A stretch of DNA of 64,000 nucleotides from positions 62,001-126,000 of the forward strand of contig DATMBG010000006.1 in the NCBI GenBank assembly GCA_035559535.1, read 5' to 3'. The DNA comes from Candidatus Limnocylindrales bacterium (lineage in GTDB: Bacteria; Moduliflexota; Moduliflexia; Moduliflexales; JAUQPW01). Below, in pieces: positions 1 to 64,000 of the stretch (positions within the stretch are counted from its first letter, which is position 1; every line of letters starts with the position of its first letter). The notes beneath the pieces are model-generated. The model saw only the letters and a list, made by a program, of their open reading frames with translations. It had not been told where the DNA came from and ran no database searches. The position numbers were made by a program, and so were the translations under genes.

Positions 1-643
1 CTCCTATCCAGGTCCCTGTCAGAATTCCACCCAGAAGAGTGGGAATAAGGAGGCCCAGGAACACCCAAACAAAATAAAGCCGATTAACTTTAAAGAGAAG
101 AGTATCTCGAAGTAAATCGGGTATATAATGGCTCCAATCGGTAACTTCGTGGACAAATAGCCATCCGGTATGGGCATGCCATAGCCCACGGAGCAAACCG
201 GAAATTCCATCCCCATGGAGATGAGGTGAATGAGGATCGCCTGATTGATCGCTGTAAGCGTGATGGCGCCGATGAATAGCTGCCCAAAAAAGGACAGGCC
301 CTTGAGCAGCCATGGAACCGAGGATGGCAAGAATAACCCGTACTACCCGGTTGGTTTTGAAAGCACGATGGGAAAAATGCCGATGGAACCCCACTCCAAT
401 TCCAATTATGGTGGCCGCGTACATACCGATGAGAAGACCTAACTCCACAAGACCCAGAGCATATCCCCAGAATAGAATAGTGGCAGCAAGGAACCCGAGA
501 AAGGGCGTAATGACAACCACCAGGGCAATAGTTCGTTCGAACTTTTGGGCAGGTAAACTGGCCATTGCTATCCCAGGAAACTCAGATGGCTTTGAAGGGG
601 TTTTAAATTTTGCCTGGCTTCCTAATTTAGTGACCTCTGACAT
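1..643 (-). CDS. Acyl-lipid/acyl-CoA delta-9-type fatty acid desaturase (3' end cut by window edge)
   Basis: This frame has no stop before the window edge, so only the N-terminal 214 residues are present. The start is ATG at 643 preceded by a strong AAAGGAGG ribosome binding site. Visible diagnostic features of the membrane di-iron desaturase family are the first histidine box HRHFSH (about residues 87-92), the second box HRRHH (124-128) and the GLWHAHTGWLF segment (153-163) that follows it in delta-9 desaturases. Hydrophobic segments lie at about 38-60, 68-85 and 188-210. The third box (HNxHH) would lie beyond the edge. The enzyme would introduce a double bond into a fatty acyl chain at the inner membrane using O2. 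It follows the fatty acyl-AMP ligase gene on the same strand after a 640-base gap, so a shared lipid pathway is possible but unproven. Confidence 0.9.
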   Translation of the reverse strand, partial: MSEVTKLGSQAKFKTPSKPSEFPGIAMASLPAQKFERTIALVVVITPFLGFLAATILFWGYALGLVELGLLIGMYAATIIGIGVGFHRHFSHRAFKTNRVVRVILAILGSMAAQGPVLFWAAIHRRHHAYSDQSGDPHSPHLHGDGISGLLRGLWHAHTGWLFVHEVTDWSHYIPDLLRDTLLFKVNRLYFVWVFLGLLIPTLLGGILTGTWIG

Positions 644-1281
644 GACTGGCCTCCTTTAGGTTTTCTTATTAAAAGGATTTTAATTGCAAAAATCACACTC
701 TATCTAACCGATGGTCCACTTACTGCCTAAGGTATTGAGAGATTTTGATAGAAAAGATTTGTTTCAGGCAGTGTCCTATTAAACAGGAAAGTAACGAAAC
801 ACCATACTTACTTAATCCCGTAGAGTAAGTCAACTGGAAAAATACGGAATAATTAAATTAGTTGGTATGAGGTTACTTAGATGCAAAGAGTGAACCATTT
901 ATTTTAAGGGATAAAAGAAGGCTTATAGCTTATACCCATCCCTATTTCATGGGGTAATTATACGATCCTGGGAATTATAGGACTCCAGTAGGGGTAAATG
1001 TCAAACCGGCTCCTATTTATAGAAAACTTCTTGATACTACCTGTGGAAAGGAATTTTAAAAAGTTGAGATTTCAGTGGCATTCCTTGAGCTTCTAAACAG
1101 TAACCTTCGGTTTCCTGAAGACTGGAAAAAACTTTTCGCAGAAGCTATTTTTACAGGAATTTTATGGCTCTACTCCCTCACCCCCGGCCCCTTTCCTGAA
1201 GCCTGGGGAGAGGGGTATAAATAATTGTTCAAATTTAACTTTACAGAGTATGAGTTATCCCCTTCAATTCAGATACAGACT
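644..1281. other. Intergenic gap, no gene seen
   Basis: This 638-base gap separates the acyl-AMP ligase stop from the desaturase start. I see no coding frame with a ribosome binding site. It is AT-rich apart from one C-rich/G-rich palindromic element near 1170-1216. Confidence 0.6.
1168..1216. repeat. Palindromic repeat, 'CTCACCCCCGGCCCC' family
   Basis: A C-rich arm (CTCACCCCCGGCCCC) is followed by a G-rich arm (GGGGAGAGGGG). The same core recurs near 23.98, 50.5, 56.8 and 58.9 kb. It lies just downstream (minus sense) of the acyl-AMP ligase gene. Confidence 0.7.
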
Positions 1282-3108
1282 TTACTCTTCCAGCACGTTT
1301 AGGCTTCCAGATAGAAATCCGGCCCGGCAGGCATAATGCTGGATTTTGCCACTGGAGGTTTTAGGAATGCTATTTGCTTTAAGTAGCAATACAGCATGAA
1401 TGTGCATTTCGTGATTTTCTACTACCGCCTGTCGAATGCTCCCAACTATTTCCTTGATGCTCCAACGTCTTAAATCATAGGAATGCTCCAGTTCGGCTAC
1501 AATAACGAGTCGTTCTTCACCATTCTGATCTATGGAAAATGCTGCACAGCAGCCCGGGCGTAAAGCCGGATGGCTCTGTTCCACGGTCTGTTCGATATCT
1601 TGAGGATAATAATTACGACCCCCTAGGATGATCAAATTCTTCAGACGACCCGTGACGAACAGCTCCCCCTTCTTCAAGAATCCTAAATCTCCTGTACGAA
1701 GAAAGGGGCCCTCACCGGTATCTGCCAGATAAGCCTTGAAGGTCTGCTTTGTCTCTTCGGAGCGATTCCAGTAGCCTTGAGCAACGCTGGGTCCTGATAC
1801 CCAAATCTCTCCCACCCGGTCAGGTGAACATAGGGTTAAGGATTCTGGATCGACAATAATAATCTTCTGACCCGGTAAAGATCGACCACACCCTATGAGT
1901 TTTTGGGTATCCTTTGTAGAACTATCGAGAGGGGATGCTTCTACTACCTGGTTCTGTTTTAGAGCAGTTCTCAGAACGCTGAGAACCGTGGGAAGGGTTC
2001 CTTTCAAACCACCGGAAACGATTAAAGTTGCCTCGGCCAGTCCGTAGCAAGGATAAAAGGCTTCTCGACGGAAGCCACAGGGTTCAAAGGCCTCTACAAA
2101 GCGGTCCAGAGTTTCTGCACGAACAGGCTCAGCACCATTGAAAGCCACCTCCCAGCAACTTAAGTCAAGGGTGGCTCGTTGTTCCGGGGTGATTTTCTGT
2201 ACACAGAAGTCGTAGGCAAAATTCGGACCTCCACTGGTAGTAGCTCTGGTACGGGAGATAGCTTGAAGCCATCGAAAGGGGCGTTGTAGAAAGGCAAATG
2301 GCGACATGAGTGTAACCGGAAATCCGCCATAAAGTGGCTGCAGGATACCCCCAGCAAGTCCCATGTCATGGTAAGGTGGCAACCAGATAACTCCCCGACT
2401 CTTGGGAGTATGCCCAAAACATTGATGGATCAGGGTTAAATTGTACAATAGATTACCATGGGTGAGTCTGACTCCCCTGGGCACCCCGGTAGAGCCCGAA
2501 GTGTACTGAAGAAACGCCAGGGCATTACCATCTATCGCCGGATTTTGCCATGCCTCAGCTAAAGTTTCCTGTAAATCCGGCAAAGGTTCATCTTGTTGGA
2601 TGCTGTCCAGGGTCTGTCCCAGGTAGAGTTGAAGAGGGGTCAAGGCATCCAGGGTATCGGTTATTATCCAGTGTAGGTTTTTCAAGAGGGGAGTCGGATC
2701 TAACCAACATCCTATACGGGATAAAATGGATTTCGTGGTAAGTGCCACCGTCGCCTGTGCGTCCTCTGCAATAGCCTGAAGGCGAGACATAGAACGGTTA
2801 AACCTGGGTGGATAAGCCGGAACGGCTATCACACCTGCGTACAGGCAGCCAAAAAATGCGGTAATGTATTCCAGACCCGGTGGATAGAGCAATAGGGCCC
2901 GTTCTCCGGTTACACCTGCATTTTGAAGCCAACCACCTATCATCCGGGCCTTCCGGTCCAGTTCCTCGTAGCTTATCTGAAGTTCTTCTCCTTCCCCATC
3001 AACCAGAAAAGTATAAGCCTTCTGCTGAGGTTGTTGAAGCGCCCTCAAACGGAGAAGATCGACCAGGGTAGAAATTTCGGCAGTAGAATTGAAAGGAAGT
3101 CCCGTCAT
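1282..3108 (-). CDS. Fatty acyl-AMP ligase (FAAL), ANL superfamily
   Basis: This 608-residue protein has the full adenylate-forming fold. It shows the P-loop motif YTSGSTGVPRGV (about 211-222), the FAAL/FACL signature YHDMGLAGGILQPLYGG, FNGAEPV, YGLAEATL, GEIWVSG, and the hinge RTGDLG...GRLKNLIILGGRNYYP. A C-terminal IPKTSSGKIQ lysine motif is present. The HDMG motif and overall length match FAALs, which activate free fatty acids as acyl-adenylates and hand them to an acyl carrier protein. No carrier protein or polyketide synthase is seen in the window. The ATG is the first possible start because a TGA lies in frame six bases upstream; the ribosome binding site is weak. It sits 51 bases after the membrane fusion protein gene, probably in one transcript. 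Confidence 0.9.
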   Translation of the reverse strand: MTGLPFNSTAEISTLVDLLRLRALQQPQQKAYTFLVDGEGEELQISYEELDRKARMIGGWLQNAGVTGERALLLYPPGLEYITAFFGCLYAGVIAVPAYPPRFNRSMSRLQAIAEDAQATVALTTKSILSRIGCWLDPTPLLKNLHWIITDTLDALTPLQLYLGQTLDSIQQDEPLPDLQETLAEAWQNPAIDGNALAFLQYTSGSTGVPRGVRLTHGNLLYNLTLIHQCFGHTPKSRGVIWLPPYHDMGLAGGILQPLYGGFPVTLMSPFAFLQRPFRWLQAISRTRATTSGGPNFAYDFCVQKITPEQRATLDLSCWEVAFNGAEPVRAETLDRFVEAFEPCGFRREAFYPCYGLAEATLIVSGGLKGTLPTVLSVLRTALKQNQVVEASPLDSSTKDTQKLIGCGRSLPGQKIIIVDPESLTLCSPDRVGEIWVSGPSVAQGYWNRSEETKQTFKAYLADTGEGPFLRTGDLGFLKKGELFVTGRLKNLIILGGRNYYPQDIEQTVEQSHPALRPGCCAAFSIDQNGEERLVIVAELEHSYDLRRWSIKEIVGSIRQAVVENHEMHIHAVLLLKANSIPKTSSGKIQHYACRAGFLSGSLNVLEE

Positions 3109-3159
3109 AGCTCAAACAGGAGCAGGTTCTTGAGCCTGAAGCTGGATGGTTAACGGTCC

Positions 3160-5490
3160 CTAATTAATTACATCCTTTATGATCCGAACTTTGTCTCCAT
3201 CCTTCAATAAAGTTTGACCGATGGTCACTACATTTTCGCCTTCATTGATTCCGCTCAAGATTTCCACAAGACCGTCTCCGGCTGACCCCACCTTAACGTA
3301 ACGCAATTGGGCAATGGAATCTGTCCCGACTACAAAAGCACTGGCTTTCCCGGCAGAGTCGACAATGGCTACTTTAGGTACTGTAGGAACGGTGCGAGAG
3401 TTTTGAATTCGAGCAAAGGCGGATAGGCCCGGTTTCAGAATCCGATTGGGATTATCGACCCGAATATGAGCTTTAAAAGTCCGGGTATCTGTATTGGTAT
3501 TTGGCTCGATTTTCACAATTGTGCCTTCCAAAACTTCATTGGGGAGGGAATCTAAAGTTACCTTTGCGGTCTGTCCGAGATGAACCGAAGTTAACTTTTC
3601 TTCGGCGACATTGGCAACGACCATAGCCGGCTGGATATTTCCGATAACCAACAAGCTGGTGCCTCCGGTACCTCCGATAATTTCACCCGGGTTGATATTT
3701 CGTTCGGTAATAACCCCTACGATGGGAGATCGTACAATTGAATTATCCAGGTCATATCGGGCCTTAGCCAGGGCTTGAAGTGCAGTTGTGTAGTTAAATA
3801 TGGCAGAGGTTAAATCTGCCTGGGAAGTAACCTCTTCATTTTTGAGGGCATTTTGGGATTTTAGCAGGTTTTCCAGGGCAGTATAGTAATCGTTCTCGGC
3901 TTGTGCCATGGCCGATTTATTGGTAACCTCTTCATTTTTGAGAGCATCTTGGGCTTTCAAGAGGTTTTCCAGGGCAGTTACATAATCCGATCTGGCCTGA
4001 GTAAGCGTAGAATTATTTGTAAACTCCTCGTTTTTCAAACTATCTTCAACTGTTTTAAGGTTCAGTAAAGCCGTACTATAATCGGCCTGTGCCGCAGCTA
4101 ATGCCGATCTATTGACTACCTCTTCATTGACCAGGGCATGCTGTGCTTTAGCAAGATCTTCTAAGGCCGTTGTATAATCAGATTGAGCCTGGGTAAGGTC
4201 GGCTTTATTGGTTACTTCTTCATTTTTCAACTCCGTTTGAACTGTTTTAAGGTCATATAAGGCCGCACTATAGTTAAACTCCGCCGAGCTTAATTCTGCC
4301 TTATTTGTAATCTCTTCGTTTTTTAAGTTATTCTGAGCGATGATATGATCTTCTAAAGATTTAACATAATTGCTTCGGGCTACGTCCAGGGCATTTTGCG
4401 CCTGCTCAAGGGCTGCTTGAGAGACAACGGATTGGTTGGTTAATTGTTTCTGACGAGCCACGGCGGCTTCACTGACCTGCACGGTGGACTTGCCGGATAT
4501 AACAGATGCTTTGGTGGTTTCCAGATGTGCAACCCACTCATCGTGCCGGGTAGGCTGGGTTTTTTTGGTCTGTTCTAACTTGGCTTTGGTACTCTCTACA
4601 TTGTCCTGGGCCTTTTTAAGATTGGCTAAAAGTTGCTCATGATTGGTAGGTTGGGTTTTTTCCACTTCTTCCAGTTTTGCTTTGGTCTTCTCAACCGTTG
4701 CTTCCGCACTTTTCACCGCGGCAACCAGTTCCTCATGTCCGGTCGCTTGCGTCTGCTTGAGCTCTTCCAACTTAGCTTTATTGCTCTCCACATCATCCTG
4801 GGCTTTTTTAAGATTGGCTAAAAGCTCTTCGTGTTGGGTGGGTTGGGTTTTTTCCACCTCTTCCAATTTTGCTTTGGTCTTCTCAACCATTGCTTCCGCA
4901 CTTTTCACCGCGGCAACCAGTTCCTCATGTCCAGTCGCTTGCGTCTGCTTGAGCTCTTCCAGCTTGGCCCGGGTTTTCTCTACATTTGTCTCGGCACTTT
5001 TCACCGCAGCAACCAACTCCTCATGTTGGGTAGATTGGGTCTGTTTGATTTCTTCCAGCTTGGCCTTTGTCATATTAACCTGCTCCTCGGCGCTTTTTAA
5101 AGCAGAGATTAATAAAGTCTGATCCAGTTCGAACAGAATCTGACCTTCCTCGACATAATCTCCTACATCCACATGGACCGCTTTCACACGGGTTCCTACC
5201 AAAGTTGAAGTAATATGGGCAAAGGATGACGGTTGTACTTCGGCGCTTGCTCCAATCTCCTCGGTGATAGTCGTTACTTTTACCGGATAGACCTTAACGG
5301 GCATGGGAGCTCCTGCCTGACGACTCTTCACAGGATTCGTTTGAATGTCATGCTTCCCGATAGCCCAAAAGATATAAGCCGGAACCAAAAGAATGGTTAA
5401 TAAACTTAAAAGAAGAGAACTCCACTTTAAAAGTTTTAACCATCGAGGGGGTGTTAATTTTACGGATTTATCGTTCATCATATTAACCAC
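3160..5490 (-). CDS. HlyD/RND-type membrane fusion protein with a giant repeat-built coiled-coil hairpin
   Basis: This 776-residue periplasmic adaptor has a single N-terminal membrane anchor (about 22-43), a first lipoyl half (about 65-130), a very long alpha-hairpin (about 131-588), then the second lipoyl half, beta-barrel and membrane-proximal domains. The last part shows SPIVGVITERNINPGE and LPNEVLEGTIVKIEPN. Ordinary adaptors are 350-450 residues, so the excess is all hairpin. The ascending arm is six exact 32-residue repeats (133-324) and the descending arm six more of a different sequence (366-557). The start is unsure: the longest frame begins with GTG, and ATG codons at 5481 and 5478 are likelier. 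No RND pump, ABC transporter or TolC gene lies beside it; its neighbours are a DUF106-like protein and an acyl-AMP ligase. Confidence 0.88.
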   Translation of the reverse strand: MVNMMNDKSVKLTPPRWLKLLKWSSLLLSLLTILLVPAYIFWAIGKHDIQTNPVKSRQAGAPMPVKVYPVKVTTITEEIGASAEVQPSSFAHITSTLVGTRVKAVHVDVGDYVEEGQILFELDQTLLISALKSAEEQVNMTKAKLEEIKQTQSTQHEELVAAVKSAETNVEKTRAKLEELKQTQATGHEELVAAVKSAEAMVEKTKAKLEEVEKTQPTQHEELLANLKKAQDDVESNKAKLEELKQTQATGHEELVAAVKSAEATVEKTKAKLEEVEKTQPTNHEQLLANLKKAQDNVESTKAKLEQTKKTQPTRHDEWVAHLETTKASVISGKSTVQVSEAAVARQKQLTNQSVVSQAALEQAQNALDVARSNYVKSLEDHIIAQNNLKNEEITNKAELSSAEFNYSAALYDLKTVQTELKNEEVTNKADLTQAQSDYTTALEDLAKAQHALVNEEVVNRSALAAAQADYSTALLNLKTVEDSLKNEEFTNNSTLTQARSDYVTALENLLKAQDALKNEEVTNKSAMAQAENDYYTALENLLKSQNALKNEEVTSQADLTSAIFNYTTALQALAKARYDLDNSIVRSPIVGVITERNINPGEIIGGTGGTSLLVIGNIQPAMVVANVAEEKLTSVHLGQTAKVTLDSLPNEVLEGTIVKIEPNTNTDTRTFKAHIRVDNPNRILKPGLSAFARIQNSRTVPTVPKVAIVDSAGKASAFVVGTDSIAQLRYVKVGSAGDGLVEILSGINEGENVVTIGQTLLKDGDKVRIIKDVIN
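3820..4395 (-). repeat. Tandem 96-bp repeats encoding the descending hairpin arm
   Basis: Six consecutive units of exactly 96 bp encode 32-residue repeats, with a conserved LKNEEVTNK-like core at residues 389, 421, 453, 485, 517 and 549 of the adaptor. A degenerate seventh unit follows. The phase never slips. Confidence 0.9.
4519..5094 (-). repeat. Tandem 96-bp repeats encoding the ascending hairpin arm
   Basis: Six units of 96 bp encode repeats of the type KAKLEE..(x)..TQ.T.HEEL. Units 2-5 alternate between two versions (KQTQATGHEELVAAVK and EKTQPTQHEELLANLK), giving a higher-order 192-bp period with near-identical DNA, for example around 4700 and 4892. This suggests recent duplication of unit pairs. 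Confidence 0.9.
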
Positions 5491-5572
5491 TCACCGTTAA
5501 CCATTGACAATTTAATAGGTTAAAGGTTTATTGTTAAGTCGTTTCTTAAATTCTTGATCATCTTAATAATTC

Positions 5573-6490
5573 TTAATCAATTCTTAATAAACCTTTGATC
5601 AGAAAACCAAATCCCAGTGAGACCCCAATAAATACTACCAACCAATCCAAATGCCAGCCTCCCGGTACCTCATTAAAATATCTGGGAAGATAATTAATCC
5701 GGATTACTTCAATCCAGGGATTCTCAGGAAGAGGGGTTTCATAAGGGTTATAGAAAGCCGAGAGAAACCCTTCTTGCCTTAGCTCCGGAACTATTTTCAA
5801 TTCGTGGGTTACTCCCAAGTTTATCGCCTCTGATTTCACTTCATCTGAAGGCGAAGATAAGATATTAAGATGGGTCCCTGGATTATCCGAGGCCAGCCCT
5901 TCTATGACCACCTGTTTACTGAACGTCTGGCCAAGCAACTGGAATTGGAGTGAATATTCTCCGGCTTTTTTCGCCTTGAGCCGCCAGTTAATTTCCCTTT
6001 CTTCTTCCAGACGTAGAGGTGGGGTCTCCACTTCAATGGCTTCTGGAGCTTTGAGAGTAATATCCAGGTCCAGAGGAGATTTTCCGGCTACCGTCTTGAC
6101 GGTTACAATAAAAGACTCCTCCGGTCTAAAACTTCTATATCCGTAGCGCGCATTCAGGGGTACTAGGATAAAGATAATAAGGAAAATGAGAACGAGTCCA
6201 GGTTTCAAGGAAAGGCCCATATATTTAAAATTATTCCATAGAATCTTTTTCTGGGCTAAAAGCATCTGAGTAAGATCCTCCTTATAAACCCGGATCTCCA
6301 TAAAATGGATTTTAATCTGATTCTTAACCTTTCGGATGGCTTCCTGATTAGAGGTAAATCGGTAAATTAAAACCATTAAAGTCCCCATCAGGATAGAAAT
6401 AGCCGTTAGTCCTATGATGGGATGAAATCGATGAAAGGGTATGAGAAGGATTTGTAATAGAGAATCGGATATATTTAATAGGGTTCGCAT
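5573..6490 (-). CDS. DUF106/Oxa1-superfamily-like membrane protein with extracytoplasmic domain
   Basis: This 305-residue protein has a first membrane segment (about 25-43), a basic amphipathic or coiled stretch (45-85), a second membrane segment (about 93-112), a beta-rich extracytoplasmic domain (about 118-270, with APEAIEVETPPLRLEEE) and a C-terminal membrane segment (about 279-300). The order TM, coiled coil, TM resembles DUF106/EMC3/TMCO1 members of the Oxa1 insertase superfamily. I make that assignment by eye and it is tentative. No catalytic motif is visible. It starts two bases after the stop of the 64-aa gene, which implies translational coupling, and it precedes the adaptor gene. 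A helper role in assembling envelope proteins is an inference only. Confidence 0.6.
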   Translation of the reverse strand: MRTLLNISDSLLQILLIPFHRFHPIIGLTAISILMGTLMVLIYRFTSNQEAIRKVKNQIKIHFMEIRVYKEDLTQMLLAQKKILWNNFKYMGLSLKPGLVLIFLIIFILVPLNARYGYRSFRPEESFIVTVKTVAGKSPLDLDITLKAPEAIEVETPPLRLEEEREINWRLKAKKAGEYSLQFQLLGQTFSKQVVIEGLASDNPGTHLNILSSPSDEVKSEAINLGVTHELKIVPELRQEGFLSAFYNPYETPLPENPWIEVIRINYLPRYFNEVPGGWHLDWLVVFIGVSLGFGFLIKGLLRID

Positions 6491-6492
6491 AA

Positions 6493-6687
6493 TTAATCAA
6501 TATATCCTAAACCACGAAGCCGTTTTTCTACTTCTTTTTCTCCCTCAGATTCCTCCCATTTGGCCAACTCTTTTTCTAAAAGATGGGTGATTAACTCCTC
6601 AACGGAAGAATATCCGGCATGGGTAGCATATTTCTCAGCTTTCTCTAAAAGATCCTTCTCAAGTTTAATTTTAGATTTTCCTAGCAT
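6493..6687 (-). CDS. Small ribbon-helix-helix-like protein with RLRGLGYID tail
   Basis: This 64-residue protein has an N-terminal part (IKLEKDLLEKAEKYA then GYSSVEELITHLLEKEL) that fits a ribbon-helix-helix fold: one strand and two helices. An acidic linker leads to the C-terminal tail EVEKRLRGLGYID. The last residues closely match the tail of the soluble AlkP-superfamily protein encoded at 15386-17116 (ERLKGMGYIE). The start ATG lacks a clear ribosome binding site, and the stop is two bases before the next gene. DNA binding is possible from the fold, but the shared tail points to a protein-interaction role next to phosphohydrolases. I assign no function. Confidence 0.7.
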   Translation of the reverse strand: MLGKSKIKLEKDLLEKAEKYATHAGYSSVEELITHLLEKELAKWEESEGEKEVEKRLRGLGYID

Positions 6688-6689
6688 TT

Positions 6690-6806
6690 ATAAATTGTTC
6701 GTTGTTCGTTGCTCGTAGTAGCCCCAGAGGCGTAAAAACCATAAGGACAGGCTTTTTGGCTTATTTCTCTCTGGATCTCCCATGGCAAAGAACAACGAAT
6801 AGCGGA
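6690..6806. repeat. Palindromic element, 'GTTCGTTGTTCGTTG' family
   Basis: The gap opens with GTTCGTTGTTCGTTGCTCG and closes with the complementary AAAGAACAACGAATAG. Its interior (TAGTAGCCCCAGAGGCG) resembles the gap at 8862-9023. Related period-7 repeats are at 46.5 and 63.4 kb. Confidence 0.7.
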
Positions 6807-8861
6807 CTAGAAAATAGGTTTTCCTTCCATTTCTTGACTCTCCAATCCAAATTCCTTTAAGATCGTCGGAGCGATATCGATGAGTCCCGGGTGGGTCGAT
6901 TGGATCTTCTTATTGGTCAGAATGAGACCCGGCACCAGTTCCGCCGCCATGCAATGGTCGCCGCTCCATTTTTTTCTGTTTTCTCCCAAAAGTTCCTGGG
7001 GAACTTTTCCTAAAGCCGTTTCCCAGGAAGCCCGATAACCCCGGTCATAGCCTATAATTAAATCGGGAGTCGTTCGAGGATCATACCCCGAATAAATCTC
7101 CTCAGCTCGATAAACCCTTTTAATAATAGGTCTCTGGTTTTCAGGATCTTTAACTTCCAGGAGTTTTTGGCTGAGTTCCTTAATCAGTTTTTCTCTCTGT
7201 AAAGTGGGTTCTATAATGCCTTGGCTTTCACGACCCCTTAAATTGAGATAAAGACTGTTGAGACCTAAGGCGTAAGCTTTTGTACCCAACCAATCTATAT
7301 TCTCGAAAAACTCATCACTTTCCTTTCGGGCTGGATCCAGGAATTTCATATATCCATTCTGAACCAGCCAGGTATTCAAATTAAAAAACTTATAGAACGG
7401 GGCAAAGCCATGATCCGACACGACGATAAGGGTAGTATCCGAATCTAACCGGCTCATGGTCGTGGCTAAGATATCATCCATGTGTTTGTAAACAAATCGG
7501 ATTACATCTTTTTCAGCGGGGGGGAAGGATCCATCTTCCCTGGAGGAATACATGGGATGTTGGGGATCCCTGTAGCGCCAGAACATATGTTGAAGAAGAT
7601 CGGTGGAGGAGAAGTAGGCAAAGAGTAGGCCGTCTTTAAAACGTTCCAACTCAAATCGGTAAATTTTAAGCTGGTCTTGCATGACGAACTTACTTTGCTG
7701 GAGAAACTCCGCATCACTCAAACGGTTTTCGTTCAATGCCCAGGTATCCTCTGCGATTCCCTGGGTATAAAAACGTCCTATAGATTTTGCTAGCTGAGCG
7801 GAATAATCTGCCGGCGTTGAGATGGGAAAAGGAGGTTCCAGGGGATCGATATTCAGGGGGGAAACATACAATTCAAACTCAGGATGAACCTGTTTAAGAT
7901 AGAATCGGCAAATACCTACAATTTTGGAGAAAGGGGCCAGCTTAAATTCAACCCGAATCCAATCACTCCATTCTCCTTCTTTTAGAAGGATTTCCTGATC
8001 TTGTACTACAAACTTAGCAACAGGGTTTACGGGATCTACCTTTACAGTAAATTCTGTTTCGACAGGGGGGGCATCTTTTTTAAAGAGATTACTCGGACCG
8101 ATCAGGGTAGACCGAATCTCCTGGCCTTTCTTGTCTACATGGTAAATCTCGCCGCTGGTAACCTTCCCCTCCTCCTTGGGTTTTGTGGTATAGAAGGAAA
8201 AAGTTCCATAGGTCCCCCGGATATCCGGAGTGCCCATTCCAGAGAGAGACCTGGCTTTACTTTGTACAGGAGGAAAATTTACCGGAATTCGCAGAACTGT
8301 GGAAGGGATATTATGCTCGCTCAGGATTTCCCAAAAAGCTTTTCCTTTCCTGAGGAGTTCTGTTTTAACATTGGAAAGGGGGATGACCCAATTTCCCAGG
8401 CTTATTTTCTTTTCCGGTGCCCGGACCCGGGCCATGGAAAAAAATGGAATATACTGTTCTGGATCCCGAGAAATAAAGTCGTAAATGTTGTGTTTACCCG
8501 GATTTAATCCGGTAATGAAGGTAGACCAGGCTACCGGGCTCTGAGGAGGAACGGTAGTGGCCAGGGGTAAAAAATCTCCCTGTTCCCTGAGAGCCTGAAA
8601 GTGAGGAAGATCTCCCTCTTTTATAAATTCATCCAATAAAGCCGGGTCCATTCCATCAAATCCAAGCACCAGAACCTTTTTTGAAGGTCCTGGGAGCGCA
8701 GATGCCGTGCCTGTCAGGACCTGTCTCTTCTTCGCGAGACGTACGGGTCGATGGCCATCGACCCGTACATCTCGGTTTACATCCATGAAAAAAATCCCGA
8801 GAAGAGCAAACAGGCAGACAAAATAGCCTATGCCAGTCAGTAGAAGCTTAAATCGAGTCAA
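6807..8861 (-). CDS. Membrane-anchored AlkP-superfamily phosphohydrolase (COG3379-like), paralogue 1
   Basis: This 684-residue protein has one N-terminal membrane segment (about 5-27). An alkaline-phosphatase/type I phosphodiesterase fold follows, with metal motif VLVLGFDGMDP (64-73), nucleophile region SPVAWSTFITG (108-118), LQHMFW, and VVSDHGF. The catalytic residue is probably the Ser/Thr pair in AWST. It is full-length and closely similar to the 727-aa protein encoded upstream (shared GICRFYLK, EDTWALNE, KAYALGL, GDHCM). The family cleaves phosphate mono- or diesters; in an envelope locus the substrate may be a lipid- or glycan-linked phosphate, which is inference. Residues 31-42 (DVRVDGHRPVRL) are encoded by a 40-bp palindrome and have no evident structural reason. 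Confidence 0.85.
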   Translation of the reverse strand: MTRFKLLLTGIGYFVCLFALLGIFFMDVNRDVRVDGHRPVRLAKKRQVLTGTASALPGPSKKVLVLGFDGMDPALLDEFIKEGDLPHFQALREQGDFLPLATTVPPQSPVAWSTFITGLNPGKHNIYDFISRDPEQYIPFFSMARVRAPEKKISLGNWVIPLSNVKTELLRKGKAFWEILSEHNIPSTVLRIPVNFPPVQSKARSLSGMGTPDIRGTYGTFSFYTTKPKEEGKVTSGEIYHVDKKGQEIRSTLIGPSNLFKKDAPPVETEFTVKVDPVNPVAKFVVQDQEILLKEGEWSDWIRVEFKLAPFSKIVGICRFYLKQVHPEFELYVSPLNIDPLEPPFPISTPADYSAQLAKSIGRFYTQGIAEDTWALNENRLSDAEFLQQSKFVMQDQLKIYRFELERFKDGLLFAYFSSTDLLQHMFWRYRDPQHPMYSSREDGSFPPAEKDVIRFVYKHMDDILATTMSRLDSDTTLIVVSDHGFAPFYKFFNLNTWLVQNGYMKFLDPARKESDEFFENIDWLGTKAYALGLNSLYLNLRGRESQGIIEPTLQREKLIKELSQKLLEVKDPENQRPIIKRVYRAEEIYSGYDPRTTPDLIIGYDRGYRASWETALGKVPQELLGENRKKWSGDHCMAAELVPGLILTNKKIQSTHPGLIDIAPTILKEFGLESQEMEGKPIF
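8735..8774. repeat. 40-bp palindrome inside a coding region (GTACGGGTCGATGG family)
   Basis: GTACGGGTCGATGG and its exact complement meet with no loop at 8741-8768. The arms extend to 8735-8774 with one mismatched pair. The element lies in frame inside the 684-aa hydrolase gene. A second copy lies at 8926-8953. Confidence 0.9.
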
Positions 8862-9023
8862 TAGTTTGCCGTCTGTTATCCGTTGTCTGTAATAGCTCCA
8901 GAGACCCAGAAAACATGGAGATAAAGTACGGGTCGATGGTCATCGACCCGTACGTTTTATTTCTCCCCAGGTTCTCTGACTCTTTGTGGCCAAGCACAAC
9001 AAACAATGGGCAACGGACGCCTG
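8862..9023. repeat. Nested palindromic elements between two hydrolase genes
   Basis: The outer arms carry CCGTCTGTTATCCGTTGTC and ACAAACAATGGGCAACGGAC (the 'caacgga' family). The centre (8926-8953) holds a second copy of the 28-bp GTACGGGTCGATGG palindrome, flanked by ATAAA/TTTTAT. One palindrome family is thus nested in another. Confidence 0.75.
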
Positions 9024-11207
9024 TCAAAACAGCGATTTTCCATCAAAATAAGGCGGAACTTCAACTCCTAAGGATTTTAAAATGGTTGGAGCAATATCGA
9101 CAATATGGGGAGATGTTGTCCGAACAGGTCGATTGCAGAAAAGAACTCCCGGGACCAATTGAGGATCCATACAGTGATCTCCACCCCAGGCTTTTTCGTT
9201 ATTTTTAAAGACCTGCTCATCTAACCTTCCGGTTACTGATTCCCAGGAAGCCCGATATCCTTTATTATATCCGATGATGAGATCGGGAGCATTCTCCATG
9301 TAGGGACCCGAGTAAACCTCCCGGCTATCATAAACTCTCCGGATAGCAACCTCACCGGTTTCCTCATCCTTCAAGCCTGTGAGTTTCATGCTCAATTCTT
9401 TCTTCAACTCCTCAAACTCTCTCCCGGGTTTCACAATTCCCATGGCTTCCCGCCCTTTCAGGTTGATATATAGGCCTGCCAGGCCTAAAGCGTATGCCTT
9501 GGTTCGACTCCAATCTACCCGTCTCAGCCAATCATTCCCCCTACTTCCGGTGTTTTCTTCCAGAAACAGATAACCATTCTGATATAACCAGGTATTCAGA
9601 TTAACCCCACGTTGGAACCGGCTAAATCCATGATCGGACATAACCAGAAGAAGGGTCTTCTCATCAACCTTTTCCATTACCCGCCCCAGCAGATCATCCA
9701 TACGCTTATAAAGGTCCGGTATGACACCTGTAAGGGAGTGGGAGAGTGGGGGGGTATGGGAGTATGGAGGTGGGGGAGTATGGAAGTGTGGAAGTATGGA
9801 AGTGTGGGGGTGTAGGGGAGATTCGCCTATACTCCCATACTCCCTCCCCTCCATACTTTCTTTCTTCCAATACTTCCAGAACATGTGCTGAATCCGATCG
9901 GTTGTATCGAAAACACATACACATAGACCTTTTCGAATTTTCTCTAATTCGTGAAAGAGCATCTTCTCCCGCTCTTCATGGATCAGGTAAGCCTGTTCCA
10001 GAAAAGCTTTTTCATCCAGTGCCCCTTCGTTTAAGGCCCAGGTATCCTCGGCGAGTCCTAAGGTCGTATAACTTCCGATTACTTTAGCCAGGTAGATGGA
10101 GTAGATAAAGGGATATGATATGGGAAGGGCCGGATTTTCGGGGTCGATGTTGATGGGGGAGAGATAGAGTCCAAATTCCGGGAAGATACTTTTGAGATAA
10201 AACCGACAGATCCCGTAAACTTTCATTCCCAGACCTAATTTGAAGGTGAGGCGAACCCAGGGAGAATATTGTCCTTTTTTGAGCCGAAGCTTCTGACCTG
10301 AAACTTCCAGTTCAACCTCTTCTGAATCTTTATAGATGGTAATGAAAAGGGGCAGTTTGATTTCGGTGCGTTTCTTAAGGATTGGATTTTCCGGTCCTTC
10401 AATAAAGGTTCGGATTTTGTTTTCTACGATTTCTACTTTAAAAAATCTTCCTTCGGTGTGCCCTTCAAGTTCATCCTGGCTGGTTGTATAGTAGGAAAAG
10501 GTGCCTTGCGAGCCTCTTAGATCGGGTACCCCCATAGCCGATAACACACGGCCTGCAAACTTTTCCGGCGGAAAGGTAATGGGAACCCGCAGAATAGAAC
10601 TGGAAATACCTTTTTCCCCGAGGATATTCCAAAAGGGTTTTCCTTTCCGCAGAAGTTTAATTTGAGGTCTTCCCAAAGGAATCACATACTTTCCCAGGGA
10701 GAGGGTTCTGGAAGGTCCTCCAATATGAGCTGAAGAAAGGTAGGGAAGATAGGTTTTGCGATCGCGGCTCAAGAAATCAAATATATTATGTCTTCCCGGA
10801 TTGACTCCCGTGATAAAGGAAGACCAGGCAACCGGGGATATGGAAGGGGTAGTCGTCTGAAGTCGGTGATAGCTCCCCATCTCTTTGAGTTTTGAAAAAT
10901 TTTTGAGATGTCCTTGTTCCATGAGCTCTTCCACCGTAGAGGGGTCCATACCATCCAATCCGATCACAATAACCCGATCGATATCACTTTTAACATAGCC
11001 TTTTTTCCTTTTCAATTTGATTAAAACAAGCCTTACAGGCAACAGGATAAGGGCCAGTAAAGCTAAAAGAAAGGTAGCCAACAAAATAAAAAAGGAACTA
11101 AAAAAGGCAAACCCAGCTCCCGGGCCAATATAGGCAGAGGCTATGGAAGGTAAACCCAGCAAAGCCACTATAAACAGATAAAATATAATGAGGCTTTTTT
11201 TCATCAT
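9024..11207 (-). CDS. Membrane-anchored AlkP-superfamily phosphohydrolase (COG3379-like), paralogue 2
   Basis: From ATG 11207 this is 727 residues. The open frame runs 120 bases further upstream but would overlap the preceding gene, and the chosen N-terminus MMKKSLIIFYLFIVALLG looks like a signal or anchor. After IASAYIGPGAG a second hydrophobic stretch follows (LLATFLLALLALILLP). Catalytic-fold motifs are VIVIGLDGMDP, SPVAWSSFITGVNPGRHNIFDF, IQHMFW, VMSDHGF and GGDHCM. It is a paralogue of the 684-aa protein downstream. About 35 residues in the middle (EYGSIGE then SPLHPHTSILPHFHTPPPPY) are encoded by an inserted palindromic GTATGGGAGTATGG repeat and replace a short loop (DPQHPMYSSREDG) of the paralogue. 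Substrate unknown. Confidence 0.85.
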   Translation of the reverse strand: MMKKSLIIFYLFIVALLGLPSIASAYIGPGAGFAFFSSFFILLATFLLALLALILLPVRLVLIKLKRKKGYVKSDIDRVIVIGLDGMDPSTVEELMEQGHLKNFSKLKEMGSYHRLQTTTPSISPVAWSSFITGVNPGRHNIFDFLSRDRKTYLPYLSSAHIGGPSRTLSLGKYVIPLGRPQIKLLRKGKPFWNILGEKGISSSILRVPITFPPEKFAGRVLSAMGVPDLRGSQGTFSYYTTSQDELEGHTEGRFFKVEIVENKIRTFIEGPENPILKKRTEIKLPLFITIYKDSEEVELEVSGQKLRLKKGQYSPWVRLTFKLGLGMKVYGICRFYLKSIFPEFGLYLSPINIDPENPALPISYPFIYSIYLAKVIGSYTTLGLAEDTWALNEGALDEKAFLEQAYLIHEEREKMLFHELEKIRKGLCVCVFDTTDRIQHMFWKYWKKESMEGREYGSIGESPLHPHTSILPHFHTPPPPYSHTPPLSHSLTGVIPDLYKRMDDLLGRVMEKVDEKTLLLVMSDHGFSRFQRGVNLNTWLYQNGYLFLEENTGSRGNDWLRRVDWSRTKAYALGLAGLYINLKGREAMGIVKPGREFEELKKELSMKLTGLKDEETGEVAIRRVYDSREVYSGPYMENAPDLIIGYNKGYRASWESVTGRLDEQVFKNNEKAWGGDHCMDPQLVPGVLFCNRPVRTTSPHIVDIAPTILKSLGVEVPPYFDGKSLF
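9733..9862. repeat. 'GTATGGGAGTATGG' palindromic repeat translated in frame
   Basis: A G-rich tandem arm (period about 10) is followed by a C-rich complementary arm (ATACTCCCATACTCCC). It lies wholly inside the 727-aa hydrolase gene without breaking the frame. The same family is intergenic at 13.1, 22.3 and 40.7 kb and intragenic at 31.7 kb. Confidence 0.85.
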
Positions 11208-11231
11208 TTTGTTTTTGTTGGTTGAAATGTA

Positions 11232-11260
11232 AGCTAGCATGTAACTCCAGGGGGTGTCAA
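11232..11260 (-). promoter_or_regulatory. Possible sigma-70-type promoter before the 727-aa hydrolase
   Basis: A perfect TTGACA (11255-11260, minus sense) lies upstream of the gene. The matching -10 (CTAGCT or TAGCTT) is poor, so this is a weak call. Confidence 0.3.
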
Positions 11261-11802
11261 GATTGAAATTTTTTACCGCCCCAGTGTATGACCAGAAAAA
11301 GGATAATACCAAATAAGATGGTTTCAAAGGCGATGGTTTCCCAATTGATTATAGACCATATTCCCAATTTAAAATCTACAGAAGGAAGTAAGGCCATAGG
11401 GGAGGTATATTTTTTAGTGATCCAGGGATAAAATATAGCGATCCCCTGTCCGCTCCGGTGCCCCAATTCATCTCCGCAAAAAAAGTCCATAAAGCCATGG
11501 GAGAAGATGAGGATAAAATACCGGAAAATTTTTTGTAATCTCTGTTCGATGGGAGAAAAAAAGCTCAGGGTCACGGCCAGCAGGAGGGCAAAAAAGGGAC
11601 TATGGGTAAAAGTCCTATGGATGGCATGCCGGTCCCCATAGACCCAAATCCCTGCCAGCATATCTATATCCGGTAAATTGGCCAGCGTCACGGCCGTCAG
11701 GATCTCCCATTTTTGTTCCCATACCTGCCCCCACCGTTTATAAGGATTCCACAAAAAGTAGAGACTCAGGCCTGCCAGAGAATGACCTACCGGTGATGAC
11801 AT
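11257..11802 (-). CDS. YdjM/DUF457-like membrane-bound metal-dependent hydrolase
   Basis: From ATG 11802 this is 181 residues. The frame extends to a TTG at 11841 but the N-terminus MSSPVGHSLAG is the typical family start. Features are an early GHSLAG histidine motif, LANLPDIDML (DxD-type metal site), HRTFTHSPFF (the conserved HR..THS motif) and SHGFMDFFCGDE. Four hydrophobic segments are visible (about 55-70, 90-108, 115-130, 155-178). The family comprises polytopic, probably zinc-dependent hydrolases of unknown or varied substrates, including the LexA-regulated YdjM of E. coli. It lies between the glycosyltransferase and hydrolase genes on the same strand. Confidence 0.8.
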   Translation of the reverse strand: MSSPVGHSLAGLSLYFLWNPYKRWGQVWEQKWEILTAVTLANLPDIDMLAGIWVYGDRHAIHRTFTHSPFFALLLAVTLSFFSPIEQRLQKIFRYFILIFSHGFMDFFCGDELGHRSGQGIAIFYPWITKKYTSPMALLPSVDFKLGIWSIINWETIAFETILFGIILFLVIHWGGKKFQS

Positions 11803-11859
11803 CAATGAAATAGGAACCAGAAATCCGAATTCAAAATCCAAAATTTAAACTTCTGGCTT

Positions 11860-13068
11860 CTAATTTCTACCTTCCGACTTCTGAAGTACTTTCTCATACA
11901 CCTCATCGATCTTCTCGGTGATAGCATTTAAACTAAACAATTCATCGACAGTTTTGCGGGCATTTTCTCCCAATCGACGTCGAAGTTCGGGATCTTTTAG
12001 GAGTTTAACAATCCCCCAACCGATTTCTTCGGCGCTGTGATCCTTCACTACAATGGCATCATACATGTTTTTCAAACCCTTAGAAGATCCGAGTGGACAA
12101 ACGATGGCATTTCCGGCTGCCATGTAGTTAAGCATTTTGATGGGAACACCCGGGCAATCCGGTCTAGAAACGACGGCAACGTCGGCTGCAGCTAAAAAGT
12201 AGGGAATTTCTTCCAAAGGCCTTTCGTCGGTGAAGAGGATATTTTTCAGAACTCCTAATTCGCTGGCCATAGTTCGGTACTTAGCAAGCTGAGCCTCATC
12301 GATATAGTTCCCAACCATCAGAAGAAGGGCTTGGGGAAATTCAGAGACAACCACTTTCATAGCCTGGATGAGGTAATCGATCCGCTGAAATTCATTGAGA
12401 AGTCCCGTATAGATGATCACCGGTCTTCCCCCTAAATTATATTTACGCCGCATGAGCTCTGGATCTTTATTTTGGAACATGGTCGGATCAATTCCCATTC
12501 GGATCAGGGTCATTTTCTTAGGATCAATTCCCTTCTCAAGGAGGAAATCGAACAATTCTTCTGCAATGGGAATCACATGATCTGCCATACGAGGAACCGT
12601 ATAGTCTAAGGCTTTAGCAAGACCAACGGCCAGGAATTTAGGTCGGATGAAATCATAGCTGGGTAATTCATCAATCATAGAATTGAGTTGAGTATATACC
12701 AAAGGTTTGCCCGTCCATTTCTTACCCAAATATCCAATAATCCCTCCTTCATAGTTATAGCCATGAATCACATCTACTCGATACTTTTTAATAACTTGAC
12801 AAAGCTTCCAAACCATTTGCAAATCAAATAGAGGTCTTTGGGCCGTGGGTCCTACGACGATCCGTTGGGAACCCCCAACCATACGGACTCGATGAAGGAT
12901 CAATCCGGGGTGGAGGGGAATTTTATCTTGAAGGGGATAGGTAATGACATGCACTTCATGACCTTTCTTGGCCTGAACCTGGATAATCTCTCGAATACTG
13001 GCCGGGGTTCCATGATTAACCGGAAACGGGCAAGGAGCTATGGCAGCTATGCAAAGAGGTCGTTTCAT
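11860..13068 (-). CDS. GT4-family glycosyltransferase
   Basis: This 402-residue protein has the GT-B architecture: an N-terminal Rossmann domain starting CIAAIAPCPFPVNHGTPASI with the glycine-rich acceptor loop, and a C-terminal nucleotide-sugar domain starting near GGRPVIIYTGLLNEFQRIDYLIQAM. The donor-binding region reads CPGVPIKMLNYMAAGNAIV, the GT4 helix in a subgroup with KMLNYMA instead of the usual E-x7-E. It would transfer a sugar from a nucleotide donor to a lipid or glycan acceptor at the cytoplasmic membrane face. It follows sugar-modifying genes (aminotransferase, SDR) in the same strand run, which suggests a polysaccharide or glycolipid product. Confidence 0.85.
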   Translation of the reverse strand: MKRPLCIAAIAPCPFPVNHGTPASIREIIQVQAKKGHEVHVITYPLQDKIPLHPGLILHRVRMVGGSQRIVVGPTAQRPLFDLQMVWKLCQVIKKYRVDVIHGYNYEGGIIGYLGKKWTGKPLVYTQLNSMIDELPSYDFIRPKFLAVGLAKALDYTVPRMADHVIPIAEELFDFLLEKGIDPKKMTLIRMGIDPTMFQNKDPELMRRKYNLGGRPVIIYTGLLNEFQRIDYLIQAMKVVVSEFPQALLLMVGNYIDEAQLAKYRTMASELGVLKNILFTDERPLEEIPYFLAAADVAVVSRPDCPGVPIKMLNYMAAGNAIVCPLGSSKGLKNMYDAIVVKDHSAEEIGWGIVKLLKDPELRRRLGENARKTVDELFSLNAITEKIDEVYEKVLQKSEGRN

Positions 13069-13080
13069 GTTAGAGAAGTA

Positions 13081-13160
13081 GAGGGGTATGGGAGTGGGAA
13101 AGTATTAGGAGAATATACTCCCATACTCCCATACCCCCCTGCCCCCATACCCCCACACTC
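13081..13160. repeat. 'GTATGGGAGTATGG' palindromic repeat
   Basis: GAGGGGTATGGGAGTGGG is followed by ATACTCCCATACTCCCATAC and related C-rich units, forming an imperfect hairpin in the gap between the SDR and glycosyltransferase genes. Confidence 0.75.
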
Positions 13161-13173
13161 TCGGTAGCTTTCC

Positions 13174-14118
13174 TTAAAAGGCTTTTAATTGCTTACTAAA
13201 CCACTCCGTTGTCTGTTTCAGACCGTCATCGATAGAAGTCTTGGGTACCCATCCCAGCTTATCACCTGCTTTTTTGATGGAGATGTAATAGGTCTCTACT
13301 TTTTCCTTCTTCGTCAGGTCAAAGGATACATTTAAATGAGGCACTAATTCTTGGAGACTATCCAGAATAGATCGTGTAGAGGTTTGGGTTTCCCCACAGA
13401 TGTTAAATATTTCATTCTCCTGATCCAGGGCCAGTACCACGGCGTCCACCAAATCTTCCAGGTAAATAAATTGACGTGTGCGTTTTCCTTCTCCCCAGAC
13501 TACAATACGTTCTCCTTTTAAACCCTGCTCGATAAAAGTTCGGATCACATTAGATCCGTTCCCACATCCATATACAGAACCGAATCGCAGGATAATGTAT
13601 TTGATTCCATACTTTTTCTGATAGTCTTTAATGAGTTGTTCACTGAACAGCTTGCTCCGGGAGAAAGGTCCTAGATTGGTGATATCAATGGCCGTGGTTT
13701 CATCTACAAAATCTCGGCCACAATTCTCATAAATTAAAAATGTACTGGCAAAGAGAATCTTAGGGATTTTATGGGTACGGCAAATTTCTAAAATGTTAGC
13801 CGTTCCCATTTCGTTAATATAGACCGCATGGTAAGGATTGGAGTTCGCATCATCGGCAACTAATCCAGCAAGATGGCAGACGATATCCACATCTTTGGGT
13901 ATTGCCCGGCTGAGTTCATCAAGTTTAGTAATATCCACCAGTTTTAACCTTTCTGCCGGATAGCCATTTCCGTTAAGGGAAGCTTGCTTATCTATTACCA
14001 GAACCTGATGGCCTATTGCCTGGAGTCTCCTGACCAGGGCTTGACCAATAAATCCGGCACCACCTGTAACGACAATATTTTTAGGAACTATTGGATTTTT
14101 TGAATTCATGCCAGGCAC
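13174..14118 (-). CDS. NAD-dependent epimerase/dehydratase-like SDR lacking the catalytic Tyr
   Basis: This 314-residue extended SDR has the NAD-binding glycine motif VVTGGAGFIGQAL (about 16-28), DITKLDEL and HLAGLVADD. The active-site segment ASTFLIYEN is followed by GPFSRSKLFSEQL. Where the family has YxxxK this protein has F152-S-R-S-K156, so the catalytic Tyr is replaced by Phe while the Lys is kept. The C-terminal substrate domain is normal in length. It overlaps the preceding aminotransferase gene by 13 bases (or 4 bases if ATG 14109 is used), so the two are co-translated. They probably modify a nucleotide sugar for the downstream glycosyltransferase. Confidence 0.82.
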   Translation of the reverse strand: MPGMNSKNPIVPKNIVVTGGAGFIGQALVRRLQAIGHQVLVIDKQASLNGNGYPAERLKLVDITKLDELSRAIPKDVDIVCHLAGLVADDANSNPYHAVYINEMGTANILEICRTHKIPKILFASTFLIYENCGRDFVDETTAIDITNLGPFSRSKLFSEQLIKDYQKKYGIKYIILRFGSVYGCGNGSNVIRTFIEQGLKGERIVVWGEGKRTRQFIYLEDLVDAVVLALDQENEIFNICGETQTSTRSILDSLQELVPHLNVSFDLTKKEKVETYYISIKKAGDKLGWVPKTSIDDGLKQTTEWFSKQLKAF

Positions 14119-15215
14119 CTCCCAATGGAATCGACTACATATCTGGCCTCTTCATCTGTCAGGGTATAATAGATCGGAGGACAGATATGCCTTTTAGCCA
14201 GATCTTCCGAAACAGGCAGACTTTCTGTTGCATAATCTTTAAAAACCGGTTGTAAATGGCAGGGAACTTCATAAACGTACCCTCCCATGGTCACGTTATA
14301 ATCTGCCTTCATTTTTTTATGGAATAAATCTCGATCTACCCCTGGGGGAAGGAAAGCTATATATTTGTAGAAATTGTGTCGGACATTGGCAGGAACTTTC
14401 AAAGTACTAATCTGAGGGATTTCACGGAATTTCTCATCATAAATTTTAGCAATTTCATTTCTTCGTTGAATAAACGAATCCAGTTCACTTAACTGAGCAA
14501 GTCCCAGAAGGGCTTCTACTTCCGGCATCCGCCAGTTATATCCGAACTCCCGATGGTAATTGGTGTTATTGATCTTCGCATGATTCCTCAGGAGCAAAGC
14601 CCGGTTATAAATATCCGGATCGTTGGTGGTAACCATTCCGCCTTCCCCCGTCGTCATAACCTTGGTTGAGAAAAAAGAAAATCCTGCTGCGATCCCTAAG
14701 GTTCCTGCTTTTCTGCCATCCAGAGCGCTCCCATGGGCATGGGCAGCATCTTCGACCAGGAGGAGTCCTTTTTCCTTACAAAGGTCCATGAGTTCATAGG
14801 TATGGGGAGAGACAAGTCCTCCGATGTGAACGGTAATAATGACCTTGGTCTTCGGAGTTAAGCGCTTTCGCACATCCTCAGGATCTACAGTCATATCCGA
14901 GGTACAATCTGCAAAAATCGGTCGACCTCCCGCACTTATTACTGTATAGGCTGTGGCGGCGAAGGTCATCGTAGGGACGATGACATCATAATCTTTCACG
15001 CCGATGGCCCGAAGGATAATCTCTAAAGCTGAAGTTCCACTATTACAACTAACGGCAAATTTAGTTCCTATATAACTGGCAAAGCTTTTCTCAAAGTTCT
15101 CTCCATGCTTATACATGGAGAGAAAAGACTTTCCTTCTAAAATCTCTCGAAAATGGGTCAGAATAAACTCAATACTAGAAGGTGAAAAATAAGCTTTCGT
15201 TGCAGCTATCTTCAT
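14106..15215 (-). CDS. DegT/DnrJ/EryC1/StrS-family PLP aminotransferase
   Basis: This 369-residue sugar aminotransferase has SCNSGTSAL (phosphate-binding, about 56-64), the pyridine-nitrogen aspartate in VEDAAHAHGS (D156) and the Schiff-base lysine in FFSTKVMTTGEGG (K185). The C-terminal YEVPCHLQP and LPVSEDLAKRHICPPIY motifs are typical of the family. These enzymes convert keto-sugar nucleotides to amino sugars. A strong ribosome binding site (TTAAGGAGAT) sits seven bases before ATG. The next gene (SDR) overlaps its end. The pair suggests an amino-sugar in an envelope glycan. Confidence 0.9.
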   Translation of the reverse strand: MKIAATKAYFSPSSIEFILTHFREILEGKSFLSMYKHGENFEKSFASYIGTKFAVSCNSGTSALEIILRAIGVKDYDVIVPTMTFAATAYTVISAGGRPIFADCTSDMTVDPEDVRKRLTPKTKVIITVHIGGLVSPHTYELMDLCKEKGLLLVEDAAHAHGSALDGRKAGTLGIAAGFSFFSTKVMTTGEGGMVTTNDPDIYNRALLLRNHAKINNTNYHREFGYNWRMPEVEALLGLAQLSELDSFIQRRNEIAKIYDEKFREIPQISTLKVPANVRHNFYKYIAFLPPGVDRDLFHKKMKADYNVTMGGYVYEVPCHLQPVFKDYATESLPVSEDLAKRHICPPIYYTLTDEEARYVVDSIGRCLA

Positions 15216-15385
15216 GTGGTAGATCTCCTTAAAAATGTCGGTTTAGCTTACTCTCGTATCAGAAACAGCCAAAATCGAATCTGGGAAAAAAGGTTTTCTT
15301 AACCTGTGTGTTAGACGACCTGATAATCGACCTGCTTTAAGAACTAGCAATATACATACCATCCTGCGATAAGATAACTCCCCAC

Positions 15386-17116
15386 CTATTCAATGTATCC
15401 CATTCCCTTAAGTCTTTCGCTGATCTCAAGGGTTTCTTCATCCGAGTAAGTGTCTACATCGGTTTTTTCCCATCCACCTCCTCCTACCTGACGGGTGCGA
15501 ATAGGATTTTTCAGCCGGTAGGTATCCTGAAAAGCTTCCATCAGAACCCTTCCTTCTAAATCATCTGGAACCGGTACACCTAACAGATAGAGTATGGTGG
15601 AAGGAAGGTCTATAATGCGAGCTCCCTGAAGAGGAAAATTACGCTTGATCATGGGTCCCACCATCATAAGAATTCCTTGATCTCGATGGCTTCCTGTACG
15701 ACCCGAGAAAAACTTAGGCTCACCGGGGGAATCCGGTTTCAACCGCGTAATCGGAGCTCGATCTTTAGAGTAGTAACTGGATCTACTTTGGTAAGAATAT
15801 CCCCGATCCAGACTCCACTTGATTAAGAGATCTGGAGCCCTATGAACGTATTTACCCTGATAAACTTCTTCCCGTGTATAAACCTCTTCCACCACAGGTT
15901 GTTGAGTTTCAGGATCCTTCCACGCCTTCAGGAGCCGGATCACCCGTTGACGGATCTTTTCGTATTCCTCTCCCGGTTCGACAATTCCTTCCGGTTCTCT
16001 CCCTTTCAAATTGATCCAAATCGTCGGGTAGTAAGGTGTTTCTTCAGAATAAGCCAGGGTATTCTTCCAATCTATGGCAGAGAAGCGTAGCCAGGATTCC
16101 ATTTTATTAACGATGTGGGTTCTTCGACGAAAAAGCTCTTTCTTAATGCGTGGAGGGATAGTTTTAAGGCCCCAATGCTTAGCCCAATTCAAGACTTTAG
16201 AAAATATACTTTGGAAAGAGGTTTTCTCACTGGAAGCGCGAAATTTGAGAAGTCCTATGCTTTCCAACCATCGATTCAGGTAAATGACCTTGTCTCCGGC
16301 CCCACCGAATCCGTGATCTGACATAAGAATAACCACGGTGTCTTCGGATATCATGCCGGTCAGTTCTCCAATAATACGATCCAGGGTCTGATAGACGGTG
16401 AGAACGGCTTTGGCACATTCCGGTGATTCATGGGGGTCGTGGAGAGGTGAGTTCGGATCGTGATACTTCCAGTAGTGATGGCCGATCAAATCCGATTCTC
16501 CAAACAAAATCATGAAGCAGTCCCAAGGTTCTCGCTGCAAAAGGTATTTCGCAGTTGCCGCTTTCCGTTCAATGGTCTTCAAAATAACGGGGAGTGCTTC
16601 TGCCGGGCGGCCTTCATTCATATATTTCATGATATCTGCCGAAATGATATAGCCTCCGATACTTCGTTTCAGCTCTTCGTAGAGTTCCGGAGGATACATA
16701 GAAGTAGGATCGGCCTCCGAAGCCACTCCCGGAGCATCAAAGCCACAAATCATAACCCCGTTAATTTCTTCAGGCGGATAAGTGACCGGTACTGCCACCA
16801 CCCCAACACGCTTACCTGCTTCGCTGAGGATCTTCCAGATGGTTTTGCTCTGCCGACGTTTGGCATTGACGAACTCTATCTCGTAACTTCCCGGTTTACG
16901 CTCGGTAAAATCAAAAATACCATGATTCCCCGGGTTTTTCCCGGTCATAAAGGTTGTCCATGCCGGAAAAGTCATGGGAGGAAAGGTCGATTGTAATTCC
17001 CCATAGGATCCACGCTCCATAATTCTGGCTAAATTGGGCAATTTGCCTTCAGCCGCCCAAGGCCGGATTAAGTCGAAGGTTCCTCCATCGAGACCGATAA
17101 TAAGTATCTTGTTCAT
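15386..17116 (-). CDS. Soluble AlkP-superfamily phosphohydrolase/phosphomutase (COG3379-like)
   Basis: This 576-residue protein has no signal peptide or anchor. Metal and nucleophile motifs are ILIIGLDGGTFD (4-15), FPAWTTFMTGKNPGNHGIFDF (about 50-70), GHHYW and LMSDHGFGG. It differs from the two anchored paralogues by its cytoplasmic start, a GSHRDQGI segment near the C-terminus and the extra tail ISERLKGMGYIE. That tail is nearly the same as that of the 64-aa protein at 6493-6687. The ATG follows a CAGGAGGCG ribosome binding site. Substrate unknown; the family hydrolyses phosphoesters or transfers phosphate. It sits between a PfkB-type kinase and a sugar aminotransferase, which hints at sugar-phosphate metabolism. 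Confidence 0.85.
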   Translation of the reverse strand: MNKILIIGLDGGTFDLIRPWAAEGKLPNLARIMERGSYGELQSTFPPMTFPAWTTFMTGKNPGNHGIFDFTERKPGSYEIEFVNAKRRQSKTIWKILSEAGKRVGVVAVPVTYPPEEINGVMICGFDAPGVASEADPTSMYPPELYEELKRSIGGYIISADIMKYMNEGRPAEALPVILKTIERKAATAKYLLQREPWDCFMILFGESDLIGHHYWKYHDPNSPLHDPHESPECAKAVLTVYQTLDRIIGELTGMISEDTVVILMSDHGFGGAGDKVIYLNRWLESIGLLKFRASSEKTSFQSIFSKVLNWAKHWGLKTIPPRIKKELFRRRTHIVNKMESWLRFSAIDWKNTLAYSEETPYYPTIWINLKGREPEGIVEPGEEYEKIRQRVIRLLKAWKDPETQQPVVEEVYTREEVYQGKYVHRAPDLLIKWSLDRGYSYQSRSSYYSKDRAPITRLKPDSPGEPKFFSGRTGSHRDQGILMMVGPMIKRNFPLQGARIIDLPSTILYLLGVPVPDDLEGRVLMEAFQDTYRLKNPIRTRQVGGGGWEKTDVDTYSDEETLEISERLKGMGYIE

Positions 17117-17260
17117 GAAAAGAACGCCTCCTGGTTCATCACAGAATAAAGTGATTCAAAAATTATACAGTTTGGGGAAAGAAGGTAGCCGTTATCCTTA
17201 CACCTTTTAGTCTGCTTTTTCAGGGAAATAGATGCATTTCGCAGACCGCCTCTATTTTAG

Positions 17261-18289
17261 CTATGCAAGATATAAACCGTTTCCTTCTACTTCTAAAAGT
17301 TCACAGGATCCCTGTTTTTCCCCTTTATAGCCCTGCGCGATCTGCCTCAATTCTTCTTTGTAAACCTCCTCCATGAGCCTTCTCGCCTTTCCCAGGTTAT
17401 AAACCCCGGTTAAGCCTACCCTTTGTGCATTTAGTGCAGCCGCAGCGTGGGCAAACAAATTGGCCCGGAGAACGTCTGGCTCCTTTACATAGTAGGCCAG
17501 AAAAGCCGAAATGAAGACATCTCCACAGCCGGTGGGATCTACTACCTTTTCCAGAGGGACCCCTCGGGAGACGTAAAAATAGATGGTATTATCGGCATCT
17601 CGATAAACAAGCTGAGATCCTTCCGATCCAAGGGTAATCAATACCACCGAAACCCCCTGTCGAATCAGTTTTAATGCAGTCTGCAGATAGGGCTCTTCTA
17701 AAAGACTTGCCCCATCGGATAAGGTTCTGATTTCATTCTCATTCAGTTTAACGATATCTACCCGGTCTAACCACTTTCGCCAATCTGGAATAGGTCGGAA
17801 AAACTTGGTTCCATCCTCCTTTAAACCGGTACTGAGCCATTGAACATCCACACAGAGTAGCCCGGTTCTATGGGTTTTGAGGTAATTCAGGGCTTCCAGC
17901 GAAATATCCGATCCGGAGATAAAATTCACAAGTATGGCTTCTGCAGACAGACCCCCTTGGACCTCTGATAACGAAAGGGGAGAAACTCGACAGGCGAGTT
18001 TTTCTGTTCGGGTATTCACAGAGGTGTAAGTAATTACATTTTCGTTGGTTCCCCCCGGGTCCCTCTGGATGTGATCCAGCCGAATCTGGGGAAAAGGTTT
18101 ACACAACGAGAGGATAGCTTCATAGTGATCCACTCCTATTTTGCATATCGGCAAGATGGTATCACCGGCAGGAAGGAGAGTAGCCAGGGACAGAACATTA
18201 TAGAGAATTCCCCCAAAGCTTTGCTGGATCTTTCCATCGGGCAAAATGAGGGTATCGAGATTGATGGTTCCAATAACAGCAATATTCAA
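17261..18289 (-). CDS. PfkB/ribokinase-family carbohydrate kinase
   Basis: This 342-residue protein starts NIAVIGTINLDTLI, the usual first strand of the family, and has the anion-hole and catalytic motif DPTGCGDVFISAF, with the catalytic Asp after GCG. KLNENEIRTL and LITLGSEGS are the expected neighbours. It would phosphorylate a sugar or nucleoside hydroxyl with ATP; the substrate cannot be told. The start appears to be TTG at 18289: a TGA closes the frame a few codons upstream and no ATG precedes the fold. No good ribosome binding site is visible, so expression may be low or coupled. It follows the epimerase gene. Confidence 0.85.
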   Translation of the reverse strand: MNIAVIGTINLDTLILPDGKIQQSFGGILYNVLSLATLLPAGDTILPICKIGVDHYEAILSLCKPFPQIRLDHIQRDPGGTNENVITYTSVNTRTEKLACRVSPLSLSEVQGGLSAEAILVNFISGSDISLEALNYLKTHRTGLLCVDVQWLSTGLKEDGTKFFRPIPDWRKWLDRVDIVKLNENEIRTLSDGASLLEEPYLQTALKLIRQGVSVVLITLGSEGSQLVYRDADNTIYFYVSRGVPLEKVVDPTGCGDVFISAFLAYYVKEPDVLRANLFAHAAAALNAQRVGLTGVYNLGKARRLMEEVYKEELRQIAQGYKGEKQGSCELLEVEGNGLYLA

Positions 18290-18390
18290 CAGGTAACGCG
18301 AAACCGGGTTTCATGGGAACCTGGGAATAACCCGTTCTTTAGGGGACATGAAACGGAATTTCGCGGGAATGAGGAAATGACTCTTCTACT

Positions 18391-18798
18391 CTATTTTTCC
18401 GATTTTTCGTATAACTCGATAAGCACCCCTCCAGTACTTTTAGGATGTACAAAAGCAGCCCTGGTGGTTGGATTGACCTGTCTGGGAGTTTTATCAATGA
18501 GCTCAACACCCTGGGCGGCCATGGCATCTAGTGCCTTTTGAATGTCATCCACTAAAAAACAAATATGATGAATACCCTCTCCTCGCTTTTCAAGAAACTT
18601 CTGGACCCCTTTATTTTCTGGAGTCGGCTCAATAAGTTCCAGGTGACTCTCACCTACGGGAAAAAAAGCTGTCCGAACCTGATAAGTATCCACCTGATGA
18701 ACCCCCTCCAGCTTGAGACCAAGGACTCTGGTATAAAATTCAACAGTCTTATCCAGATTTTTAACAGCGATTCCGATATGATCTATTTTCTTGAACAT
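18391..18798 (-). CDS. mce: Methylmalonyl-CoA epimerase
   Basis: This 135-residue vicinal-oxygen-chelate protein starts KKIDHIGIAVKNLDKTVEFY and shows the metal ligands and loop motifs HIGIAV, HLELIEP, GIHHICF and LIELYEK. Length and motifs match methylmalonyl-CoA (or ethylmalonyl-CoA) epimerase, which interconverts the R and S forms in propionyl-CoA metabolism using a divalent metal. No mutase or carboxylase gene is in the window. It is read from a good promoter at 18892-18920, divergent from prmA. Confidence 0.92.
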   Translation of the reverse strand: MFKKIDHIGIAVKNLDKTVEFYTRVLGLKLEGVHQVDTYQVRTAFFPVGESHLELIEPTPENKGVQKFLEKRGEGIHHICFLVDDIQKALDAMAAQGVELIDKTPRQVNPTTRAAFVHPKSTGGVLIELYEKSEK

Positions 18799-18891
18799 AC
18801 CTGCCCTGTGTTTAGAGTCTTGAAGTAAGGGCCTATGGTTTGCCTGCCCCTACCTCAGGATTCGGTACGGATTGTTTTCTTTTTGAAATTA

Positions 18892-18920
18892 AACATAGGG
18901 GATACCCTCCGAAAGGTCAA
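18892..18920 (-). promoter_or_regulatory. Sigma-70-type promoter for mce and the following genes
   Basis: In minus sense TTGACC, 17 bases, TATGTT. Transcription would begin near 18885, giving a leader of about 85 bases. Confidence 0.7.
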
Positions 18921-18969
18921 GTACTTTTTCTTCGGAACAAGGTAGATTACTTTTCCCTCTGAAACGTGG

Positions 18970-18998
18970 TTGACACGTTCTATAAAAAACTACATAAT
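18970..18998 (+). promoter_or_regulatory. Sigma-70-type promoter for prmA-rsmE
   Basis: TTGACA, exactly 17 bases, CATAAT. The TTG of the -35 box also opens the longest reading frame of prmA, so that frame start is not real. Confidence 0.8.
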
Positions 18999-19050
18999 AA
19001 AAAAGGATTTAATTCCTATATATCCCTTCCCTGCTATGTACGATAGAGTT

Positions 19051-19980
19051 ATGGAATGGATCGAAATAAGCATCATGACTTCCCAGGAAGCTCAGGAGTT
19101 GATTTCCAATTTTTTAATGGATCTGGGTTCTCCTGGGGTGGTTTTGGAAGATAACTCTCCCCTACCTCCCTTCCCGGAGTCGGAGATAGACTCGAGGAAG
19201 GAAGTCAAAGACTGCCTCATCAAAGGCTATTTTCCCTTGAAAGTCGATCTCACGAAGGTAACCGATCAGGTCGGTAAATATCTGGCCCTGTTGGAGAGTA
19301 ATCAGATTTCTGTAGGGGCTAAAACTTTGCAAACTCGGATTCTTCGGGAAGAAGACTGGGAGTCTAATTGGAAGAAATATTTTAAACCCTTTCCGGTTGG
19401 AAAGCGGTTGGTGATCAAGCCGTCCTGGGAATCCTGTGAGACAAAACCTGATCAGGTTGTGATCGATATAGATCCAGGAATGGCCTTCGGTACGGGAAAA
19501 CATGAAACAACCCAGTTATGCCTGGAATTATTGGAAGAAAGTATATCTCCGGGTATTCGGGTACTGGATATAGGTACGGGCTCGGGTATTCTGGCCATAG
19601 CAGCCGCCAAACTGGGAGCCTCTCGAGTTTTAGGGGTAGAAATAGATCCCGTTACCATCCAGTATGCCCGAGAAAATTTAATTAAAAATGCCGTTCAATC
19701 TAAAATAACCTTATATTTAGGGTCTTTAGAGAGTCTGGGTCAGGTAGATGAACCCTTTGATCTGGTTCTTATGAATATAAGGCCCCGGGTGATTCTTTCC
19801 CTGGTAGAGCCTCTAAAGAAGTATTTAAAACCTGCAAGCCTTCTTATCTTATCTGGAATATTACAAACTGAAGAACAGGAATTTATAGAAGCTTTAAAAG
19901 AAAAATCACTGATTATAAAGGAACAAAAACTTAAAGGAGAGTGGATTGCTCTGGTTTGTATGCAAACATTCGCCTGTTAG
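19051..19980 (+). CDS. prmA: Ribosomal protein L11 methyltransferase
   Basis: Taken from ATG 19051 (MEWIEISI), which matches the usual PrmA start; ATG 19036 is an alternative. PrmA trimethylates ribosomal protein L11 with S-adenosylmethionine. Visible family motifs are REEDWESNWKKYFKP, the substrate loop DIDPGMAFGTGKHETT, and the SAM site VLDIGTGSGILAIAAAK followed by GVEIDP and LMNIRP (the NxxP-like catalytic motif). Length is about 309 residues, normal for the family. It is first in a two-gene unit with rsmE 46 bases downstream, a common bacterial pairing. Confidence 0.95.
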   Translation: MEWIEISIMTSQEAQELISNFLMDLGSPGVVLEDNSPLPPFPESEIDSRKEVKDCLIKGYFPLKVDLTKVTDQVGKYLALLESNQISVGAKTLQTRILREEDWESNWKKYFKPFPVGKRLVIKPSWESCETKPDQVVIDIDPGMAFGTGKHETTQLCLELLEESISPGIRVLDIGTGSGILAIAAAKLGASRVLGVEIDPVTIQYARENLIKNAVQSKITLYLGSLESLGQVDEPFDLVLMNIRPRVILSLVEPLKKYLKPASLLILSGILQTEEQEFIEALKEKSLIIKEQKLKGEWIALVCMQTFAC

Positions 19981-20025
19981 CAATACACAAACTGAGAGTA
20001 GCTGTGCCCCTATTTAATACGAGCC

Positions 20026-20766
20026 ATGGTGCAGAATCGGTTTTATGTAAATCCAAAATGGATCAGAGGAACAATGGTAACAATACGAGGTACAGATGTA
20101 TGGCATATTACCAAGGTATTACGGTTTGGAGAAGGAGATCGGATTTACGTTTTTGATGGAACCGGAAAAGAATATTATGTGCTCATAACAGAAAAAACTC
20201 CCAAAGAAGTAACAGGCGTTATCCTCGAAAAAGAATATAAAAATGTAGAATCCCCTTTAAAAATTACCCTGGCTCAAGCCTTACCTAAGGCTGGTAAAAT
20301 GGATTTGGTTGTGCAGAAGGCAACCGAACTGGGAGTCCATCGAATTATTCCTCTCAAAACAGAGAGGGTGGAAACTAAAATGGATATACGGAGCTTTGAA
20401 TACAGGCGGGAACGCTGGCAACGGATTTCAGTAGAAGCGGCTAAACAATCCGGCCGGGTTATGATTCCCGAGATTGAACCGCTCATCTCCTTTGAATCGT
20501 TCTTAGCCAGGGATTTTGAAGGACTTAAGATACTTTTTTGGGAGGAAGAAAAAGAAATCAGATTCCGGCAAGTTTTGGAACAACAGAACGAAGTCCACGA
20601 AGTAATCGTTGTTATCGGACCCGAAGGGGGATTTTCCTCAGAAGAAGTAAAAAAAGCCAGGGAGAAAGGATTCTCCACTGTTTCGTTAGGGCCGAGGATC
20701 CTAAGGACGGAAAGCGTTTCGATTGTGGTGTTGGGAATTCTTCAATACGAATGGGGAGACTTTTAA
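20026..20766 (+). CDS. rsmE: 16S rRNA m3U1498 methyltransferase
   Basis: This 246-residue protein has an N-terminal PUA-like domain (NRFYVNP, HITKVLRFGEGDRIYVFDG) and a C-terminal SPOUT knot. The knot is shown by ALPKAGKMDLVVQKATELG, AAKQSGR, VIGPEGGFS.EEV and SLGPRILRTESV, all diagnostic of RsmE. It methylates U1498 of 16S rRNA in the 30S subunit. It follows prmA in one operon. The ATG has no clear purine-rich site, so translation may depend on coupling. Confidence 0.96.
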   Translation: MVQNRFYVNPKWIRGTMVTIRGTDVWHITKVLRFGEGDRIYVFDGTGKEYYVLITEKTPKEVTGVILEKEYKNVESPLKITLAQALPKAGKMDLVVQKATELGVHRIIPLKTERVETKMDIRSFEYRRERWQRISVEAAKQSGRVMIPEIEPLISFESFLARDFEGLKILFWEEEKEIRFRQVLEQQNEVHEVIVVIGPEGGFSSEEVKKAREKGFSTVSLGPRILRTESVSIVVLGILQYEWGDF

Positions 20767-21076
20767 GGGACGCAGGAATGTTGGGACATGGAGACGCGAA
20801 GAGTGAGGGACTTGAGGACCCAAGGAAATGTCCCTATGTCCCCTACTCTTTTAGGGATAGGTTTTTTCTAACCTAACCCCCTTCCCGGCGCGGGAAGGGG
20901 GAACTTGGGAATAACCTGAGTCCCAACTCTTCCCTTCTCCACGAGGGAAGGAGAGTCGGAAGGGTTAGGCCCAAAAAACCTACCCTTGTAAGCGTCCCCA
21001 CGCCCCATGTCTCCGTATCTCGGTATCTCCGAGTCTCCGTGTTTCAACATCCCCGTGCCCCAAAGTCCCCGCATCC
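20767..21076. repeat. 310-bp nested palindromic element between convergent genes
   Basis: Outer arms are degenerate tandem units such as GGGACATGGAGACGCG and CATGTCTCCGTATCTC. Inside are paired arms AGGGATAGGTTTTTT and CCAAAAAACCTACCC, and in the centre CCCCTTCCCGGCGCGGGAAG. No gene is seen. The element fills the gap between the 3' ends of rsmE and the MetE-like gene and could serve as a bidirectional terminator. Confidence 0.75.
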
Positions 21077-22270
21077 TCACAGCCGGGATTGCCCCTTCAA
21101 ATCCTTTACATCTATGAAAGCGAATTTGGGATCTGCTGCTCGAATGTAAACTTCCGGTAATCCCAGTTCTTTACGGACTATATTGGTTCCTTGAACCAGG
21201 GCGACACACTTATAAAAAGCGATCCTTCGCGATAGACCTTCTCGACCGAACCCGCAATCGGTGCTGATGATTAACCGTTCCGGGGGGATATACTCCAGAG
21301 CTTTTCGAATCAGGTTGGCCACTACTTCTGGAGGTTCCACAACGGTATTGGTGTGACTGACCACACCGATAACGATTTTTTTATCGGTTTTATATTTACC
21401 AAAGAGAGGGAGGTCTTTTCCGCCTGTACTGGCACATTCAAAGGTAATAGCGTCGGCGTTCAACTGGAGAAGGTGAGGAAGTGCCCGTTCATAGCTGGGC
21501 CTTTCCCAAAAGACGGCTTGTTGATTTGGATTTCCCCAGCAGGTATGGGCCCAGATCTCAGCCTCTACTCCCTCAACCTGCCTGTTAAAGGCTTCTGTAA
21601 AAAACTCCAGGTCTTTCTCTGTAATGCCTGGATCCTGGGCAGCCATGTGGTGAGGGGGTTCTTCCACCTGAATTAAAGGACAGCCCGCTGCAGCTAACTC
21701 TTTTAATTCCTGGTTCATAATTTCGGAAAGTTCCAGGATAAGCTCTTTTACGGAAGAGTAATACTGATTCCAGAGCATCGAAGGGAGGATTTGCGCACTA
21801 ATGGTTCCGAATTTTACCGGCTTACTGGTCAAGCGCTGAGCTACCTTCCAAAGAGCCGCATATTGTAGAGGTCCTCGGGTTACTTTATCCACAACAGCAG
21901 GAGGTTGATAGGCTTCTTGAACTTCCCATAAGATATGACCTGGACGATGTTTGAACGTAGTAGCCCAAACCGGTGAAGTATCGTAATGACCCTGGATTCC
22001 ACCTAAACGTTCAAGAACATAGAAAAACCAGGATTTGCCTCCAACGGCCAGATCAAACCGCGAATCCCCATCGGTTACAATATCCAATCCGGCCCGCTCT
22101 TGCTCATTGATAATACAGGTAACGGCATCGATGTATTGTTCACGAAATATAGAATCTCCCAGGGCTACCTTAAAGGGACGCCCATTCAAACTTTTTGTGA
22201 ACCAATAAGGTCGAGGATAAGATCCGGTCATGGTAGTAGGCAAGATCATGTCCTTGGTTACTTTTAGCAC
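21077..22270 (-). CDS. Cobalamin-independent methionine synthase-like (MetE C-terminal domain) protein
   Basis: This 397-residue single-domain protein is from the UROD/MetE superfamily. The N-terminus shows TGSYPRPYW. Zinc ligands match MetE: His and Cys in AHTCWGN (H242, C244), Cys in TFECAS (C279) and Cys in STDCGFG (C339). FGTISAQILPSM, QVEEPPHH and IGVVSHTN are also family motifs. It lacks the N-terminal half of full MetE, as do archaeal core synthases and related methyl- or alkyl-thiol transferases, so the true substrate is open. A palindromic repeat lies directly upstream. It sits 116 bases downstream of the MLE-like gene, on the same strand. Confidence 0.85.
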   Translation of the reverse strand: MLKVTKDMILPTTMTGSYPRPYWFTKSLNGRPFKVALGDSIFREQYIDAVTCIINEQERAGLDIVTDGDSRFDLAVGGKSWFFYVLERLGGIQGHYDTSPVWATTFKHRPGHILWEVQEAYQPPAVVDKVTRGPLQYAALWKVAQRLTSKPVKFGTISAQILPSMLWNQYYSSVKELILELSEIMNQELKELAAAGCPLIQVEEPPHHMAAQDPGITEKDLEFFTEAFNRQVEGVEAEIWAHTCWGNPNQQAVFWERPSYERALPHLLQLNADAITFECASTGGKDLPLFGKYKTDKKIVIGVVSHTNTVVEPPEVVANLIRKALEYIPPERLIISTDCGFGREGLSRRIAFYKCVALVQGTNIVRKELGLPEVYIRAADPKFAFIDVKDLKGQSRL

Positions 22271-22287
22271 GGTAAGCTCCCTTCTGT

Positions 22288-22384
22288 AATGAAAGTAGGG
22301 GAGTATGGGAGTGTAGGAGTATAGGAGAGTCCCACTCCCATACTCCCATACTTCCCTACTCCCATACTCCCACCCCTACACTCC
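22288..22384. repeat. 'GTATGGGAGTATGG' palindromic repeat
   Basis: A G-rich arm (GGGGAGTATGGGAGTGTAGG) and a C-rich arm of several ACTCCCAT units form a hairpin filling almost the whole gap between the MetE-like start and the MLE-like stop. Confidence 0.8.
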
Positions 22385-22386
22385 TT

Positions 22387-23472
22387 TTATCTCACAGCAT
22401 ATTTCTCGATGGCCTTCCGATCTAAAGTCAATCCCAGTCCAGGCTCTTCCGGCAGAATCAAATAACCCTCCTCAACTTTAAAGGGATTAACCATCAATTC
22501 ATCAAACCATGGCATATACTCACAGATCGTAACATTGGGGGAGGCTGCTGCAGCGTGTGCAGTAAATTCGGTATAGATATGGGGAGAAACAGGTACATGG
22601 AAAGAATCGGCCAGAATGGCTGCTTTTCTCCATTCGGTGATTCCTCCCATCCGAGCCAGATCCGGCATGAGGATGTCGGCAGCTCGATGCTGCAACATCT
22701 GCAAGATTCCCTCCCGTGTATAGACTGTTTCCCCACTGGCCAGAGGCGTATCCACTGCTTCAGCAACCCGAGCACTTCCCTCTAAATCATTAGCCGGGAC
22801 CGGCTCCTCATACCAATAAAGATTGTAGTCGGCCAGTCGTTTCCCCATTTCAATGGCATAATGAACCGTGAACCCTTGATTGGCATCCACAGAAAGAAGG
22901 ATATGATCCCCGATAATCCTCCGAACGGCTTCGATTCGGTCCAGATCCTCTTTCATGGTTGGTTTCCCGATGCGCATCTTGAAGGCTTTAAATCCTTGAC
23001 CTACAAATTCTTTGGCTTCTGCAATCAGATCCTCTTTGGAGTAGGACAACCACTGACCACCACTGTGATAGACCAGTAGTTTATTTCGGCACCCTCCAAA
23101 TATTTTGTACAAAGGCATTTCTGCTAATTTTCCTATGATATCCCAAAGGGCCGTATCAATAGCAGACAGGGCCATTACCGGTAAACCGCTCCATCCCACA
23201 AAATTAATCCGCTTCCACATTTTCTCCCAAATTTTTTCCACAAATTCAACTTCCTCTCCGGTTACGACTTGAGCTAGATCCTCGACCATAGCCTTCAAAG
23301 CCCTGGTCTGATGCTGGCTAAAGGTAAATACCAAACCGAATCCTTCTATACCACTCTCAGTAACGGTTTCTACCAGGACCGTTTCAACTGTGTGGACCCG
23401 ATGAATAGAGGTAGCCAATTCCCGTTTGAGGGGAAGAGATAACAAGGTAGTTTTAACCTGTTTTATTTTCAT
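22387..23472 (-). CDS. Mandelate racemase/muconate lactonizing-type enolase-superfamily enzyme
   Basis: From ATG 23472 (MKIKQVKTTLLSLPL) this is 361 residues; the frame is open for 20 more codons upstream. Active-site residues can be placed: FKMRIG with K165 and R167 (a KxR variant of the KxK base), metal ligands D196 (VDANQG), E222 (YEEP) and E248 (SGE), and H298 (SPHIYTE). This is the mandelate-racemase subgroup pattern. Such enzymes abstract a proton alpha to a carboxylate, acting as racemase, epimerase or sugar-acid dehydratase; the reaction cannot be fixed here. Confidence 0.88.
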   Translation of the reverse strand: MKIKQVKTTLLSLPLKRELATSIHRVHTVETVLVETVTESGIEGFGLVFTFSQHQTRALKAMVEDLAQVVTGEEVEFVEKIWEKMWKRINFVGWSGLPVMALSAIDTALWDIIGKLAEMPLYKIFGGCRNKLLVYHSGGQWLSYSKEDLIAEAKEFVGQGFKAFKMRIGKPTMKEDLDRIEAVRRIIGDHILLSVDANQGFTVHYAIEMGKRLADYNLYWYEEPVPANDLEGSARVAEAVDTPLASGETVYTREGILQMLQHRAADILMPDLARMGGITEWRKAAILADSFHVPVSPHIYTEFTAHAAAASPNVTICEYMPWFDELMVNPFKVEEGYLILPEEPGLGLTLDRKAIEKYAVR

Positions 23473-23532
23473 TCCACCATTCTCCCTTTTATAGATTCCT
23501 ATTGGAACAGTTTTAGAATCAGGTATTCCCAT

Positions 23533-24129
23533 ACCTTCATCCCGAATATCTCTTTCTTATCCCACTTTATAAAAGCAAAATGATACACGAAAACTCAGTT
23601 TGGAGCAAGAAAAAAATAAGCTTTCTCTACAGAAACTTAACTTTTTGACAAGGGAGTAGAAGCAGTCTAAGAAACATAAATATCCGTTTTTTACAATGGT
23701 CGGGTCTTTGGACTTTCCTATTTTACAGGGCCTTTCAAGCAGTTCGCCCCATCTGAATCTCGCTCCACAACTCCCTCTGGTTAACCTGCTCTGTGGGAAA
23801 CGACGATTCTACAATTTAACCCGGAAGAACTCCATATTTTGAGAGGAAGGTTAAACAGGACTCAACTCCTGAAATTTGCAGATGGTAAACAGATTCATTA
23901 AAGAGTAGGTCAAACGTCTCGTTTTTAAAGAGTAGTATACTGTTACTTTAATTTTGCTTAATGTTTAAGTGGTCCTCACCCCCGGCCCCTCTCCCACGCT
24001 GCGGGAGAGGGGAATCGGGGAGTGAAAGCAGTACTAGAAGGTCAAAATTAAGGTAACAGTGTAGTAGGTCAAACGTCTCGTTTGACATTTCGGAGATTTT
24101 ATTCATTAAGGTCAAACGAGACGTTTGAC
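23533..24129. other. Intergenic gap rich in palindromes
   Basis: No gene is seen. The left half is unremarkable. The right half holds a half-copy of a GTCAAACG element (23905-23924), a 122-bp inverted-repeat element and most of a 72-bp palindrome, described separately. Confidence 0.6.
23939..24060. repeat. 122-bp MITE-like element with 18-bp terminal inverted repeats
   Basis: The ends ACTGTTACTTTAATTTTG and CAAAATTAAGGTAACAGT are inverted repeats with 17 of 18 pairs. Next to the left end is the conserved TTTAAGTGG segment, and in the centre CTCACCCCCGGCCCCTCTCC pairs with CGGGAGAGGGG. Copies near 50.5, 56.75 and 58.9 kb share the same parts. No transposase is encoded. Confidence 0.8.
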
Positions 24130-24134
24130 CTACT
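24063..24134. repeat. 72-bp palindrome with 24-bp perfect arms
   Basis: Arms AGTAGGTCAAACGTCTCG+TTTGAC (24063-24086) and the exact complement (24111-24134) flank a 24-base loop. Each arm is itself a small hairpin (GTCAAACG/CGTTTGAC). The right arm supplies the TAG stop of the minus-strand gene at 24130. Confidence 0.9.
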
Positions 24135-24687
24135 CCTGAATCCCTATATCTCCAGCCTTAAGGGACCCGGTACCATAGGCTATCCGCTTCCCGGCTCCAT
24201 CCACTATCAGAAAACTGATCATATCAGACTCTTCCTTGTTGTCTACAAGCATCAGCCAGAACCGACAACCGGGAATTTCCTCCTGATCCACGGTACAGGT
24301 TCCGGTAAGAAAAACAGTCGGTGTTACGGCTTTTCCCAGTGAAGTCAACTGATCAAAGCGGTCAACGGCGATTCTATGCCGGACTTGGGTATCATTCAAT
24401 GTATACGCATCTATTTCCAGGTGATAGGGGAAATTCTGTATTTGACCTTGATGACACTTTACTTCTATGGTGACGGTAAATTCCCCCGAATGGTTCTCAT
24501 CTTTTCTACTTGCAATACTCCCTATGGCTTTTCCCTGCACCAATTGATTTTTACAGGGTTGTATCTGGGGAATAGGTAGGGATTGAGCAGGGATAGAACG
24601 GTACGTGCTTAACAAAACCATAAGGGTAAGAACGACCACCCCCACGTTTCCCGCCCCGTGGACGGGAAAGATGATTGTCTTTGCCAT
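24130..24687 (-). CDS. Secreted protein of unknown function
   Basis: This 185-residue protein has an N-terminal hydrophobic segment (NVGVVVLTLMVLLSTY, about 13-28) followed by IPAQS, consistent with a signal peptide. The mature part (about 150 residues) alternates polar and hydrophobic residues, suggesting beta structure, and has four cysteines (PCKNQ, VKCHQG, GTCTV, PGCRF) that could form two disulfides. I recognise no family. ATG is preceded by an AAAGGAG site. The stop codon lies inside a palindrome (24063-24134), so the gene's original end may have been altered by insertion of that element. Confidence 0.65.
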   Translation of the reverse strand: MAKTIIFPVHGAGNVGVVVLTLMVLLSTYRSIPAQSLPIPQIQPCKNQLVQGKAIGSIASRKDENHSGEFTVTIEVKCHQGQIQNFPYHLEIDAYTLNDTQVRHRIAVDRFDQLTSLGKAVTPTVFLTGTCTVDQEEIPGCRFWLMLVDNKEESDMISFLIVDGAGKRIAYGTGSLKAGDIGIQE

Positions 24688-25391
24688 GATCCGGTACTCC
24701 TTTCAGGTATGGGATCATAGAAAAATTTCTTCAGCAGGATCGCGCTGTAAAAATTTCAAAATTTCTCCCATGGAACCCTATGCCAAACATCTTTTCTATA
24801 TTATTTCTATCTTTTGGTCATTACTATCCCGTTCCTTATGGAATTGTCAACTCTTTTTTGCATATAAGGTGAATAATGAGTGGCGAAATAGCCAATGACG
24901 GGTAGTTATCTTTATCCCATTCACTATTCTCCATAATCCCTCCCTTGAGGGGGAATGGGGCATAGGTCCCAGGATAAGAGTGAGATTTCTGAGGGGCTTC
25001 CCTTCCTGATCTTCCTTCCTTTGCAGGGGAAGGAACTTTAAGGCGAAGGTCCTTCCCCTGTGAAACGGGCTTATTTTTACCCACATTTTTCGATTTAGGA
25101 GGATGGGCTCAAAACGGTTAGTAGGTCAATCATCCCGGTTGACCCACCTTGCAAAAAGAGGAATTTTTCCCTCACGAAGGGGATTCGATACATTTCGCTA
25201 CTCAACCAGCAAGATAGCTAAACCAGTTATTAATCCCCTGAAATGAAAAAATGTGGGTAATGGTTAGGTGAAACGTGGGAGGAACAGGGTGGGAGCGCTT
25301 TAACCTGGCACCTATGGAGGAATGAAGGGTGTATAGACAGAAAAACGTGATACCTATTAGATGGTTCCAGTTACCCATATTTTTTTATTTA
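24688..25391. other. Intergenic gap with repeat elements
   Basis: No gene is seen. At 24937-25072 CCTTCCTTTGCAGGGGAAGG pairs with CTTCCCCTGTGAAA-type sequence in an imperfect hairpin. At 25118-25146 a variant of the GTCAAACG element reads GTAGGTCAA..TTGACC. Confidence 0.5.
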
Positions 25392-25419
25392 TTGACTTTT
25401 TACTTAAAAAAGCTAAAAT
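25392..25419 (+). promoter_or_regulatory. Sigma-70-type promoter for the amidase gene
   Basis: TTGACT, 16 bases, TAAAAT. Transcription would start near 25426, about 85 bases before the ATG. Confidence 0.65.
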
Positions 25420-25510
25420 CTCCCTGACTTCATTTATTAAGCCTGGAGTAGTCCGGTATTGGACTTTAGAAAAGTAAATAGTGATTAATTTAAGGATCAG
25501 GAGGTGTTTT

Positions 25511-27049
25511 ATGACCGTTGGAAACAATACCCGGGGAATTACTCCCCCGACCCTTGAGGAGTTGAGTGCCATTGCCAGAGAATATCACATGAATCTCAGT
25601 CAAGAGGACTTAAAGGTCTTTCAAACGCTCATCGAAGGGTCCCTTGCCTCGTACAGAAGGATTGCCGAGATGGTGGAACCGAAGCTTCCGGTTAAGTACG
25701 ATCGTAATCCGGGATATAGGCCCTCACCGCAGGAAAATCCCTTAAATGCCTGGTACTGGCGATGTTCGATTAAGGGAGCCGATACAGGGAAGCTGGTCGG
25801 TAAGAAGATTGCCATCAAAGACAATGTCTGTGTAGCCGGTATCCCGATGATGAACGGGTCTGCGATCTTAGAGGGTTATATCCCCGATGTAGATGCCACC
25901 ATTGTAACCCGTATACTCGATGCCGGAGGTGAGATTATTGGAAAAGCCGTTTGTGAGGATCTATGTTTTTCAGGGGGTTCGCATACTTCAGCGACCGGCC
26001 CCGTCCGTAATCCCCATAATCCCAAGTACTCTGCAGGTGGATCCTCGAGCGGGAGTGCGGCTTTGGTTGCCCATGGAGATTGTGATATGGCCATAGGGGG
26101 AGACCAGGGAGGTTCCATTCGTATACCCAGTTGTTGGTGCGGAACCTACGGTTTAAAGCCAACCTACGGGCTGGTTCCTTATACCGGTATTTTTCCCATC
26201 GAGCAGACCCTGGATCATACAGGTCCCATTGCAATGACCGTGGAAAATGTAGCCCTTTTATTGGAAGTTATTGCTGGAGAAGATCCTCTGGATCCACGTC
26301 AGAGAGGGAAAATCGAGACCAAGCCTTATACCCAGGCCTTGACCGGCAATGTCAAAGATCTCAGAATTGGGATTGTTCAGGAAGGCTTTGGATGGCCGGG
26401 TGCTTCGGAAGAAGACGTAGACCGGGCGGTGAAGGAAGCGGCTTTTTCGTTGAGTAAGCTTGGAGCCCATGTTGAAGAAATCTCTATCCCCCTGCACCGA
26501 GACGGTATCCATATTTGGAACCCCATTGCCATCGAAGGGGCTACCCTCCAGATGATTCGTACCGATGGTATGGGACTCAATTGGAAAGGCTACTATACAA
26601 CTTCTCTGGTAGATTACTATGGAAGGGGTCGGCGGGCATTGGCCGATCAATTTTCTGATACCACCAAGATGGTAATCTTAATGGGACAGTACATGGCCAA
26701 CAAGTATTTTGGTCGTTATTATGGTAAAGCCCAAAACCTGGGTAGAGTGTTGAGGGCTGCCTATGACGATGCCTTAAAAAAGGTTGATTTGCTGGTTATG
26801 CCAACCCTTCCCATGAAGGCCATGCCTCTCATCGAGAATCCCACATGCGAGGAGTATTTTAAAACAGCCCTGGGAATGATCCAAAATACCTGTCCCTTTG
26901 ATGTTACCGGCCACCCTGCGATGAATGTACCTTGTGCTAAATCCAATGGACTTCCTATAGGGATGATGCTTATCGGGCGTCACTTTGAAGATGATGTGGT
27001 TCTTCGAGCTGCCCATGCATTCCAACAAACGGGAATGTATAACCCATAG
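25511..27049 (+). CDS. Amidase-signature-family amidase
   Basis: The start is ATG 25511, six bases after a strong AGGAGGTG site; the longer frame opening with GTG at 25481 is not needed. This 512-residue protein carries the Ser-cisSer-Lys triad: Lys in KKIAIKDN (K103), cis-Ser in GGSSSGSAA (about S179) and nucleophile in DQGGSIRIPS (S202). GLKPTYGLVPY and LDHTGPI follow as in the family. It hydrolyses an amide bond; candidates include aliphatic or aryl amides, and the sequence does not identify the substrate. A separate GatC or GatB is absent, so a tRNA amidotransferase role is unlikely. It has its own promoter and a terminator at 27109-27140. Confidence 0.9.
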   Translation: MTVGNNTRGITPPTLEELSAIAREYHMNLSQEDLKVFQTLIEGSLASYRRIAEMVEPKLPVKYDRNPGYRPSPQENPLNAWYWRCSIKGADTGKLVGKKIAIKDNVCVAGIPMMNGSAILEGYIPDVDATIVTRILDAGGEIIGKAVCEDLCFSGGSHTSATGPVRNPHNPKYSAGGSSSGSAALVAHGDCDMAIGGDQGGSIRIPSCWCGTYGLKPTYGLVPYTGIFPIEQTLDHTGPIAMTVENVALLLEVIAGEDPLDPRQRGKIETKPYTQALTGNVKDLRIGIVQEGFGWPGASEEDVDRAVKEAAFSLSKLGAHVEEISIPLHRDGIHIWNPIAIEGATLQMIRTDGMGLNWKGYYTTSLVDYYGRGRRALADQFSDTTKMVILMGQYMANKYFGRYYGKAQNLGRVLRAAYDDALKKVDLLVMPTLPMKAMPLIENPTCEEYFKTALGMIQNTCPFDVTGHPAMNVPCAKSNGLPIGMMLIGRHFEDDVVLRAAHAFQQTGMYNP

Positions 27050-27108
27050 GGGTATTTAATACGATATACCTTAAACCCGGAATTAACCCGGATAACGGGA
27101 GAACTTGT

Positions 27109-27140
27109 AGGGGCACGTTGTAACGTGCCCCTTCGCTTTT
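27109..27140 (+). terminator. Rho-independent terminator after the amidase gene
   Basis: An 11-bp stem (AGGGGCACGTT with AACGTGCCCCT, two-base loop) is followed by TCGCTTTTTCTT. Confidence 0.75.
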
Positions 27141-27343
27141 TCTTACTTCCCCACTTTTATTCCTTGGCAATCTTGATTTCCACAATACGGTTTTGTGTAA
27201 GTAAAACCCTTCAATCGGTTCGAATTTTGTTTACCTCAATAAGCTTTAAACATGCTAATCGGGAAAAAGACCAACTCAAAGGCTTAAGGGGGTTTGGGAA
27301 CTTCCTTATTACACCGCTTTACAGTCCCATTAGCTCCACCGGC

Positions 27344-27790
27344 TTAAAGTTTATATAGCATCCAATATACTACCACTCCAGTTACCGAGACATAGAGCCA
27401 AATAGGAAGGGTCCACCGGGCAATCTTCCTATGCTTGACAAACTGTTCTTTCCATGCTCGATAAAGGGTTATCAAAGCCAGAGGAACAATCCCGGCAGCA
27501 AGGAGGGTGTGGGAAATAAGGATTGTAAAATAGACCGGTCGAATCCAGCCCTGTCTGGTAAAACGTACCGAACCTACCTGATAATGATAGGTCAGGTAAG
27601 AAATAAGGAACAGAATCGATGTCATAAAGGCTAGCAGCATGCAGGTCTTATGAGCGGTCACCTTTTTTTGTTTGATAAAGAGAAATCCGGCCATCAAAAA
27701 GAGGGCACTGATTCCATTTAAAATGGCGTTAACGGTTGGTAAGTCGGAGATTGAAATCACGATTTTTAAAAGATAATCTGAGAAAGACAC
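27344..27790 (-). CDS. DUF420 membrane protein, cytochrome oxidase assembly-associated
   Basis: This 148-residue polytopic protein has about four membrane segments (12-34, 47-66, 86-110, 125-144). It carries conserved histidines in KVTAHKTCML, SYLTYHYQVG, ISHTLLA and VKHRKIARWTLP, the DUF420 pattern. DUF420 proteins (YozB/CtaM-like) are repeatedly found in cytochrome oxidase operons and CtaM is needed for aa3-type oxidase maturation in Gram-positives. It is last in this oxidase cluster, 119 bases after subunit IV. Confidence 0.85.
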   Translation of the reverse strand: MSFSDYLLKIVISISDLPTVNAILNGISALFLMAGFLFIKQKKVTAHKTCMLLAFMTSILFLISYLTYHYQVGSVRFTRQGWIRPVYFTILISHTLLAAGIVPLALITLYRAWKEQFVKHRKIARWTLPIWLYVSVTGVVVYWMLYKL

Positions 27791-27870
27791 TTTTTCCGGT
27801 TCCGGTCGGTATAAGGACCCAAGCTTTCCTAAGGTCTCGGAGGAACAGATTCACTTTATTACCGGCCCGG

Positions 27871-27895
27871 AAGGGCGATCGTAGAGATCGCCCTT
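27871..27895. repeat. Short inverted repeat between subunit IV and DUF420 genes
   Basis: AAGGGCGATC, five-base loop, GATCGCCCTT. No T tract follows on the minus strand, so a pause or processing site is likelier than a terminator. Confidence 0.7.
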
Positions 27896-27909
27896 ATAAC
27901 CTTTCGGGA

Positions 27910-28236
27910 TTACTTATGTTCAGCGGGTACTACCTGTGATGCTGTGGCCCGTGATCTATGATGAACAGCGGTCAGGTCTGGAAGAAGAGAGAATACCAGC
28001 AAGGAACAGATAATTAGAGGTGTAAGGGCAATGATTCCCAGGGTACGTTTTTCAAATTTAAGATGCATATAGTATAAGGCAACCAGCGAAGCTTTGCTCA
28101 GGGCTAGCAGGATAAGAAGGGCGCCTATAACTAATTTGCTAATGGGTAAGTAAATTACAACAAGTTCGGCAATGGTTAGGGCTCCCAGCCAATAAAACAC
28201 AGCCATGTAGTTAGGTTCTTTATGGACGTTTTCCAT
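27910..28236 (-). CDS. ctaF: Cytochrome c oxidase subunit IV
   Basis: This 108-residue protein has three membrane segments (about 10-30, 34-52, 70-90) and the family motif ALSKASLVALYYMHLKFE. Length and motif fit the small bacterial subunit IV (CtaF/CoxD; prokaryotic COX4 family). It stabilises the aa3-type oxidase in the cytoplasmic membrane. It lies 17 bases after the subunit III gene. Confidence 0.9.
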   Translation of the reverse strand: MENVHKEPNYMAVFYWLGALTIAELVVIYLPISKLVIGALLILLALSKASLVALYYMHLKFEKRTLGIIALTPLIICSLLVFSLLPDLTAVHHRSRATASQVVPAEHK

Positions 28237-28253
28237 CTTTTTCTCCCCTTTCC

Positions 28254-28886
28254 TTAGATCAGATAAACAAATGTAAATACCAAAATCCAGACAAGATCTA
28301 CAAAGTGCCAGTACAAAGCAGCTATTTCGACAATATTGGGGAAATTCTTTTGTGAGAATTTTCCGGCAATGAGTCCTAGAAGTAAGACCACGGAAAGATA
28401 CAGAACTCCTCCTGTAACGTGAGCGCCATGGAATCCTGTAATGGCGAAGAAAGTGGTACCAAAAAGCCAGGCTCCATAGGGATTACTGGTGAAAGTTACG
28501 TGTTTTCCATGGATCAAGTGGGTCCATTCATAGGCCTGCATTCCCAGGAAAAGGGTTCCCCCGGCGATGGTCATCAAGATAAATTTAACAAATGCTTTTC
28601 GGTCACCCCTTTTGCTTGCAGACAGGGCTTTTACCATGGTTACACTACTACAGATCAGCAGGAAGGTCATAAAGGCTGTTAACTGAATTCCCAGTACATG
28701 GGATGGAACAGGCCAATCGGCACTTCCCGCTCGTATAGCCCCATAACCGGCCAGTAGGGTTCCAAAAGACATGGCATCTCCGGCAAGGAATATCCACATT
28801 CCCAGTTTACCCCAACTTTCGGGTGTAAGGGGCGATTCTGCTGGTTCGACACCTACATGTGCATGTGTAAGGGTAGCTTCGTTCAA
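28254..28886 (-). CDS. ctaE: Cytochrome c oxidase subunit III (copy 1, downstream)
   Basis: This 210-residue protein has five membrane segments and the subunit III motifs GKLGMWIFLAGDAMSFG, QAYEW, FFAITGFHGAHVTGG and YWHFVDLVWILVFTFVYLI. It belongs to the short, bacterial CtaE/CoxC type. The protein sits beside subunit I in the membrane and supports proton uptake and stability. The cluster has a second, different subunit III gene at 29273-29974. It starts three bases after the 93-aa gene. Confidence 0.93.
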   Translation of the reverse strand: MNEATLTHAHVGVEPAESPLTPESWGKLGMWIFLAGDAMSFGTLLAGYGAIRAGSADWPVPSHVLGIQLTAFMTFLLICSSVTMVKALSASKRGDRKAFVKFILMTIAGGTLFLGMQAYEWTHLIHGKHVTFTSNPYGAWLFGTTFFAITGFHGAHVTGGVLYLSVVLLLGLIAGKFSQKNFPNIVEIAALYWHFVDLVWILVFTFVYLI

Positions 28887-28889
28887 TTT

Positions 28890-29171
28890 CTATTCTCCTT
28901 TTATGTCCAGGCCGGGCGTTACACGGACGTTCTTATTGAATCGGGTCCGTACACGCCGACGTCTGGAGTAAAGCAATATCCCTGCAATGGCTCCAGCAAC
29001 CGTGAAGGGCATTGCCATCATGAATCGAAGACTCCACCGAAGGCCCTGGCTTATAGGATCATCGGATGCATCCATACAGACTGCACAGGCCTGGGCAATC
29101 ATGGGAGTGAGCATCGTCATCATAGTTCCTAAAACGGGTAATACATAGCGGTTGATGAAAGAGTAAAGCAT
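28890..29171 (-). CDS. Small membrane protein of the oxidase cluster with CxxC
   Basis: This 93-residue protein has a hydrophobic N-terminus (VLPVLGTMMTMLTPMIAQ, about 10-27), the motif ACAVCMDASDDP (28-39, a CxxC), and a second membrane segment FMMAMPFTVAGAIAGILLY (50-68), then a very basic end (SRRRRVRTRF). The CxxC would lie just outside the membrane after a signal-like segment, suited to metal or disulfide chemistry. Similar small proteins occur in other oxidase clusters as far as I recall, without known function. A role in copper delivery or assembly is only inferred. It sits between the two subunit III genes. Confidence 0.75.
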   Translation of the reverse strand: MLYSFINRYVLPVLGTMMTMLTPMIAQACAVCMDASDDPISQGLRWSLRFMMAMPFTVAGAIAGILLYSRRRRVRTRFNKNVRVTPGLDIKGE

Positions 29172-29176
29172 ATTAC

Positions 29177-29268
29177 CTACCTAAAACGCGAAACGTAAAA
29201 CGTAAAGCGTGTTCGGTTAATATTTTATCTTCTGCGTTTTTATGGATTACGTTTCACGTTTCGTATTC
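29177..29268. repeat. 'AAACGTAAAACGT' palindromic repeat
   Basis: AACGCGAAACGTAAAACGTA pairs with TACGTTTCACGTTTCG around an AT-rich centre, filling the gap between subunit III copy 2 and the 93-aa gene. Confidence 0.75.
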
Positions 29269-29272
29269 TTAA

Positions 29273-29974
29273 TCAGCTTAAATACACCAGTGTGTAAAGA
29301 ACCGGCCAGAGAGCAACTACAAAATACCAATACATTCCGCAGATCTTCACACCGATGTAATGCCGGGTCATAAAATAAAGGCGATCCAAGGGGTTGTTTC
29401 TCCTTCTTACTCTGAAAAGCAAGATCAACAACCAAATTACAGCTCCCAGGACATGGGTACCGTGTGTACCAATCAACACATAAAAAGTAGATCCATATAC
29501 GCCCGATGAAGGTGTAAGACCAAACCGGATGAGTCGGATCCATTCGTATCCCTGAATGACCAAAAAGGTCAATCCAAGGCAGGCCGTAACCAAAAGTTTA
29601 TTGGCCAGTTGTTGATAATTTCTGTTTTGAATAGCCTGAAGGGCCTGATGCATGGTATAGCCACTCAAAAGTAAAATGGCCGTATTAATTCCGGTTACAA
29701 AAACTGGTAAGCGAGGTTGAAAAGGTGGTGGCCAGACCGCACTTCCGAAGCGGAAGAGAAGAAAAGCTCCGATGAGTCCGGCAAACAACATGACCTCGGC
29801 CCCTATAAATAGGACCATACCCACATAGGCATTGTTCATCTGAGAATCCATAAAATCCCCATCATCGTCATCGTCTGGACCAAAAGGAGGTTCAGGGATG
29901 GGCGGAGGTGGACCCTCTCCAATACTTTCAATCTCAAGGGGATCTATTACAGAGTCTAAAGTTTCTTTAGGCAT
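29273..29974 (-). CDS. Cytochrome c oxidase subunit III (copy 2, upstream)
   Basis: This 233-residue protein has an acidic and proline-rich soluble N-terminus (GPPPPIPEPPFGPDDDDD) then five membrane segments. Subunit III motifs are VGMVLFIGAEVMLFAGLIGAF, VIQGYEWIRLIRFGL, TFYVLIGTHGTHVLGA and MYWYFVVALWPVLYTLVYL. It shares the fold but not close sequence with the subunit III encoded at 28254-28886. Duplicate subunit III genes occur in some oxidase clusters; whether both enter one complex is unknown. It follows the 39-aa gene after 170 bases that contain a palindrome. Confidence 0.9.
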   Translation of the reverse strand: MPKETLDSVIDPLEIESIGEGPPPPIPEPPFGPDDDDDGDFMDSQMNNAYVGMVLFIGAEVMLFAGLIGAFLLFRFGSAVWPPPFQPRLPVFVTGINTAILLLSGYTMHQALQAIQNRNYQQLANKLLVTACLGLTFLVIQGYEWIRLIRFGLTPSSGVYGSTFYVLIGTHGTHVLGAVIWLLILLFRVRRRNNPLDRLYFMTRHYIGVKICGMYWYFVVALWPVLYTLVYLS

Positions 29975-30003
29975 TTTCTAACAGCTTTGAAATGTTCATC
30001 TAC

Positions 30004-30092
30004 GAAGGGCTCCTTTTGAGACGCGGAGACAGAGGGACATGGAGATATGGGGACGCGGGGAAATGTCCCCGTGTCTCAAAAGGGGTCCTTCA
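30004..30092. repeat. 'GGGACATGGAGA' palindromic repeat
   Basis: Arms GAAGGGCTCCTTTTGAGAC and GTCTCAAAAGGGGTCCTTC enclose tandem GGGACATGGAGATATGGGGA units. The same unit type forms the outer part of the 20.8-21.1 kb element. Confidence 0.8.
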
Positions 30093-30144
30093 TGGATAAA
30101 CAAAATCGACAATTTACAAAAATGTAAAAACATAGTAACCGACT

Positions 30145-30264
30145 TTACTTCAAAATCGCAACAACGATGGCAATGATAACAAGTAGAACTATAATTGCCA
30201 TCAATATAGCGGCTACTCGACGATTTTTATCTGCGGTTCTACGTTCCTCGTTTGTTAAAACCAT
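30145..30264 (-). CDS. 39-aa single-span membrane peptide in the oxidase cluster
   Basis: The peptide begins MVLTNEERRTADKNRRVAA and continues with one membrane helix (about 18-38, rich in I, V, A, L) ending AILK. The ATG overlaps the end of ctaB by 10 bases in another frame, and the spacing implies translational coupling. Topology (charged cytoplasmic N-terminus, one helix) resembles tiny oxidase subunits or assembly peptides. Function is not known. The reading frame, coupling and position support it being real. Confidence 0.65.
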   Translation of the reverse strand: MVLTNEERRTADKNRRVAAILMAIIVLLVIIAIVVAILK

Positions 30265-31157
30265 TTTTTATCCAAGGCCCAGATTCCGAGTTGTAAGGGA
30301 AGATATACAACAGAAGCAAGCAACAGGCGTCGCGCGGCTTCTAAGGAGCGAGAAACCGCGAGATCCAAGCCATAACCCAGGAATAGAATCCCCAGCACAA
30401 GGGCCGAGAAAAAATAAAGTGATCCGGCAAGTCCAATGAGAGTCGGCAAAAGACTTACCGTTAACAGAGCCAGGCAATGGTTTATAATCTGATAACCTGT
30501 ACTCTTACCGTCCGGGCTAATCACAGGGAGTAGCTTCATCCCTGCTCGGGTATAGTCTTCACGATACAGCCAGGCAATTGCCAGGGAGTGGGGAATCTGC
30601 CATAGAAACAGAATAGCAAACAGGATCCAGGCTCCTACGCCCAACTCACCTCGGGCGGCAGTCCATCCTACCACAGGTGGTAAGGCCCCGGGAACTGCCC
30701 CTACGATACTACAAAGTGAAGTTTTCTTTTTCAAGGGGGTATAAAGAAAAAGATAGCTGATTACGATGATCCCGGTAATCAGGGCACTTAACAGATTTGT
30801 GAGAAGAGCCAGGTAAAGAAGCCCGCCCAGCGTGATTGCCACTCCAAAAGCTAAGGCCTCAACCGGTTGAATTCGGCCATCTGGTAGTGGTCTAAAGCGT
30901 GTACGCTTCATACAGGCATCGGCCTCACGCTCCATATACTGATTCAAGGCAAGGGTACCTCCGGCTGCAAGGGTAGTCCCCATCAGTGTATAAAGTAAAG
31001 CGATTCCATCCACAGTTTCTTTAGATCCTATATAAAAACCTATACACGTAGTTATTAAAATCATCAAGACCACCCGAGGTTTCGTAAGTTCCAGGAAATC
31101 TACCGCTCGCCTCCACTTACGGATCAGTTCCACATCCCTTATTTCCATTTGTAACAT
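30255..31157 (-). CDS. ctaB: Protoheme IX farnesyltransferase (heme O synthase)
   Basis: This 300-residue UbiA-superfamily protein has about nine membrane segments. Motifs are LTKPRVVLMILITT, the first aspartate-rich site NQYMEREADACMKRTRFRPL and the second site WLYREDYTRAGMKLLP. It attaches a farnesyl group to heme B to make heme O, the first step toward the heme A of subunit I. Its ATG overlaps the ctaA stop by one base (TGATG), so the two are coupled. The 39-aa gene overlaps its 3' end. Confidence 0.95.
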   Translation of the reverse strand: MLQMEIRDVELIRKWRRAVDFLELTKPRVVLMILITTCIGFYIGSKETVDGIALLYTLMGTTLAAGGTLALNQYMEREADACMKRTRFRPLPDGRIQPVEALAFGVAITLGGLLYLALLTNLLSALITGIIVISYLFLYTPLKKKTSLCSIVGAVPGALPPVVGWTAARGELGVGAWILFAILFLWQIPHSLAIAWLYREDYTRAGMKLLPVISPDGKSTGYQIINHCLALLTVSLLPTLIGLAGSLYFFSALVLGILFLGYGLDLAVSRSLEAARRLLLASVVYLPLQLGIWALDKKWF

Positions 31158-32212
31158 CAGGCCAGTACCTCCCCAGAAGTAAGTCCCCGATCTGCTCCAG
31201 GTTCTAGCTCCTTGGATACCTGATAAGATCGAAGTGTTAAAATTAGGCTGGTTGCCAGAATGGCTGCACCTACCGTCACATGCAGGGTTGTAGGAAGCAC
31301 CGCCTTAAATGTCCAGATTGTAAAGGCTCCCAGCGCGATTTGTAGAATCAAAAGCCCTATCAACAGTAATCCTGGACGAAGTAAGAAAGATTCTTGGCGA
31401 TGCTGTCGAATAATATGGATCACGGTCCAGCTAATACAGAGCGTAACCAGCAGAGCCCCCAACCGATGTAGATAGTGAATCAGAACCGCCGAAGATTCCA
31501 AAGGTGGTACGAGCCGACCAAAGGCCAGCGGAAAATCCGGGATTGCAAGGCCGGCACCCATATGGCGCATAATAGCACCTAAAATGAGTTGGACATAAAT
31601 AACGGCTGTTGTCAAAGCACCTAACCGGGTTAGGGAGAGAGCAGAGATGTGGGGGTGTGGATGAGTCTTCACCTCTGCACCTTCATACTCCCATGCTCCC
31701 ACACGCCCATACTTTCTTTCTCCGGTACTCCCATACTTCCCTCCTCCCTTACTATCTTTTCCCCAGTTTGGGTTCGTGAAAACGGCCAGGGCTATGGTTA
31801 AACAGAAAAAGGCTTGTGCGAGACAGGCATGGGCTACGGAGACCGAAGTGGGTAGCTTGAGGAGAACCGTAATGCCGCCGAGAAGGCCTTGCAGGATAAT
31901 GGCCAGTAGGGCTATAAGTCCAAGCCGTCGAACCCATCTTCTGGATTCTTGCCAGTAAATCCAGATAGCTAATAGCGTCATAAGAAATCCAACCAGCGTA
32001 GCAGCCATACGATGGCCGTGTTCAAATAACACGCCACCTTCCATGGGAGGAAAGAACTGTCCAAAGGAGAGAGGCCAATCTGGAACGGCCAGACCCGAAC
32101 CCGTACTGGTAACCAGACCTCCTATAAAGATCAATATAAAAGTGGCTCCTGCCGTTAAAACCGCAAATCGATGAAGCCAGATGTTATTCACTTTGCCTGT
32201 TTGCTTAATCAA
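31157..32212 (-). CDS. ctaA: Heme A synthase with a translated repeat insert
   Basis: This CtaA/COX15 protein is up to 351 residues with eight membrane segments in two homologous halves. Heme-ligand histidines lie in FEHGHRMAATLVG and VAHACLAQAFF (first half) and in IHYLHRLGALLVT and TLHVTVGAA (second half). It oxidises heme O to heme A. The longest frame opens with TTG at 32212; GTG at 32191 (then NNIWLHRFAVL), preceded by AGGCAAA, may be the real start. Between the two halves about 35 residues (KYGSTGERKYGRVGAWEYE then KTHPHPH) are encoded by a palindromic repeat of the 'GTATGGGAG' family. The insert falls in the interdomain loop, where it may be tolerated. Confidence 0.92.
   Translation of the reverse strand: MIKQTGKVNNIWLHRFAVLTAGATFILIFIGGLVTSTGSGLAVPDWPLSFGQFFPPMEGGVLFEHGHRMAATLVGFLMTLLAIWIYWQESRRWVRRLGLIALLAIILQGLLGGITVLLKLPTSVSVAHACLAQAFFCLTIALAVFTNPNWGKDSKGGGKYGSTGERKYGRVGAWEYEGAEVKTHPHPHISALSLTRLGALTTAVIYVQLILGAIMRHMGAGLAIPDFPLAFGRLVPPLESSAVLIHYLHRLGALLVTLCISWTVIHIIRQHRQESFLLRPGLLLIGLLILQIALGAFTIWTFKAVLPTTLHVTVGAAILATSLILTLRSYQVSKELEPGADRGLTSGEVLA
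31640..31755. repeat. 'GTATGGGAG' palindromic repeat translated in ctaA
   Basis: Units ACTCCCATGCTCCCACACGC and GTGGGGGTGTGG form an imperfect hairpin wholly inside ctaA. The reading frame is kept and the G-rich arm is read first, as in the hydrolase gene at 9.8 kb. Confidence 0.85.
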
Positions 32213-32218
32213 GAAGAA

Positions 32219-32263
32219 GTAGCAAGGGTTTTAGTTGTTTCCAACAACTAAAACCCTTGCTAC
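32219..32263. repeat. 21-bp perfect inverted repeat just upstream of ctaA
   Basis: GTAGCAAGGGTTTTAGTTGT+T and its exact complement are separated by three bases (TCC). It ends seven bases before the first possible ctaA start. As RNA it would be a very stable hairpin, possibly a processing or pausing site between ctaD and ctaA. Confidence 0.9.
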
Positions 32264-32299
32264 CGCCCTTAAAATCAGATTCATGGGAGTTTGTGGTTT

Positions 32300-32358
32300 G
32301 TACCAACGACTTGAGTGATTTTTTAGAGAGAGTAGACGGTAACGGAAGTCGTTGGTAC
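32300..32358. repeat. 13-bp inverted repeat downstream of ctaD
   Basis: GTACCAACGACTT and AAGTCGTTGGTAC flank a 33-base loop, starting seven bases after the ctaD stop in minus sense. Confidence 0.8.
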
Positions 32359-32364
32359 AGAATT

Positions 32365-34209
32365 TTAATGCGCCCCTTTGGCTGTGGTTGTTTCCAATCG
32401 CCGATCTTGAGGCAGCCAGTCTTCGGCTACTTCAGGGGAGCTATACTCATAGGGGCCCCTATAGACTGTGGGAATTTTATCGAAATTACCATGGGGAGGG
32501 GGTGAAGGGGTTGTCCACTCCAAAGTATTGGCATGCCAGGGATTTCGATCCGCCCGTTTTCCGGCGAACAAACTCCAGATGAAATTAAACAGGAAAATAA
32601 GCTGAACGGCCCCCAGGCAGAAAGCACTTATGCTGATAAACACATTAATAGGTTGGAGGGGATGTAAGAATTCATACTGCATGGGGTTGAAGATCCGGCG
32701 CATATGTCCACCCACACCCAGAATATGCATGGGGAAGAAGGTTGCATTGAAGAAGATGAAGGTGAGAATTGCATGGATTTTTCCCAGGGTTTCGTTCATC
32801 ATACGACCGAACATTTTGGGGAACCAGTAAGTAATAGCGGCGAAAATAGCAAAGATAATTCCGGCAACCACGTAGTGGAAATGAGCGACAATATAATAGG
32901 TATCATGGATGAAGATATCTACCGGTGTTGAAGCCATAAAGATCCCGCTTAATCCACCGATAACGAAATTGGACACGAAGGCAAGGCCAAAAAGCATAGG
33001 GGTTGTAAATCGAATAGATCCTCCCCACAGGGTACCTAACCAGTTAAAGGTTTTGATGGCCGAAGGAACGGCAATGACCATGGTGGTCATCATGAAAGTA
33101 GCCCCAATGAGGGGATTCATGCCGCTGACAAACATATGATGACCCCAGACGACCCAGGAGAGGAAAGCAATGGCCGTCATGGCAAATACCATCCCCCGAT
33201 AGCCGAAGATTGGTTTACGGGAAAAAACAGACAGAACTTCCGAAGTAACCCCCATGGCGGGAAGAACTAGAATGTAAACTTCGGGGTGACCGAAGAACCA
33301 GAAGAGGTGTTGCCAGAGGATAGGCTCCCCACCTCCTTCTGGAAGGAAGAAATGGGTTCCAAGCATACGATCAAACAGTAGCATAGCCAGGGCTGAAGTT
33401 AACACCGGAAGGGCCAGCAGAAGGAGAATGGCTGTAATGAAAAGGGACCAGGTTATCAGCGGCATTCGGAAAAAGGTCATCCCAGGGGCCCGCATGTTGA
33501 TGATGGTGGTAATATAATTAATGGATCCCATAAGCGAAGAGATACCCATGACAATAAGGCTGATACACCATAGATTCTGTCCCCAATTTACACCTGTATA
33601 TTCCACTTTAGCCGTAAGTGGTGCATAGGAGGTCCAACCTGCTGCTGCAGGCCCGCCTGGGACAAAAAGACTTGCTAACATGATAATACCGGATAGAAGG
33701 CCAACCCAGAAGGAAAGCATATTAAGAGTCGGGAAGGCCATATCCCGGGCCCCAATGGTAAGGGGAATAAGAAAGTTTCCAAAACCACCGACCATAATAG
33801 GCATGACCACGAAGAAGATCATCAATGTGGCATGCATGGTAAAGAGGGAATTATAGAGCGGTGCGGTGATGGCACCCATGGGCATGTTTTTGGTTAACCA
33901 GTTTTGTTCGCTTTCGGGTTTCGATAACCATTCGGCCCAGGTTTGATCCATGCTTGTTTTGGGCTCCCCGGTATCGATAAATTCTTTTGAAGCGCCGATG
34001 ATCGGTAGTGGTTTTTCAGGAAAGGCCAGTTCCCATCGGATTAACATGGCCATTAATCCCCCGATGATTAACATGAACAAACCCATAAAGAGGAACTGCC
34101 GACCTATCATCTTATGGTCGGTTGAAAAGATGTATGTGCGCACAAAGCCAGGATGAGCATGGGCTTCATGCACTTCATGCGTACCTTTGGCTGCTCTGGA
34201 TTCACTCAT
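32365..34209 (-). CDS. ctaD: Cytochrome c oxidase subunit I (A1-type heme-copper oxidase)
   Basis: This 614-residue protein has twelve or more membrane segments. It shows the low-spin heme His in LFTMHATLMIFF, the CuB/Tyr site FFGHPEVYILVLP (with the A1-type Glu and cross-linked Tyr), the CuB histidines in VWGHHMFVSG, the K-channel lysine in PSAIKTFNWLGTLWGGS, and the heme a3/a ligands in DTYYIVAHFHYV. GARDMAFPTLN is present as in D-channel enzymes. It reduces O2 to water and pumps protons. A longer loop (about 65-110, SKEFIDTGEPKTSMDQTWAE) precedes helix II. It follows subunit II on the same strand. Confidence 0.97.
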   Translation of the reverse strand: MSESRAAKGTHEVHEAHAHPGFVRTYIFSTDHKMIGRQFLFMGLFMLIIGGLMAMLIRWELAFPEKPLPIIGASKEFIDTGEPKTSMDQTWAEWLSKPESEQNWLTKNMPMGAITAPLYNSLFTMHATLMIFFVVMPIMVGGFGNFLIPLTIGARDMAFPTLNMLSFWVGLLSGIIMLASLFVPGGPAAAGWTSYAPLTAKVEYTGVNWGQNLWCISLIVMGISSLMGSINYITTIINMRAPGMTFFRMPLITWSLFITAILLLLALPVLTSALAMLLFDRMLGTHFFLPEGGGEPILWQHLFWFFGHPEVYILVLPAMGVTSEVLSVFSRKPIFGYRGMVFAMTAIAFLSWVVWGHHMFVSGMNPLIGATFMMTTMVIAVPSAIKTFNWLGTLWGGSIRFTTPMLFGLAFVSNFVIGGLSGIFMASTPVDIFIHDTYYIVAHFHYVVAGIIFAIFAAITYWFPKMFGRMMNETLGKIHAILTFIFFNATFFPMHILGVGGHMRRIFNPMQYEFLHPLQPINVFISISAFCLGAVQLIFLFNFIWSLFAGKRADRNPWHANTLEWTTPSPPPHGNFDKIPTVYRGPYEYSSPEVAEDWLPQDRRLETTTAKGAH

Positions 34210-34439
34210 CGTTTGTTTTTAGTTAGAGGGTTGTAAAGCGAAACGTCACTTCATACTCAGCAAAATCCTCTGAAACGGCGTTTCCCCTTACAACCCCTTA
34301 TCTCTGGTTCATCAACCCAAGCACCGCTTAACCATCCCGTCCACTGCAAAAACAACCAGAGAGGCAAAGATGGTTTAGATTCTTGGTTAAAGTTGGTTCT
34401 GTTTTCTTTGGCACAGGTCCTACACCTTTCCTGAGCAGG

Positions 34440-35135
34440 TTATTGCGCTTTTTCAGTCGAGGGCCATTTTTCCTTGACCCACGCAGCATACTCCTCAGGC
34501 GTATGGACGATTAAAGAACCGAGCATTCCGGAATGTCCAATTCCACAAAGTTCTGCACAAGGAAGTGGATATCTACCCGGTTTAGTCGCCTGAAACCAGG
34601 CCAAAATGGTCCGTCCAGGTAAAACATCTTGTTTTAAACGCAGGTGGGGAAGGAAGAAGCTATGGATAACATCCTTTCCTACCAACTCAACTCGAACTAC
34701 TTTATTAACCGGAACATGGATTTCATCCAGTATCGCCGGATCTCCGGGACGTGGAAGATCATCTTCTGTTCCAAACTTCCCGTCAGGTCCCGGGTAAGTA
34801 ATATCCCAGTTGAACTGCTTGGCAAGAACCCGAATCTGTACCTCTCCAGGCGGTATGTTCATTTTGATGTGACTCCAGGCTGCTTGGCTCTTGAATGCCA
34901 GCAAAATCAAAATGATTGCCGGAATAGCGGTCCAGATAATCTCGAGGGTGGTACTTCCATGGGTATAAATCGCCCGACGTCCCTCTTGATAGCGGTACTT
35001 AATAAGAAACACAATCATGGCTACCGTGACCAGCAGGAAAACAATTCCCGTAATATAGTAGATAAGATAGAAAAGGGAATCCACTTCCTTCCCGTACGTG
35101 GATACATCTTCTGGAAGCCAATTTAACATCCGCAT
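34440..35135 (-). CDS. ctaC: Cytochrome c oxidase subunit II (CuA)
   Basis: From ATG 35135 (MRMLNWLPEDVSTYGKEVD) this is 231 residues; the frame opens further upstream but the AAAGGATAG site fits this start. Two membrane helices (about 20-44 and 63-82) precede the cupredoxin domain. The CuA site is complete: HSFFLPHLR (His) and CAELCGIGHSGM (two Cys, His, Met). No cytochrome c domain is fused, so the enzyme is aa3 rather than caa3 type. It is the first gene of the oxidase cluster. The ribosome binding site lies inside an inverted repeat that could hide it. Confidence 0.95.
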   Translation of the reverse strand: MRMLNWLPEDVSTYGKEVDSLFYLIYYITGIVFLLVTVAMIVFLIKYRYQEGRRAIYTHGSTTLEIIWTAIPAIILILLAFKSQAAWSHIKMNIPPGEVQIRVLAKQFNWDITYPGPDGKFGTEDDLPRPGDPAILDEIHVPVNKVVRVELVGKDVIHSFFLPHLRLKQDVLPGRTILAWFQATKPGRYPLPCAELCGIGHSGMLGSLIVHTPEEYAAWVKEKWPSTEKAQ

Positions 35136-35138
35136 TTT

Positions 35139-35234
35139 TCTATCCTTTCCACGGTTCTCGTTTTGTATCTGAAGCACAAGCCTCAACTCCCATAGGGCTT
35201 ACCTCAATCTCTACCAAAACCGTGGAAGGATAGA
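35139..35234 (-). promoter_or_regulatory. Leader hairpin that would sequester the ctaC ribosome binding site
   Basis: In minus-sense RNA, TCTATCCTTCCACGGTT (35218-35234) is complementary to AACCGTGGAAAGGATAGA (35139-35156) with one bulged A and a 61-base loop. The second arm contains the AAAGGATAG site four bases before the ATG. Folding would block translation initiation. The trigger, if any, is unknown. Confidence 0.6.
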
Positions 35235-35338
35235 TATAAGAAATCACTTCGGGGCTTTGAATTCGATAAATTTTAGCTTCGGTAAGAAACGTCTTTGCCG
35301 AAAAGCCTAGAAGAACCTTACACTTAGGATACGAAATA

Positions 35339-35367
35339 ATACTAGGAATTAGGTTCTACTTTGTCAA
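35339..35367 (-). promoter_or_regulatory. Sigma-70-type promoter of the oxidase cluster
   Basis: In minus sense TTGACA, 17 bases, TAGTAT. Transcription from about 35332 gives a leader near 200 bases that includes the ctaC hairpin. Confidence 0.75.
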
Positions 35368-35404
35368 GAGAATATTTGTCTAGAACATCGAAAGTTAATT
35401 TAAA

Positions 35405-36406
35405 TTACTGCCATTCTCGAATAAATTTCTCAGCCATTAAAACATCCTCTCGACTCCCGATGATAAGAGGAACTCTTTGATGAAGTTCTGTAGGCTGAAT
35501 ATCTAGAATTCTTTCGTATCCTGTACTGGCCAATCCCCCCGCTTGCTCTATAAGGTAGGCCATAGGAGCCGCCTCATAAAGAAGTCTCAGTTTCCCCTTT
35601 GGGTTTTTACTATCCGCAGGATATAGGAAAATACCCCCATAGAGAAGATTACGATGAAAATCTGCAACTAACGATCCAATATAACGGGAGGAATAGGGAC
35701 GATCCGTTTTCTTATCTTCTTCTTTTAAATAGTTGATATAATTCTGAACCCCTTTTCCCCAACGGTTAGAATTCCCTTCATTAATACTATAAATTTTTCC
35801 CTTCTCAGGTATTCGGATGTTTTTATGGGAGAGAAGAAACTCTCCAACGGTCGGATCCAGAGTAAATCCGTGCACCCCATGACCCGTGCTATAAACCATC
35901 ATGGTACTGGACCCATAAAGAATATACCCGGCTCCTACTTGCTTATATCCTGGCTGGAGGACATCTTCTAAGGTCCCCCTTCCTTCCTTGGTAATTCTCC
36001 GATGAATAGAGAAAATGGTTCCGACACTGACATTGGCATCGATATTAGAAGAACCATCCAAAGGATCCAAAAGAACAATATATTTTCCCAGGGGGTATCC
36101 ATCTGGAATTGGGATCAAATCGGCTTCCTCCTCTGAGGCCAGAGCACATACATGGCCAGAACGCCCTAAAATTTCTAAGAGTACGTTATGGGCAAATTCA
36201 TCCAGTTTGGTGACCTTCTCCCCTTGAACGTTCTCCGTCCCTGTGAATCCTAATATATTGGTTAGACCGGCTCTCCTGACTTCTCGGGTGATAACTTTGG
36301 CTGCCAGGGTAATCGTCGATAAAAGGTCTGAGAATTCTCCTGTAGCACCTGGAATTTCCCTTTGTTGCTCTAAAATATACCGGGATATTGTCATGATTGG
36401 TTTCAT
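35405..36406 (-). CDS. fbp: Fructose-1,6-bisphosphatase, class I
   Basis: From ATG 36406 ([16 protein letters not shown]) this is 333 residues, the usual class I length; the open frame extends 32 codons upstream through a hairpin and is not family-like. Metal and active-site motifs are [27 protein letters not shown] (the class I signature) and [13 protein letters not shown] near the C-terminus. It removes the C1 phosphate of fructose 1,6-bisphosphate in gluconeogenesis or the pentose cycle. It stands alone, between the oxidase promoter and a divergent MBL-fold gene. Confidence 0.95.
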
Positions 36407-36414
36407 ATTAAAAT

Positions 36415-36452
36415 CGACGCAAAGCCCCGACTTTGCCGGGAAAAAAGCGTCG
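36415..36452 (-). repeat. Leader hairpin before fbp
   Basis: CGACGC and GCGTCG enclose an inner CCCGACTTTGCCGGG hairpin, ending nine bases before the fbp ATG. It could affect initiation. Confidence 0.55.
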
Positions 36453-36648
36453 CCTCCTTGAGACCTTAGTAACCTTAAGCCTGTCCTTCGATAACCAGGC
36501 ATATACTTTTATGCGACGTTTGTCAAAGAAAAAGTGGTTTTAATCAGCAGGATCCGGGTTGAGAGTCTTTTTGAAAGACCTGGATTCAAAAAGAGTCAAA
36601 TATAATTAAAAATTTTTATTTTGGAAGGCGAAAGATAGGTTTTTCTCC

Positions 36649-36676
36649 TTGACAAGGGGGAGGGTTTTTATATGCT
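36649..36676 (+). promoter_or_regulatory. Sigma-70-type promoter for the MBL-fold gene
   Basis: TTGACA, 16 bases, TATGCT, about 58 bases before the ATG. Confidence 0.65.
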
Positions 36677-36733
36677 TTAATAGCAGTAAACTTTTTGGAT
36701 CCTGACTCCAAACTCTTCACCTAGAGGTGCTCC

Positions 36734-37537
36734 ATGACAACCAACATATTTGATATCTTACCTCCTTCAACGGATAGGATTTGTGAAATTTATGCTCTAA
36801 AACTTGGGGAGATTACACGGGATACTTCCTTCGTTGTTTATCTCACCGATTTTGGCGTTCCCATCACTACGTTTTATTATGTTTGGTGCATTAAAGGATC
36901 TGATGGGATAGTCCTGGTAGATACGGGATTTACTTCAAAAATTCCCCAAAGTCAGGCCGTTCGTAACCTCACCAGTCCTGTAGATCAACTGGCTAAAATC
37001 GGAGTAGATGCCAAAGAAATTTCCACAGTGATCATCAGCCATCTTCACTGGGATCATGCTGGAGGATGTAACTTTTTTCCTAAAGCTACTTTTTATATCC
37101 AAAGGCGAGAATTTGAATTTTTTACCGAGAATCCTTTAAGTAAATATAAACCTTTCACAAAGGTTACTTATCAAGAAGGCTTGGAACAACTGGTTAAGCT
37201 TAAGGAAGCTGGACGGGTGAAGTTAGTGGAGGGTGCCGCTCCTATCGCTCCGGGTATTTCTGTGATGTTAGCTCCAGGACATACGCCAGGTCTTATGGTA
37301 ACCCTGGTAAACACGGCCCGGGGAATTGCTGCCATTAGCTCGGATTGTGGCCATCTATTTCGGAACTTCGAAGAGGAAATACCCTCCAGTATTATTACCG
37401 ATATGATAACCTGGCTGGAGAGTTACCGACGAATCAAGGGGGTTGTCTCGGCTCCGGACCTCATCTTTCCCGGTCATGATGCCCTGATGATAACCCGGTA
37501 TCCTCGTGTAGCAGAGGGAGTTTCCAAATTGGTATAG
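36734..37537 (+). CDS. MBL-fold hydrolase of the N-acyl homoserine lactonase-like group
   Basis: This 267-residue protein has the metallo-beta-lactamase dinuclear metal motif SHLHWDHAGG (H103, H105, D107, H108). It also has a later His in LAPGHTPG, an Asp in ISSDCGH and a final His in FPGHDA. The layout resembles AHL lactonases (AttM/AiiA group), which open the lactone ring of quorum-sensing signals, but the same group contains other lactonases and esterases. An AGAGGTG site precedes the ATG. It has its own promoter and is divergent from fbp. No LuxI or LuxR gene is in the window. Confidence 0.82.
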   Translation: MTTNIFDILPPSTDRICEIYALKLGEITRDTSFVVYLTDFGVPITTFYYVWCIKGSDGIVLVDTGFTSKIPQSQAVRNLTSPVDQLAKIGVDAKEISTVIISHLHWDHAGGCNFFPKATFYIQRREFEFFTENPLSKYKPFTKVTYQEGLEQLVKLKEAGRVKLVEGAAPIAPGISVMLAPGHTPGLMVTLVNTARGIAAISSDCGHLFRNFEEEIPSSIITDMITWLESYRRIKGVVSAPDLIFPGHDALMITRYPRVAEGVSKLV

Positions 37538-37541
37538 AACC

Positions 37542-37566
37542 TGGGGGTAGCCACAGGCTACCCCCA
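37542..37566. terminator. Hairpin between convergent genes, probable bidirectional terminator
   Basis: TGGGGGTAGCC, three-base loop, GGCTACCCCCA. It lies five bases after the MBL-fold stop and before the 3' end of the CusF-like gene. No T tract follows. Confidence 0.6.
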
Positions 37567-37584
37567 CGGCCATTGAACAGGAGG

Positions 37585-37875
37585 TTATTGCTGTTTCTTT
37601 TCCTCTTTTTTCTCCATACCTCCTTTAGAGAAAGATAAATTTACCGTAATGGTATCACCTTCCTTAAGGTCTTTAATCTCAGCGGGAGGAAAATGTACGT
37701 CTAAGGTGCCCGCCCCGGTCTTTACGCTCACCATACCGGTATTGTGATCAATCTTGGTGATCGTACCGCTCATGCTGTGTTCCCCATGTTTCTTTTCCGG
37801 CTCAGCCGATAAGGCAGGAATGGCACTACCGATTACAAAAATAACGGCTATTAAAAGAGCTAAAACTTTCTTCAT
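37585..37875 (-). CDS. Secreted CusF-like copper-binding-type protein
   Basis: From ATG 37875 this is 96 residues with signal peptide MKKVLALLIAVIFVIGSAIP and cleavage after ALSA. The mature part has a His-rich start (EKKHGEHSM) then a small beta-barrel-like domain (GTITKIDHNTGMVSVKTGAG, LKEGDTITVNLSF) resembling CusF/DUF-type periplasmic OB-fold proteins. CusF proteins bind Cu(I)/Ag(I). The canonical Trp and paired Met ligands are not clearly present, so metal binding is uncertain. A 13-bp inverted repeat upstream may be an operator. Confidence 0.65.
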   Translation of the reverse strand: MKKVLALLIAVIFVIGSAIPALSAEPEKKHGEHSMSGTITKIDHNTGMVSVKTGAGTLDVHFPPAEIKDLKEGDTITVNLSFSKGGMEKKEEKKQQ

Positions 37876-37889
37876 GCCTTTTTGTTTAC

Positions 37890-37926
37890 AAAACTTACTA
37901 TTGTCTGAGATTAAATAGTAAGTTTT
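37890..37926 (-). promoter_or_regulatory. 13-bp inverted repeat upstream of the CusF-like gene
   Basis: AAAACTTACTATT and AATAGTAAGTTTT are perfect inverted repeats with an 11-base loop, beginning 15 bases before the ATG. It may be an operator or a leader hairpin. Confidence 0.5.
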
Positions 37927-37935
37927 GAAGGGCAC

Positions 37936-38346
37936 TCCTAGTTGCCCGGAAAGATAACCCTATTCTCTAAAAAGGACCTTCTTAGCAGCTCACTTTTTAA
38001 ATTATGAAACAAATCTTAAAAACGTCAAGTACTCTTCAATAATTTCTTAATCCCTATCAAGTTTTAGATTAAAAAGTTAAGGCTCTTTCAATAAAGAAAG
38101 ACTGGGACAGGTGAAAAACTTGTCTTATCCGTTTAATACTCAATCTGGATAGAAATATCCTATGACCCATGGAGTGATCCCCCCAGGATCTCCCCTAAAC
38201 CGAGGAGTCATCATGCGATGTTTCAACGTAAAAATGGTATAAGGCCCATACCCATAATGAAGGATCTCTGATAAATCCCCGGTTATCCAGATCTGCTGAA
38301 GCGATATATGAAAATAACTTTTAAGTCTATAAGAAATTATATCCCT
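37936..38346. other. Intergenic gap with a possible coding remnant
   Basis: At about 38144-38346 the minus strand stays open in the frame of the RmlD-like gene after its stop. It reads with a protein-like composition (GYGPYTIFTLKHRMMTPRF, then PGGITPWVIGYFYPD) but has no start codon with a binding site. It may be a decayed gene end. The rest shows nothing recognisable. Confidence 0.3.
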
Positions 38347-39279
38347 TTAATCAGAATTTTTAGGAGCGAAGGATTCTCCCTGGTCCTCCTGGTATAATTT
38401 TTTAAGACCTTCCTCTACATCCGATAGGGTAAAGCTTAAAAGGTTCTGGATTTTATTAATGGAAAAAGAGCAGTCGGCAGGCATATTGACCGTTAAGACA
38501 CTGGCCATGGAAGCCGGTTCTATAAGGTGGATAGGGTATCCATAGAGTTCGGCAAATTTCTTTCCGAATTCGTATCGTGTAATCCGCTCCCTTCCACCCA
38601 GATGAAATATCTCCCGTTTTGTAGAAATGGTAGCCACCTCCTTTAAAGCCTCAACAGCTTCAGAAACCAACAGGGGAGTCCTATATTGATCGGTAAATAA
38701 CTTCGTTTTACCTCCCTGGGTCCAGGTTTTTCGTAACCAGTCCAGAAAACTTTCGCTAAAACTATTGCCAAAACCGTACATTAAAGATATCCGTATGATA
38801 AGATAGTCCGGAGCATTTTCGGCTGTTACCACTTCTCCAAGTAGCTTGGTTTCCCCGTAAAAATTTAAAGGATCCGGAAGGTCGGTTTCTTTATAGAAAC
38901 TCCGTTTTCCATTAAAAACCAGGTCTGTGGAAACATAAATAAAGCGGCTATTTTTGGGAGATTCGAGGATTAGATTTCGAGTTCCCTCTACATTGATTCG
39001 ATAGGCCGATTCCTTATCTTTTTCACATACCTCTACCCTAGCAAGGGCTGCCGTATGGAAAATCAGATCAGGTTGGACTTTTTTCAGGACCTCCCGGACC
39101 TCACCTTTATCTGAGATATTTAACTTTAAAGTTTTAACCCTTTCCATTTGGAAAGGGTGATGGTAATAACCGGCGAAAACCCGGTAGTGATCTTTTAAAG
39201 CCTTTACCAGATTCCATCCGAGGAATCCACTCCCTCCGGTTACGAATACAGTTTTAGCGGGCTCTTTGTTTTCGTTCAT
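38347..39279 (-). CDS. RmlD-like NAD(P)-dependent sugar reductase/SDR
   Basis: This 310-residue protein has the Rossmann motif VFVTGGSGFLGWNLVKAL (12-29), HTAALARVEVCE, YVSTDLVFNG and the catalytic NFYGETKLLGE (Tyr and Lys in place). The C-terminal pattern matches the RmlD substrate-binding family (dTDP-4-dehydrorhamnose reductase), which makes dTDP-rhamnose. No rmlA, rmlB or rmlC gene is adjacent, so the precise substrate is open; some family members act on other deoxy-sugars or as MAT2B-like proteins. It is divergent from dprA. Confidence 0.8.
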   Translation of the reverse strand: MNENKEPAKTVFVTGGSGFLGWNLVKALKDHYRVFAGYYHHPFQMERVKTLKLNISDKGEVREVLKKVQPDLIFHTAALARVEVCEKDKESAYRINVEGTRNLILESPKNSRFIYVSTDLVFNGKRSFYKETDLPDPLNFYGETKLLGEVVTAENAPDYLIIRISLMYGFGNSFSESFLDWLRKTWTQGGKTKLFTDQYRTPLLVSEAVEALKEVATISTKREIFHLGGRERITRYEFGKKFAELYGYPIHLIEPASMASVLTVNMPADCSFSINKIQNLLSFTLSDVEEGLKKLYQEDQGESFAPKNSD

Positions 39280-39437
39280 AGAGTGAGGAGCCTCCTTTTT
39301 CTTCTGGGGATTTTATAAAGTAAAATCTATTCTATGGGGTAAGGTACGTTCTAAATCTTAGATAGCCATAAAAATGTATTGACATTGGGTTAATCCCCTG
39401 GAAAGATAAAGCGTCTATTATAGTGAATTTGGAGAAA

Positions 39438-40643
39438 ATGGGCATGGAAGATAATAGAATTTATTGGTTGGCCTTAAGTCTCGTACAAGGGGTAGGAGCT
39501 ATCCTCTTCAAACGATTAATAGAAGCCTTCGGCTCCCCACGTAATGTTTTTGAGGCTTCTCCAGAGGCCCTTCAACAGGTAGACGGCGTTGGGGCTAAAA
39601 CGGCCCATCATATTAAAACGTTCTTCAAAACAGATATCCTCAGAAAACAGCTTCAACTTTTAGAGAAACATCGGGTTCAGATTGTAACCCTTAGCGACTC
39701 AAACTACCCGGAGCTCTTAAGAAATATTTTCGATCCGCCTCCTGTTCTATATGTGAAAGGAACTTTCTCAGAAAGGGACCAGTTGGCCGTTGCCGTAGTT
39801 GGTTCGAGGAAATCTTCTTCATATGGGCGATTAACCGCCGAAAAGATCTGTTTAGATTTGGTTTCCAGGGGTGTCACCATTGTAAGTGGATTGGCCAGGG
39901 GAATCGATAGTTTTGCCCATCGGGGGGCCTTAAAGGGAGGGGGAAGAACTATTGCAGTTCTTGGAAATGGAGTTGATTGCATTTATCCACGGGAAAATCG
40001 AAGGTTATACGAAGCGATTGTGGAAAAGGGAGCGGTAATTTCTGAGTTTCCTTTAGGAACTCCGCCGGATCGAAAGAATTTCCCGGTTCGAAATCGAATT
40101 ATTAGTGGGCTGAGCCTGGGTGTTGTGGTAGTAGAAGCCGGTGATCAAAGTGGAGCTTTGATCACAGCCGACCAGGCCCTCGAGCAAGGGCGTGAAGTCC
40201 TGGCTATTCCCGGGAACGTTTCTTCCTACACCAGTCGAGGGACCCACCGTTTGATCAAGCAAGGTGCTAAATTAGTAGAAACTGCAGAAGATATTCTGGA
40301 AGAGCTTTCTCTATCCCGTATAGGGGCTGGAACCCAAATCCAACCTCTGCTTTCAAACTCTTCTCGCTCCATCCCACCCCATTCCCCCGAGCGAAAAGGG
40401 ATGATCTCTTCTTCACCCTTTCTTAAAGGTCTTAAAGGAGAAACGACTCCTCCCCTGGAAGATCTTACAGAAGATGAGAAGTCGGTCTATGCAGTCATCG
40501 GTTCTGAACCTTTGCACGTAGATGAAATTGTTCATCGCCTTCAACGTCCAGCAGGATTTGTGTTGGGAGTTCTCATGATGTTAGAGATGAAAAACAAAAT
40601 CAAGCAGCTTTCCGGCAAGATGTTTATACGAAATGACTTCTAA
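39438..40643 (+). CDS. dprA: DNA-processing protein DprA/Smf
   Basis: From ATG 39438 with GGAG close upstream (ATG 39444 is also possible), about 401 residues. There is an N-terminal SAM/HhH-like part (VDGVGAKTAHHIK), the Rossmann DprA core with VAVVGSRKSSSYG, IVSGLARGIDSFAHRGAL, AVLGNGVDCIYPREN, PVRNRIISGLSLGVVVVEA and GALITADQALEQGREVLAIPG, then a C-terminal winged helix (DEIVHRLQRPAGFVLGVL). A low-complexity linker of about 40 residues (PPHSPERKGMISSSP) separates core and winged helix. It loads RecA on incoming single strands during transformation. dprA, topA, xerC and hslUV are neighbours in many bacteria. Confidence 0.95.
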   Translation: MGMEDNRIYWLALSLVQGVGAILFKRLIEAFGSPRNVFEASPEALQQVDGVGAKTAHHIKTFFKTDILRKQLQLLEKHRVQIVTLSDSNYPELLRNIFDPPPVLYVKGTFSERDQLAVAVVGSRKSSSYGRLTAEKICLDLVSRGVTIVSGLARGIDSFAHRGALKGGGRTIAVLGNGVDCIYPRENRRLYEAIVEKGAVISEFPLGTPPDRKNFPVRNRIISGLSLGVVVVEAGDQSGALITADQALEQGREVLAIPGNVSSYTSRGTHRLIKQGAKLVETAEDILEELSLSRIGAGTQIQPLLSNSSRSIPPHSPERKGMISSSPFLKGLKGETTPPLEDLTEDEKSVYAVIGSEPLHVDEIVHRLQRPAGFVLGVLMMLEMKNKIKQLSGKMFIRNDF

Positions 40644-41048
40644 AAAAGTGTGGGGGTATGAAAGTATGGAAGGATATCCTTCCACACTCCCATACCCCCA
40701 CACTCCCATACTCCTATATCCCCTCCACTTCTATCGGGTTAAAGCCTACTATTTCGAATAATAGTTATCTCTCCGACATTTGACATTGTTTGATAGCCGG
40801 GTGTAAGGTAGAAGATCCAACATTTTCTCAGAGGTTACTTAAAAAAGCATTTTTTACCCCTTCAGAGGTTTTGTTCTACCTCTAGGGGGTCTTCCTTTCT
40901 GTAAGCTGTCCTCGTTATAGGGCAGAGGAATAGACTTTGCAAAAAGTAATAACTGAGTCTCCGATAAGCATCTCTAGGGTTAGGAGAAAGTCCTCGAGGG
41001 TTTCTTTAGAAGTTTTATTTTTAAAAATATGGGAGGAGAGATAAATAT
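40644..41048. other. Intergenic gap with one palindromic repeat
   Basis: At 40648-40720 GTGTGGGGGTATGAAAGTAT is followed by complementary ACTCCCATACCCCCACACTC units ('GTATGGGAG' family). The remainder up to the GGGAGGAGAG site at about 41030 holds no gene I can see. Confidence 0.6.
40648..40720. repeat. 'GTATGGGAG' palindromic repeat after dprA
   Basis: Two complementary arms of about 30 bases lie five bases after the dprA stop and could act as a terminator. Confidence 0.75.
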
Positions 41049-41456
41049 ATGGCAGAAAATAAGATATCAAGGGCTGAATCCGGTTTTGATTTAGGACAGC
41101 TCATTCAAAAACTTTTTCAAGATCTTTCCCGATTAATGCAAAACGAGGTTCAACTTCTGAAGATAGAGCTTGAAGAAGATGTGTCCAAGTTGATGAGGGG
41201 AAGCATTCTCCTGATAATCGGGGCGGTTTTTGGATTTTTTGCCTTTGGGGTTTTGACGGTTACCTTGATTGCGTTATTAATGAAGGTCCTTCATAGTTTG
41301 ATTTGGTCAAGTCTTATAGTAGGAATGGTCTACCTTATTATAGGCTATATTTTAATAGAGATAGGAAAAACTAAGGCCCGGCAAGCAACTCCTGTATTAA
41401 ATGAGAGTATAAAGGAGTTGCAAAAAGATAAGGACGTCATAGGAAAGGAATTATAA
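41049..41456 (+). CDS. YqjE/holin-superfamily-6-like membrane protein
   Basis: This 135-residue protein has an N-terminal amphipathic helix (LIQKLFQDLSRLMQNEVQLL), then two membrane segments (about 52-76 and 80-104) and a charged tail. The pattern LxQxExxLLKxELEE before a two-helix hairpin is that of the Phage_holin_3_6/YqjE family. Despite the family name these are ordinary chromosomal inner-membrane proteins, not lysis holins. A strong GGGAGGAGAG site precedes the ATG. The next gene begins two bases after its stop, as with the yqjE/yqjD type pairs. Confidence 0.78.
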   Translation: MAENKISRAESGFDLGQLIQKLFQDLSRLMQNEVQLLKIELEEDVSKLMRGSILLIIGAVFGFFAFGVLTVTLIALLMKVLHSLIWSSLIVGMVYLIIGYILIEIGKTKARQATPVLNESIKELQKDKDVIGKEL

Positions 41457-41458
41457 TT

Positions 41459-41698
41459 ATGGAAGAGATAAGAAAGCCAGTGACAGAGCCTCTAAGTATT
41501 GAAGAGGTTAAACAGCAACTCAAAGAATCCATTGAAAGGGATAGAAGAGCTGTTGCTCGAACTATTCGGCATGTGGAGCGTGAATTCAAAAAAGAAGTAA
41601 CCCAATGGATGGATTGGCGGGAGTGGGTAAGAACTTACCCCGTCAAAGCGGTTATAGGAGCTGTCTTCATTGGATTTTGGTTAGGAAGGAAATTCTAA
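41459..41698 (+). CDS. Small DUF3618/YqjD-like single-span membrane protein
   Basis: This 79-residue protein has a charged helical N-terminal region (VKQQLKESIERDRRAVARTI), which includes the motif DUF3618 proteins share (R..VARTI), and one membrane helix near the C-terminus (YPVKAVIGAVFIGFWLG). The pairing with the YqjE-like gene two bases upstream supports the call. ElaB/YqjD relatives bind ribosomes at the membrane in E. coli; that function is not shown here. Confidence 0.7.
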   Translation: MEEIRKPVTEPLSIEEVKQQLKESIERDRRAVARTIRHVEREFKKEVTQWMDWREWVRTYPVKAVIGAVFIGFWLGRKF

Positions 41699-42209
41699 AA
41701 AAATTAACCGCCCGGGATGCCCGGTTTATCCAGATAGACCCTTCTTTCTACTTTGATGGGGTTATGAATAGAAAACATCCGGAGAAGGGGAAATTTATGC
41801 TTTTTACTCTGAAATTTTTTTGTATCCCTTAAAATTAGAGGGAGTTTTTGGCCTTTGTTTGCTTACTTAACCCGATTTTGTGAGGCTTAATCCCCTTGAT
41901 TTCTTCCCCAAGGGTTAAGCTTGCTGAAGTCTCTTTTCTGGTAGCGTCAAAGGGTATTTTTTATTCTACGAACCTCCCAACGCGTATCTTTAGGAAAAAT
42001 CAAGTATTATTCCCATCATCGGAAGTTGACAAGAACGGTTGTAGAGTGTATTGTGCACTTGTAATGGGACGATACGCGATCATACCTCCCATAAAAGTTT
42101 GCATAAACGCTCAAAGCGTGTTGTTTTCAGATGAGAGATCTTTCCGAAAGGAGAACATGTAACGGAGTTCACTTATCAAGGGCGACTCCGTTATTCGGAA
42201 TACTTATCT
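41699..42209. other. Intergenic gap before topA
   Basis: No convincing gene is seen; an open frame at 41896-42162 has no binding site or protein-like character. A promoter lies at 42026-42054. Confidence 0.5.
42026..42054 (+). promoter_or_regulatory. Sigma-70-type promoter for topA
   Basis: TTGACA, 17 bases, TATTGT. Transcription from about 42061 gives a leader near 150 bases. Confidence 0.65.
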
Positions 42210-44513
42210 ATGACAAAATCTTTAGTGATTGTAGAATCTCCTGCGAAAGCAAAAACCATCAGTAAGTTTTTAGGTCCTCAATATACCGTTAAAGCATCTG
42301 TTGGGCATGTTAAAGACCTCCCGGAGAAAGAACTGGGGGTTGATATTGAGAATAATTTTAAACCTAAATACGTGGTTATCAAGGGTAAGAAAAAAATTTT
42401 ATCTGAAATCAAAGAGGCTGCCAAGAAAGCAGACGCGATTTATTTAGCTCCGGACCCGGACCGGGAAGGAGAGGCTATTTCCTGGCATATTGCCCAGGAG
42501 CTTAAAGACAAGCAAGATCACATCTACCGGGTTATGTTTAACGAGATTACCCGGCGAACGGTTCTGGAATCCATGAAGAATCCAGGTCGGATTGATCTCA
42601 ATAAAGTAGATGCCCAGCAGGCCCGAAGGATTTTGGACCGCCTGGTGGGATATAAAATTAGTCCCCTCCTCTGGAAGAAAGTTCGTAAAGGGCTTAGTGC
42701 AGGGCGGGTTCAATCGGTAGCGTTGCGGTTGATTTGTGAACGGGAGCGGGAAATTCAAAATTTTGTCCCGGAGGAATACTGGTCCATTACAGCTCATTTA
42801 AGAGGTGAGTTTCCGCCGGATTTCGAAGCCAGACTCTTTAAATCGGGCAATGAGAAAATCAAAATAGAGAATGAACAACAAGCCCGATCTATCTTGGAAG
42901 ATCTGGAGGGGGCTTCTTATAAGGTAGACAAAATTGACAAAAAAGAACGAAAGCGGAATCCAACTCCCCCGTTTACGACCAGTACTCTTCAACAGGAAGC
43001 TGCAAGGAAACTAAAATTCTCTGCGAAGAAGACCATGATGATTGCCCAGAATCTCTATGAAGGCCTTGAAATCGGTCAGGAAGGTGCAGTGGGTCTGATT
43101 ACCTATATGCGAACAGACTCTACTCGGGTATCGGAGGAAGCCCAGGCAGAAGCTCGCCAATACATTTTAGAAAAGTATGGAAAGGACTATGTTCCCGAAG
43201 TACCCCATAAATACAAAACCCAAAAAGCGGCCCAGGAAGCCCATGAAGCTATCCGCCCCACTTCGGTTTATCGGGTTCCGGCATCCTTAAAAAATTACCT
43301 GACGGAGGATCAGTACAAACTCTATGAGCTAATCTGGAACCGATTTATTGCCAGTCAGATGGAATCGGCCCTCTTAGAAGTAACAACGGTAGATATCCTG
43401 GCCGGTAAGTATCTCTTTCGGGCAACCGGGTCTGTGATAAAGTTTTTGGGGTTTATGAAAATTTATGTGGAAGGCAAAGATGATATCCAGCAAGGAATCA
43501 ATGAGGATGAAGGAGATTTGGATTCAGATCAGGATAAAATTCTACCTCCACTTCGAGTAGGTGAAGTCCTGACCCTCCTGAAGCTGGTTCCCAAACAGCA
43601 TTTTACCGAGCCTCCACCCCGGTACTCCGAAGCCAGCCTGGTCAAGGAGTTGGAAGCTCAGGGGATTGGGCGTCCCAGTACCTATGCAACGATTTTGAGT
43701 ACAATCCAGCAGCGGGATTACACGCGAAAGGAAAAGGGAAAGTTTGTTCCCACCGAGTTAGGTATGCTGGTAGTGGACCTTCTTCTGGAAAATTTCCCTC
43801 ACCTTTTTAATGTAAAATTTACTGCGGAAATGGAAGATCAGTTGGATAAGATCGAAGAGGGGAGAGCTAACTGGGTTCAATCTTTGGAAGAGTTTTACCG
43901 ATCCTTTAATCAAGAGTTGCAGAAGGCCTTTGTAGAAATGCGAGATGTTAAAAAAGAGATGGAGGAAGTAACCGAAGAGATCTGCGAGAAATGTGGTCAG
44001 CCTATGGTAATCAAGTGGGGCCGTTATGGGAAGTTTATGGCCTGTTCCGGTTTTCCTAAATGTCGAAACACCCGAAAAATCCCGCAAACTGAAGATGGTC
44101 AGGTCAAAACTCAAACCGAAGTGGTTACCGATGAAAAGTGTGAAAAGTGCGGTAATTCCTTAGTTGTTAGGGAAGGGAAGTTTGGAAGATTTCTTGCCTG
44201 CTCTACTTATCCCAGGTGTCAGTTTACAAAACCTTTCAGTACTGGAATTTCCTGTCCAGAAGAAGGGTGTAATGGGACGCTGGTAGAGCGGCGGGGACGA
44301 AATGGGAGAACTTTTTATAGTTGTAGTAATTATCCAAACTGCAAATACTCCCTGGCCTATAAACCTGTTGCAGAGCCTTGTCCAAAGTGTCAGGCTCCTT
44401 TTTTGATTGAAAAATGGGATAAAGATCGTGAGACTTCTATTATTCAATGCCAGCATAAAGGATGTGATTTTCAAAAGCAGGAGTCGGAGGCCAGAAACCC
44501 GGAGTTAGAGTAA
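42210..44513 (+). CDS. topA: DNA topoisomerase I (type IA)
   Basis: This 767-residue protein has the TOPRIM start KSLVIVESPAKAKTISKFLG, the metal site APDPDREGEAISWH, AGRVQSVALR, the active-site tyrosine in LITYMRTDSTRVS, and EAHEAIRPT. The C-terminus carries four topoisomerase zinc ribbons, each CxxC...CxxxPxC-like (starting CEKCGQP, CEKCGNS, CPEEGCNG and CPKCQAP). The last is divergent, with CQHKGC. It relaxes negative supercoils. It begins a conserved block with the NYN nuclease, xerC and hslUV. Confidence 0.97.
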   Translation: MTKSLVIVESPAKAKTISKFLGPQYTVKASVGHVKDLPEKELGVDIENNFKPKYVVIKGKKKILSEIKEAAKKADAIYLAPDPDREGEAISWHIAQELKDKQDHIYRVMFNEITRRTVLESMKNPGRIDLNKVDAQQARRILDRLVGYKISPLLWKKVRKGLSAGRVQSVALRLICEREREIQNFVPEEYWSITAHLRGEFPPDFEARLFKSGNEKIKIENEQQARSILEDLEGASYKVDKIDKKERKRNPTPPFTTSTLQQEAARKLKFSAKKTMMIAQNLYEGLEIGQEGAVGLITYMRTDSTRVSEEAQAEARQYILEKYGKDYVPEVPHKYKTQKAAQEAHEAIRPTSVYRVPASLKNYLTEDQYKLYELIWNRFIASQMESALLEVTTVDILAGKYLFRATGSVIKFLGFMKIYVEGKDDIQQGINEDEGDLDSDQDKILPPLRVGEVLTLLKLVPKQHFTEPPPRYSEASLVKELEAQGIGRPSTYATILSTIQQRDYTRKEKGKFVPTELGMLVVDLLLENFPHLFNVKFTAEMEDQLDKIEEGRANWVQSLEEFYRSFNQELQKAFVEMRDVKKEMEEVTEEICEKCGQPMVIKWGRYGKFMACSGFPKCRNTRKIPQTEDGQVKTQTEVVTDEKCEKCGNSLVVREGKFGRFLACSTYPRCQFTKPFSTGISCPEEGCNGTLVERRGRNGRTFYSCSNYPNCKYSLAYKPVAEPCPKCQAPFLIEKWDKDRETSIIQCQHKGCDFQKQESEARNPELE

Positions 44514-44605
44514 AAGCGGAATCAAATTTAGAAATCGGTATTCGAAAGAAAATCCAGATCCTATCGGAAATTTTTGTATTCTGACTTCTAATTCCTGAAT
44601 ATCCA

Positions 44606-45376
44606 ATGACCATCATTATAGATGGATATAACTTTATCGGTCGGTCTCGAAAATTAAGGATCGAAGATCCCCACTGTCGAGAAAAGCTCTTTCGAAAATT
44701 GACCGATTATTGCAGACTTCGAAAGAAGGATGTTATTGTTGTCTTCGATGGGGCTTGTCTGGGACCCGGGGTGGATAAAAAACGGACCTACGGAAGGATT
44801 ACGATCCTGTATTCTTCAGGAGGGCTTAGTGCCGATGAAGAGATTGTAAGACTAATCCGTGCCGACAAACAAAAAAAGCAATTGCTGGTAGTCACTTCGG
44901 ATCATGAGGTTCAAAACTATGCAAAATCCATGGGGACCCAGGTGACTAAATCGGAAGAATTTGAGCGGGATATCGAGAGAGTTTTTGCTCAAAATCGCGG
45001 CCGGGAAGAGAGAAACCGCCGCCTTTCCAACAAAGAGGTCCAAAAGTGGCTGGAAATCTTTAGTCAATCTCCCTCAGATGAGGGAGAAGTTGACTTCCCT
45101 TCGGGAGAGGATGTAAAATCTTTTCCTGAGGAAAGTCCTCCAAAAAGAGAAGCCACGGCAATGCAAGGGAGTAGTATAGATGAATCGGCGTCCCCATTTC
45201 AGAAGAAACTTCCCAGTGTAGCTAGAAAAAACAAAGGAGTTCTCCAAGAAGAAAGGATTCAAAAGCTAAAAAAGATAAAGAAAAAAATGCCCGAGAAACA
45301 AACCCTGGATCGGGTTCATGTTCATCTTTCTGAGTTAGAAATTCAAGAATGGCTGAAAATCTTCAAGGAAAAATAG
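44606..45376 (+). CDS. NYN-domain (YacP/Rae1-like) RNase with duplicated C-terminal motif
   Basis: This 256-residue protein has an N-terminal NYN/PIN-like domain (1-135): the acidic sites IIIDGYNFIG, VVFDGA, SADEEIV and VVTSDHEVQNYA match YacP-type nucleases such as Rae1. After it comes LSNKEVQKWLEIFSQ (about 139-153), then about 85 low-complexity residues, and at the very end LSELEIQEWLKIFKEK, a near copy of the same motif. The function of the tail is unknown. Its last codons overlap the xerC start by 28 bases. In many genomes the slot between topA and xerC is held by trmFO; here it is this gene. Confidence 0.85.
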   Translation: MTIIIDGYNFIGRSRKLRIEDPHCREKLFRKLTDYCRLRKKDVIVVFDGACLGPGVDKKRTYGRITILYSSGGLSADEEIVRLIRADKQKKQLLVVTSDHEVQNYAKSMGTQVTKSEEFERDIERVFAQNRGREERNRRLSNKEVQKWLEIFSQSPSDEGEVDFPSGEDVKSFPEESPPKREATAMQGSSIDESASPFQKKLPSVARKNKGVLQEERIQKLKKIKKKMPEKQTLDRVHVHLSELEIQEWLKIFKEK

Positions 45377-46359
45377 AAACTTATTTAGATAAATTCCTGG
45401 GATATCTGCAGATAGAAAAGAATTTATCCCAACGAACAATTGAAAGTTATCGAACCGACCTGCTTCAGTTCGAGAAGTTTCTCCAAGATACCCGGTTTGG
45501 TATAAAAGAGCACTCCCCAGAAGGTTTGATAGATTGGACAAGGATAGATAAAACCGTTATCCGGGCTTTCCTGGGCCATTTACATGAAAAAGGTCGGGCT
45601 AAGACTTCGATAGCCAGGAAATTAGCTGCCATTCGTTCCTTTTTAAAATATTTGAATCGGGAGGGTATTTTGACTCTGAACCCGGCTTCCTTTGTAACCA
45701 GTCCCAAGCTTCCCCAAAGAATACCCTCCTTTCTATCTGTTTCCGAGGTATCCACCCTGCTGCAGTCTGTAGATCCCCAGGTAAATCCTGAAAATTCAAG
45801 TTCTCAAACTTCAAAGAGAATAGGCTTCTCAGCCCCTCATCTCCTTAGCTTAAGGGATCATGCCATCTTAGAGGTTTTATATGCTACGGGGATAAGGGTT
45901 GGAGAGCTGGTTAATCTGAAGATTAATCAGGTTAACTTTGAGGAAAAAACAATCCGGGTACGAGGTAAAGGAAAAAAAGAGCGGATGGTTTTATTGGGAA
46001 CACCTGCTGTGGCAGCTTTGAAGGCTTATTTGCTCGAAAGAGAACGGTTGGAATCTCTGTTAAGAACTGAGAGAAATGAAAATCCACCTCTTTTTGTCGA
46101 CTATAAAGGGGATCCTCTAACAGACCGAAGTATACGGCGTATTGTAGAGAAGTGCGTGCGAAAGAGCTTACTTTCTAAGCAGATTTCTCCCCATTCCCTT
46201 CGTCACACGTTTGCAACTCATCTGTTAGACTCTGGAGCCGATTTACGTGCTATTCAAGAATTACTGGGTCATGAGAGTCTGTCCACGACTCAAAAGTATA
46301 CCCATGTAAGTATAAATAAACTGATGGAGGTCTATGAAAAAGCGCACCCGAAAGCGTAA
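45349..46359 (+). CDS. xerC: Tyrosine recombinase XerC (XerC/D type)
   Basis: This 336-residue protein has an N-terminal SAM-like core-binding domain (about 1-100) and a catalytic domain. The catalytic residues are in order: Arg in YATGIRVGELVNL, Lys in VRGKGKKER, HSLRHTFATHLLDSGADLRA (His, Arg), LLGHESLSTTQKYTHV (His and nucleophile Tyr). It resolves chromosome dimers at dif with FtsK. About 30 extra residues between the domains (VDPQVNPENSSSQTSKRIGF) are a loose loop. It overlaps the NYN gene and precedes hslV, the usual arrangement that supports XerC over XerD. Confidence 0.9.
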   Translation: MAENLQGKIETYLDKFLGYLQIEKNLSQRTIESYRTDLLQFEKFLQDTRFGIKEHSPEGLIDWTRIDKTVIRAFLGHLHEKGRAKTSIARKLAAIRSFLKYLNREGILTLNPASFVTSPKLPQRIPSFLSVSEVSTLLQSVDPQVNPENSSSQTSKRIGFSAPHLLSLRDHAILEVLYATGIRVGELVNLKINQVNFEEKTIRVRGKGKKERMVLLGTPAVAALKAYLLERERLESLLRTERNENPPLFVDYKGDPLTDRSIRRIVEKCVRKSLLSKQISPHSLRHTFATHLLDSGADLRAIQELLGHESLSTTQKYTHVSINKLMEVYEKAHPKA

Positions 46360-46365
46360 ATAGTC

Positions 46366-46517
46366 CTTTGTTGGTTGTCTGTTGCTTTGTAAGGCTAGAA
46401 TGACCTGTTCCCTGATTCCTATAAACCGACAACCTGAAATCTATCCGGAGAAGGGTCAATGAGCAGTTTAATAAATAAAAGAAACAACGGACAACGGACA
46501 ACGGACAACGGACAAGA
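46366..46517. repeat. 'CAACGGA' repeat element abutting the hslV start
   Basis: GTTGGTTGTCTGTTGC on the left faces four tandem CAACGGA units (46484-46513) on the right. The last units end just before the hslV ATG and occupy the place of its ribosome binding site. Confidence 0.75.
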
Positions 46518-46518
46518 A

Positions 46519-47046
46519 ATGTTTCATTCTACAACAATTTTATCTGTTCGGCACAAAGGCCGTGTTGCTATGGCTGGAGATGGACAAGTTACCTTTGGGG
46601 ATACAATTATGAAGCATAATGCTCGAAAAGTCAGGCGGATGTACCATGATAAAATTATAGCGGGCTTTGCGGGTGCCGCTGCAGACGCTTTTGCCCTTTT
46701 TTCCAGATTTGAAAATAAAGTAGAAGAATATCGGGGTAACTTATACAGAGCCTCGGTAGAGCTGGCTAAGGACTGGAGAACAGATAGAATTCTTCGAAGG
46801 TTAGAAGCTCTACTGGCTGTGGCAGATCGGGATTATTCTTTGATTATCTCGGGAACAGGAGACATTATCGAACCCGATGATGGCATTATCGGTATAGGTT
46901 CTGGGGGTTCTTATGCGCTGGCGGCAGCCAAAGCTTTGGTCCATCATACCGATTTGAGTGCGAGGGAAATTGTTGAGGAGGCCATGAAAATCGCTTCCTC
47001 TATTTGTGTTTATACCAACGATAAAATTATCGTTGAAGAACTTTAA
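46519..47046 (+). CDS. hslV: ATP-dependent protease subunit HslV
   Basis: From ATG 46519 this is 175 residues. The N-terminus [20 protein letters not shown] leaves the catalytic Thr after a short propeptide (mature TTILSV). [37 protein letters not shown] and [14 protein letters not shown] are family motifs. A longer frame from 46459 would include translated CAACGGA repeats and is unlikely. HslV forms the double-ring peptidase chamber capped by HslU. The site before the ATG is poor because it consists of repeat DNA (GGACAAGAA). Confidence 0.95.
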
Positions 47047-47080
47047 ACTTTATTAGAAATAAGTTTTTATAACTACTCTC

Positions 47081-47168
47081 CCACAAAGACACAAAGGCCC
47101 AAAGATTCAAAAAGAAAAATAGAAAAATCTAACCCTTTGTGTTTCTCCATGTCTTCATGTCTTTGTGG
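47081..47168. repeat. 'CACAAAGACAC' palindromic repeat between hslV and hslU
   Basis: CCACAAAGACACAAAGG and CCTTTGTG...GTCTTTGTGG are inverted around an A-rich centre; the outermost ten bases pair perfectly. Repeats of this type are widespread between genes in many bacteria. Confidence 0.75.
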
Positions 47169-47195
47169 GGAGATGGTTTATTTCTGAATCAGAGA

Positions 47196-48587
47196 ATGAT
47201 TATAAAAGACCAGGATAATTCCTTAGAGAAAACCGAAAGCCTGATGGATACTCTAACTCCTCGACAAATTGTTTCCGAGTTAGATAAATACATCGTTGGT
47301 CAAGTCGATGCCAAACGTGCAGTGGCTATTGCCTTGCGAAATCGCTGGCGACGACAAAAACTAAGTCCTGAATTGCGAGATGAAGTGGCTCCTAAAAATA
47401 TTATCATGATTGGACCCACCGGAGTGGGTAAGACAGAGATCGCCAGGCGGTTGGCTAAACTGGCTCAGTCTCCCTTCCTCAAGGTAGAGGCTTCTAAATT
47501 TACCGAAGTGGGTTATGTAGGTCGGGATGTGGAGTCGATGATTCGGGACTTGACCGAATTGGCAGTCAATATGGTCAAGGCAGAAAAACAGGAGGAGGTT
47601 AAGGAAAAAGCCAGAGTCCTTGCCGAAGAGAGACTCTTAGATCTTTTGTTCCCGTCTTCTAAACCTTCTGAAGAAACCTCCGCAGTTTCCCCAGAGGACT
47701 CTCGAAGCAGTACCCGGGAAAAGATTAGAAAGCTCCTTGCCAGTGGACAATTTGATGACCGATTGGTAGAAATAGAGGTACGAGATCGAACCCTTCCCAT
47801 CGTGGAGATTTTTTCCAATGCTGGTATCGAAGAAATGGATATTAATATCAAGGATATGCTTCCACCCGGGCTTTTTCCGACACGAACTAAAAAACGAAAA
47901 GTAAAAGTATCAGAAGCCAGGAAGATCTTGGAGCAAGAGGAAGCCCAGAAATTGATAGATATGGATGAAGTGACCCGGCTTGCTATTCAGAGAACCGAAC
48001 AAACCGGTATTGTCTTTATAGACGAAATAGATAAGATCGCAGGCCGAGAGAATTATGGGGGACCGGATGTATCCCGGGAAGGAGTCCAACGAGATATCTT
48101 ACCCATCGTGGAAGGATCTACAGTTAATACGAAATATGGTATGGTAAGAACCGATCACATTTTATTTATTGCCGCCGGGGCTTTCCATGTCTCAAAACCT
48201 TCGGATCTTATTCCGGAATTACAAGGGCGATTCCCTATTCGGGTTGAGTTAGAACCGCTGACAGAAAATGACTTTATCCGAATCTTAACGGAACCTCAAA
48301 ATGCTCTGATTAAACAATATACCGCTTTATTGGAAACCGAAGGAGTCCGGCTGGAGTTCACCGAAGATGCTATCAAGGAAATTGCATCGGTCGCGGCTAT
48401 CGTGAATGAGAGAACCGAAAACATAGGAGCCAGAAGGTTGCATACGGTGATGGAGAAACTTTTGGACGAAATCTCCTTCAATGCTCCTGAACTAAAAGAG
48501 AAAACAGTCGTTATCGATGCAGAATATGTCAGGACCCGATTGAAAGATATTGTAGAGGATCAAAACCTGAGTCGATATATTCTGTAA
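47196..48587 (+). CDS. hslU: ATP-dependent protease ATPase subunit HslU
   Basis: This AAA+ unfoldase has [21 protein letters not shown] at its N-terminus, Walker [16 protein letters not shown], the Gly-Tyr pore loop [10 protein letters not shown], an I domain (about 110-230, charged), Walker [13 protein letters not shown], and sensor motifs [29 protein letters not shown]. The C-terminus ends LSRYIL, the tail that docks into HslV. The start may be ATG 47196 or ATG 47244 (MDTLTPRQ, closer to E. coli); neither has a strong site. The frame further upstream runs into a repeat element and is discounted. Confidence 0.95.
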
Positions 48588-48661
48588 ATAACTGAACAAC
48601 CCGGAGGAGCAGGGATAAAAAAATAGTCTCTGTGTCCTCTGGGGTTTCTGCCTCCCGGTTT

Positions 48662-49399
48662 TTATATACCCCTACTCAGCCGTTCAATCAAGAATACCGG
48701 TAGATTTACTTTTCTCATTTTCTGCTGAGTGGTTTGAATATCATAGGGAACCCGTCGAACTTCCACTCTTTTCTTATCCAGATCATAAATTGCATAGGCT
48801 GCTGAAGGATTACGATCTCGAGGTTGACCCACACTCCCCACATTTATGATGTAACGGAAGCCATTCCGGATCTGAAGGGTAAAAGCATCTTTTCTTTCCT
48901 CTATTAAACGATTCTTATCATCGAGGGCGTAGTAAACGGGAATATGCGAATGACCGATAAAAGAGATAGATTCGGTCATATCTTTTAGATGATAAATTGC
49001 ATCGGCGGGAGTAGAAATATAATCCCAGTTTAAAGGATTTTTGGGAGTAGCGTGAACGAAAAGAATATGGTTTTCCCTCACAGAAATCTGGTAAGTCTCT
49101 AATATTTTCCTGTTCTGATCAGATAAAACATCTTGGGTCCAGAGTATCGCATAGGCTGCATAGGGATTAAAATACTCGAGATCGGTTAAGCCGAGGAGGG
49201 CATGATCATGATTTCCCATGATGGTGAAGTTCGTCCGTTCTGCAATAAACTCCACACATTCATTAGGGTTCGGTCCATATCCCACAACATCTCCAAGACA
49301 GACAATCTTATCCGAAGGAGAGACTTTTCCTATCTCTTTAAAGACCGCCTGTAAAGCCTCTAAATTACTATGAATATCCGAGACGATAATGTATCTCAC
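48662..49399 (-). CDS. Calcineurin-like metallophosphoesterase (YfcE/MJ0936-like)
   Basis: This 245-residue protein has all five dinuclear metallophosphatase motifs: SDIHSNLEAL, LGDVVGYGPNP, MGNHDHAL, FVHATP and GHSHIPV. It belongs to the small group of predicted phosphodiesterases of unknown physiological substrate. It is last in the rib-nus run, 43 bases after nusB. Confidence 0.88.
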   Translation of the reverse strand: MRYIIVSDIHSNLEALQAVFKEIGKVSPSDKIVCLGDVVGYGPNPNECVEFIAERTNFTIMGNHDHALLGLTDLEYFNPYAAYAILWTQDVLSDQNRKILETYQISVRENHILFVHATPKNPLNWDYISTPADAIYHLKDMTESISFIGHSHIPVYYALDDKNRLIEERKDAFTLQIRNGFRYIINVGSVGQPRDRNPSAAYAIYDLDKKRVEVRRVPYDIQTTQQKMRKVNLPVFLIERLSRGI

Positions 49400-49442
49400 G
49401 GCTATCCTTCAGGAAACCCCTTCTCTGAGAAACCTGGATTGC

Positions 49443-49925
49443 TTAATCTGGATTCTTTGAGGTTTTAGATAGGTCCCTGACTCCAGGGCCTGGAGGGGAT
49501 GGAATATTTTCCGATTTTTTCTTGACCATTGTATGATGAATTTTATCTAAGATACCGTTAATAAAGGCACTGGATTTATCGGTGCTATATTTTTTCGCAA
49601 TATCCAGAGCCTCGTTAATGGTGACTTTGGGAGGAATTTCGTCTTCATAAAGCAATTCATAAATCGCAAAACGAAGTATATTTCTATCCACAGTTGCCAT
49701 CCGATCCAGGGTCCAGTTGGTAACATTTTGTATGATAAGTTTATCGATCTCCTCTTTATGTTCCATGACCCCCCTGACCAGGCGACTCGCAAATGCCTGA
49801 ATCTCAGGAGAATACCTGGTTAAGAACCAGAATTCTGTAAGGGTTTTATCTACCTCCCTAGGTAAAATATCCAGTCCGTATAATATTTTCAGAGCAACCT
49901 CACGGGCCTGTCTTCGTACACCCAT
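49443..49925 (-). CDS. nusB: Transcription antitermination factor NusB
   Basis: This 160-residue all-helical protein has the typical start RRQAREVALKILYGLDI, then TNWTLDRMATVDRNILRFAIYELLY and PPKVTINEALDIAKKYSTDKSSAFINGILD. These are the core NusB motifs. NusB with NusE binds boxA in rRNA leaders. It follows ribH after 21 bases, a widely conserved pairing. Confidence 0.95.
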   Translation of the reverse strand: MGVRRQAREVALKILYGLDILPREVDKTLTEFWFLTRYSPEIQAFASRLVRGVMEHKEEIDKLIIQNVTNWTLDRMATVDRNILRFAIYELLYEDEIPPKVTINEALDIAKKYSTDKSSAFINGILDKIHHTMVKKKSENIPSPPGPGVRDLSKTSKNPD

Positions 49926-49946
49926 ACTTCTTTTGTTTTAGAAATC

Positions 49947-50432
49947 CTAGGGAGTTCTCGAACTAAACTCCATTTCTTTAAGTAAATTAACCATCTCAAT
50001 AGCTGAAAGGGCTGCATCCCATCCCTTATTTCCCACTTTGGTTCCAGCCCTCTCTATGGCCTGTTCGATGTTATCGGTTGTCAAAACTCCGTAAATTACA
50101 GGAAGACCTGACTCTAGAGATGCAATAGCGATGCCTTTTGTAACTTCCGAGGCAATATATTCAAAATGGGGTGTTGCCCCTCGAATGACAGCACCTAAAC
50201 AAATAACCGCATCAAAGCGACCACTCTGAGCCATTTTTTTAGCAATAAGCGGTATCTCAAAAGCCCCCGGCGTTTTGGCAATGGTGATATCCTGCTCATC
50301 GGCTCCATTTCGATAAAGAGCATCTAAGGCTCCCTCCAATAAACGCTGGGTAATAAAGTCGTTGAATCGACTCACAACAATTCCAAACCGAAAACCCTCA
50401 GCCGATAATTTACCTTCCAGTATTTTAGGCAT
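49947..50432 (-). CDS. ribH: 6,7-dimethyl-8-ribityllumazine synthase
   Basis: This 161-residue protein has [62 protein letters not shown] (with the catalytic His) and [17 protein letters not shown]. It condenses the pyrimidine intermediate with dihydroxybutanone phosphate, the penultimate step to riboflavin. It lies before nusB. A 297-base repeat-rich gap separates it from ribE; in many genomes ribBA occupies that place. Confidence 0.96.
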
Positions 50433-50469
50433 AATTCCTCGTGGAGCAGTAAACAGTGGGTAGTACTTT

Positions 50470-50660
50470 GTTTACCCAGTTTTATTTAACTTTTAAGTGG
50501 CCCTCACCCCCGACCTCTCTCCCACAAGGGGAGAGAGGAGTTAGGACATGGGCAATTTCCAGGTTCCCTCTTCCCAATGCGGGAAGAGGACTAGAAAAAC
50601 TACCTCTGAAAACTCTTGTTTTTCCCGACCCTGTTCCGGATCAAGGGGAATAGAACGCGT
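50470..50660. repeat. MITE-like 'TTTAAGTGGCCCTCACCCCC' element in the rib cluster
   Basis: GTTTACCCAGTTTTATTTAA leads into CTTTTAAGTGGCCCTCACCC and CTCTCTCCC/GGGGAGAGAGG arms. The 5' part matches copies near 56.75 kb and (inverted) 58.98 kb. Confidence 0.75.
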
Positions 50661-50729
50661 TCTCAAGGAATCCTGAAGATCACTCCAACTTATTTACCAC
50701 TCCCTACCTGATAGCCTACCACCTACCGC

Positions 50730-51389
50730 TTACGGCCCACCGTCTAAAAACCCATGTTCGACCAGGAAAGCCAGATCTATGGAACGCTGCTTAGATTCCG
50801 GCCGACCTTGAAGAAGTTTCTCCACATAACGTCCTAAGATATCTGTTTCCAGATTAACCGTATCCCCTACTTTTTTAAAACCCAAGGTTGTTTTGGCCGC
50901 AGTAAAGGGTACAATAGCAACCGAAAAACCATTCGAAGAGGTCTGAATAACAGTTAAACTAATTCCATCTACTGCTATTGAGCCCTTCGGTACTATATAA
51001 CATAGTAATTCTTCAGGAGCTGAAATAGTGAGAAAAATAGTATTTTCCTTAACTTGTTTACTTAAAATTTGACCTGTTCCATCTACATGCCCTAAAACCA
51101 GATGCCCACCCAGCCGATCTGTTAACTTAAGAGATCTCTCCAGATTAACCGGGTCGCCACTTCTCAGGTCCTTTAAATTAGAAACCCGCAAGGTTTCCAG
51201 AGAGATATCCGCGCAGAAAGTAGACGAAGTAATCTCTGTGACGGTCAGACAAACCCCATTGACCGAGATACTATCCCCTAATTTCATATCTTCGAGGACC
51301 GTTTTAGCCCCAACCTTCAATATATAACTATTTCCTCGAGAAATAATTTCTCGAATGGTACCTATCTCTTCAATAATGCCGGTAAACAT
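50730..51389 (-). CDS. ribE: Riboflavin synthase, alpha chain
   Basis: From ATG 51389 (MFTGIIEEIG) this is 219 residues. It has the two homologous lumazine-binding domains: the first with SISVNGVCLTVTE and SLETLRVSNL, the second starting GHLVLGHVDGTGQIL with VDGISLTVI and VNLETDILGRYVEKLL. It dismutates two lumazines to riboflavin. The longer frame upstream overlaps ribD and is not family-like. It follows ribD on the same strand. Confidence 0.95.
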   Translation of the reverse strand: MFTGIIEEIGTIREIISRGNSYILKVGAKTVLEDMKLGDSISVNGVCLTVTEITSSTFCADISLETLRVSNLKDLRSGDPVNLERSLKLTDRLGGHLVLGHVDGTGQILSKQVKENTIFLTISAPEELLCYIVPKGSIAVDGISLTVIQTSSNGFSVAIVPFTAAKTTLGFKKVGDTVNLETDILGRYVEKLLQGRPESKQRSIDLAFLVEHGFLDGGP

Positions 51390-51444
51390 AATTATCTCTG
51401 AAGTAAAAATGTGGGTAAAGATCCGTCTACCTGGGGTTAGGTTA

Positions 51445-52551
51445 TTAAATATGTACATATCCCTCGATCATCACATCTTCCCCCAGCATCCTGGTTTGTA
51501 TCTGATATAAAGGAATAGCTTCTGAAAGATTTAAGATTCCTTCTCCCCCTACCGGGGTAGGTGCATTCCGACCCCCGATAATTTTGGGAGCAATAAAACA
51601 GATGACCTTATCGACCAGGTTTTCTTCAAATGCCGAAGCATTAATCTCGGCTCCTCCCTCGATCAGGAGAGAAGAAATTTCCATCTGACCTAGCTGCTCC
51701 AAAACGGATCGAAGAAGGACTTTTCCCCGATCATTTCTTTTAACCGAAAAAACCAAAGCCCCTTGGGCTTCCAGATGTTTCCTTTTCTCCACAGGAGCCG
51801 ACTCCAGGGTAAAAATCAAGGTTTTTGCTACAGGATCTTTATCTAAAACCCGGGCTTCTAAAGGTATACGCAACGTGCTATCTATAATAACCCGATGGGG
51901 GTTACGTCCTGACCGGTTTTCTAAACGAACGGTTAACAAAGGGTCATCTTTTATGACCGTATTAATCCCCACCATTACGGCATCCAATTCACTCCGTAAC
52001 CGATGAACCCATTCCCGGGATTGCGGACGGGTAATATATTTGGACTCCCCGGACACGGTTGCAATTTTACCATCCAGACTCATGGCCATTTTACAGACAA
52101 CAAAAGGTTGTCCGGTTGTAATATATTTGATAAAAGCTTCATTTAACTTTCGGGCTTCGTTTTCTAAAATCCCCACCTGAACTTCGATTCCTGCTGCCCG
52201 AAGTTCCTGGATTCCCCGCCCCTTTACTTTTGGATTTGGATCTTCCATAGCCACAACAACTCTTCGAATCCCTGCCTGGATAATACGACCGACACAGGGG
52301 GGAGTTCTTCCGTAATGGCAACAGGGTTCTAGATTCACATAGAGCGTGGCTCCTTGACTTTTTTCCCCCGCGTCTAGAAGCGCTTCGATTTCAGCATGGG
52401 GTTTTCCAGCTTTCTGATGATATCCTCTTCCCACAATTTCCCCATTTCGAACTACGACACTTCCTACCATGGGGTTTGGGCTGGTGCAACCCCGACCTTT
52501 TTCAGCCAACTCCAGGGCTGCCTGCATAAATAGAAAATCTTGATGTTCCAT
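51445..52551 (-). CDS. ribD: Bifunctional diaminohydroxyphosphoribosylaminopyrimidine deaminase/reductase
   Basis: This 368-residue protein has an N-terminal zinc deaminase domain (GKPHAEIEAL and EPCCHYGRTPPC, the HAE and PCxxxxxxxxC motifs) and a C-terminal DHFR-like reductase domain (CKMAMSLDGKIAT, DAVMVGINTVIKDDPLLTVR, IEGGAEIN). It catalyses the second and third steps of riboflavin synthesis. It is read from a good promoter at 52587-52615 with a leader of only about 30 bases, so an FMN riboswitch does not fit there. Confidence 0.96.
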   Translation of the reverse strand: MEHQDFLFMQAALELAEKGRGCTSPNPMVGSVVVRNGEIVGRGYHQKAGKPHAEIEALLDAGEKSQGATLYVNLEPCCHYGRTPPCVGRIIQAGIRRVVVAMEDPNPKVKGRGIQELRAAGIEVQVGILENEARKLNEAFIKYITTGQPFVVCKMAMSLDGKIATVSGESKYITRPQSREWVHRLRSELDAVMVGINTVIKDDPLLTVRLENRSGRNPHRVIIDSTLRIPLEARVLDKDPVAKTLIFTLESAPVEKRKHLEAQGALVFSVKRNDRGKVLLRSVLEQLGQMEISSLLIEGGAEINASAFEENLVDKVICFIAPKIIGGRNAPTPVGGEGILNLSEAIPLYQIQTRMLGEDVMIEGYVHI

Positions 52552-52586
52552 AACCGCTGTTTTTTCTGCTTGTGTTTTATAAACTA

Positions 52587-52615
52587 ATTATACATTCTAC
52601 CCAGGTTCATAGCAA
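52587..52615 (-). promoter_or_regulatory. Sigma-70-type promoter for ribD and the following genes
   Basis: In minus sense TTGCTA, 17 bases, a perfect TATAAT. Confidence 0.75.
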
Positions 52616-52807
52616 GTTATGCCCGGGTATTGGAACTGTAACAATTCGTTACTAGGAGGCTGAAAGATCTTGGGACAGGGCCCTGGGAGCTCCAAACAGC
52701 TCGTTTCTATGGGATTTTACCCTTTATTTGATACGTATAGCATACCCCCCTTACCGTCCGGTTGTATTCTAAGCTAGAAAGAGAATAATCCCGGATTTAT
52801 TTTTTTA

Positions 52808-52836
52808 TTGACCCGGGTTCGTTCAACACTTTATTC
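52808..52836 (+). promoter_or_regulatory. Possible promoter for the DMT transporter
   Basis: TTGACC, 17 bases, TTATTC, about 60 bases before the ATG. Confidence 0.5.
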
Positions 52837-52895
52837 TGATTTAAGTCTGGATTGCAGATTCATCACCATCACAGTTTTACTGTTCCGAGGCGTGC

Positions 52896-53789
52896 ATGGG
52901 TAACTTTTCTAAGACAAGAAACGGCAAGTGGTGTGTGCTTGCAGCGGCCGTCTTGTGGGGTACAACCGGAACTGCTCAAGCTTTTGCTCCCCAGGGAGCC
53001 CAACCGGCGGTAGTCGGTACCGTACGTTTGGTCATTGGGAGTTTTGCCTTACTGATTCTGGCTGCAGTACGGGGAAAGTTATCTCATCAAAACCGCTGGT
53101 CAGTTGTCCCCACATTTTTGGCCGCCGGTAGTATGGCAGCCTATCAATTTTGCTTCTTCAACGGGGTTGCCAGGACGGGGGTGGCCGTAGGGACTATTGT
53201 CGCTATTGGAAGTGCTCCCATTTTCGCCGGTTTTCTGAGTTTCCTCATCAACAAAGAATACCCAGAACCGAAATGGATCACAGCAACCCTGCTGACTATT
53301 ATGGGTTGTAGTTTATTACTTCTTCCTGGGGGTCATGTGATTTTTAATCCTTTGGGTGTAGGTTTAGCGTTGGGCGCCGGAGTTGCCTATGCCATGTTTA
53401 CAGTAATCAGTAAACGATTACTTAAAGAACACCCCTCGGAGGCTGTGATGGCAATTACCTTCTGTTTGGGAGCCGCTTTACTCTCCCCCTTGCTATTTAC
53501 TGCCGATTTAAACTGGCTAACACAACCCCGTGGTCTGGCCGTAGCCTTACATTTGGGCTTTATTGCAACCGGAGCTGCCTATGCTTTGTTTGCTCAAGGT
53601 TTGATAACCGTTCCTGCAGCCAGAGCCGTCACTTTATCCCTTGCCGAACCCCTTACAGCCGGTACTCTGGGTATCATTGTCCTTGGTGAACGACTTACCT
53701 TGTTGGGTATCGCAGGAATTGGATTGATCCTGATCGGATTAACACTCCTTTCGGTGGGAAAAGATTCTCTTTCCATTAGATCCCCTTGA
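52896..53789 (+). CDS. EamA-family (drug/metabolite superfamily) transporter
   Basis: This 297-residue protein has ten predicted membrane segments in two EamA repeats. Repeat one begins CVLAAAVLWGTTGTAQAFAP and repeat two NPLGVGLALGAGVAYAMFTV. The SLAEPLTAGTLGIIVLGE motif near the end is the family's conserved Pro/Glu helix. Such proteins export amino acids, metabolites or drugs at the inner membrane; the substrate is unknown. It is a single gene, divergent from the rib operon. Confidence 0.9.
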   Translation: MGNFSKTRNGKWCVLAAAVLWGTTGTAQAFAPQGAQPAVVGTVRLVIGSFALLILAAVRGKLSHQNRWSVVPTFLAAGSMAAYQFCFFNGVARTGVAVGTIVAIGSAPIFAGFLSFLINKEYPEPKWITATLLTIMGCSLLLLPGGHVIFNPLGVGLALGAGVAYAMFTVISKRLLKEHPSEAVMAITFCLGAALLSPLLFTADLNWLTQPRGLAVALHLGFIATGAAYALFAQGLITVPAARAVTLSLAEPLTAGTLGIIVLGERLTLLGIAGIGLILIGLTLLSVGKDSLSIRSP

Positions 53790-54124
53790 CACAGGTCCGA
53801 CCATGAATAGAAATTTATAAGACAGGAACTGAGCCTAAAATAATTCTTATCGTAACTGTTCATCCTCGTCCCAACCCTCTCCCAAGTTGTGGGAGCTTTT
53901 AAGGGTAGGTTTTTTGTAAATATAAATATTAATTGATGGGTGCCCCTATCCTTTCCCCATTCCTTCCCCCTTTTACAAGGGAGATAACTTTGACTGCAAC
54001 GTTCCTTTCCCCCCTTCCCAGCGTGGAAAGGTCAGAAAGGGGGCCTACTCCCATTCGCTCCTAAAAAACCTACCTCAGAAAGGTTAGGGAAGAGGGCCTG
54101 AATAGTTACTCAAAGGAGTAGCCT
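53790..54124. repeat. Intergenic palindromic element
   Basis: The gap holds AGGGTAGGTTTTTTG and, about 180 bases later, CTAAAAAACCTACC. Between them are C-rich and G-rich stretches (CTTTCCCCATTCCTTCCCCC). It resembles the inner part of the 20.8-21.1 kb element. No gene is seen. Confidence 0.6.
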
Positions 54125-55438
54125 ATGATCTCCGTTGAGGAAGCTAGAGCCATTATTTTAAACCAGATTAAGGTGCTGGGTACCGAGAAGGTCAATTTAT
54201 TTTCTGCTCTAGGGAGAGTCTTGGCAGAAGATGTCCTGGCTCCTTTCAACATTCCTCCCTGGAATAACACGGCCATGGACGGATTTGCAGTTATAGCTCA
54301 AGATACCCGAGGAGCTTCCCGGGAACATCCCATCGTTTTGGAAGTGATTGAAGACCTTCCGGCAGGATATGTAGCCAGATATCCGGTTGGACCAGGACAG
54401 GCTATTCGGATTATGACCGGAGCACCTATTCCAGATGGAGCGGATGCAGTAGTTCGAGTAGAAGATACTGAACTCATTGACGATCGGCATATTAAAGTGT
54501 TTGTTGAAGTGGAGCGGGATCAGGATATTCGTATGGCAGGCGAGGATGTAAAGCAAGGAACCATTATTTTAGAAAGGGGTACCCTCCTTCGACCTGCCGA
54601 TGTGGGATTATTGGCCTCTATCCAGCGATCTTTCGTAGCCGTGTATCAGCGACCCGTAGTTGCTATTTTATCTACAGGAGATGAACTGGTAGATATCGAT
54701 GAACCTTTAATGAAGGGGAAGATTGTCAACAGCAATGGCTATTCCCTGGCGGCTCAAGTCCTGGAGTGTGGAGGAATTCCTATTCAGTTGGGAATTGCAA
54801 AGGATACCCCGGAGGATCTGGAAGAGAAATTCTCACACGGACTCAAGGCCGATGTTTTGATTTCTTCAGCGGGAGTCTCCGTAGGGGATTATGATTATGT
54901 CAAGCAGGTTTTAAAAAAACTGGGAGCCGATATGCAATTCTGGAAGGTGGCTATGAAGCCGGGGAGTCCTTTAACTTTTGGAATCATAAAAGAAAAACCG
55001 GTTTTTGGTCTTCCAGGAAATCCCGTCTCGGCCATGGTGACCTTTGAGTTGTTTGTACGACCCGCTCTTCTGAAAATGAGTGGTCACAAAAAAATATTCC
55101 GTCCCCTTCTCAGGGCGATAGCAGAAGAAAATATCAAACCGGTTAAAGGAAAAACCCATTTCGTGCGTGTACGGCTCTCTACAAGGAACGGTCGCTATTA
55201 TGCTTCTACCACAGGACCTCAGGGTTCCGGAATCCTTCGCTCCATGGCCTTATCCCATGGTCTGGCGGTTATTTCAGAAGGCCAGAACCCCATAAAAGTC
55301 GGGGAAGAAGTTCCGGTCATCGTAATGGATCGAAGCTTTGAGGATCGAGAAAGTATGAGCCTTCGTATCGAAGAGACGTTAATGGAAGATAAGCATTTTC
55401 ATTCCCACGATCCCGGTCATGAAGAATCTTGTTGTTGA
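54125..55438 (+). CDS. moeA: Molybdopterin molybdenumtransferase
   Basis: This 437-residue protein has the four MoeA domains. NTAMDGFAV, IMTGAPIPDGADAVVRVED, STGDELV, NGYSLAAQV, SSAGVSVGDYDYVKQVL, MKPGSPLTFG and FGLPGNPVSAMVTFELFV are all canonical. It inserts molybdate into adenylylated molybdopterin. A good AAGGAG site precedes the ATG. The C-terminus carries a short His/Cys tail (HFHSHDPGHEESCC) beyond the conserved fold, possibly metal-binding. No other moa/mob gene is in the window. Confidence 0.95.
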   Translation: MISVEEARAIILNQIKVLGTEKVNLFSALGRVLAEDVLAPFNIPPWNNTAMDGFAVIAQDTRGASREHPIVLEVIEDLPAGYVARYPVGPGQAIRIMTGAPIPDGADAVVRVEDTELIDDRHIKVFVEVERDQDIRMAGEDVKQGTIILERGTLLRPADVGLLASIQRSFVAVYQRPVVAILSTGDELVDIDEPLMKGKIVNSNGYSLAAQVLECGGIPIQLGIAKDTPEDLEEKFSHGLKADVLISSAGVSVGDYDYVKQVLKKLGADMQFWKVAMKPGSPLTFGIIKEKPVFGLPGNPVSAMVTFELFVRPALLKMSGHKKIFRPLLRAIAEENIKPVKGKTHFVRVRLSTRNGRYYASTTGPQGSGILRSMALSHGLAVISEGQNPIKVGEEVPVIVMDRSFEDRESMSLRIEETLMEDKHFHSHDPGHEESCC

Positions 55439-55541
55439 GAGGTACCACCCTTGCCCTCTCCGTCAACGAGGAGAAACAGATAACGTGAAATAATGGTAAA
55501 CCCTTAATTCTACAAACACGCCTTCTAGTTGTATAACTCTG

Positions 55542-56528
55542 ATGAGGGGAATTGAAAGATTTTTATCGCTGATGGAAAAATTTAAACAAACTCGCCTGTT
55601 GGTAATCGGGGATATTATGCTGGACGAGTATATCTGGGGAGAGGTTCATCGTATTTCTCCGGAAGCTCCTGTTCCCATTGTAGAGGTTCAGTCTGAGAGC
55701 TTCCGGCTGGGTGGCGCAGCCAATGTAGCCCACAACATTCGATCCTTAGGTGGAGAAGTTGTAATTTGCGGGATAACCGGGGACGATTTCATGGGGCAAA
55801 GACTTAAGGACCTGCTGAAAGAGATAGGAGTTCCTGTTCACGGGATTTTTCATGAAGAGGGTCGACCTACTACCCTAAAGACCCGGGTTATTGCCCATAG
55901 TCAACAAATTGTCCGATTTGATCGGGAAGTTCGGGGAGATGTATCAGAAAGAACAACCCGGCAAGCTTTGGAATTTATAGAAGCCCAACTTCCTGGAGTC
56001 GATGCGGTAGTTCTGTCTGATTATGCTAAAGGTATGATCACCGTCAAACTTCTCAGAGAGCTAATTCCTCTGTGTCGGCAGAAGGGAAAAATCATTACGG
56101 TAGATCCCAAGATCCATCACTTCCCCGAATATAAAGGAATTACCCTCATGACACCTAACCATTATGAAGCAGGACTGGCCCTGAATATGCAGCTCAAGAG
56201 TGAACAAGAAATTATACTGGCCGGAAGGAAACTTCTGGAACAATTAGATGCCCAGGCTATTTTGATTACCAGGGGAAAAGAAGGTATGTCCTTGTTTGAA
56301 AAGGGAAATCCCCATGTTTCCCATATCTCCACCATGGCCCGAACCGTCTATGACGTAACAGGCGCCGGAGATACCGTCATCGGAACTTTAACCCTGGCTC
56401 TGGCCGCCGGCGGCAGTCTCCTGGATTCCGTCCTCTTAGCTAACCTGGCCGCCGGTCTCGTTGTGGGCAAAATGGGAACGGCTACAGTTACTCCGGAAGA
56501 ACTCAAAGAGGCGTTAGACAACCTGTAG
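55542..56528 (+). CDS. rfaE1: D-glycero-beta-D-manno-heptose-7-phosphate kinase (monofunctional RfaE1)
   Basis: This 328-residue PfkB-type kinase has the HldE-N signature VIGDIMLDEYIWGEVHRISP, EAPVPIVEV, RLGGAANVAHNIRSLGG, LKTRVIAHSQQIVRFDRE, LSDYAKGM, and the catalytic VTGAGDTVIGTLTLAL. It makes heptose 1,7-bisphosphate for the LPS inner core. The cytidylyltransferase half of fused HldE is absent, so a separate rfaE2 is expected elsewhere. The ATG lacks a clear ribosome binding site. Its presence implies an outer membrane with LPS. Confidence 0.93.
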   Translation: MRGIERFLSLMEKFKQTRLLVIGDIMLDEYIWGEVHRISPEAPVPIVEVQSESFRLGGAANVAHNIRSLGGEVVICGITGDDFMGQRLKDLLKEIGVPVHGIFHEEGRPTTLKTRVIAHSQQIVRFDREVRGDVSERTTRQALEFIEAQLPGVDAVVLSDYAKGMITVKLLRELIPLCRQKGKIITVDPKIHHFPEYKGITLMTPNHYEAGLALNMQLKSEQEIILAGRKLLEQLDAQAILITRGKEGMSLFEKGNPHVSHISTMARTVYDVTGAGDTVIGTLTLALAAGGSLLDSVLLANLAAGLVVGKMGTATVTPEELKEALDNL

Positions 56529-57061
56529 ATGGCTCGTACATCTTTCCATTCAGAGATGATTTCTATATAGATTCCTATATTCGTATCCTGAGTTATTAAC
56601 CTTTTCCCTTTTCTCTTCCAGCAGGCGGAAGACTTTGTTAAAGAATTGCTCCTACAGGGCATGGATTCTGCAAATTTCCTAAAGCCAATTCAATTGTTTC
56701 TTCCTGGATTACTATCCTTCAAACATTTAGCCTATATTACTACACTGTTTACTTAGTTTTGGCTTAACTTTTAAGTGGCCTTTACCTCCCCCCCGACCTC
56801 CTCCCGCTTCTCCCTCCCTGTCCACGGGGAGGGAGAAGCGGGAGGAGGTCGGGGGGGAGGAGCCGAGGGTGAGGGCAGAGAGTTACATGGAATTAACTTT
56901 ATAAGATACAATCCAATTGGTCGTGGAAGGGATTAAATCGTTAAAAAAAAGTCGTCATAACGAAAACATCATCTTTTCTTAACCCTTTTTTAAGGAAAAC
57001 ATGTTACCGTGAAATAGCCCATAGATAACATTACTTAAAAAGACTGGAAGGGAGCTTAATT
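56529..57061. other. Intergenic gap with a long palindrome
   Basis: No gene is seen. A MITE-like element fills 56743-56876; the rest, including an A-rich stretch near 56940, shows nothing recognisable apart from a GGGAG site before the next ATG. Confidence 0.6.
56743..56876. repeat. MITE-like element with a 34-bp perfect hairpin
   Basis: ACTGTTTACTTAGTTTTGGC and CTTTTAAGTGGCC match the left part of the element at 23939. The centre is a perfect 34-bp inverted repeat (56785-56818 with 56827-56860) around an eight-base loop TGTCCACG; it is C-rich on one arm and G-rich on the other. Confidence 0.9.
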
Positions 57062-58735
57062 ATGCCAAAACAACGTTTTACTTCAATTATATGGAAAACC
57101 CGAATCTGGGTATTTCTTTTTTTAGGTTTATTCATTTTCATCTCTTTTTCTGATCTTGTAGCTCAAACTTCTATCTCGGAGTCTGGGATTACAAAGCCGG
57201 AATATCTGGTTTTGATAGTTCTAGATCAGTTAAGACCAGAACATTTAGATCGGTTCCATATGACCAACTTGAAGGCTCTCCAGCGGGAGGGAACTTTCTT
57301 TGGGAATGCCTATGTGGGACACATGACCAGTTTAACCGTTGTCAGTCATCCGGTCATCACTACCGGACTCCTTCCCAAACACCTTGGTTGGGCTGATGGC
57401 ATCTTGCGGGATGAAGCTGGAACCCTGGGTAAAAGGGAAGCTTACCACCTTACCATGGAGTTAAAGAAAGATCAATATTTTCAACTTCTGAAAAGCTATG
57501 GAGTTCCTTCCCTTCCCGATCTCCTTCATCAATACAAGGGGGGTAAAATCGTAGCTGTTAGTGTAAAACCTTATGCTGCTTATAGTTTCGGTGGCCCGGG
57601 TACCGATATTATTATCACCTTATCCGGTAAGTATAAATCGGATTCTTATCCGGGATATCCGGATAGCACTTATGCGGATCTGGTAGGATGGCGGGGTCCT
57701 GTAGGGGTTAATGTTCCTTCTTATATTTCACAACCCATCGGGGGACGCTTCTATCTGGATTCCAGAAATACCTATGGAACCGAAGGGAATATTTATCCTT
57801 TGGATGGAAATCGTTTCGTTCCGGGGTTGGATCCCAATCACCTGGGCGGAGATATCTGGGCAACCGATGTGGCTTTATCGGTAATGCGAAATGAGCAAGA
57901 TTGGCGGGCCATTTTGATTACCTTGGGGGGTATCGATAAAGTGGGACATATGTTTGGTACCCTTACCGATACCCAAATCTCTCTGGATCCTCTTATGAAC
58001 ATGATTCATATGCCTAATATTGCTCGAGTTGCCGATGAGCAGGTTGGCAGAATTGTTCGGGAGTTAAAAGCCCAGGGAAAGTACGAGAAAACCCTTTTGG
58101 TCGTCACAACCGATCATGGGGCTCAGCCTGCAGATTATTTTTACGGCGTAATGAAGCCTGGGCGGAGTGGTGAAAATTTGCATTACGGACGGGCCGAAAA
58201 TGGAGTCTATCTTTCCCCAAGCCCCGTCCTGGAGCCTTTAATTCAGACCCAGAATATCGACTTCAGTATCCAGGACTCAGCCATTCGCGTATGGCTGAAG
58301 GACCGATCTGAACCTAAGCTAAAAGAAGCGGCCAAGGTAGTTCTAACCTTGCCGGGGGTTATAGCGGCTTATTATAAGATTTCTGAAAACGGCGTTTTTC
58401 AATACCGTCTAGGGGGAAAAGACTTTGCCGGACTGGATATAGATCAACGCCAATGGTTTGAGGAACACACCGAGGAACTCCTCGGTACCATGGTGGCTCC
58501 CTATGCCGCCGATGTGGTGGGTGTACTTAAAAATCATGTGAATTATGCCATGGTAGGAGAACACGGTGGGCTTCAAGAACCCGTCCAAAGAATTCCTTTA
58601 CTTTTCGTCGGACCCAATGTTCCTCGTGGAGAGGTTTCCAAAGCACCTGCACGGTTGGTTGATGTGGCTCCTACCATCTTGTCCCTCATGGGAATCGAAA
58701 TACCTGAGAAAATGGATGGAAAAGCGCTGTTTTAG
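57062..58735 (+). CDS. Secreted AlkP-superfamily phosphodiesterase/nucleotide pyrophosphatase-like enzyme
   Basis: This 557-residue protein has a basic N-terminus and signal-type hydrophobic segment (IWVFLFLGLFIFISFSDL, 16-33). Fold motifs are LVLIVLDQLRPEHLDRF (first metal Asp), GHMTSLTVVSHPVITTGLLP (Thr nucleophile region), LGGIDKVGHMFG, VVTTDHGAQ and the final EHGGLQEP. It is more like nucleotide pyrophosphatases/PF01663 than the COG3379 group at 7-17 kb. It would act in the periplasm on a phosphodiester of unknown nature. It ends MDGKALF, like the PF01663 anchored paralogues (GKPIF, GKSLF). A GGAAGGGAGC site precedes the ATG. Confidence 0.85.
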   Translation: MPKQRFTSIIWKTRIWVFLFLGLFIFISFSDLVAQTSISESGITKPEYLVLIVLDQLRPEHLDRFHMTNLKALQREGTFFGNAYVGHMTSLTVVSHPVITTGLLPKHLGWADGILRDEAGTLGKREAYHLTMELKKDQYFQLLKSYGVPSLPDLLHQYKGGKIVAVSVKPYAAYSFGGPGTDIIITLSGKYKSDSYPGYPDSTYADLVGWRGPVGVNVPSYISQPIGGRFYLDSRNTYGTEGNIYPLDGNRFVPGLDPNHLGGDIWATDVALSVMRNEQDWRAILITLGGIDKVGHMFGTLTDTQISLDPLMNMIHMPNIARVADEQVGRIVRELKAQGKYEKTLLVVTTDHGAQPADYFYGVMKPGRSGENLHYGRAENGVYLSPSPVLEPLIQTQNIDFSIQDSAIRVWLKDRSEPKLKEAAKVVLTLPGVIAAYYKISENGVFQYRLGGKDFAGLDIDQRQWFEEHTEELLGTMVAPYAADVVGVLKNHVNYAMVGEHGGLQEPVQRIPLLFVGPNVPRGEVSKAPARLVDVAPTILSLMGIEIPEKMDGKALF

Positions 58736-59064
58736 CTCATTGTCCATGGTTTTTTGTTGGTTGTATCGAAAGGACCCAATCAGGCTCTATAAGAACAATC
58801 TGTAGGGAACCGGTTAAATGGGTCATCCCTTTCCAGATTGAGAGAAGAAGGAAGGGCAGATCTACCAGAGTAGGGCTTAGCCGGGAGCACAACCATCTGC
58901 CTCACCCCCTAACCTCCATTGATGGGGAAATGTGGGGCTTCAGGAGAAGGGGAGCGCGGGGGTGAGGGCCACTTAAAGGTTAAGTAAGACTAAGTAAACA
59001 AAGCAACCCTACCGCGAAGGTAAAAGACAAAAACAACAGACAAGGCCTAAGGGATAGAGAACCC
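58736..59064. other. Intergenic gap between convergent genes
   Basis: No gene is seen. An inverted copy of the MITE-like element lies at 58901-59003. Confidence 0.6.
58901..59003. repeat. MITE-like element, inverted copy
   Basis: CTCACCCCCTAACCTCC faces GGGGGTGAGGGCC. The latter continues into ACTTAAAGGTTAAGTAAGAC and TAAGTAAACAAAG, the reverse complement of the left end of the 50.5 and 56.7 kb copies. Confidence 0.8.
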
Positions 59065-60819
59065 TCAGGCTTTTACATCTTCTAGGCTTTTGGGTAACTC
59101 CTGCAAGAAACTGGCATCAATACGATAAACTGTATCCCCAGATTTGGTTCGTGTATAAATCAGGCCGTTGTCTGTCTTCTTTCCGAGGATGAGCGTGGTA
59201 ATCTCTTCTCCGCCTTTCTTCCAAAGCGTGATTTCTACTTCAGGTTTGTCGAAACCGTAATCACTCTCAGGCTTTTGGTCTGTCGAGACCAATTCTTTAA
59301 ATTTTAAAAATTGAAGATCGGTTAAGAGGTTTCCCACCCGCCAGTCCTTAGCCTTTGCTTTTTCAGGTTCAACGAGTCTCCATTCCTTACCGGATTTTTG
59401 GAAAGTGAAAGTCTTATCCGGGTATTTAAGTGTAATTTTTTCGACATCCTCTCGATTGAAGGAAACGAGGGTCTTATCTCGAAGATCCATGGGGGTCTTT
59501 GTAAGGGTTTTAACAATAGCCGAATCTACCAGGTACACCGAATTACTTTCATTGGTTTTAACATACACTCCAGATCCTTCTTCCTTTCCAACCCAAAGGG
59601 TTTTAGGATTCTCCTTATCTTTCTCCCAAAGGTTTACCTGGATTTTAGGTGTATTCAGACCATAAGCTGCCAAATCTGAGGGGTTATCATGGGTAAACTC
59701 TTTAACCTTGAGCCCTCTTACTTCTGTTAAGACATCCGAGATGGCAGATTCATCGGCCTTTACTTGCTCGGGTTGTGTGAGGTTCCAATCTTTATCCGAA
59801 ACTTTCTCGGCTATCAAATCCATACCTTCTCGCTGAATTTGGACTTTTTTGATATCTCCCTTCTCAAAGGCCAGTACCGTTTTATCCCGGAGATCCATGA
59901 CCGTCTTGGGAAAATCTTTGGTCAGGTCATCGGGAACTAAAAATACATTATGGCTTCCTTCTCGTTTAGCATAAATCCCCTTTTTGGACTCATCAGATTT
60001 GCCCAGGAGGAGAGTTTTTTGGGCCATATCATCTCCTACCCATAAAGTAACCTGTATGGGCGGGTTATCCAATCCATACTTACTCAGGTCTTCTGGATTT
60101 TCTTCTATAAACTCCTTGACTTTGGTGAAATTTAATTTCGTCAAGATACTGGTAATTTTGTCCTTATCCCCTTTGTACTCCCCGGGTTGCGTTACTTTCC
60201 AATTCCCACCGCTAGCTTCTGCAACCATTTTGTTTTTATCCACAACAAATTCCAATTTCTTTACTTTATCTGTTTCAAAGGCAACAATGGTTTTATCCCG
60301 AAGGTCGAAAACCTTTTTATTGAGATCGTCCCGAAGGAATTTATCAACAAGATAGATTTTGGGGTCTACGTTTTTCTGAGCATATACGTAGAGTTCAGAG
60401 GGGGTCAGATCTCCAAAGTAAAGGGTTTGATAGGTTGGCTGGTCCTTAAGTTTAAAGGAAACTTGTAGAAAAGGTTTTACAAGACCGTAGTCTGCGAGTT
60501 TGGGAGTTCCTTCATCTACAGACCGGTCGCTTTGAGCAGTTTTAAGCCGACTGAGGAGGAACTCTATTGCTTTGTCATCGGCCTTTGCCTGGATAGGTTC
60601 TTCCAGAGCCCATCCGCCATCACTTTTCTTGACCACAATAGTCCCCTCTGGTCCGATTAATTTGACTTCCTGTACCTCCTGCTCCGAGAAAAGGAACAGT
60701 TTTTTCTTGTCTTCTTCAATTTTAGCTTGTTTCGCGGCAAATTTAACCTCGTAAAAATAATAATATCCTCCTAACAAGGCTAAAATAAGAAGTAAGATGA
60801 CCGTAGCTCTGAAATTCAT
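59065..60819 (-). CDS. DUF4340 protein with four tandem modules
   Basis: This 584-residue protein has one N-terminal membrane anchor (about 5-23), then four repeats of about 135-140 residues. Each contains W.L..P...KAD...I, a helical stretch, YGL..P...V.., LW.G...., .VYLVD and DLRDKT.. (DLRDKT occurs three times and the last module ends with SLEDVKA). This is the DUF4340 pattern. These proteins accompany Gld-type ABC exporters and presumably form a periplasmic part of that complex; molecular function is unknown. It is last in the operon, 80 bases after the GldG-like gene. Confidence 0.85.
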   Translation of the reverse strand: MNFRATVILLLILALLGGYYYFYEVKFAAKQAKIEEDKKKLFLFSEQEVQEVKLIGPEGTIVVKKSDGGWALEEPIQAKADDKAIEFLLSRLKTAQSDRSVDEGTPKLADYGLVKPFLQVSFKLKDQPTYQTLYFGDLTPSELYVYAQKNVDPKIYLVDKFLRDDLNKKVFDLRDKTIVAFETDKVKKLEFVVDKNKMVAEASGGNWKVTQPGEYKGDKDKITSILTKLNFTKVKEFIEENPEDLSKYGLDNPPIQVTLWVGDDMAQKTLLLGKSDESKKGIYAKREGSHNVFLVPDDLTKDFPKTVMDLRDKTVLAFEKGDIKKVQIQREGMDLIAEKVSDKDWNLTQPEQVKADESAISDVLTEVRGLKVKEFTHDNPSDLAAYGLNTPKIQVNLWEKDKENPKTLWVGKEEGSGVYVKTNESNSVYLVDSAIVKTLTKTPMDLRDKTLVSFNREDVEKITLKYPDKTFTFQKSGKEWRLVEPEKAKAKDWRVGNLLTDLQFLKFKELVSTDQKPESDYGFDKPEVEITLWKKGGEEITTLILGKKTDNGLIYTRTKSGDTVYRIDASFLQELPKSLEDVKA

Positions 60820-60899
60820 TCAAAGACCTCTACCTTATACGCCATGTGCAATGGGTTTGGACCGGTAGGATGATCTCATTACACATGACGTAGTAGATA

Positions 60900-62480
60900 T
60901 TATTTGTGGCGTCTTCTTTCTACATAGACCACAATACCTGTTACAAGAACGGCAAGGGGTAACAAAACCACAGGCACCCAGAACATGACCCGACCTTGAA
61001 CTGCATTCAGGAGAATAGGTTGAGATTGAGGCTGCTTAGGACGGATAGCAATGAGGTTCTCTTCTTCCAGTAGCCAGCTTACGGTGTTTAGGAAGAGATC
61101 TCCATTCCCCTGGAGATTAAATCCAGAATCACTGATAAAATCGGAATCTCCAAAAACTACAATTCGAGCTTTAGTTTTTTTGGATTCCTGATCTTTTTGT
61201 TCTTCGGTTTTAGATTCTCCTTCCTTTTTAGGTTCCTCCTTGATTTCCACCGTAGCCAGGGCAGCTACCGAAACCGGACCTTTAAGATCTTTATCCTTAT
61301 CAAAACTGGCCATTCCTTGTTTGAGCCTGGCAATATCGGTCTCTCCCCAGCTTTCCGGGCTTGTTTTTGCCAGAGATTGGGCCGTAATCCCCTCGGGAAG
61401 CTGTTCCGCAACCCCTACAGACCGAGCCCAGGGAAAGAAACAGGCAATATGGAAGTCTCTGGTAATTTCATGGGGTTCATATTCTACTACAACAGGTACA
61501 GTTGGCTCTGCTCCAAATACCCGGCTCAAACGATCTACGATTACGTCATTTCCAATCTTAAATCCGTATTTAGCCAAAAAAGTAACCAACCCGGGAGCAT
61601 TTTCTGGATCGATCAGAACGAGAAGTTTACCGCCTCGTTTGAGGTATTCCTCTACGTTATCCAGTTCCTTAGGCAAAAGATCTTTTTTAGGTCCGTTGAT
61701 AATCAGAAGCGTGGCATCATCGGGGACTTTCTCCTCTCGTAATAACAAAAGTTCTTTGACTTCATAATTTCGGTCTGTGATGGCCTTTTTAACCTGACTA
61801 TAGCCTCTGGCACCCGACTCATTCAAATTGCCTTCATCATGTCCGGTCAGGAAATAAACAACTTTCTTTCCCTCCCGAATTACTTTAAGAATTGCATTGG
61901 TGATGGCCTGCTCAGAACTATCCGTAATCTTCTCTCGTTTATTTCCACTTTCCAGGACAATGGTTCCATAATCTCGAATTTCATAAGCTTTTGCTTTACC
62001 TGGATTACGATCTGGGTCTACGATCTCATATTTAAAATGAGAAGAATGGTAAGCGTATCGATCCAGAACATCGTTGATCCCTCGTTCTTCTCCTTTTCGA
62101 TAGAAAGCAACGGCCTGAACATCCCGGTCCAGAGATTTGAGAATCTTGACGGTCTGATCGGACAGACTATTTAGCTTGGCCGTGGTAAAATCCCAACGAT
62201 AATTATGCTTTACCGAGATGGCCTCTACAATGCTGATAATTCCTAAGACGATAAAAATCATGAGGGTTACATTGGCGCCATATCGGGTAGTGCGTTTTCC
62301 AAGAAGCCTTTTAACTCCTTCAAAGTTAAAATAAATATAGGTCAGCAAGGCCAGCAGTCCAACGATTAAAAAGATCGAAGCTACAGGGGTCAACTGGGAT
62401 CGGATAACATAAATTACACCACCACCTAAGGCCAGAATCAATCCGGCCAGACCTATTATAGAGGAATATTTTTGTAACAT
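60900..62480 (-). CDS. GldG-like ABC transporter auxiliary protein
   Basis: This 526-residue protein has four membrane segments: three near the N-terminus (about 8-28, 32-50, 72-90) and one at the C-terminus (about 498-520). The large extracytoplasmic domain shows LSDQTVKILKSLDRDVQAVAFY, EIVDPDRNPGKAKAYEIRDYG, VYFLTGHDE and GGKLLVLIDPE, as in GldG/DUF4350-type proteins. A charged Lys/Glu-rich stretch (KEEPKKEGESKTEEQKDQES) interrupts it. GldG with GldA and GldF forms an ABC exporter linked to gliding in Bacteroidetes; in other phyla the complex is not tied to gliding. Confidence 0.88.
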   Translation of the reverse strand: MLQKYSSIIGLAGLILALGGGVIYVIRSQLTPVASIFLIVGLLALLTYIYFNFEGVKRLLGKRTTRYGANVTLMIFIVLGIISIVEAISVKHNYRWDFTTAKLNSLSDQTVKILKSLDRDVQAVAFYRKGEERGINDVLDRYAYHSSHFKYEIVDPDRNPGKAKAYEIRDYGTIVLESGNKREKITDSSEQAITNAILKVIREGKKVVYFLTGHDEGNLNESGARGYSQVKKAITDRNYEVKELLLLREEKVPDDATLLIINGPKKDLLPKELDNVEEYLKRGGKLLVLIDPENAPGLVTFLAKYGFKIGNDVIVDRLSRVFGAEPTVPVVVEYEPHEITRDFHIACFFPWARSVGVAEQLPEGITAQSLAKTSPESWGETDIARLKQGMASFDKDKDLKGPVSVAALATVEIKEEPKKEGESKTEEQKDQESKKTKARIVVFGDSDFISDSGFNLQGNGDLFLNTVSWLLEEENLIAIRPKQPQSQPILLNAVQGRVMFWVPVVLLPLAVLVTGIVVYVERRRHK

Positions 62481-62499
62481 GCCGTGACGTGAAAGAATA

Positions 62500-62560
62500 G
62501 GAGCATGGGAGAATGGAGAAGTGAAGAGTTTCTCCCATCTCCCAGGCTCCTATTCTCCCT
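62500..62560. repeat. Variant 'ATGGGAGAATGGAGA' palindromic repeat
   Basis: GCATGGGAGAATGGAGAAGT pairs imperfectly with CTCCCATCTCCCAGGCTCC in the gap between the permease and GldG-like genes. Confidence 0.6.
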
Positions 62561-62569
62561 CTCTGTCTT

Positions 62570-63340
62570 TTAGCCTCGCCATCTATTGGACTCCAGGGAT
62601 CTTAGGGTTAAAAACAAGAAAAACAGGGTAAAATTCAAGTAATAGATAAGATCTTTGGTATCGATAATGCCTTTGGCAAAGTTTTGAAAGTGCTCAATAA
62701 TGGAGAGATGCCGAAGAACACTTCCCAGGGTAGGACCCGTGTTTTCGGCAGAGAATCCGATAACCCAAAATATGATAAGAACCCCAAAACTAGCTACTGC
62801 AGCTATAATTTGATTTTCTGTCAGGGTAGAAATTAATATTCCCAGGGAAATAAATGCAGACCCCATCAAGAAAACGCCTAAATAAGCCGATATAAAAGGC
62901 TTAATATCCGGCCTTCCTACCCAGGCGATGAGGATTGGGTAAACCAGGCTTAAGGCCAGCATGATGGCAAAGACCGTTACACAGGCCAGGAATTTCCCCA
63001 GTACCACTTCGATATCCCGAATGGGATACGTCATGAGCAGCTCAAAAGTACCCAGCCGTTTCTCCTCAGAAAATAATCTCATGGTAAGAATCGGCATCAT
63101 CAAGAGGATAATAACTGCCATATTACTAAACAGAGGGTTGACCACACCTTCGGTGATATTGAGATTGGCTGCAGCAGCCGGTTGTTGCATGGCTTGAAAA
63201 CTGATCATGCTATAGAAGGTGACAATAGCCGAGAAGAAATATCCTGTGATGACTAGGAAAATAAACAGGACTACATAAGCAATAGGCGAGTAAAAATAAG
63301 ATCTTAGTTCTTTTTTAAAGAGATAGAAGATATTCCGCAT
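62570..63340 (-). CDS. ABC-2-type permease (GldF-like)
   Basis: This 256-residue protein has six membrane segments. It starts with the cytoplasmic FYLFKKELRSYFYSPIAYVVL typical of GldF/NosY-like permeases. MLTMRLFSEEKRLGTFELLMTYPIRDIEVVLGKF is the conserved cytoplasmic coupling loop (given here by its ends, about residues 83-116). It forms the membrane channel with the ATPase encoded next at 63433. The operon order is ATPase, permease, GldG, DUF4340. Confidence 0.9.
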   Translation of the reverse strand: MRNIFYLFKKELRSYFYSPIAYVVLFIFLVITGYFFSAIVTFYSMISFQAMQQPAAAANLNITEGVVNPLFSNMAVIILLMMPILTMRLFSEEKRLGTFELLMTYPIRDIEVVLGKFLACVTVFAIMLALSLVYPILIAWVGRPDIKPFISAYLGVFLMGSAFISLGILISTLTENQIIAAVASFGVLIIFWVIGFSAENTGPTLGSVLRHLSIIEHFQNFAKGIIDTKDLIYYLNFTLFFLFLTLRSLESNRWRG

Positions 63341-63344
63341 GTTC

Positions 63345-63431
63345 TATTGTCTATCGTCCGTTGTGCGCTGTTTATATGGAGATGGAGGATAACAGGAAAG
63401 AAACAACGAACAACGAACAATGGACAACGGA
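63345..63431. repeat. 'CAACGAACAACG' palindromic repeat
   Basis: GTCTATCGTCCGTTGTGCG faces AACAACGAACAACGAACAAT and GGACAACGGAT, the 'caacgga' family seen at 6.7, 8.9 and 46.4 kb. Confidence 0.75.
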
Positions 63432-63432
63432 T

Positions 63433-64000
63433 CTATCCTTCCTCTTCGGTAACCAATTTGACAAAGACATCTTCCAAACTGATTTCCACCGGTCGTAACT
63501 CCAGCAACCCATTTCCACTCTGAACGATGGCATGTGCCAAATCCCGACGGACATCTCTATCTTTAGAAGCTTCAACTTCATAATTGAAAATATTTCCGGT
63601 TACCTGGTCTTTCCTTTGAACCCGATTAACTCCGTTGACCTCCTTCAAGATTTTCAAAACAGCCTCGGACGGTCCATCTACCTGAAGTAAAATACGTCGG
63701 GATGTCTGAGATCGAGAAGTAAGGTTCTCGGTAGTATCTTCTGCCACCACCTTTCCCTGGTTGATGATAACAACCCGTTGACAGATCATACTGACCTCCG
63801 GAAGAATATGGGAGCTCAGGATAATGGTTTTTTCGGTGGCAAGTTCTTTGATAAGATGACGGATATCGGTGATCTGTTTAGGATCCAATCCCATGGTTGG
63901 CTCATCTAAAATAAGAACTTCAGGATCATTGACGAGGGCCTGGGCCAATCCTACACGCTGCCGATATCCTTTAGAAAGGTTTTTAATCAATCGATTGGAT
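63433..64000 (-). CDS. ABC transporter ATP-binding protein (GldA-like), N-terminus beyond the window
   Basis: Only the C-terminal part is present (about 189 residues), and the frame continues past the right edge. The signature LSKGYRQRVGLAQALVNDP, Walker B LILDEPTMGLDP and the switch region ILSSHILPEV are clear; Walker A is outside. A C-terminal regulatory domain (ILLQVDGPSEAVLKILKEV..., ending ISLEDVFVKLVTEEEG) is typical of the GldA/CcmA-like group. It powers the exporter with the permease encoded 92 bases downstream. Confidence 0.93.
   Translation of the reverse strand, partial: SNRLIKNLSKGYRQRVGLAQALVNDPEVLILDEPTMGLDPKQITDIRHLIKELATEKTIILSSHILPEVSMICQRVVIINQGKVVAEDTTENLTSRSQTSRRILLQVDGPSEAVLKILKEVNGVNRVQRKDQVTGNIFNYEVEASKDRDVRRDLAHAIVQSGNGLLELRPVEISLEDVFVKLVTEEEG

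Follow-up and report, generated by a model that had tools for sequence, protein, structure and literature searches.

The question raised by this locus is whether two blocks of 32-residue repeats in one membrane fusion protein are the paired arms of a single alpha-hairpin and, if so, how the arms came to match and what so long a hairpin might be for. The protein (776 residues) is encoded by the ORF at 3160-5490 on the minus strand of the window (the whole 64,000-nucleotide stretch of DNA analysed here), of which the start codon is GTG. We consider it probable that it is an RND/ABC-type adaptor with a giant paired hairpin and that it would link an inner-membrane pump to a TolC-type channel. The parts of the protein and the two adjoining genes are listed in Table 1.

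The adaptor and its two repeat arrays

The assignment to the membrane fusion proteins, as made in the original prediction, was borne out by three profiles over their cut-offs, namely PF16576 (HlyD_D23; 84.2 bits, cut-off 30) and PF13437 (HlyD_3; 62 bits, residues 586-688) of Pfam and TIGR01730 (RND_mfp; 172.3 bits, cut-off 94.9, best stretch 517-770) of NCBIfam; the match of PF13533 (residues 101-123) was under its cut-off. The NCBIfam models for EmrA (TIGR00998; 72.5 vs 390.8 bits), DevB (TIGR02971; 67.8 vs 129 bits) and type I HlyD all scored under their cut-offs, and the relatives with solved structures in PDB were mostly RND adaptors (6vej, ZneB, MexJ, CusB, MexA and AcrA). The halves of the lipoyl domain bracket the alpha-hairpin (GDYVEEGQILFELD at 110-123 and RSPIVG from 587, with helices between). 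At the sequence level, an RND-type membrane fusion protein, with the two repeat blocks as its putative hairpin arms, is thus supported.

Table 1. Parts of the adaptor and its two co-directional neighbours (positions in the window)
Feature	Position	Strand	Basis
Membrane fusion protein / periplasmic adaptor, 776 aa	3160..5490	-	PF16576, PF13437 and TIGR01730 over cut-off
N-terminal membrane anchor, hydrophobic, ~residues 20-44, KLLKWSSLLLSLLTILLVPAYIFWAIG	5359..5433	-	Sequence; helix 17-50 (low-confidence full-length model)
Lipoyl (barrel-sandwich) domain, first half, residues 96-124, with GDYVEEGQILFELD	5119..5205	-	Alignments; sub-cut-off PF13533
Arm 1, six 32-aa units, residues 126-317	4540..5115	-	TRF, self-identity, DNA unit comparison
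Arm 1, tip-proximal, non-repeated, residues 318-345	4456..4539	-	Helix in fragment model
Hairpin tip, RxxxLxxxxxxS (R346, L350, S357)	4420..4455	-	Motif; loop 353-357 in model
Arm 2, tip-proximal, residues 358-395	4306..4419	-	Helix in model
Arm 2, six 32-aa units, residues 396-587, last unit weak	3730..4305	-	TRF, self-identity, DNA unit comparison
Second lipoyl half, beta-barrel and membrane-proximal domain, residues 588-776	3163..3729	-	HlyD_3, TIGR01730, PDB relatives
305-aa membrane protein, upstream gene	5573..6490	-	Sister counterpart L032:3255-4172
Fatty acyl-AMP ligase type, downstream gene	1282..3108	-	Sister counterpart L032:6642-8549

The repeats had originally been placed at residues 133-324 and 366-557 (positions 3820-5094, minus strand), and these coordinates, the 32-residue period and the copy number were right. 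Self-identity of the protein at lag 32 was 0.54 on arm 1 and 0.49 on arm 2 (in the shuffled controls, n = 1,000, no lag of any size gave more than 0.22), and the 96-bp period, together with a 192-bp super-period, was independently recovered with TRF, the repeat-finder check that had been proposed. The units had also been called exact, which holds for the 32-residue spacing, this being exact and phase-perfect, but the units themselves are similar rather than identical; amino-acid identity was 50-94% among the six units of arm 1 and 28-72% among the seven frames in which arm 2 can be read (364-587; the first and the last are the weakest). A degenerate seventh frame is present on arm 1 at 318-349. 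The DNA likeness at a 192-bp step, noted originally for one arm, was confirmed in units U3 and U5 of arm 1, which are 92% identical, and the DNA identity of the arm-2 units was at most 73%. The comparison of arm-1 with arm-2 units gave a score of 4.6, not above the permuted controls (mean 5.3).

The host bacterium is related to hot-spring lineages. A MAG of the same genus (G001, locus L034, JAUQPW010000137.1) encodes a 776-residue adaptor with six plus six units and 97% identity to the window protein; thus, the repeats in the window are not an artefact of one assembly. Among the genomes searched (a few hundred), the adaptor is known from these two species only. No relative was found at E <= 1e-35 in 193 genomes of another phylum or at 1e-30 in two small phyla (searches with no internal positive control), and the scan of contigs by short peptide patterns was sensitive to close relatives only. 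Large adaptor frames of other genomes (617-891 aa) were considered as candidate long-repeat adaptors and rejected, since they were over-extended frames of ordinary genes or contained extra domains or linkers.

Arm lengths, periodicity and pairing

Arm 1 was taken as the stretch between the first lipoyl half and the R of the tip motif, and arm 2 as that between the S of this motif and the second half of the lipoyl domain. The census covered adaptors of the genome of the window, of its order-mates and of some dozens of unrelated genomes; these were the best-scoring matches, not a random sample. When an adaptor has multiple possible tips, picking the tip that gives the difference nearest to 9 is biased, so that the count was restricted to adaptors with exactly one strict tip motif (n = 24, the window protein included). 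Arm 2 was longer than arm 1 by 9 residues in 19 of the 24, over arm-1 lengths of 22, 29, 36, 50, 55, 81 and 221 residues. With five exceptions (two at -2, one at 10, one at 8 and one false tip), the offset is a strong but not an absolute rule, and it offers a simple check usable on any adaptor. The arms of the window adaptor (221 and 230 residues) fit this family rule to the residue, as the claim that the arm lengths match would have it, and subtraction of the common 29/38 hairpin leaves 192 and 192 residues, that is, 6 x 32 on each arm; the count of six and six therefore holds as the exact excess over the common hairpin size. With 221 residues in arm 1, the hairpin is by far the longest among the adaptors compared here and in the cited papers; the next tip-bearing adaptors have an arm 1 of ~81-91 residues, apart from its own paralogue at 113 (see below).

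MacA, AcrA and MexA bind TolC through an established motif, RxxxLxxxxxxS (PMC3391258), which is intact in the window adaptor, with R346, L350 and S357. The hydrophobic periodicity peaked at 3.565 residues on one arm and at 3.56 on the other, equal to 32/9, and both peaks were higher than in all 500 shuffles. At the heptad value of 3.5, the power was 0.02 and 0.01, so the hairpin is not built of plain heptads. This is not disqualifying for the RND-type family, in which heptads are usual rather than required; EmrA also has stutters (PMC4158417). A period of 32/9 corresponds to nine core positions per unit, namely heptads with one stutter. When the two arms were overlaid in antiparallel orientation, hydrophobic coincidence was best at registers one unit (32 residues) apart (0.36, 0.29 and 0.34), and the centre of the middle register falls on residue 354, within the tip motif (346-357).

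The full-length AlphaFold model (4-sequence alignment; pLDDT 45) was too poor to use, and pairing outside residues 254-460 therefore rests on sequence periodicity. An alignment of 25 whole adaptors misplaced the short hairpins along the long arm and was replaced by tip-anchored fragments. With an alignment of 18 such hairpins, the fragment 254-460 was predicted as helix, loop (353-357) and helix, with a mean pLDDT of 92.2 and a pTM of 0.66. A Foldseek search with the fragment model returned antiparallel coils, including a Thermotoga chemoreceptor (TM 0.61), EmrA (4tko; 0.41) and HlyD (5c21; 0.30-0.35); no match reached E 0.001, and the TM-scores are modest, as is usual for simple coils. Most likely, the two repeat blocks pair with each other as hairpin arms. 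The 221- and 230-residue arms would then run antiparallel in a two-stranded coiled coil, ~33 nm (~330 A) long at the ~1.5 A rise per residue of EmrA and ending in a normal TolC-docking tip.

Whether such an arm is straight is a separate matter. TQPT or TQAT stretches stand at the ends of arm-1 units, where they could act as hinges, and proline or glycine occurs at several arm-1 unit borders. An arm with kinks at the TQPT/NEEVT unit borders might fold back or wrap around the channel or the pump, and its reach would then be much less than 33 nm. This reading would account for the borders with proline or glycine and for the breaks in the AlphaFold models (279-281 in the good fragment model; 212-217 and 311-316 in the full-length model of low confidence), and it has a precedent in the hairpin of CusB, which folds back (PMC4446572). 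However, the core period of 32/9 is uniform on both arms, the arms match to the residue, and the fragment model, a confident one, shows the TQPT stretch at 311-317 as helix; we regard a folded or segmented arm as unlikely.

Change in the arrays

A second long adaptor of the host genome (L031:268-1947; 559 aa) is 44% identical to the window adaptor in the alignment. Each of its arms consists of three units and a remainder (17 and 26 residues, respectively), and the difference is again 9. Its tip is degenerate and proline-rich (SKSSEPAPAEF), with the TolC motif not kept, and the position of the tip is therefore less certain. In the sister species, the orthologue of this paralogue (L033:7176-8741; 521 aa) combines an arm 1 of two units with the same three-unit arm 2; its arms of 81 and 122 residues differ by 41, which is 9 + 32. 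In the DNA, the additional unit is a tandem duplication of 96 bp, of which the copies differ at ~3 sites, and each paralogue unit differs at 6-7 sites between the species. The simplest reading of these sequences is that the L031 paralogue gained a unit on one arm after the species split, which would have given the arms the usual offset; it is also possible that the copy is older and was gene-converted, or that the array was collapsed in the sister assembly. The paralogue pair appears to catch a one-arm, one-unit step.

In the window gene, U3 and U5 were alike at 88 and 86 of 96 bp within the two genomes and at 84 and 85 between the species. This suggests that arm 1 has undergone concerted evolution, and nothing like it was seen on arm 2. 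The supposition that the arms must have grown in step was not supported, in view of the 3+3 and 2+3 paralogues and of concerted evolution on arm 1 only. Unequal unit numbers among orthologues had been named as a refuting observation: the single known orthologue of the window gene has 6+6, but the unequal 2+3 in the orthologous pair of the paralogue is formally such a case. The data agree better with separate changes on the two arms under a preference for pairing.

We propose that an ordinary 29/38 hairpin gained six 32-residue coiled-coil units per arm, in the region from the lipoyl domain to the tip. Whole units would be duplicated in tandem, on a single arm in each event, and equal unit counts would be favoured by selection for complete pairing of the hairpin; because the unit has the same 32 residues and nine core positions on both arms, a gain on one arm could be compensated by the other with the register kept. 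Since its modular units are equally long on the two arms, this adaptor offers a system for studying how two separate arrays keep register during evolution.

The same observations bear on the reading that the array grows by unequal exchange, that only paired variants fold and that the length itself is functionless. Homogenisation of U3 and U5 within the gene, beyond the identity between species, and the one-unit difference on one arm of the paralogue would both be expected from it. Two points go against it: 6+6 is kept in both species at 97% identity, and the arm-2 units are old, as judged by their DNA, yet phase-perfect. We consider such neutral expansion somewhat unlikely.

Neighbouring genes, candidate pumps and possible reasons for the length

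The order of the 305-aa membrane protein, adaptor and fatty acyl-AMP ligase genes is conserved in the sister species. The 305-aa protein had no match in Pfam or NCBIfam; its layout (TM, charged coil, TM) is one that we take to recall insertases of the EMC3/TMCO1 type. Farther downstream are desaturases, P450, ketosynthase, a TonB-dependent receptor-like gene and three genes of the lipid A acyltransferase type (L029:6779-7774, 7802-8932 and 14776-15756; two assigned by Pfam and the third by the resemblance of its start). The genes of the lipid A acyltransferase type, together with the acyl-AMP ligase, ketosynthase, P450 and desaturases, possibly form a cluster for unusual envelope lipids.

Four type I phosphodiesterase genes (PF01663) were also found in the window (6807-8861, 9024-11327, 15386-17116 and 57062-58735), two of them in tandem directly upstream of the adaptor genes. 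Octamer minisatellites of the ACTCCCAT type are dispersed in the window (9756-9846, 13117-13140, 22297-22373, 31687-31742 and 40686-40717), with 15 two-unit matches (up to 2 mismatches) against 0.06 expected; one run lies inside the phosphodiesterase ORF at 9024-11327 and encodes a SPLHPHTSILPHFHTPPPPYSHTPPLSHS insert.

Among the annotated near neighbours, no RND, ABC-exporter, MFS or TolC gene was found for the window adaptor, and no RND, ABC-exporter or MFS gene for its paralogue, from which one ABC ATPase is ~7 kb away. The other adaptors examined in the host genome mostly adjoin their own RND or ABC genes. Two RND genes of this genome (L113 and L114; G000:C32:66430-69450 and G000:C37:146368-149493) have no adaptor-like ORF within ~4 kb on either side, and a gene sized like the latter is present in the sister genome. 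That these two unpaired pumps partner the two unpaired long adaptors is attractive but unproven. In the reading that we prefer, the adaptor would be anchored in the inner membrane and would link a pump encoded elsewhere, for which the two RND pumps are the candidates, to a TolC-type channel, perhaps for export of a product of the neighbouring lipid genes.

Alternatively, the protein might be a tether between the inner and outer membranes, or a strut for lipid transfer, that lost its pump. Neither long adaptor adjoins a pump gene, unlike most of the others examined in the host genome, and the fatty acyl-AMP ligase, desaturases, P450, ketosynthase and lipid A acyltransferase-like genes nearby make or modify lipids, as this idea would suggest. 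It is made improbable by the intact TolC tip motif, by the RND_mfp profile over its cut-off and by the two RND pumps of the host genome that have no neighbouring adaptor.

The length of the hairpin was originally explained as a ruler for an unusually wide periplasm. Models of tripartite assemblies span 170-225 A of periplasm (PMC4158417), and a straight 33-nm hairpin with its pump and channel would be longer than this; if the long arm stands upright, the assembly would exceed 40 nm. The explanation requires a periplasm at least 40 nm wide, whether in the organism as a whole or in a special region of its envelope, and a repeat number selected to fit it. The ~33-nm hairpin, the tip motif intact for TolC docking and the same unit number in two species are consistent with it. 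However, adaptors of the host genome with arms of 36-55 residues stand beside RND or ABC pumps and could not bridge such a gap, the further adaptors of the sister genome (up to 81/90) are also too short for it, and the paralogue is half as long and differs in unit number between the sister species. Because such ordinary adaptors adjoin pumps, the periplasm is unlikely to be wide throughout; the envelope may instead have a special zone, the arm may be tilted or folded, or its length may be functionless. We therefore hold a ruler of this kind to be quite improbable. Equally doubtful is its stronger form, a natural yardstick in which a straight, two-stranded 33-nm arm of interchangeable 32-residue units would bridge an envelope gap far wider than the span of any known tripartite pump, the unit number being tuned to the gap by gains and losses that occur on one arm at a time and compensate each other. 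In any case, the giant hairpin is a system for asking whether the length of an adaptor must fit the periplasm.

With the RND and ABC adaptors (AcrA, MexA, MacA and ZneB), the window adaptor shares the domain order, the RxxxLxxxxxxS tip, the membrane-proximal domain (by profile) and the matched arms; it differs in the length of the hairpin (~330 A against 47-67 A in ordinary adaptors, for example 58 A in AcrA and 47 A in MexA; PMC4158417), in repeats of 32 rather than 7 residues and in the lack of an adjoining pump gene. EmrA of Aquifex aeolicus (4tko), of which the N-terminal arm of 84 residues and 127 A was termed exceptionally long (PMC4158417), likewise has a long hairpin of two strands, the heptads of which are interrupted by stutters, but is ~2.6 times shorter and has neither tandem 32-residue units nor a membrane-proximal domain. 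The likeness to DevB-type adaptors, which serve in the export of heterocyst glycolipids, is that of an adaptor near genes for long-chain lipids; unlike DevB, the window adaptor scores under the cut-off of TIGR02971 and has no ABC genes of the DevCA type nearby. Length variants of Lpp in E. coli are likewise discussed as a case in which the length of a coiled coil sets the width of the periplasm, but Lpp is an unrelated protein, and its 21 additional residues were engineered, in contrast to the natural repeats of the window adaptor (PMC8824477). A YbhG-like adaptor of the sister genome (L027, G001:C58), encoded next to an ABC gene, has arms of 81 and 90 residues (difference 9) with one internal period of 26 residues common to both; it comprises only about two to three units, weakly above shuffles, and its GPRPEEI-like motif is similar on both arms, whereas the units on the two arms of the window adaptor are not detectably related. 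Adaptor coils are known to lengthen and shorten through heptad insertions in both helices (PMC4446572), and, with the 26-residue period of the YbhG-like adaptor, this places the window adaptor at the extreme of a known trend. The giant hairpin is a striking exaggeration of a known part, not a new kind of machine.
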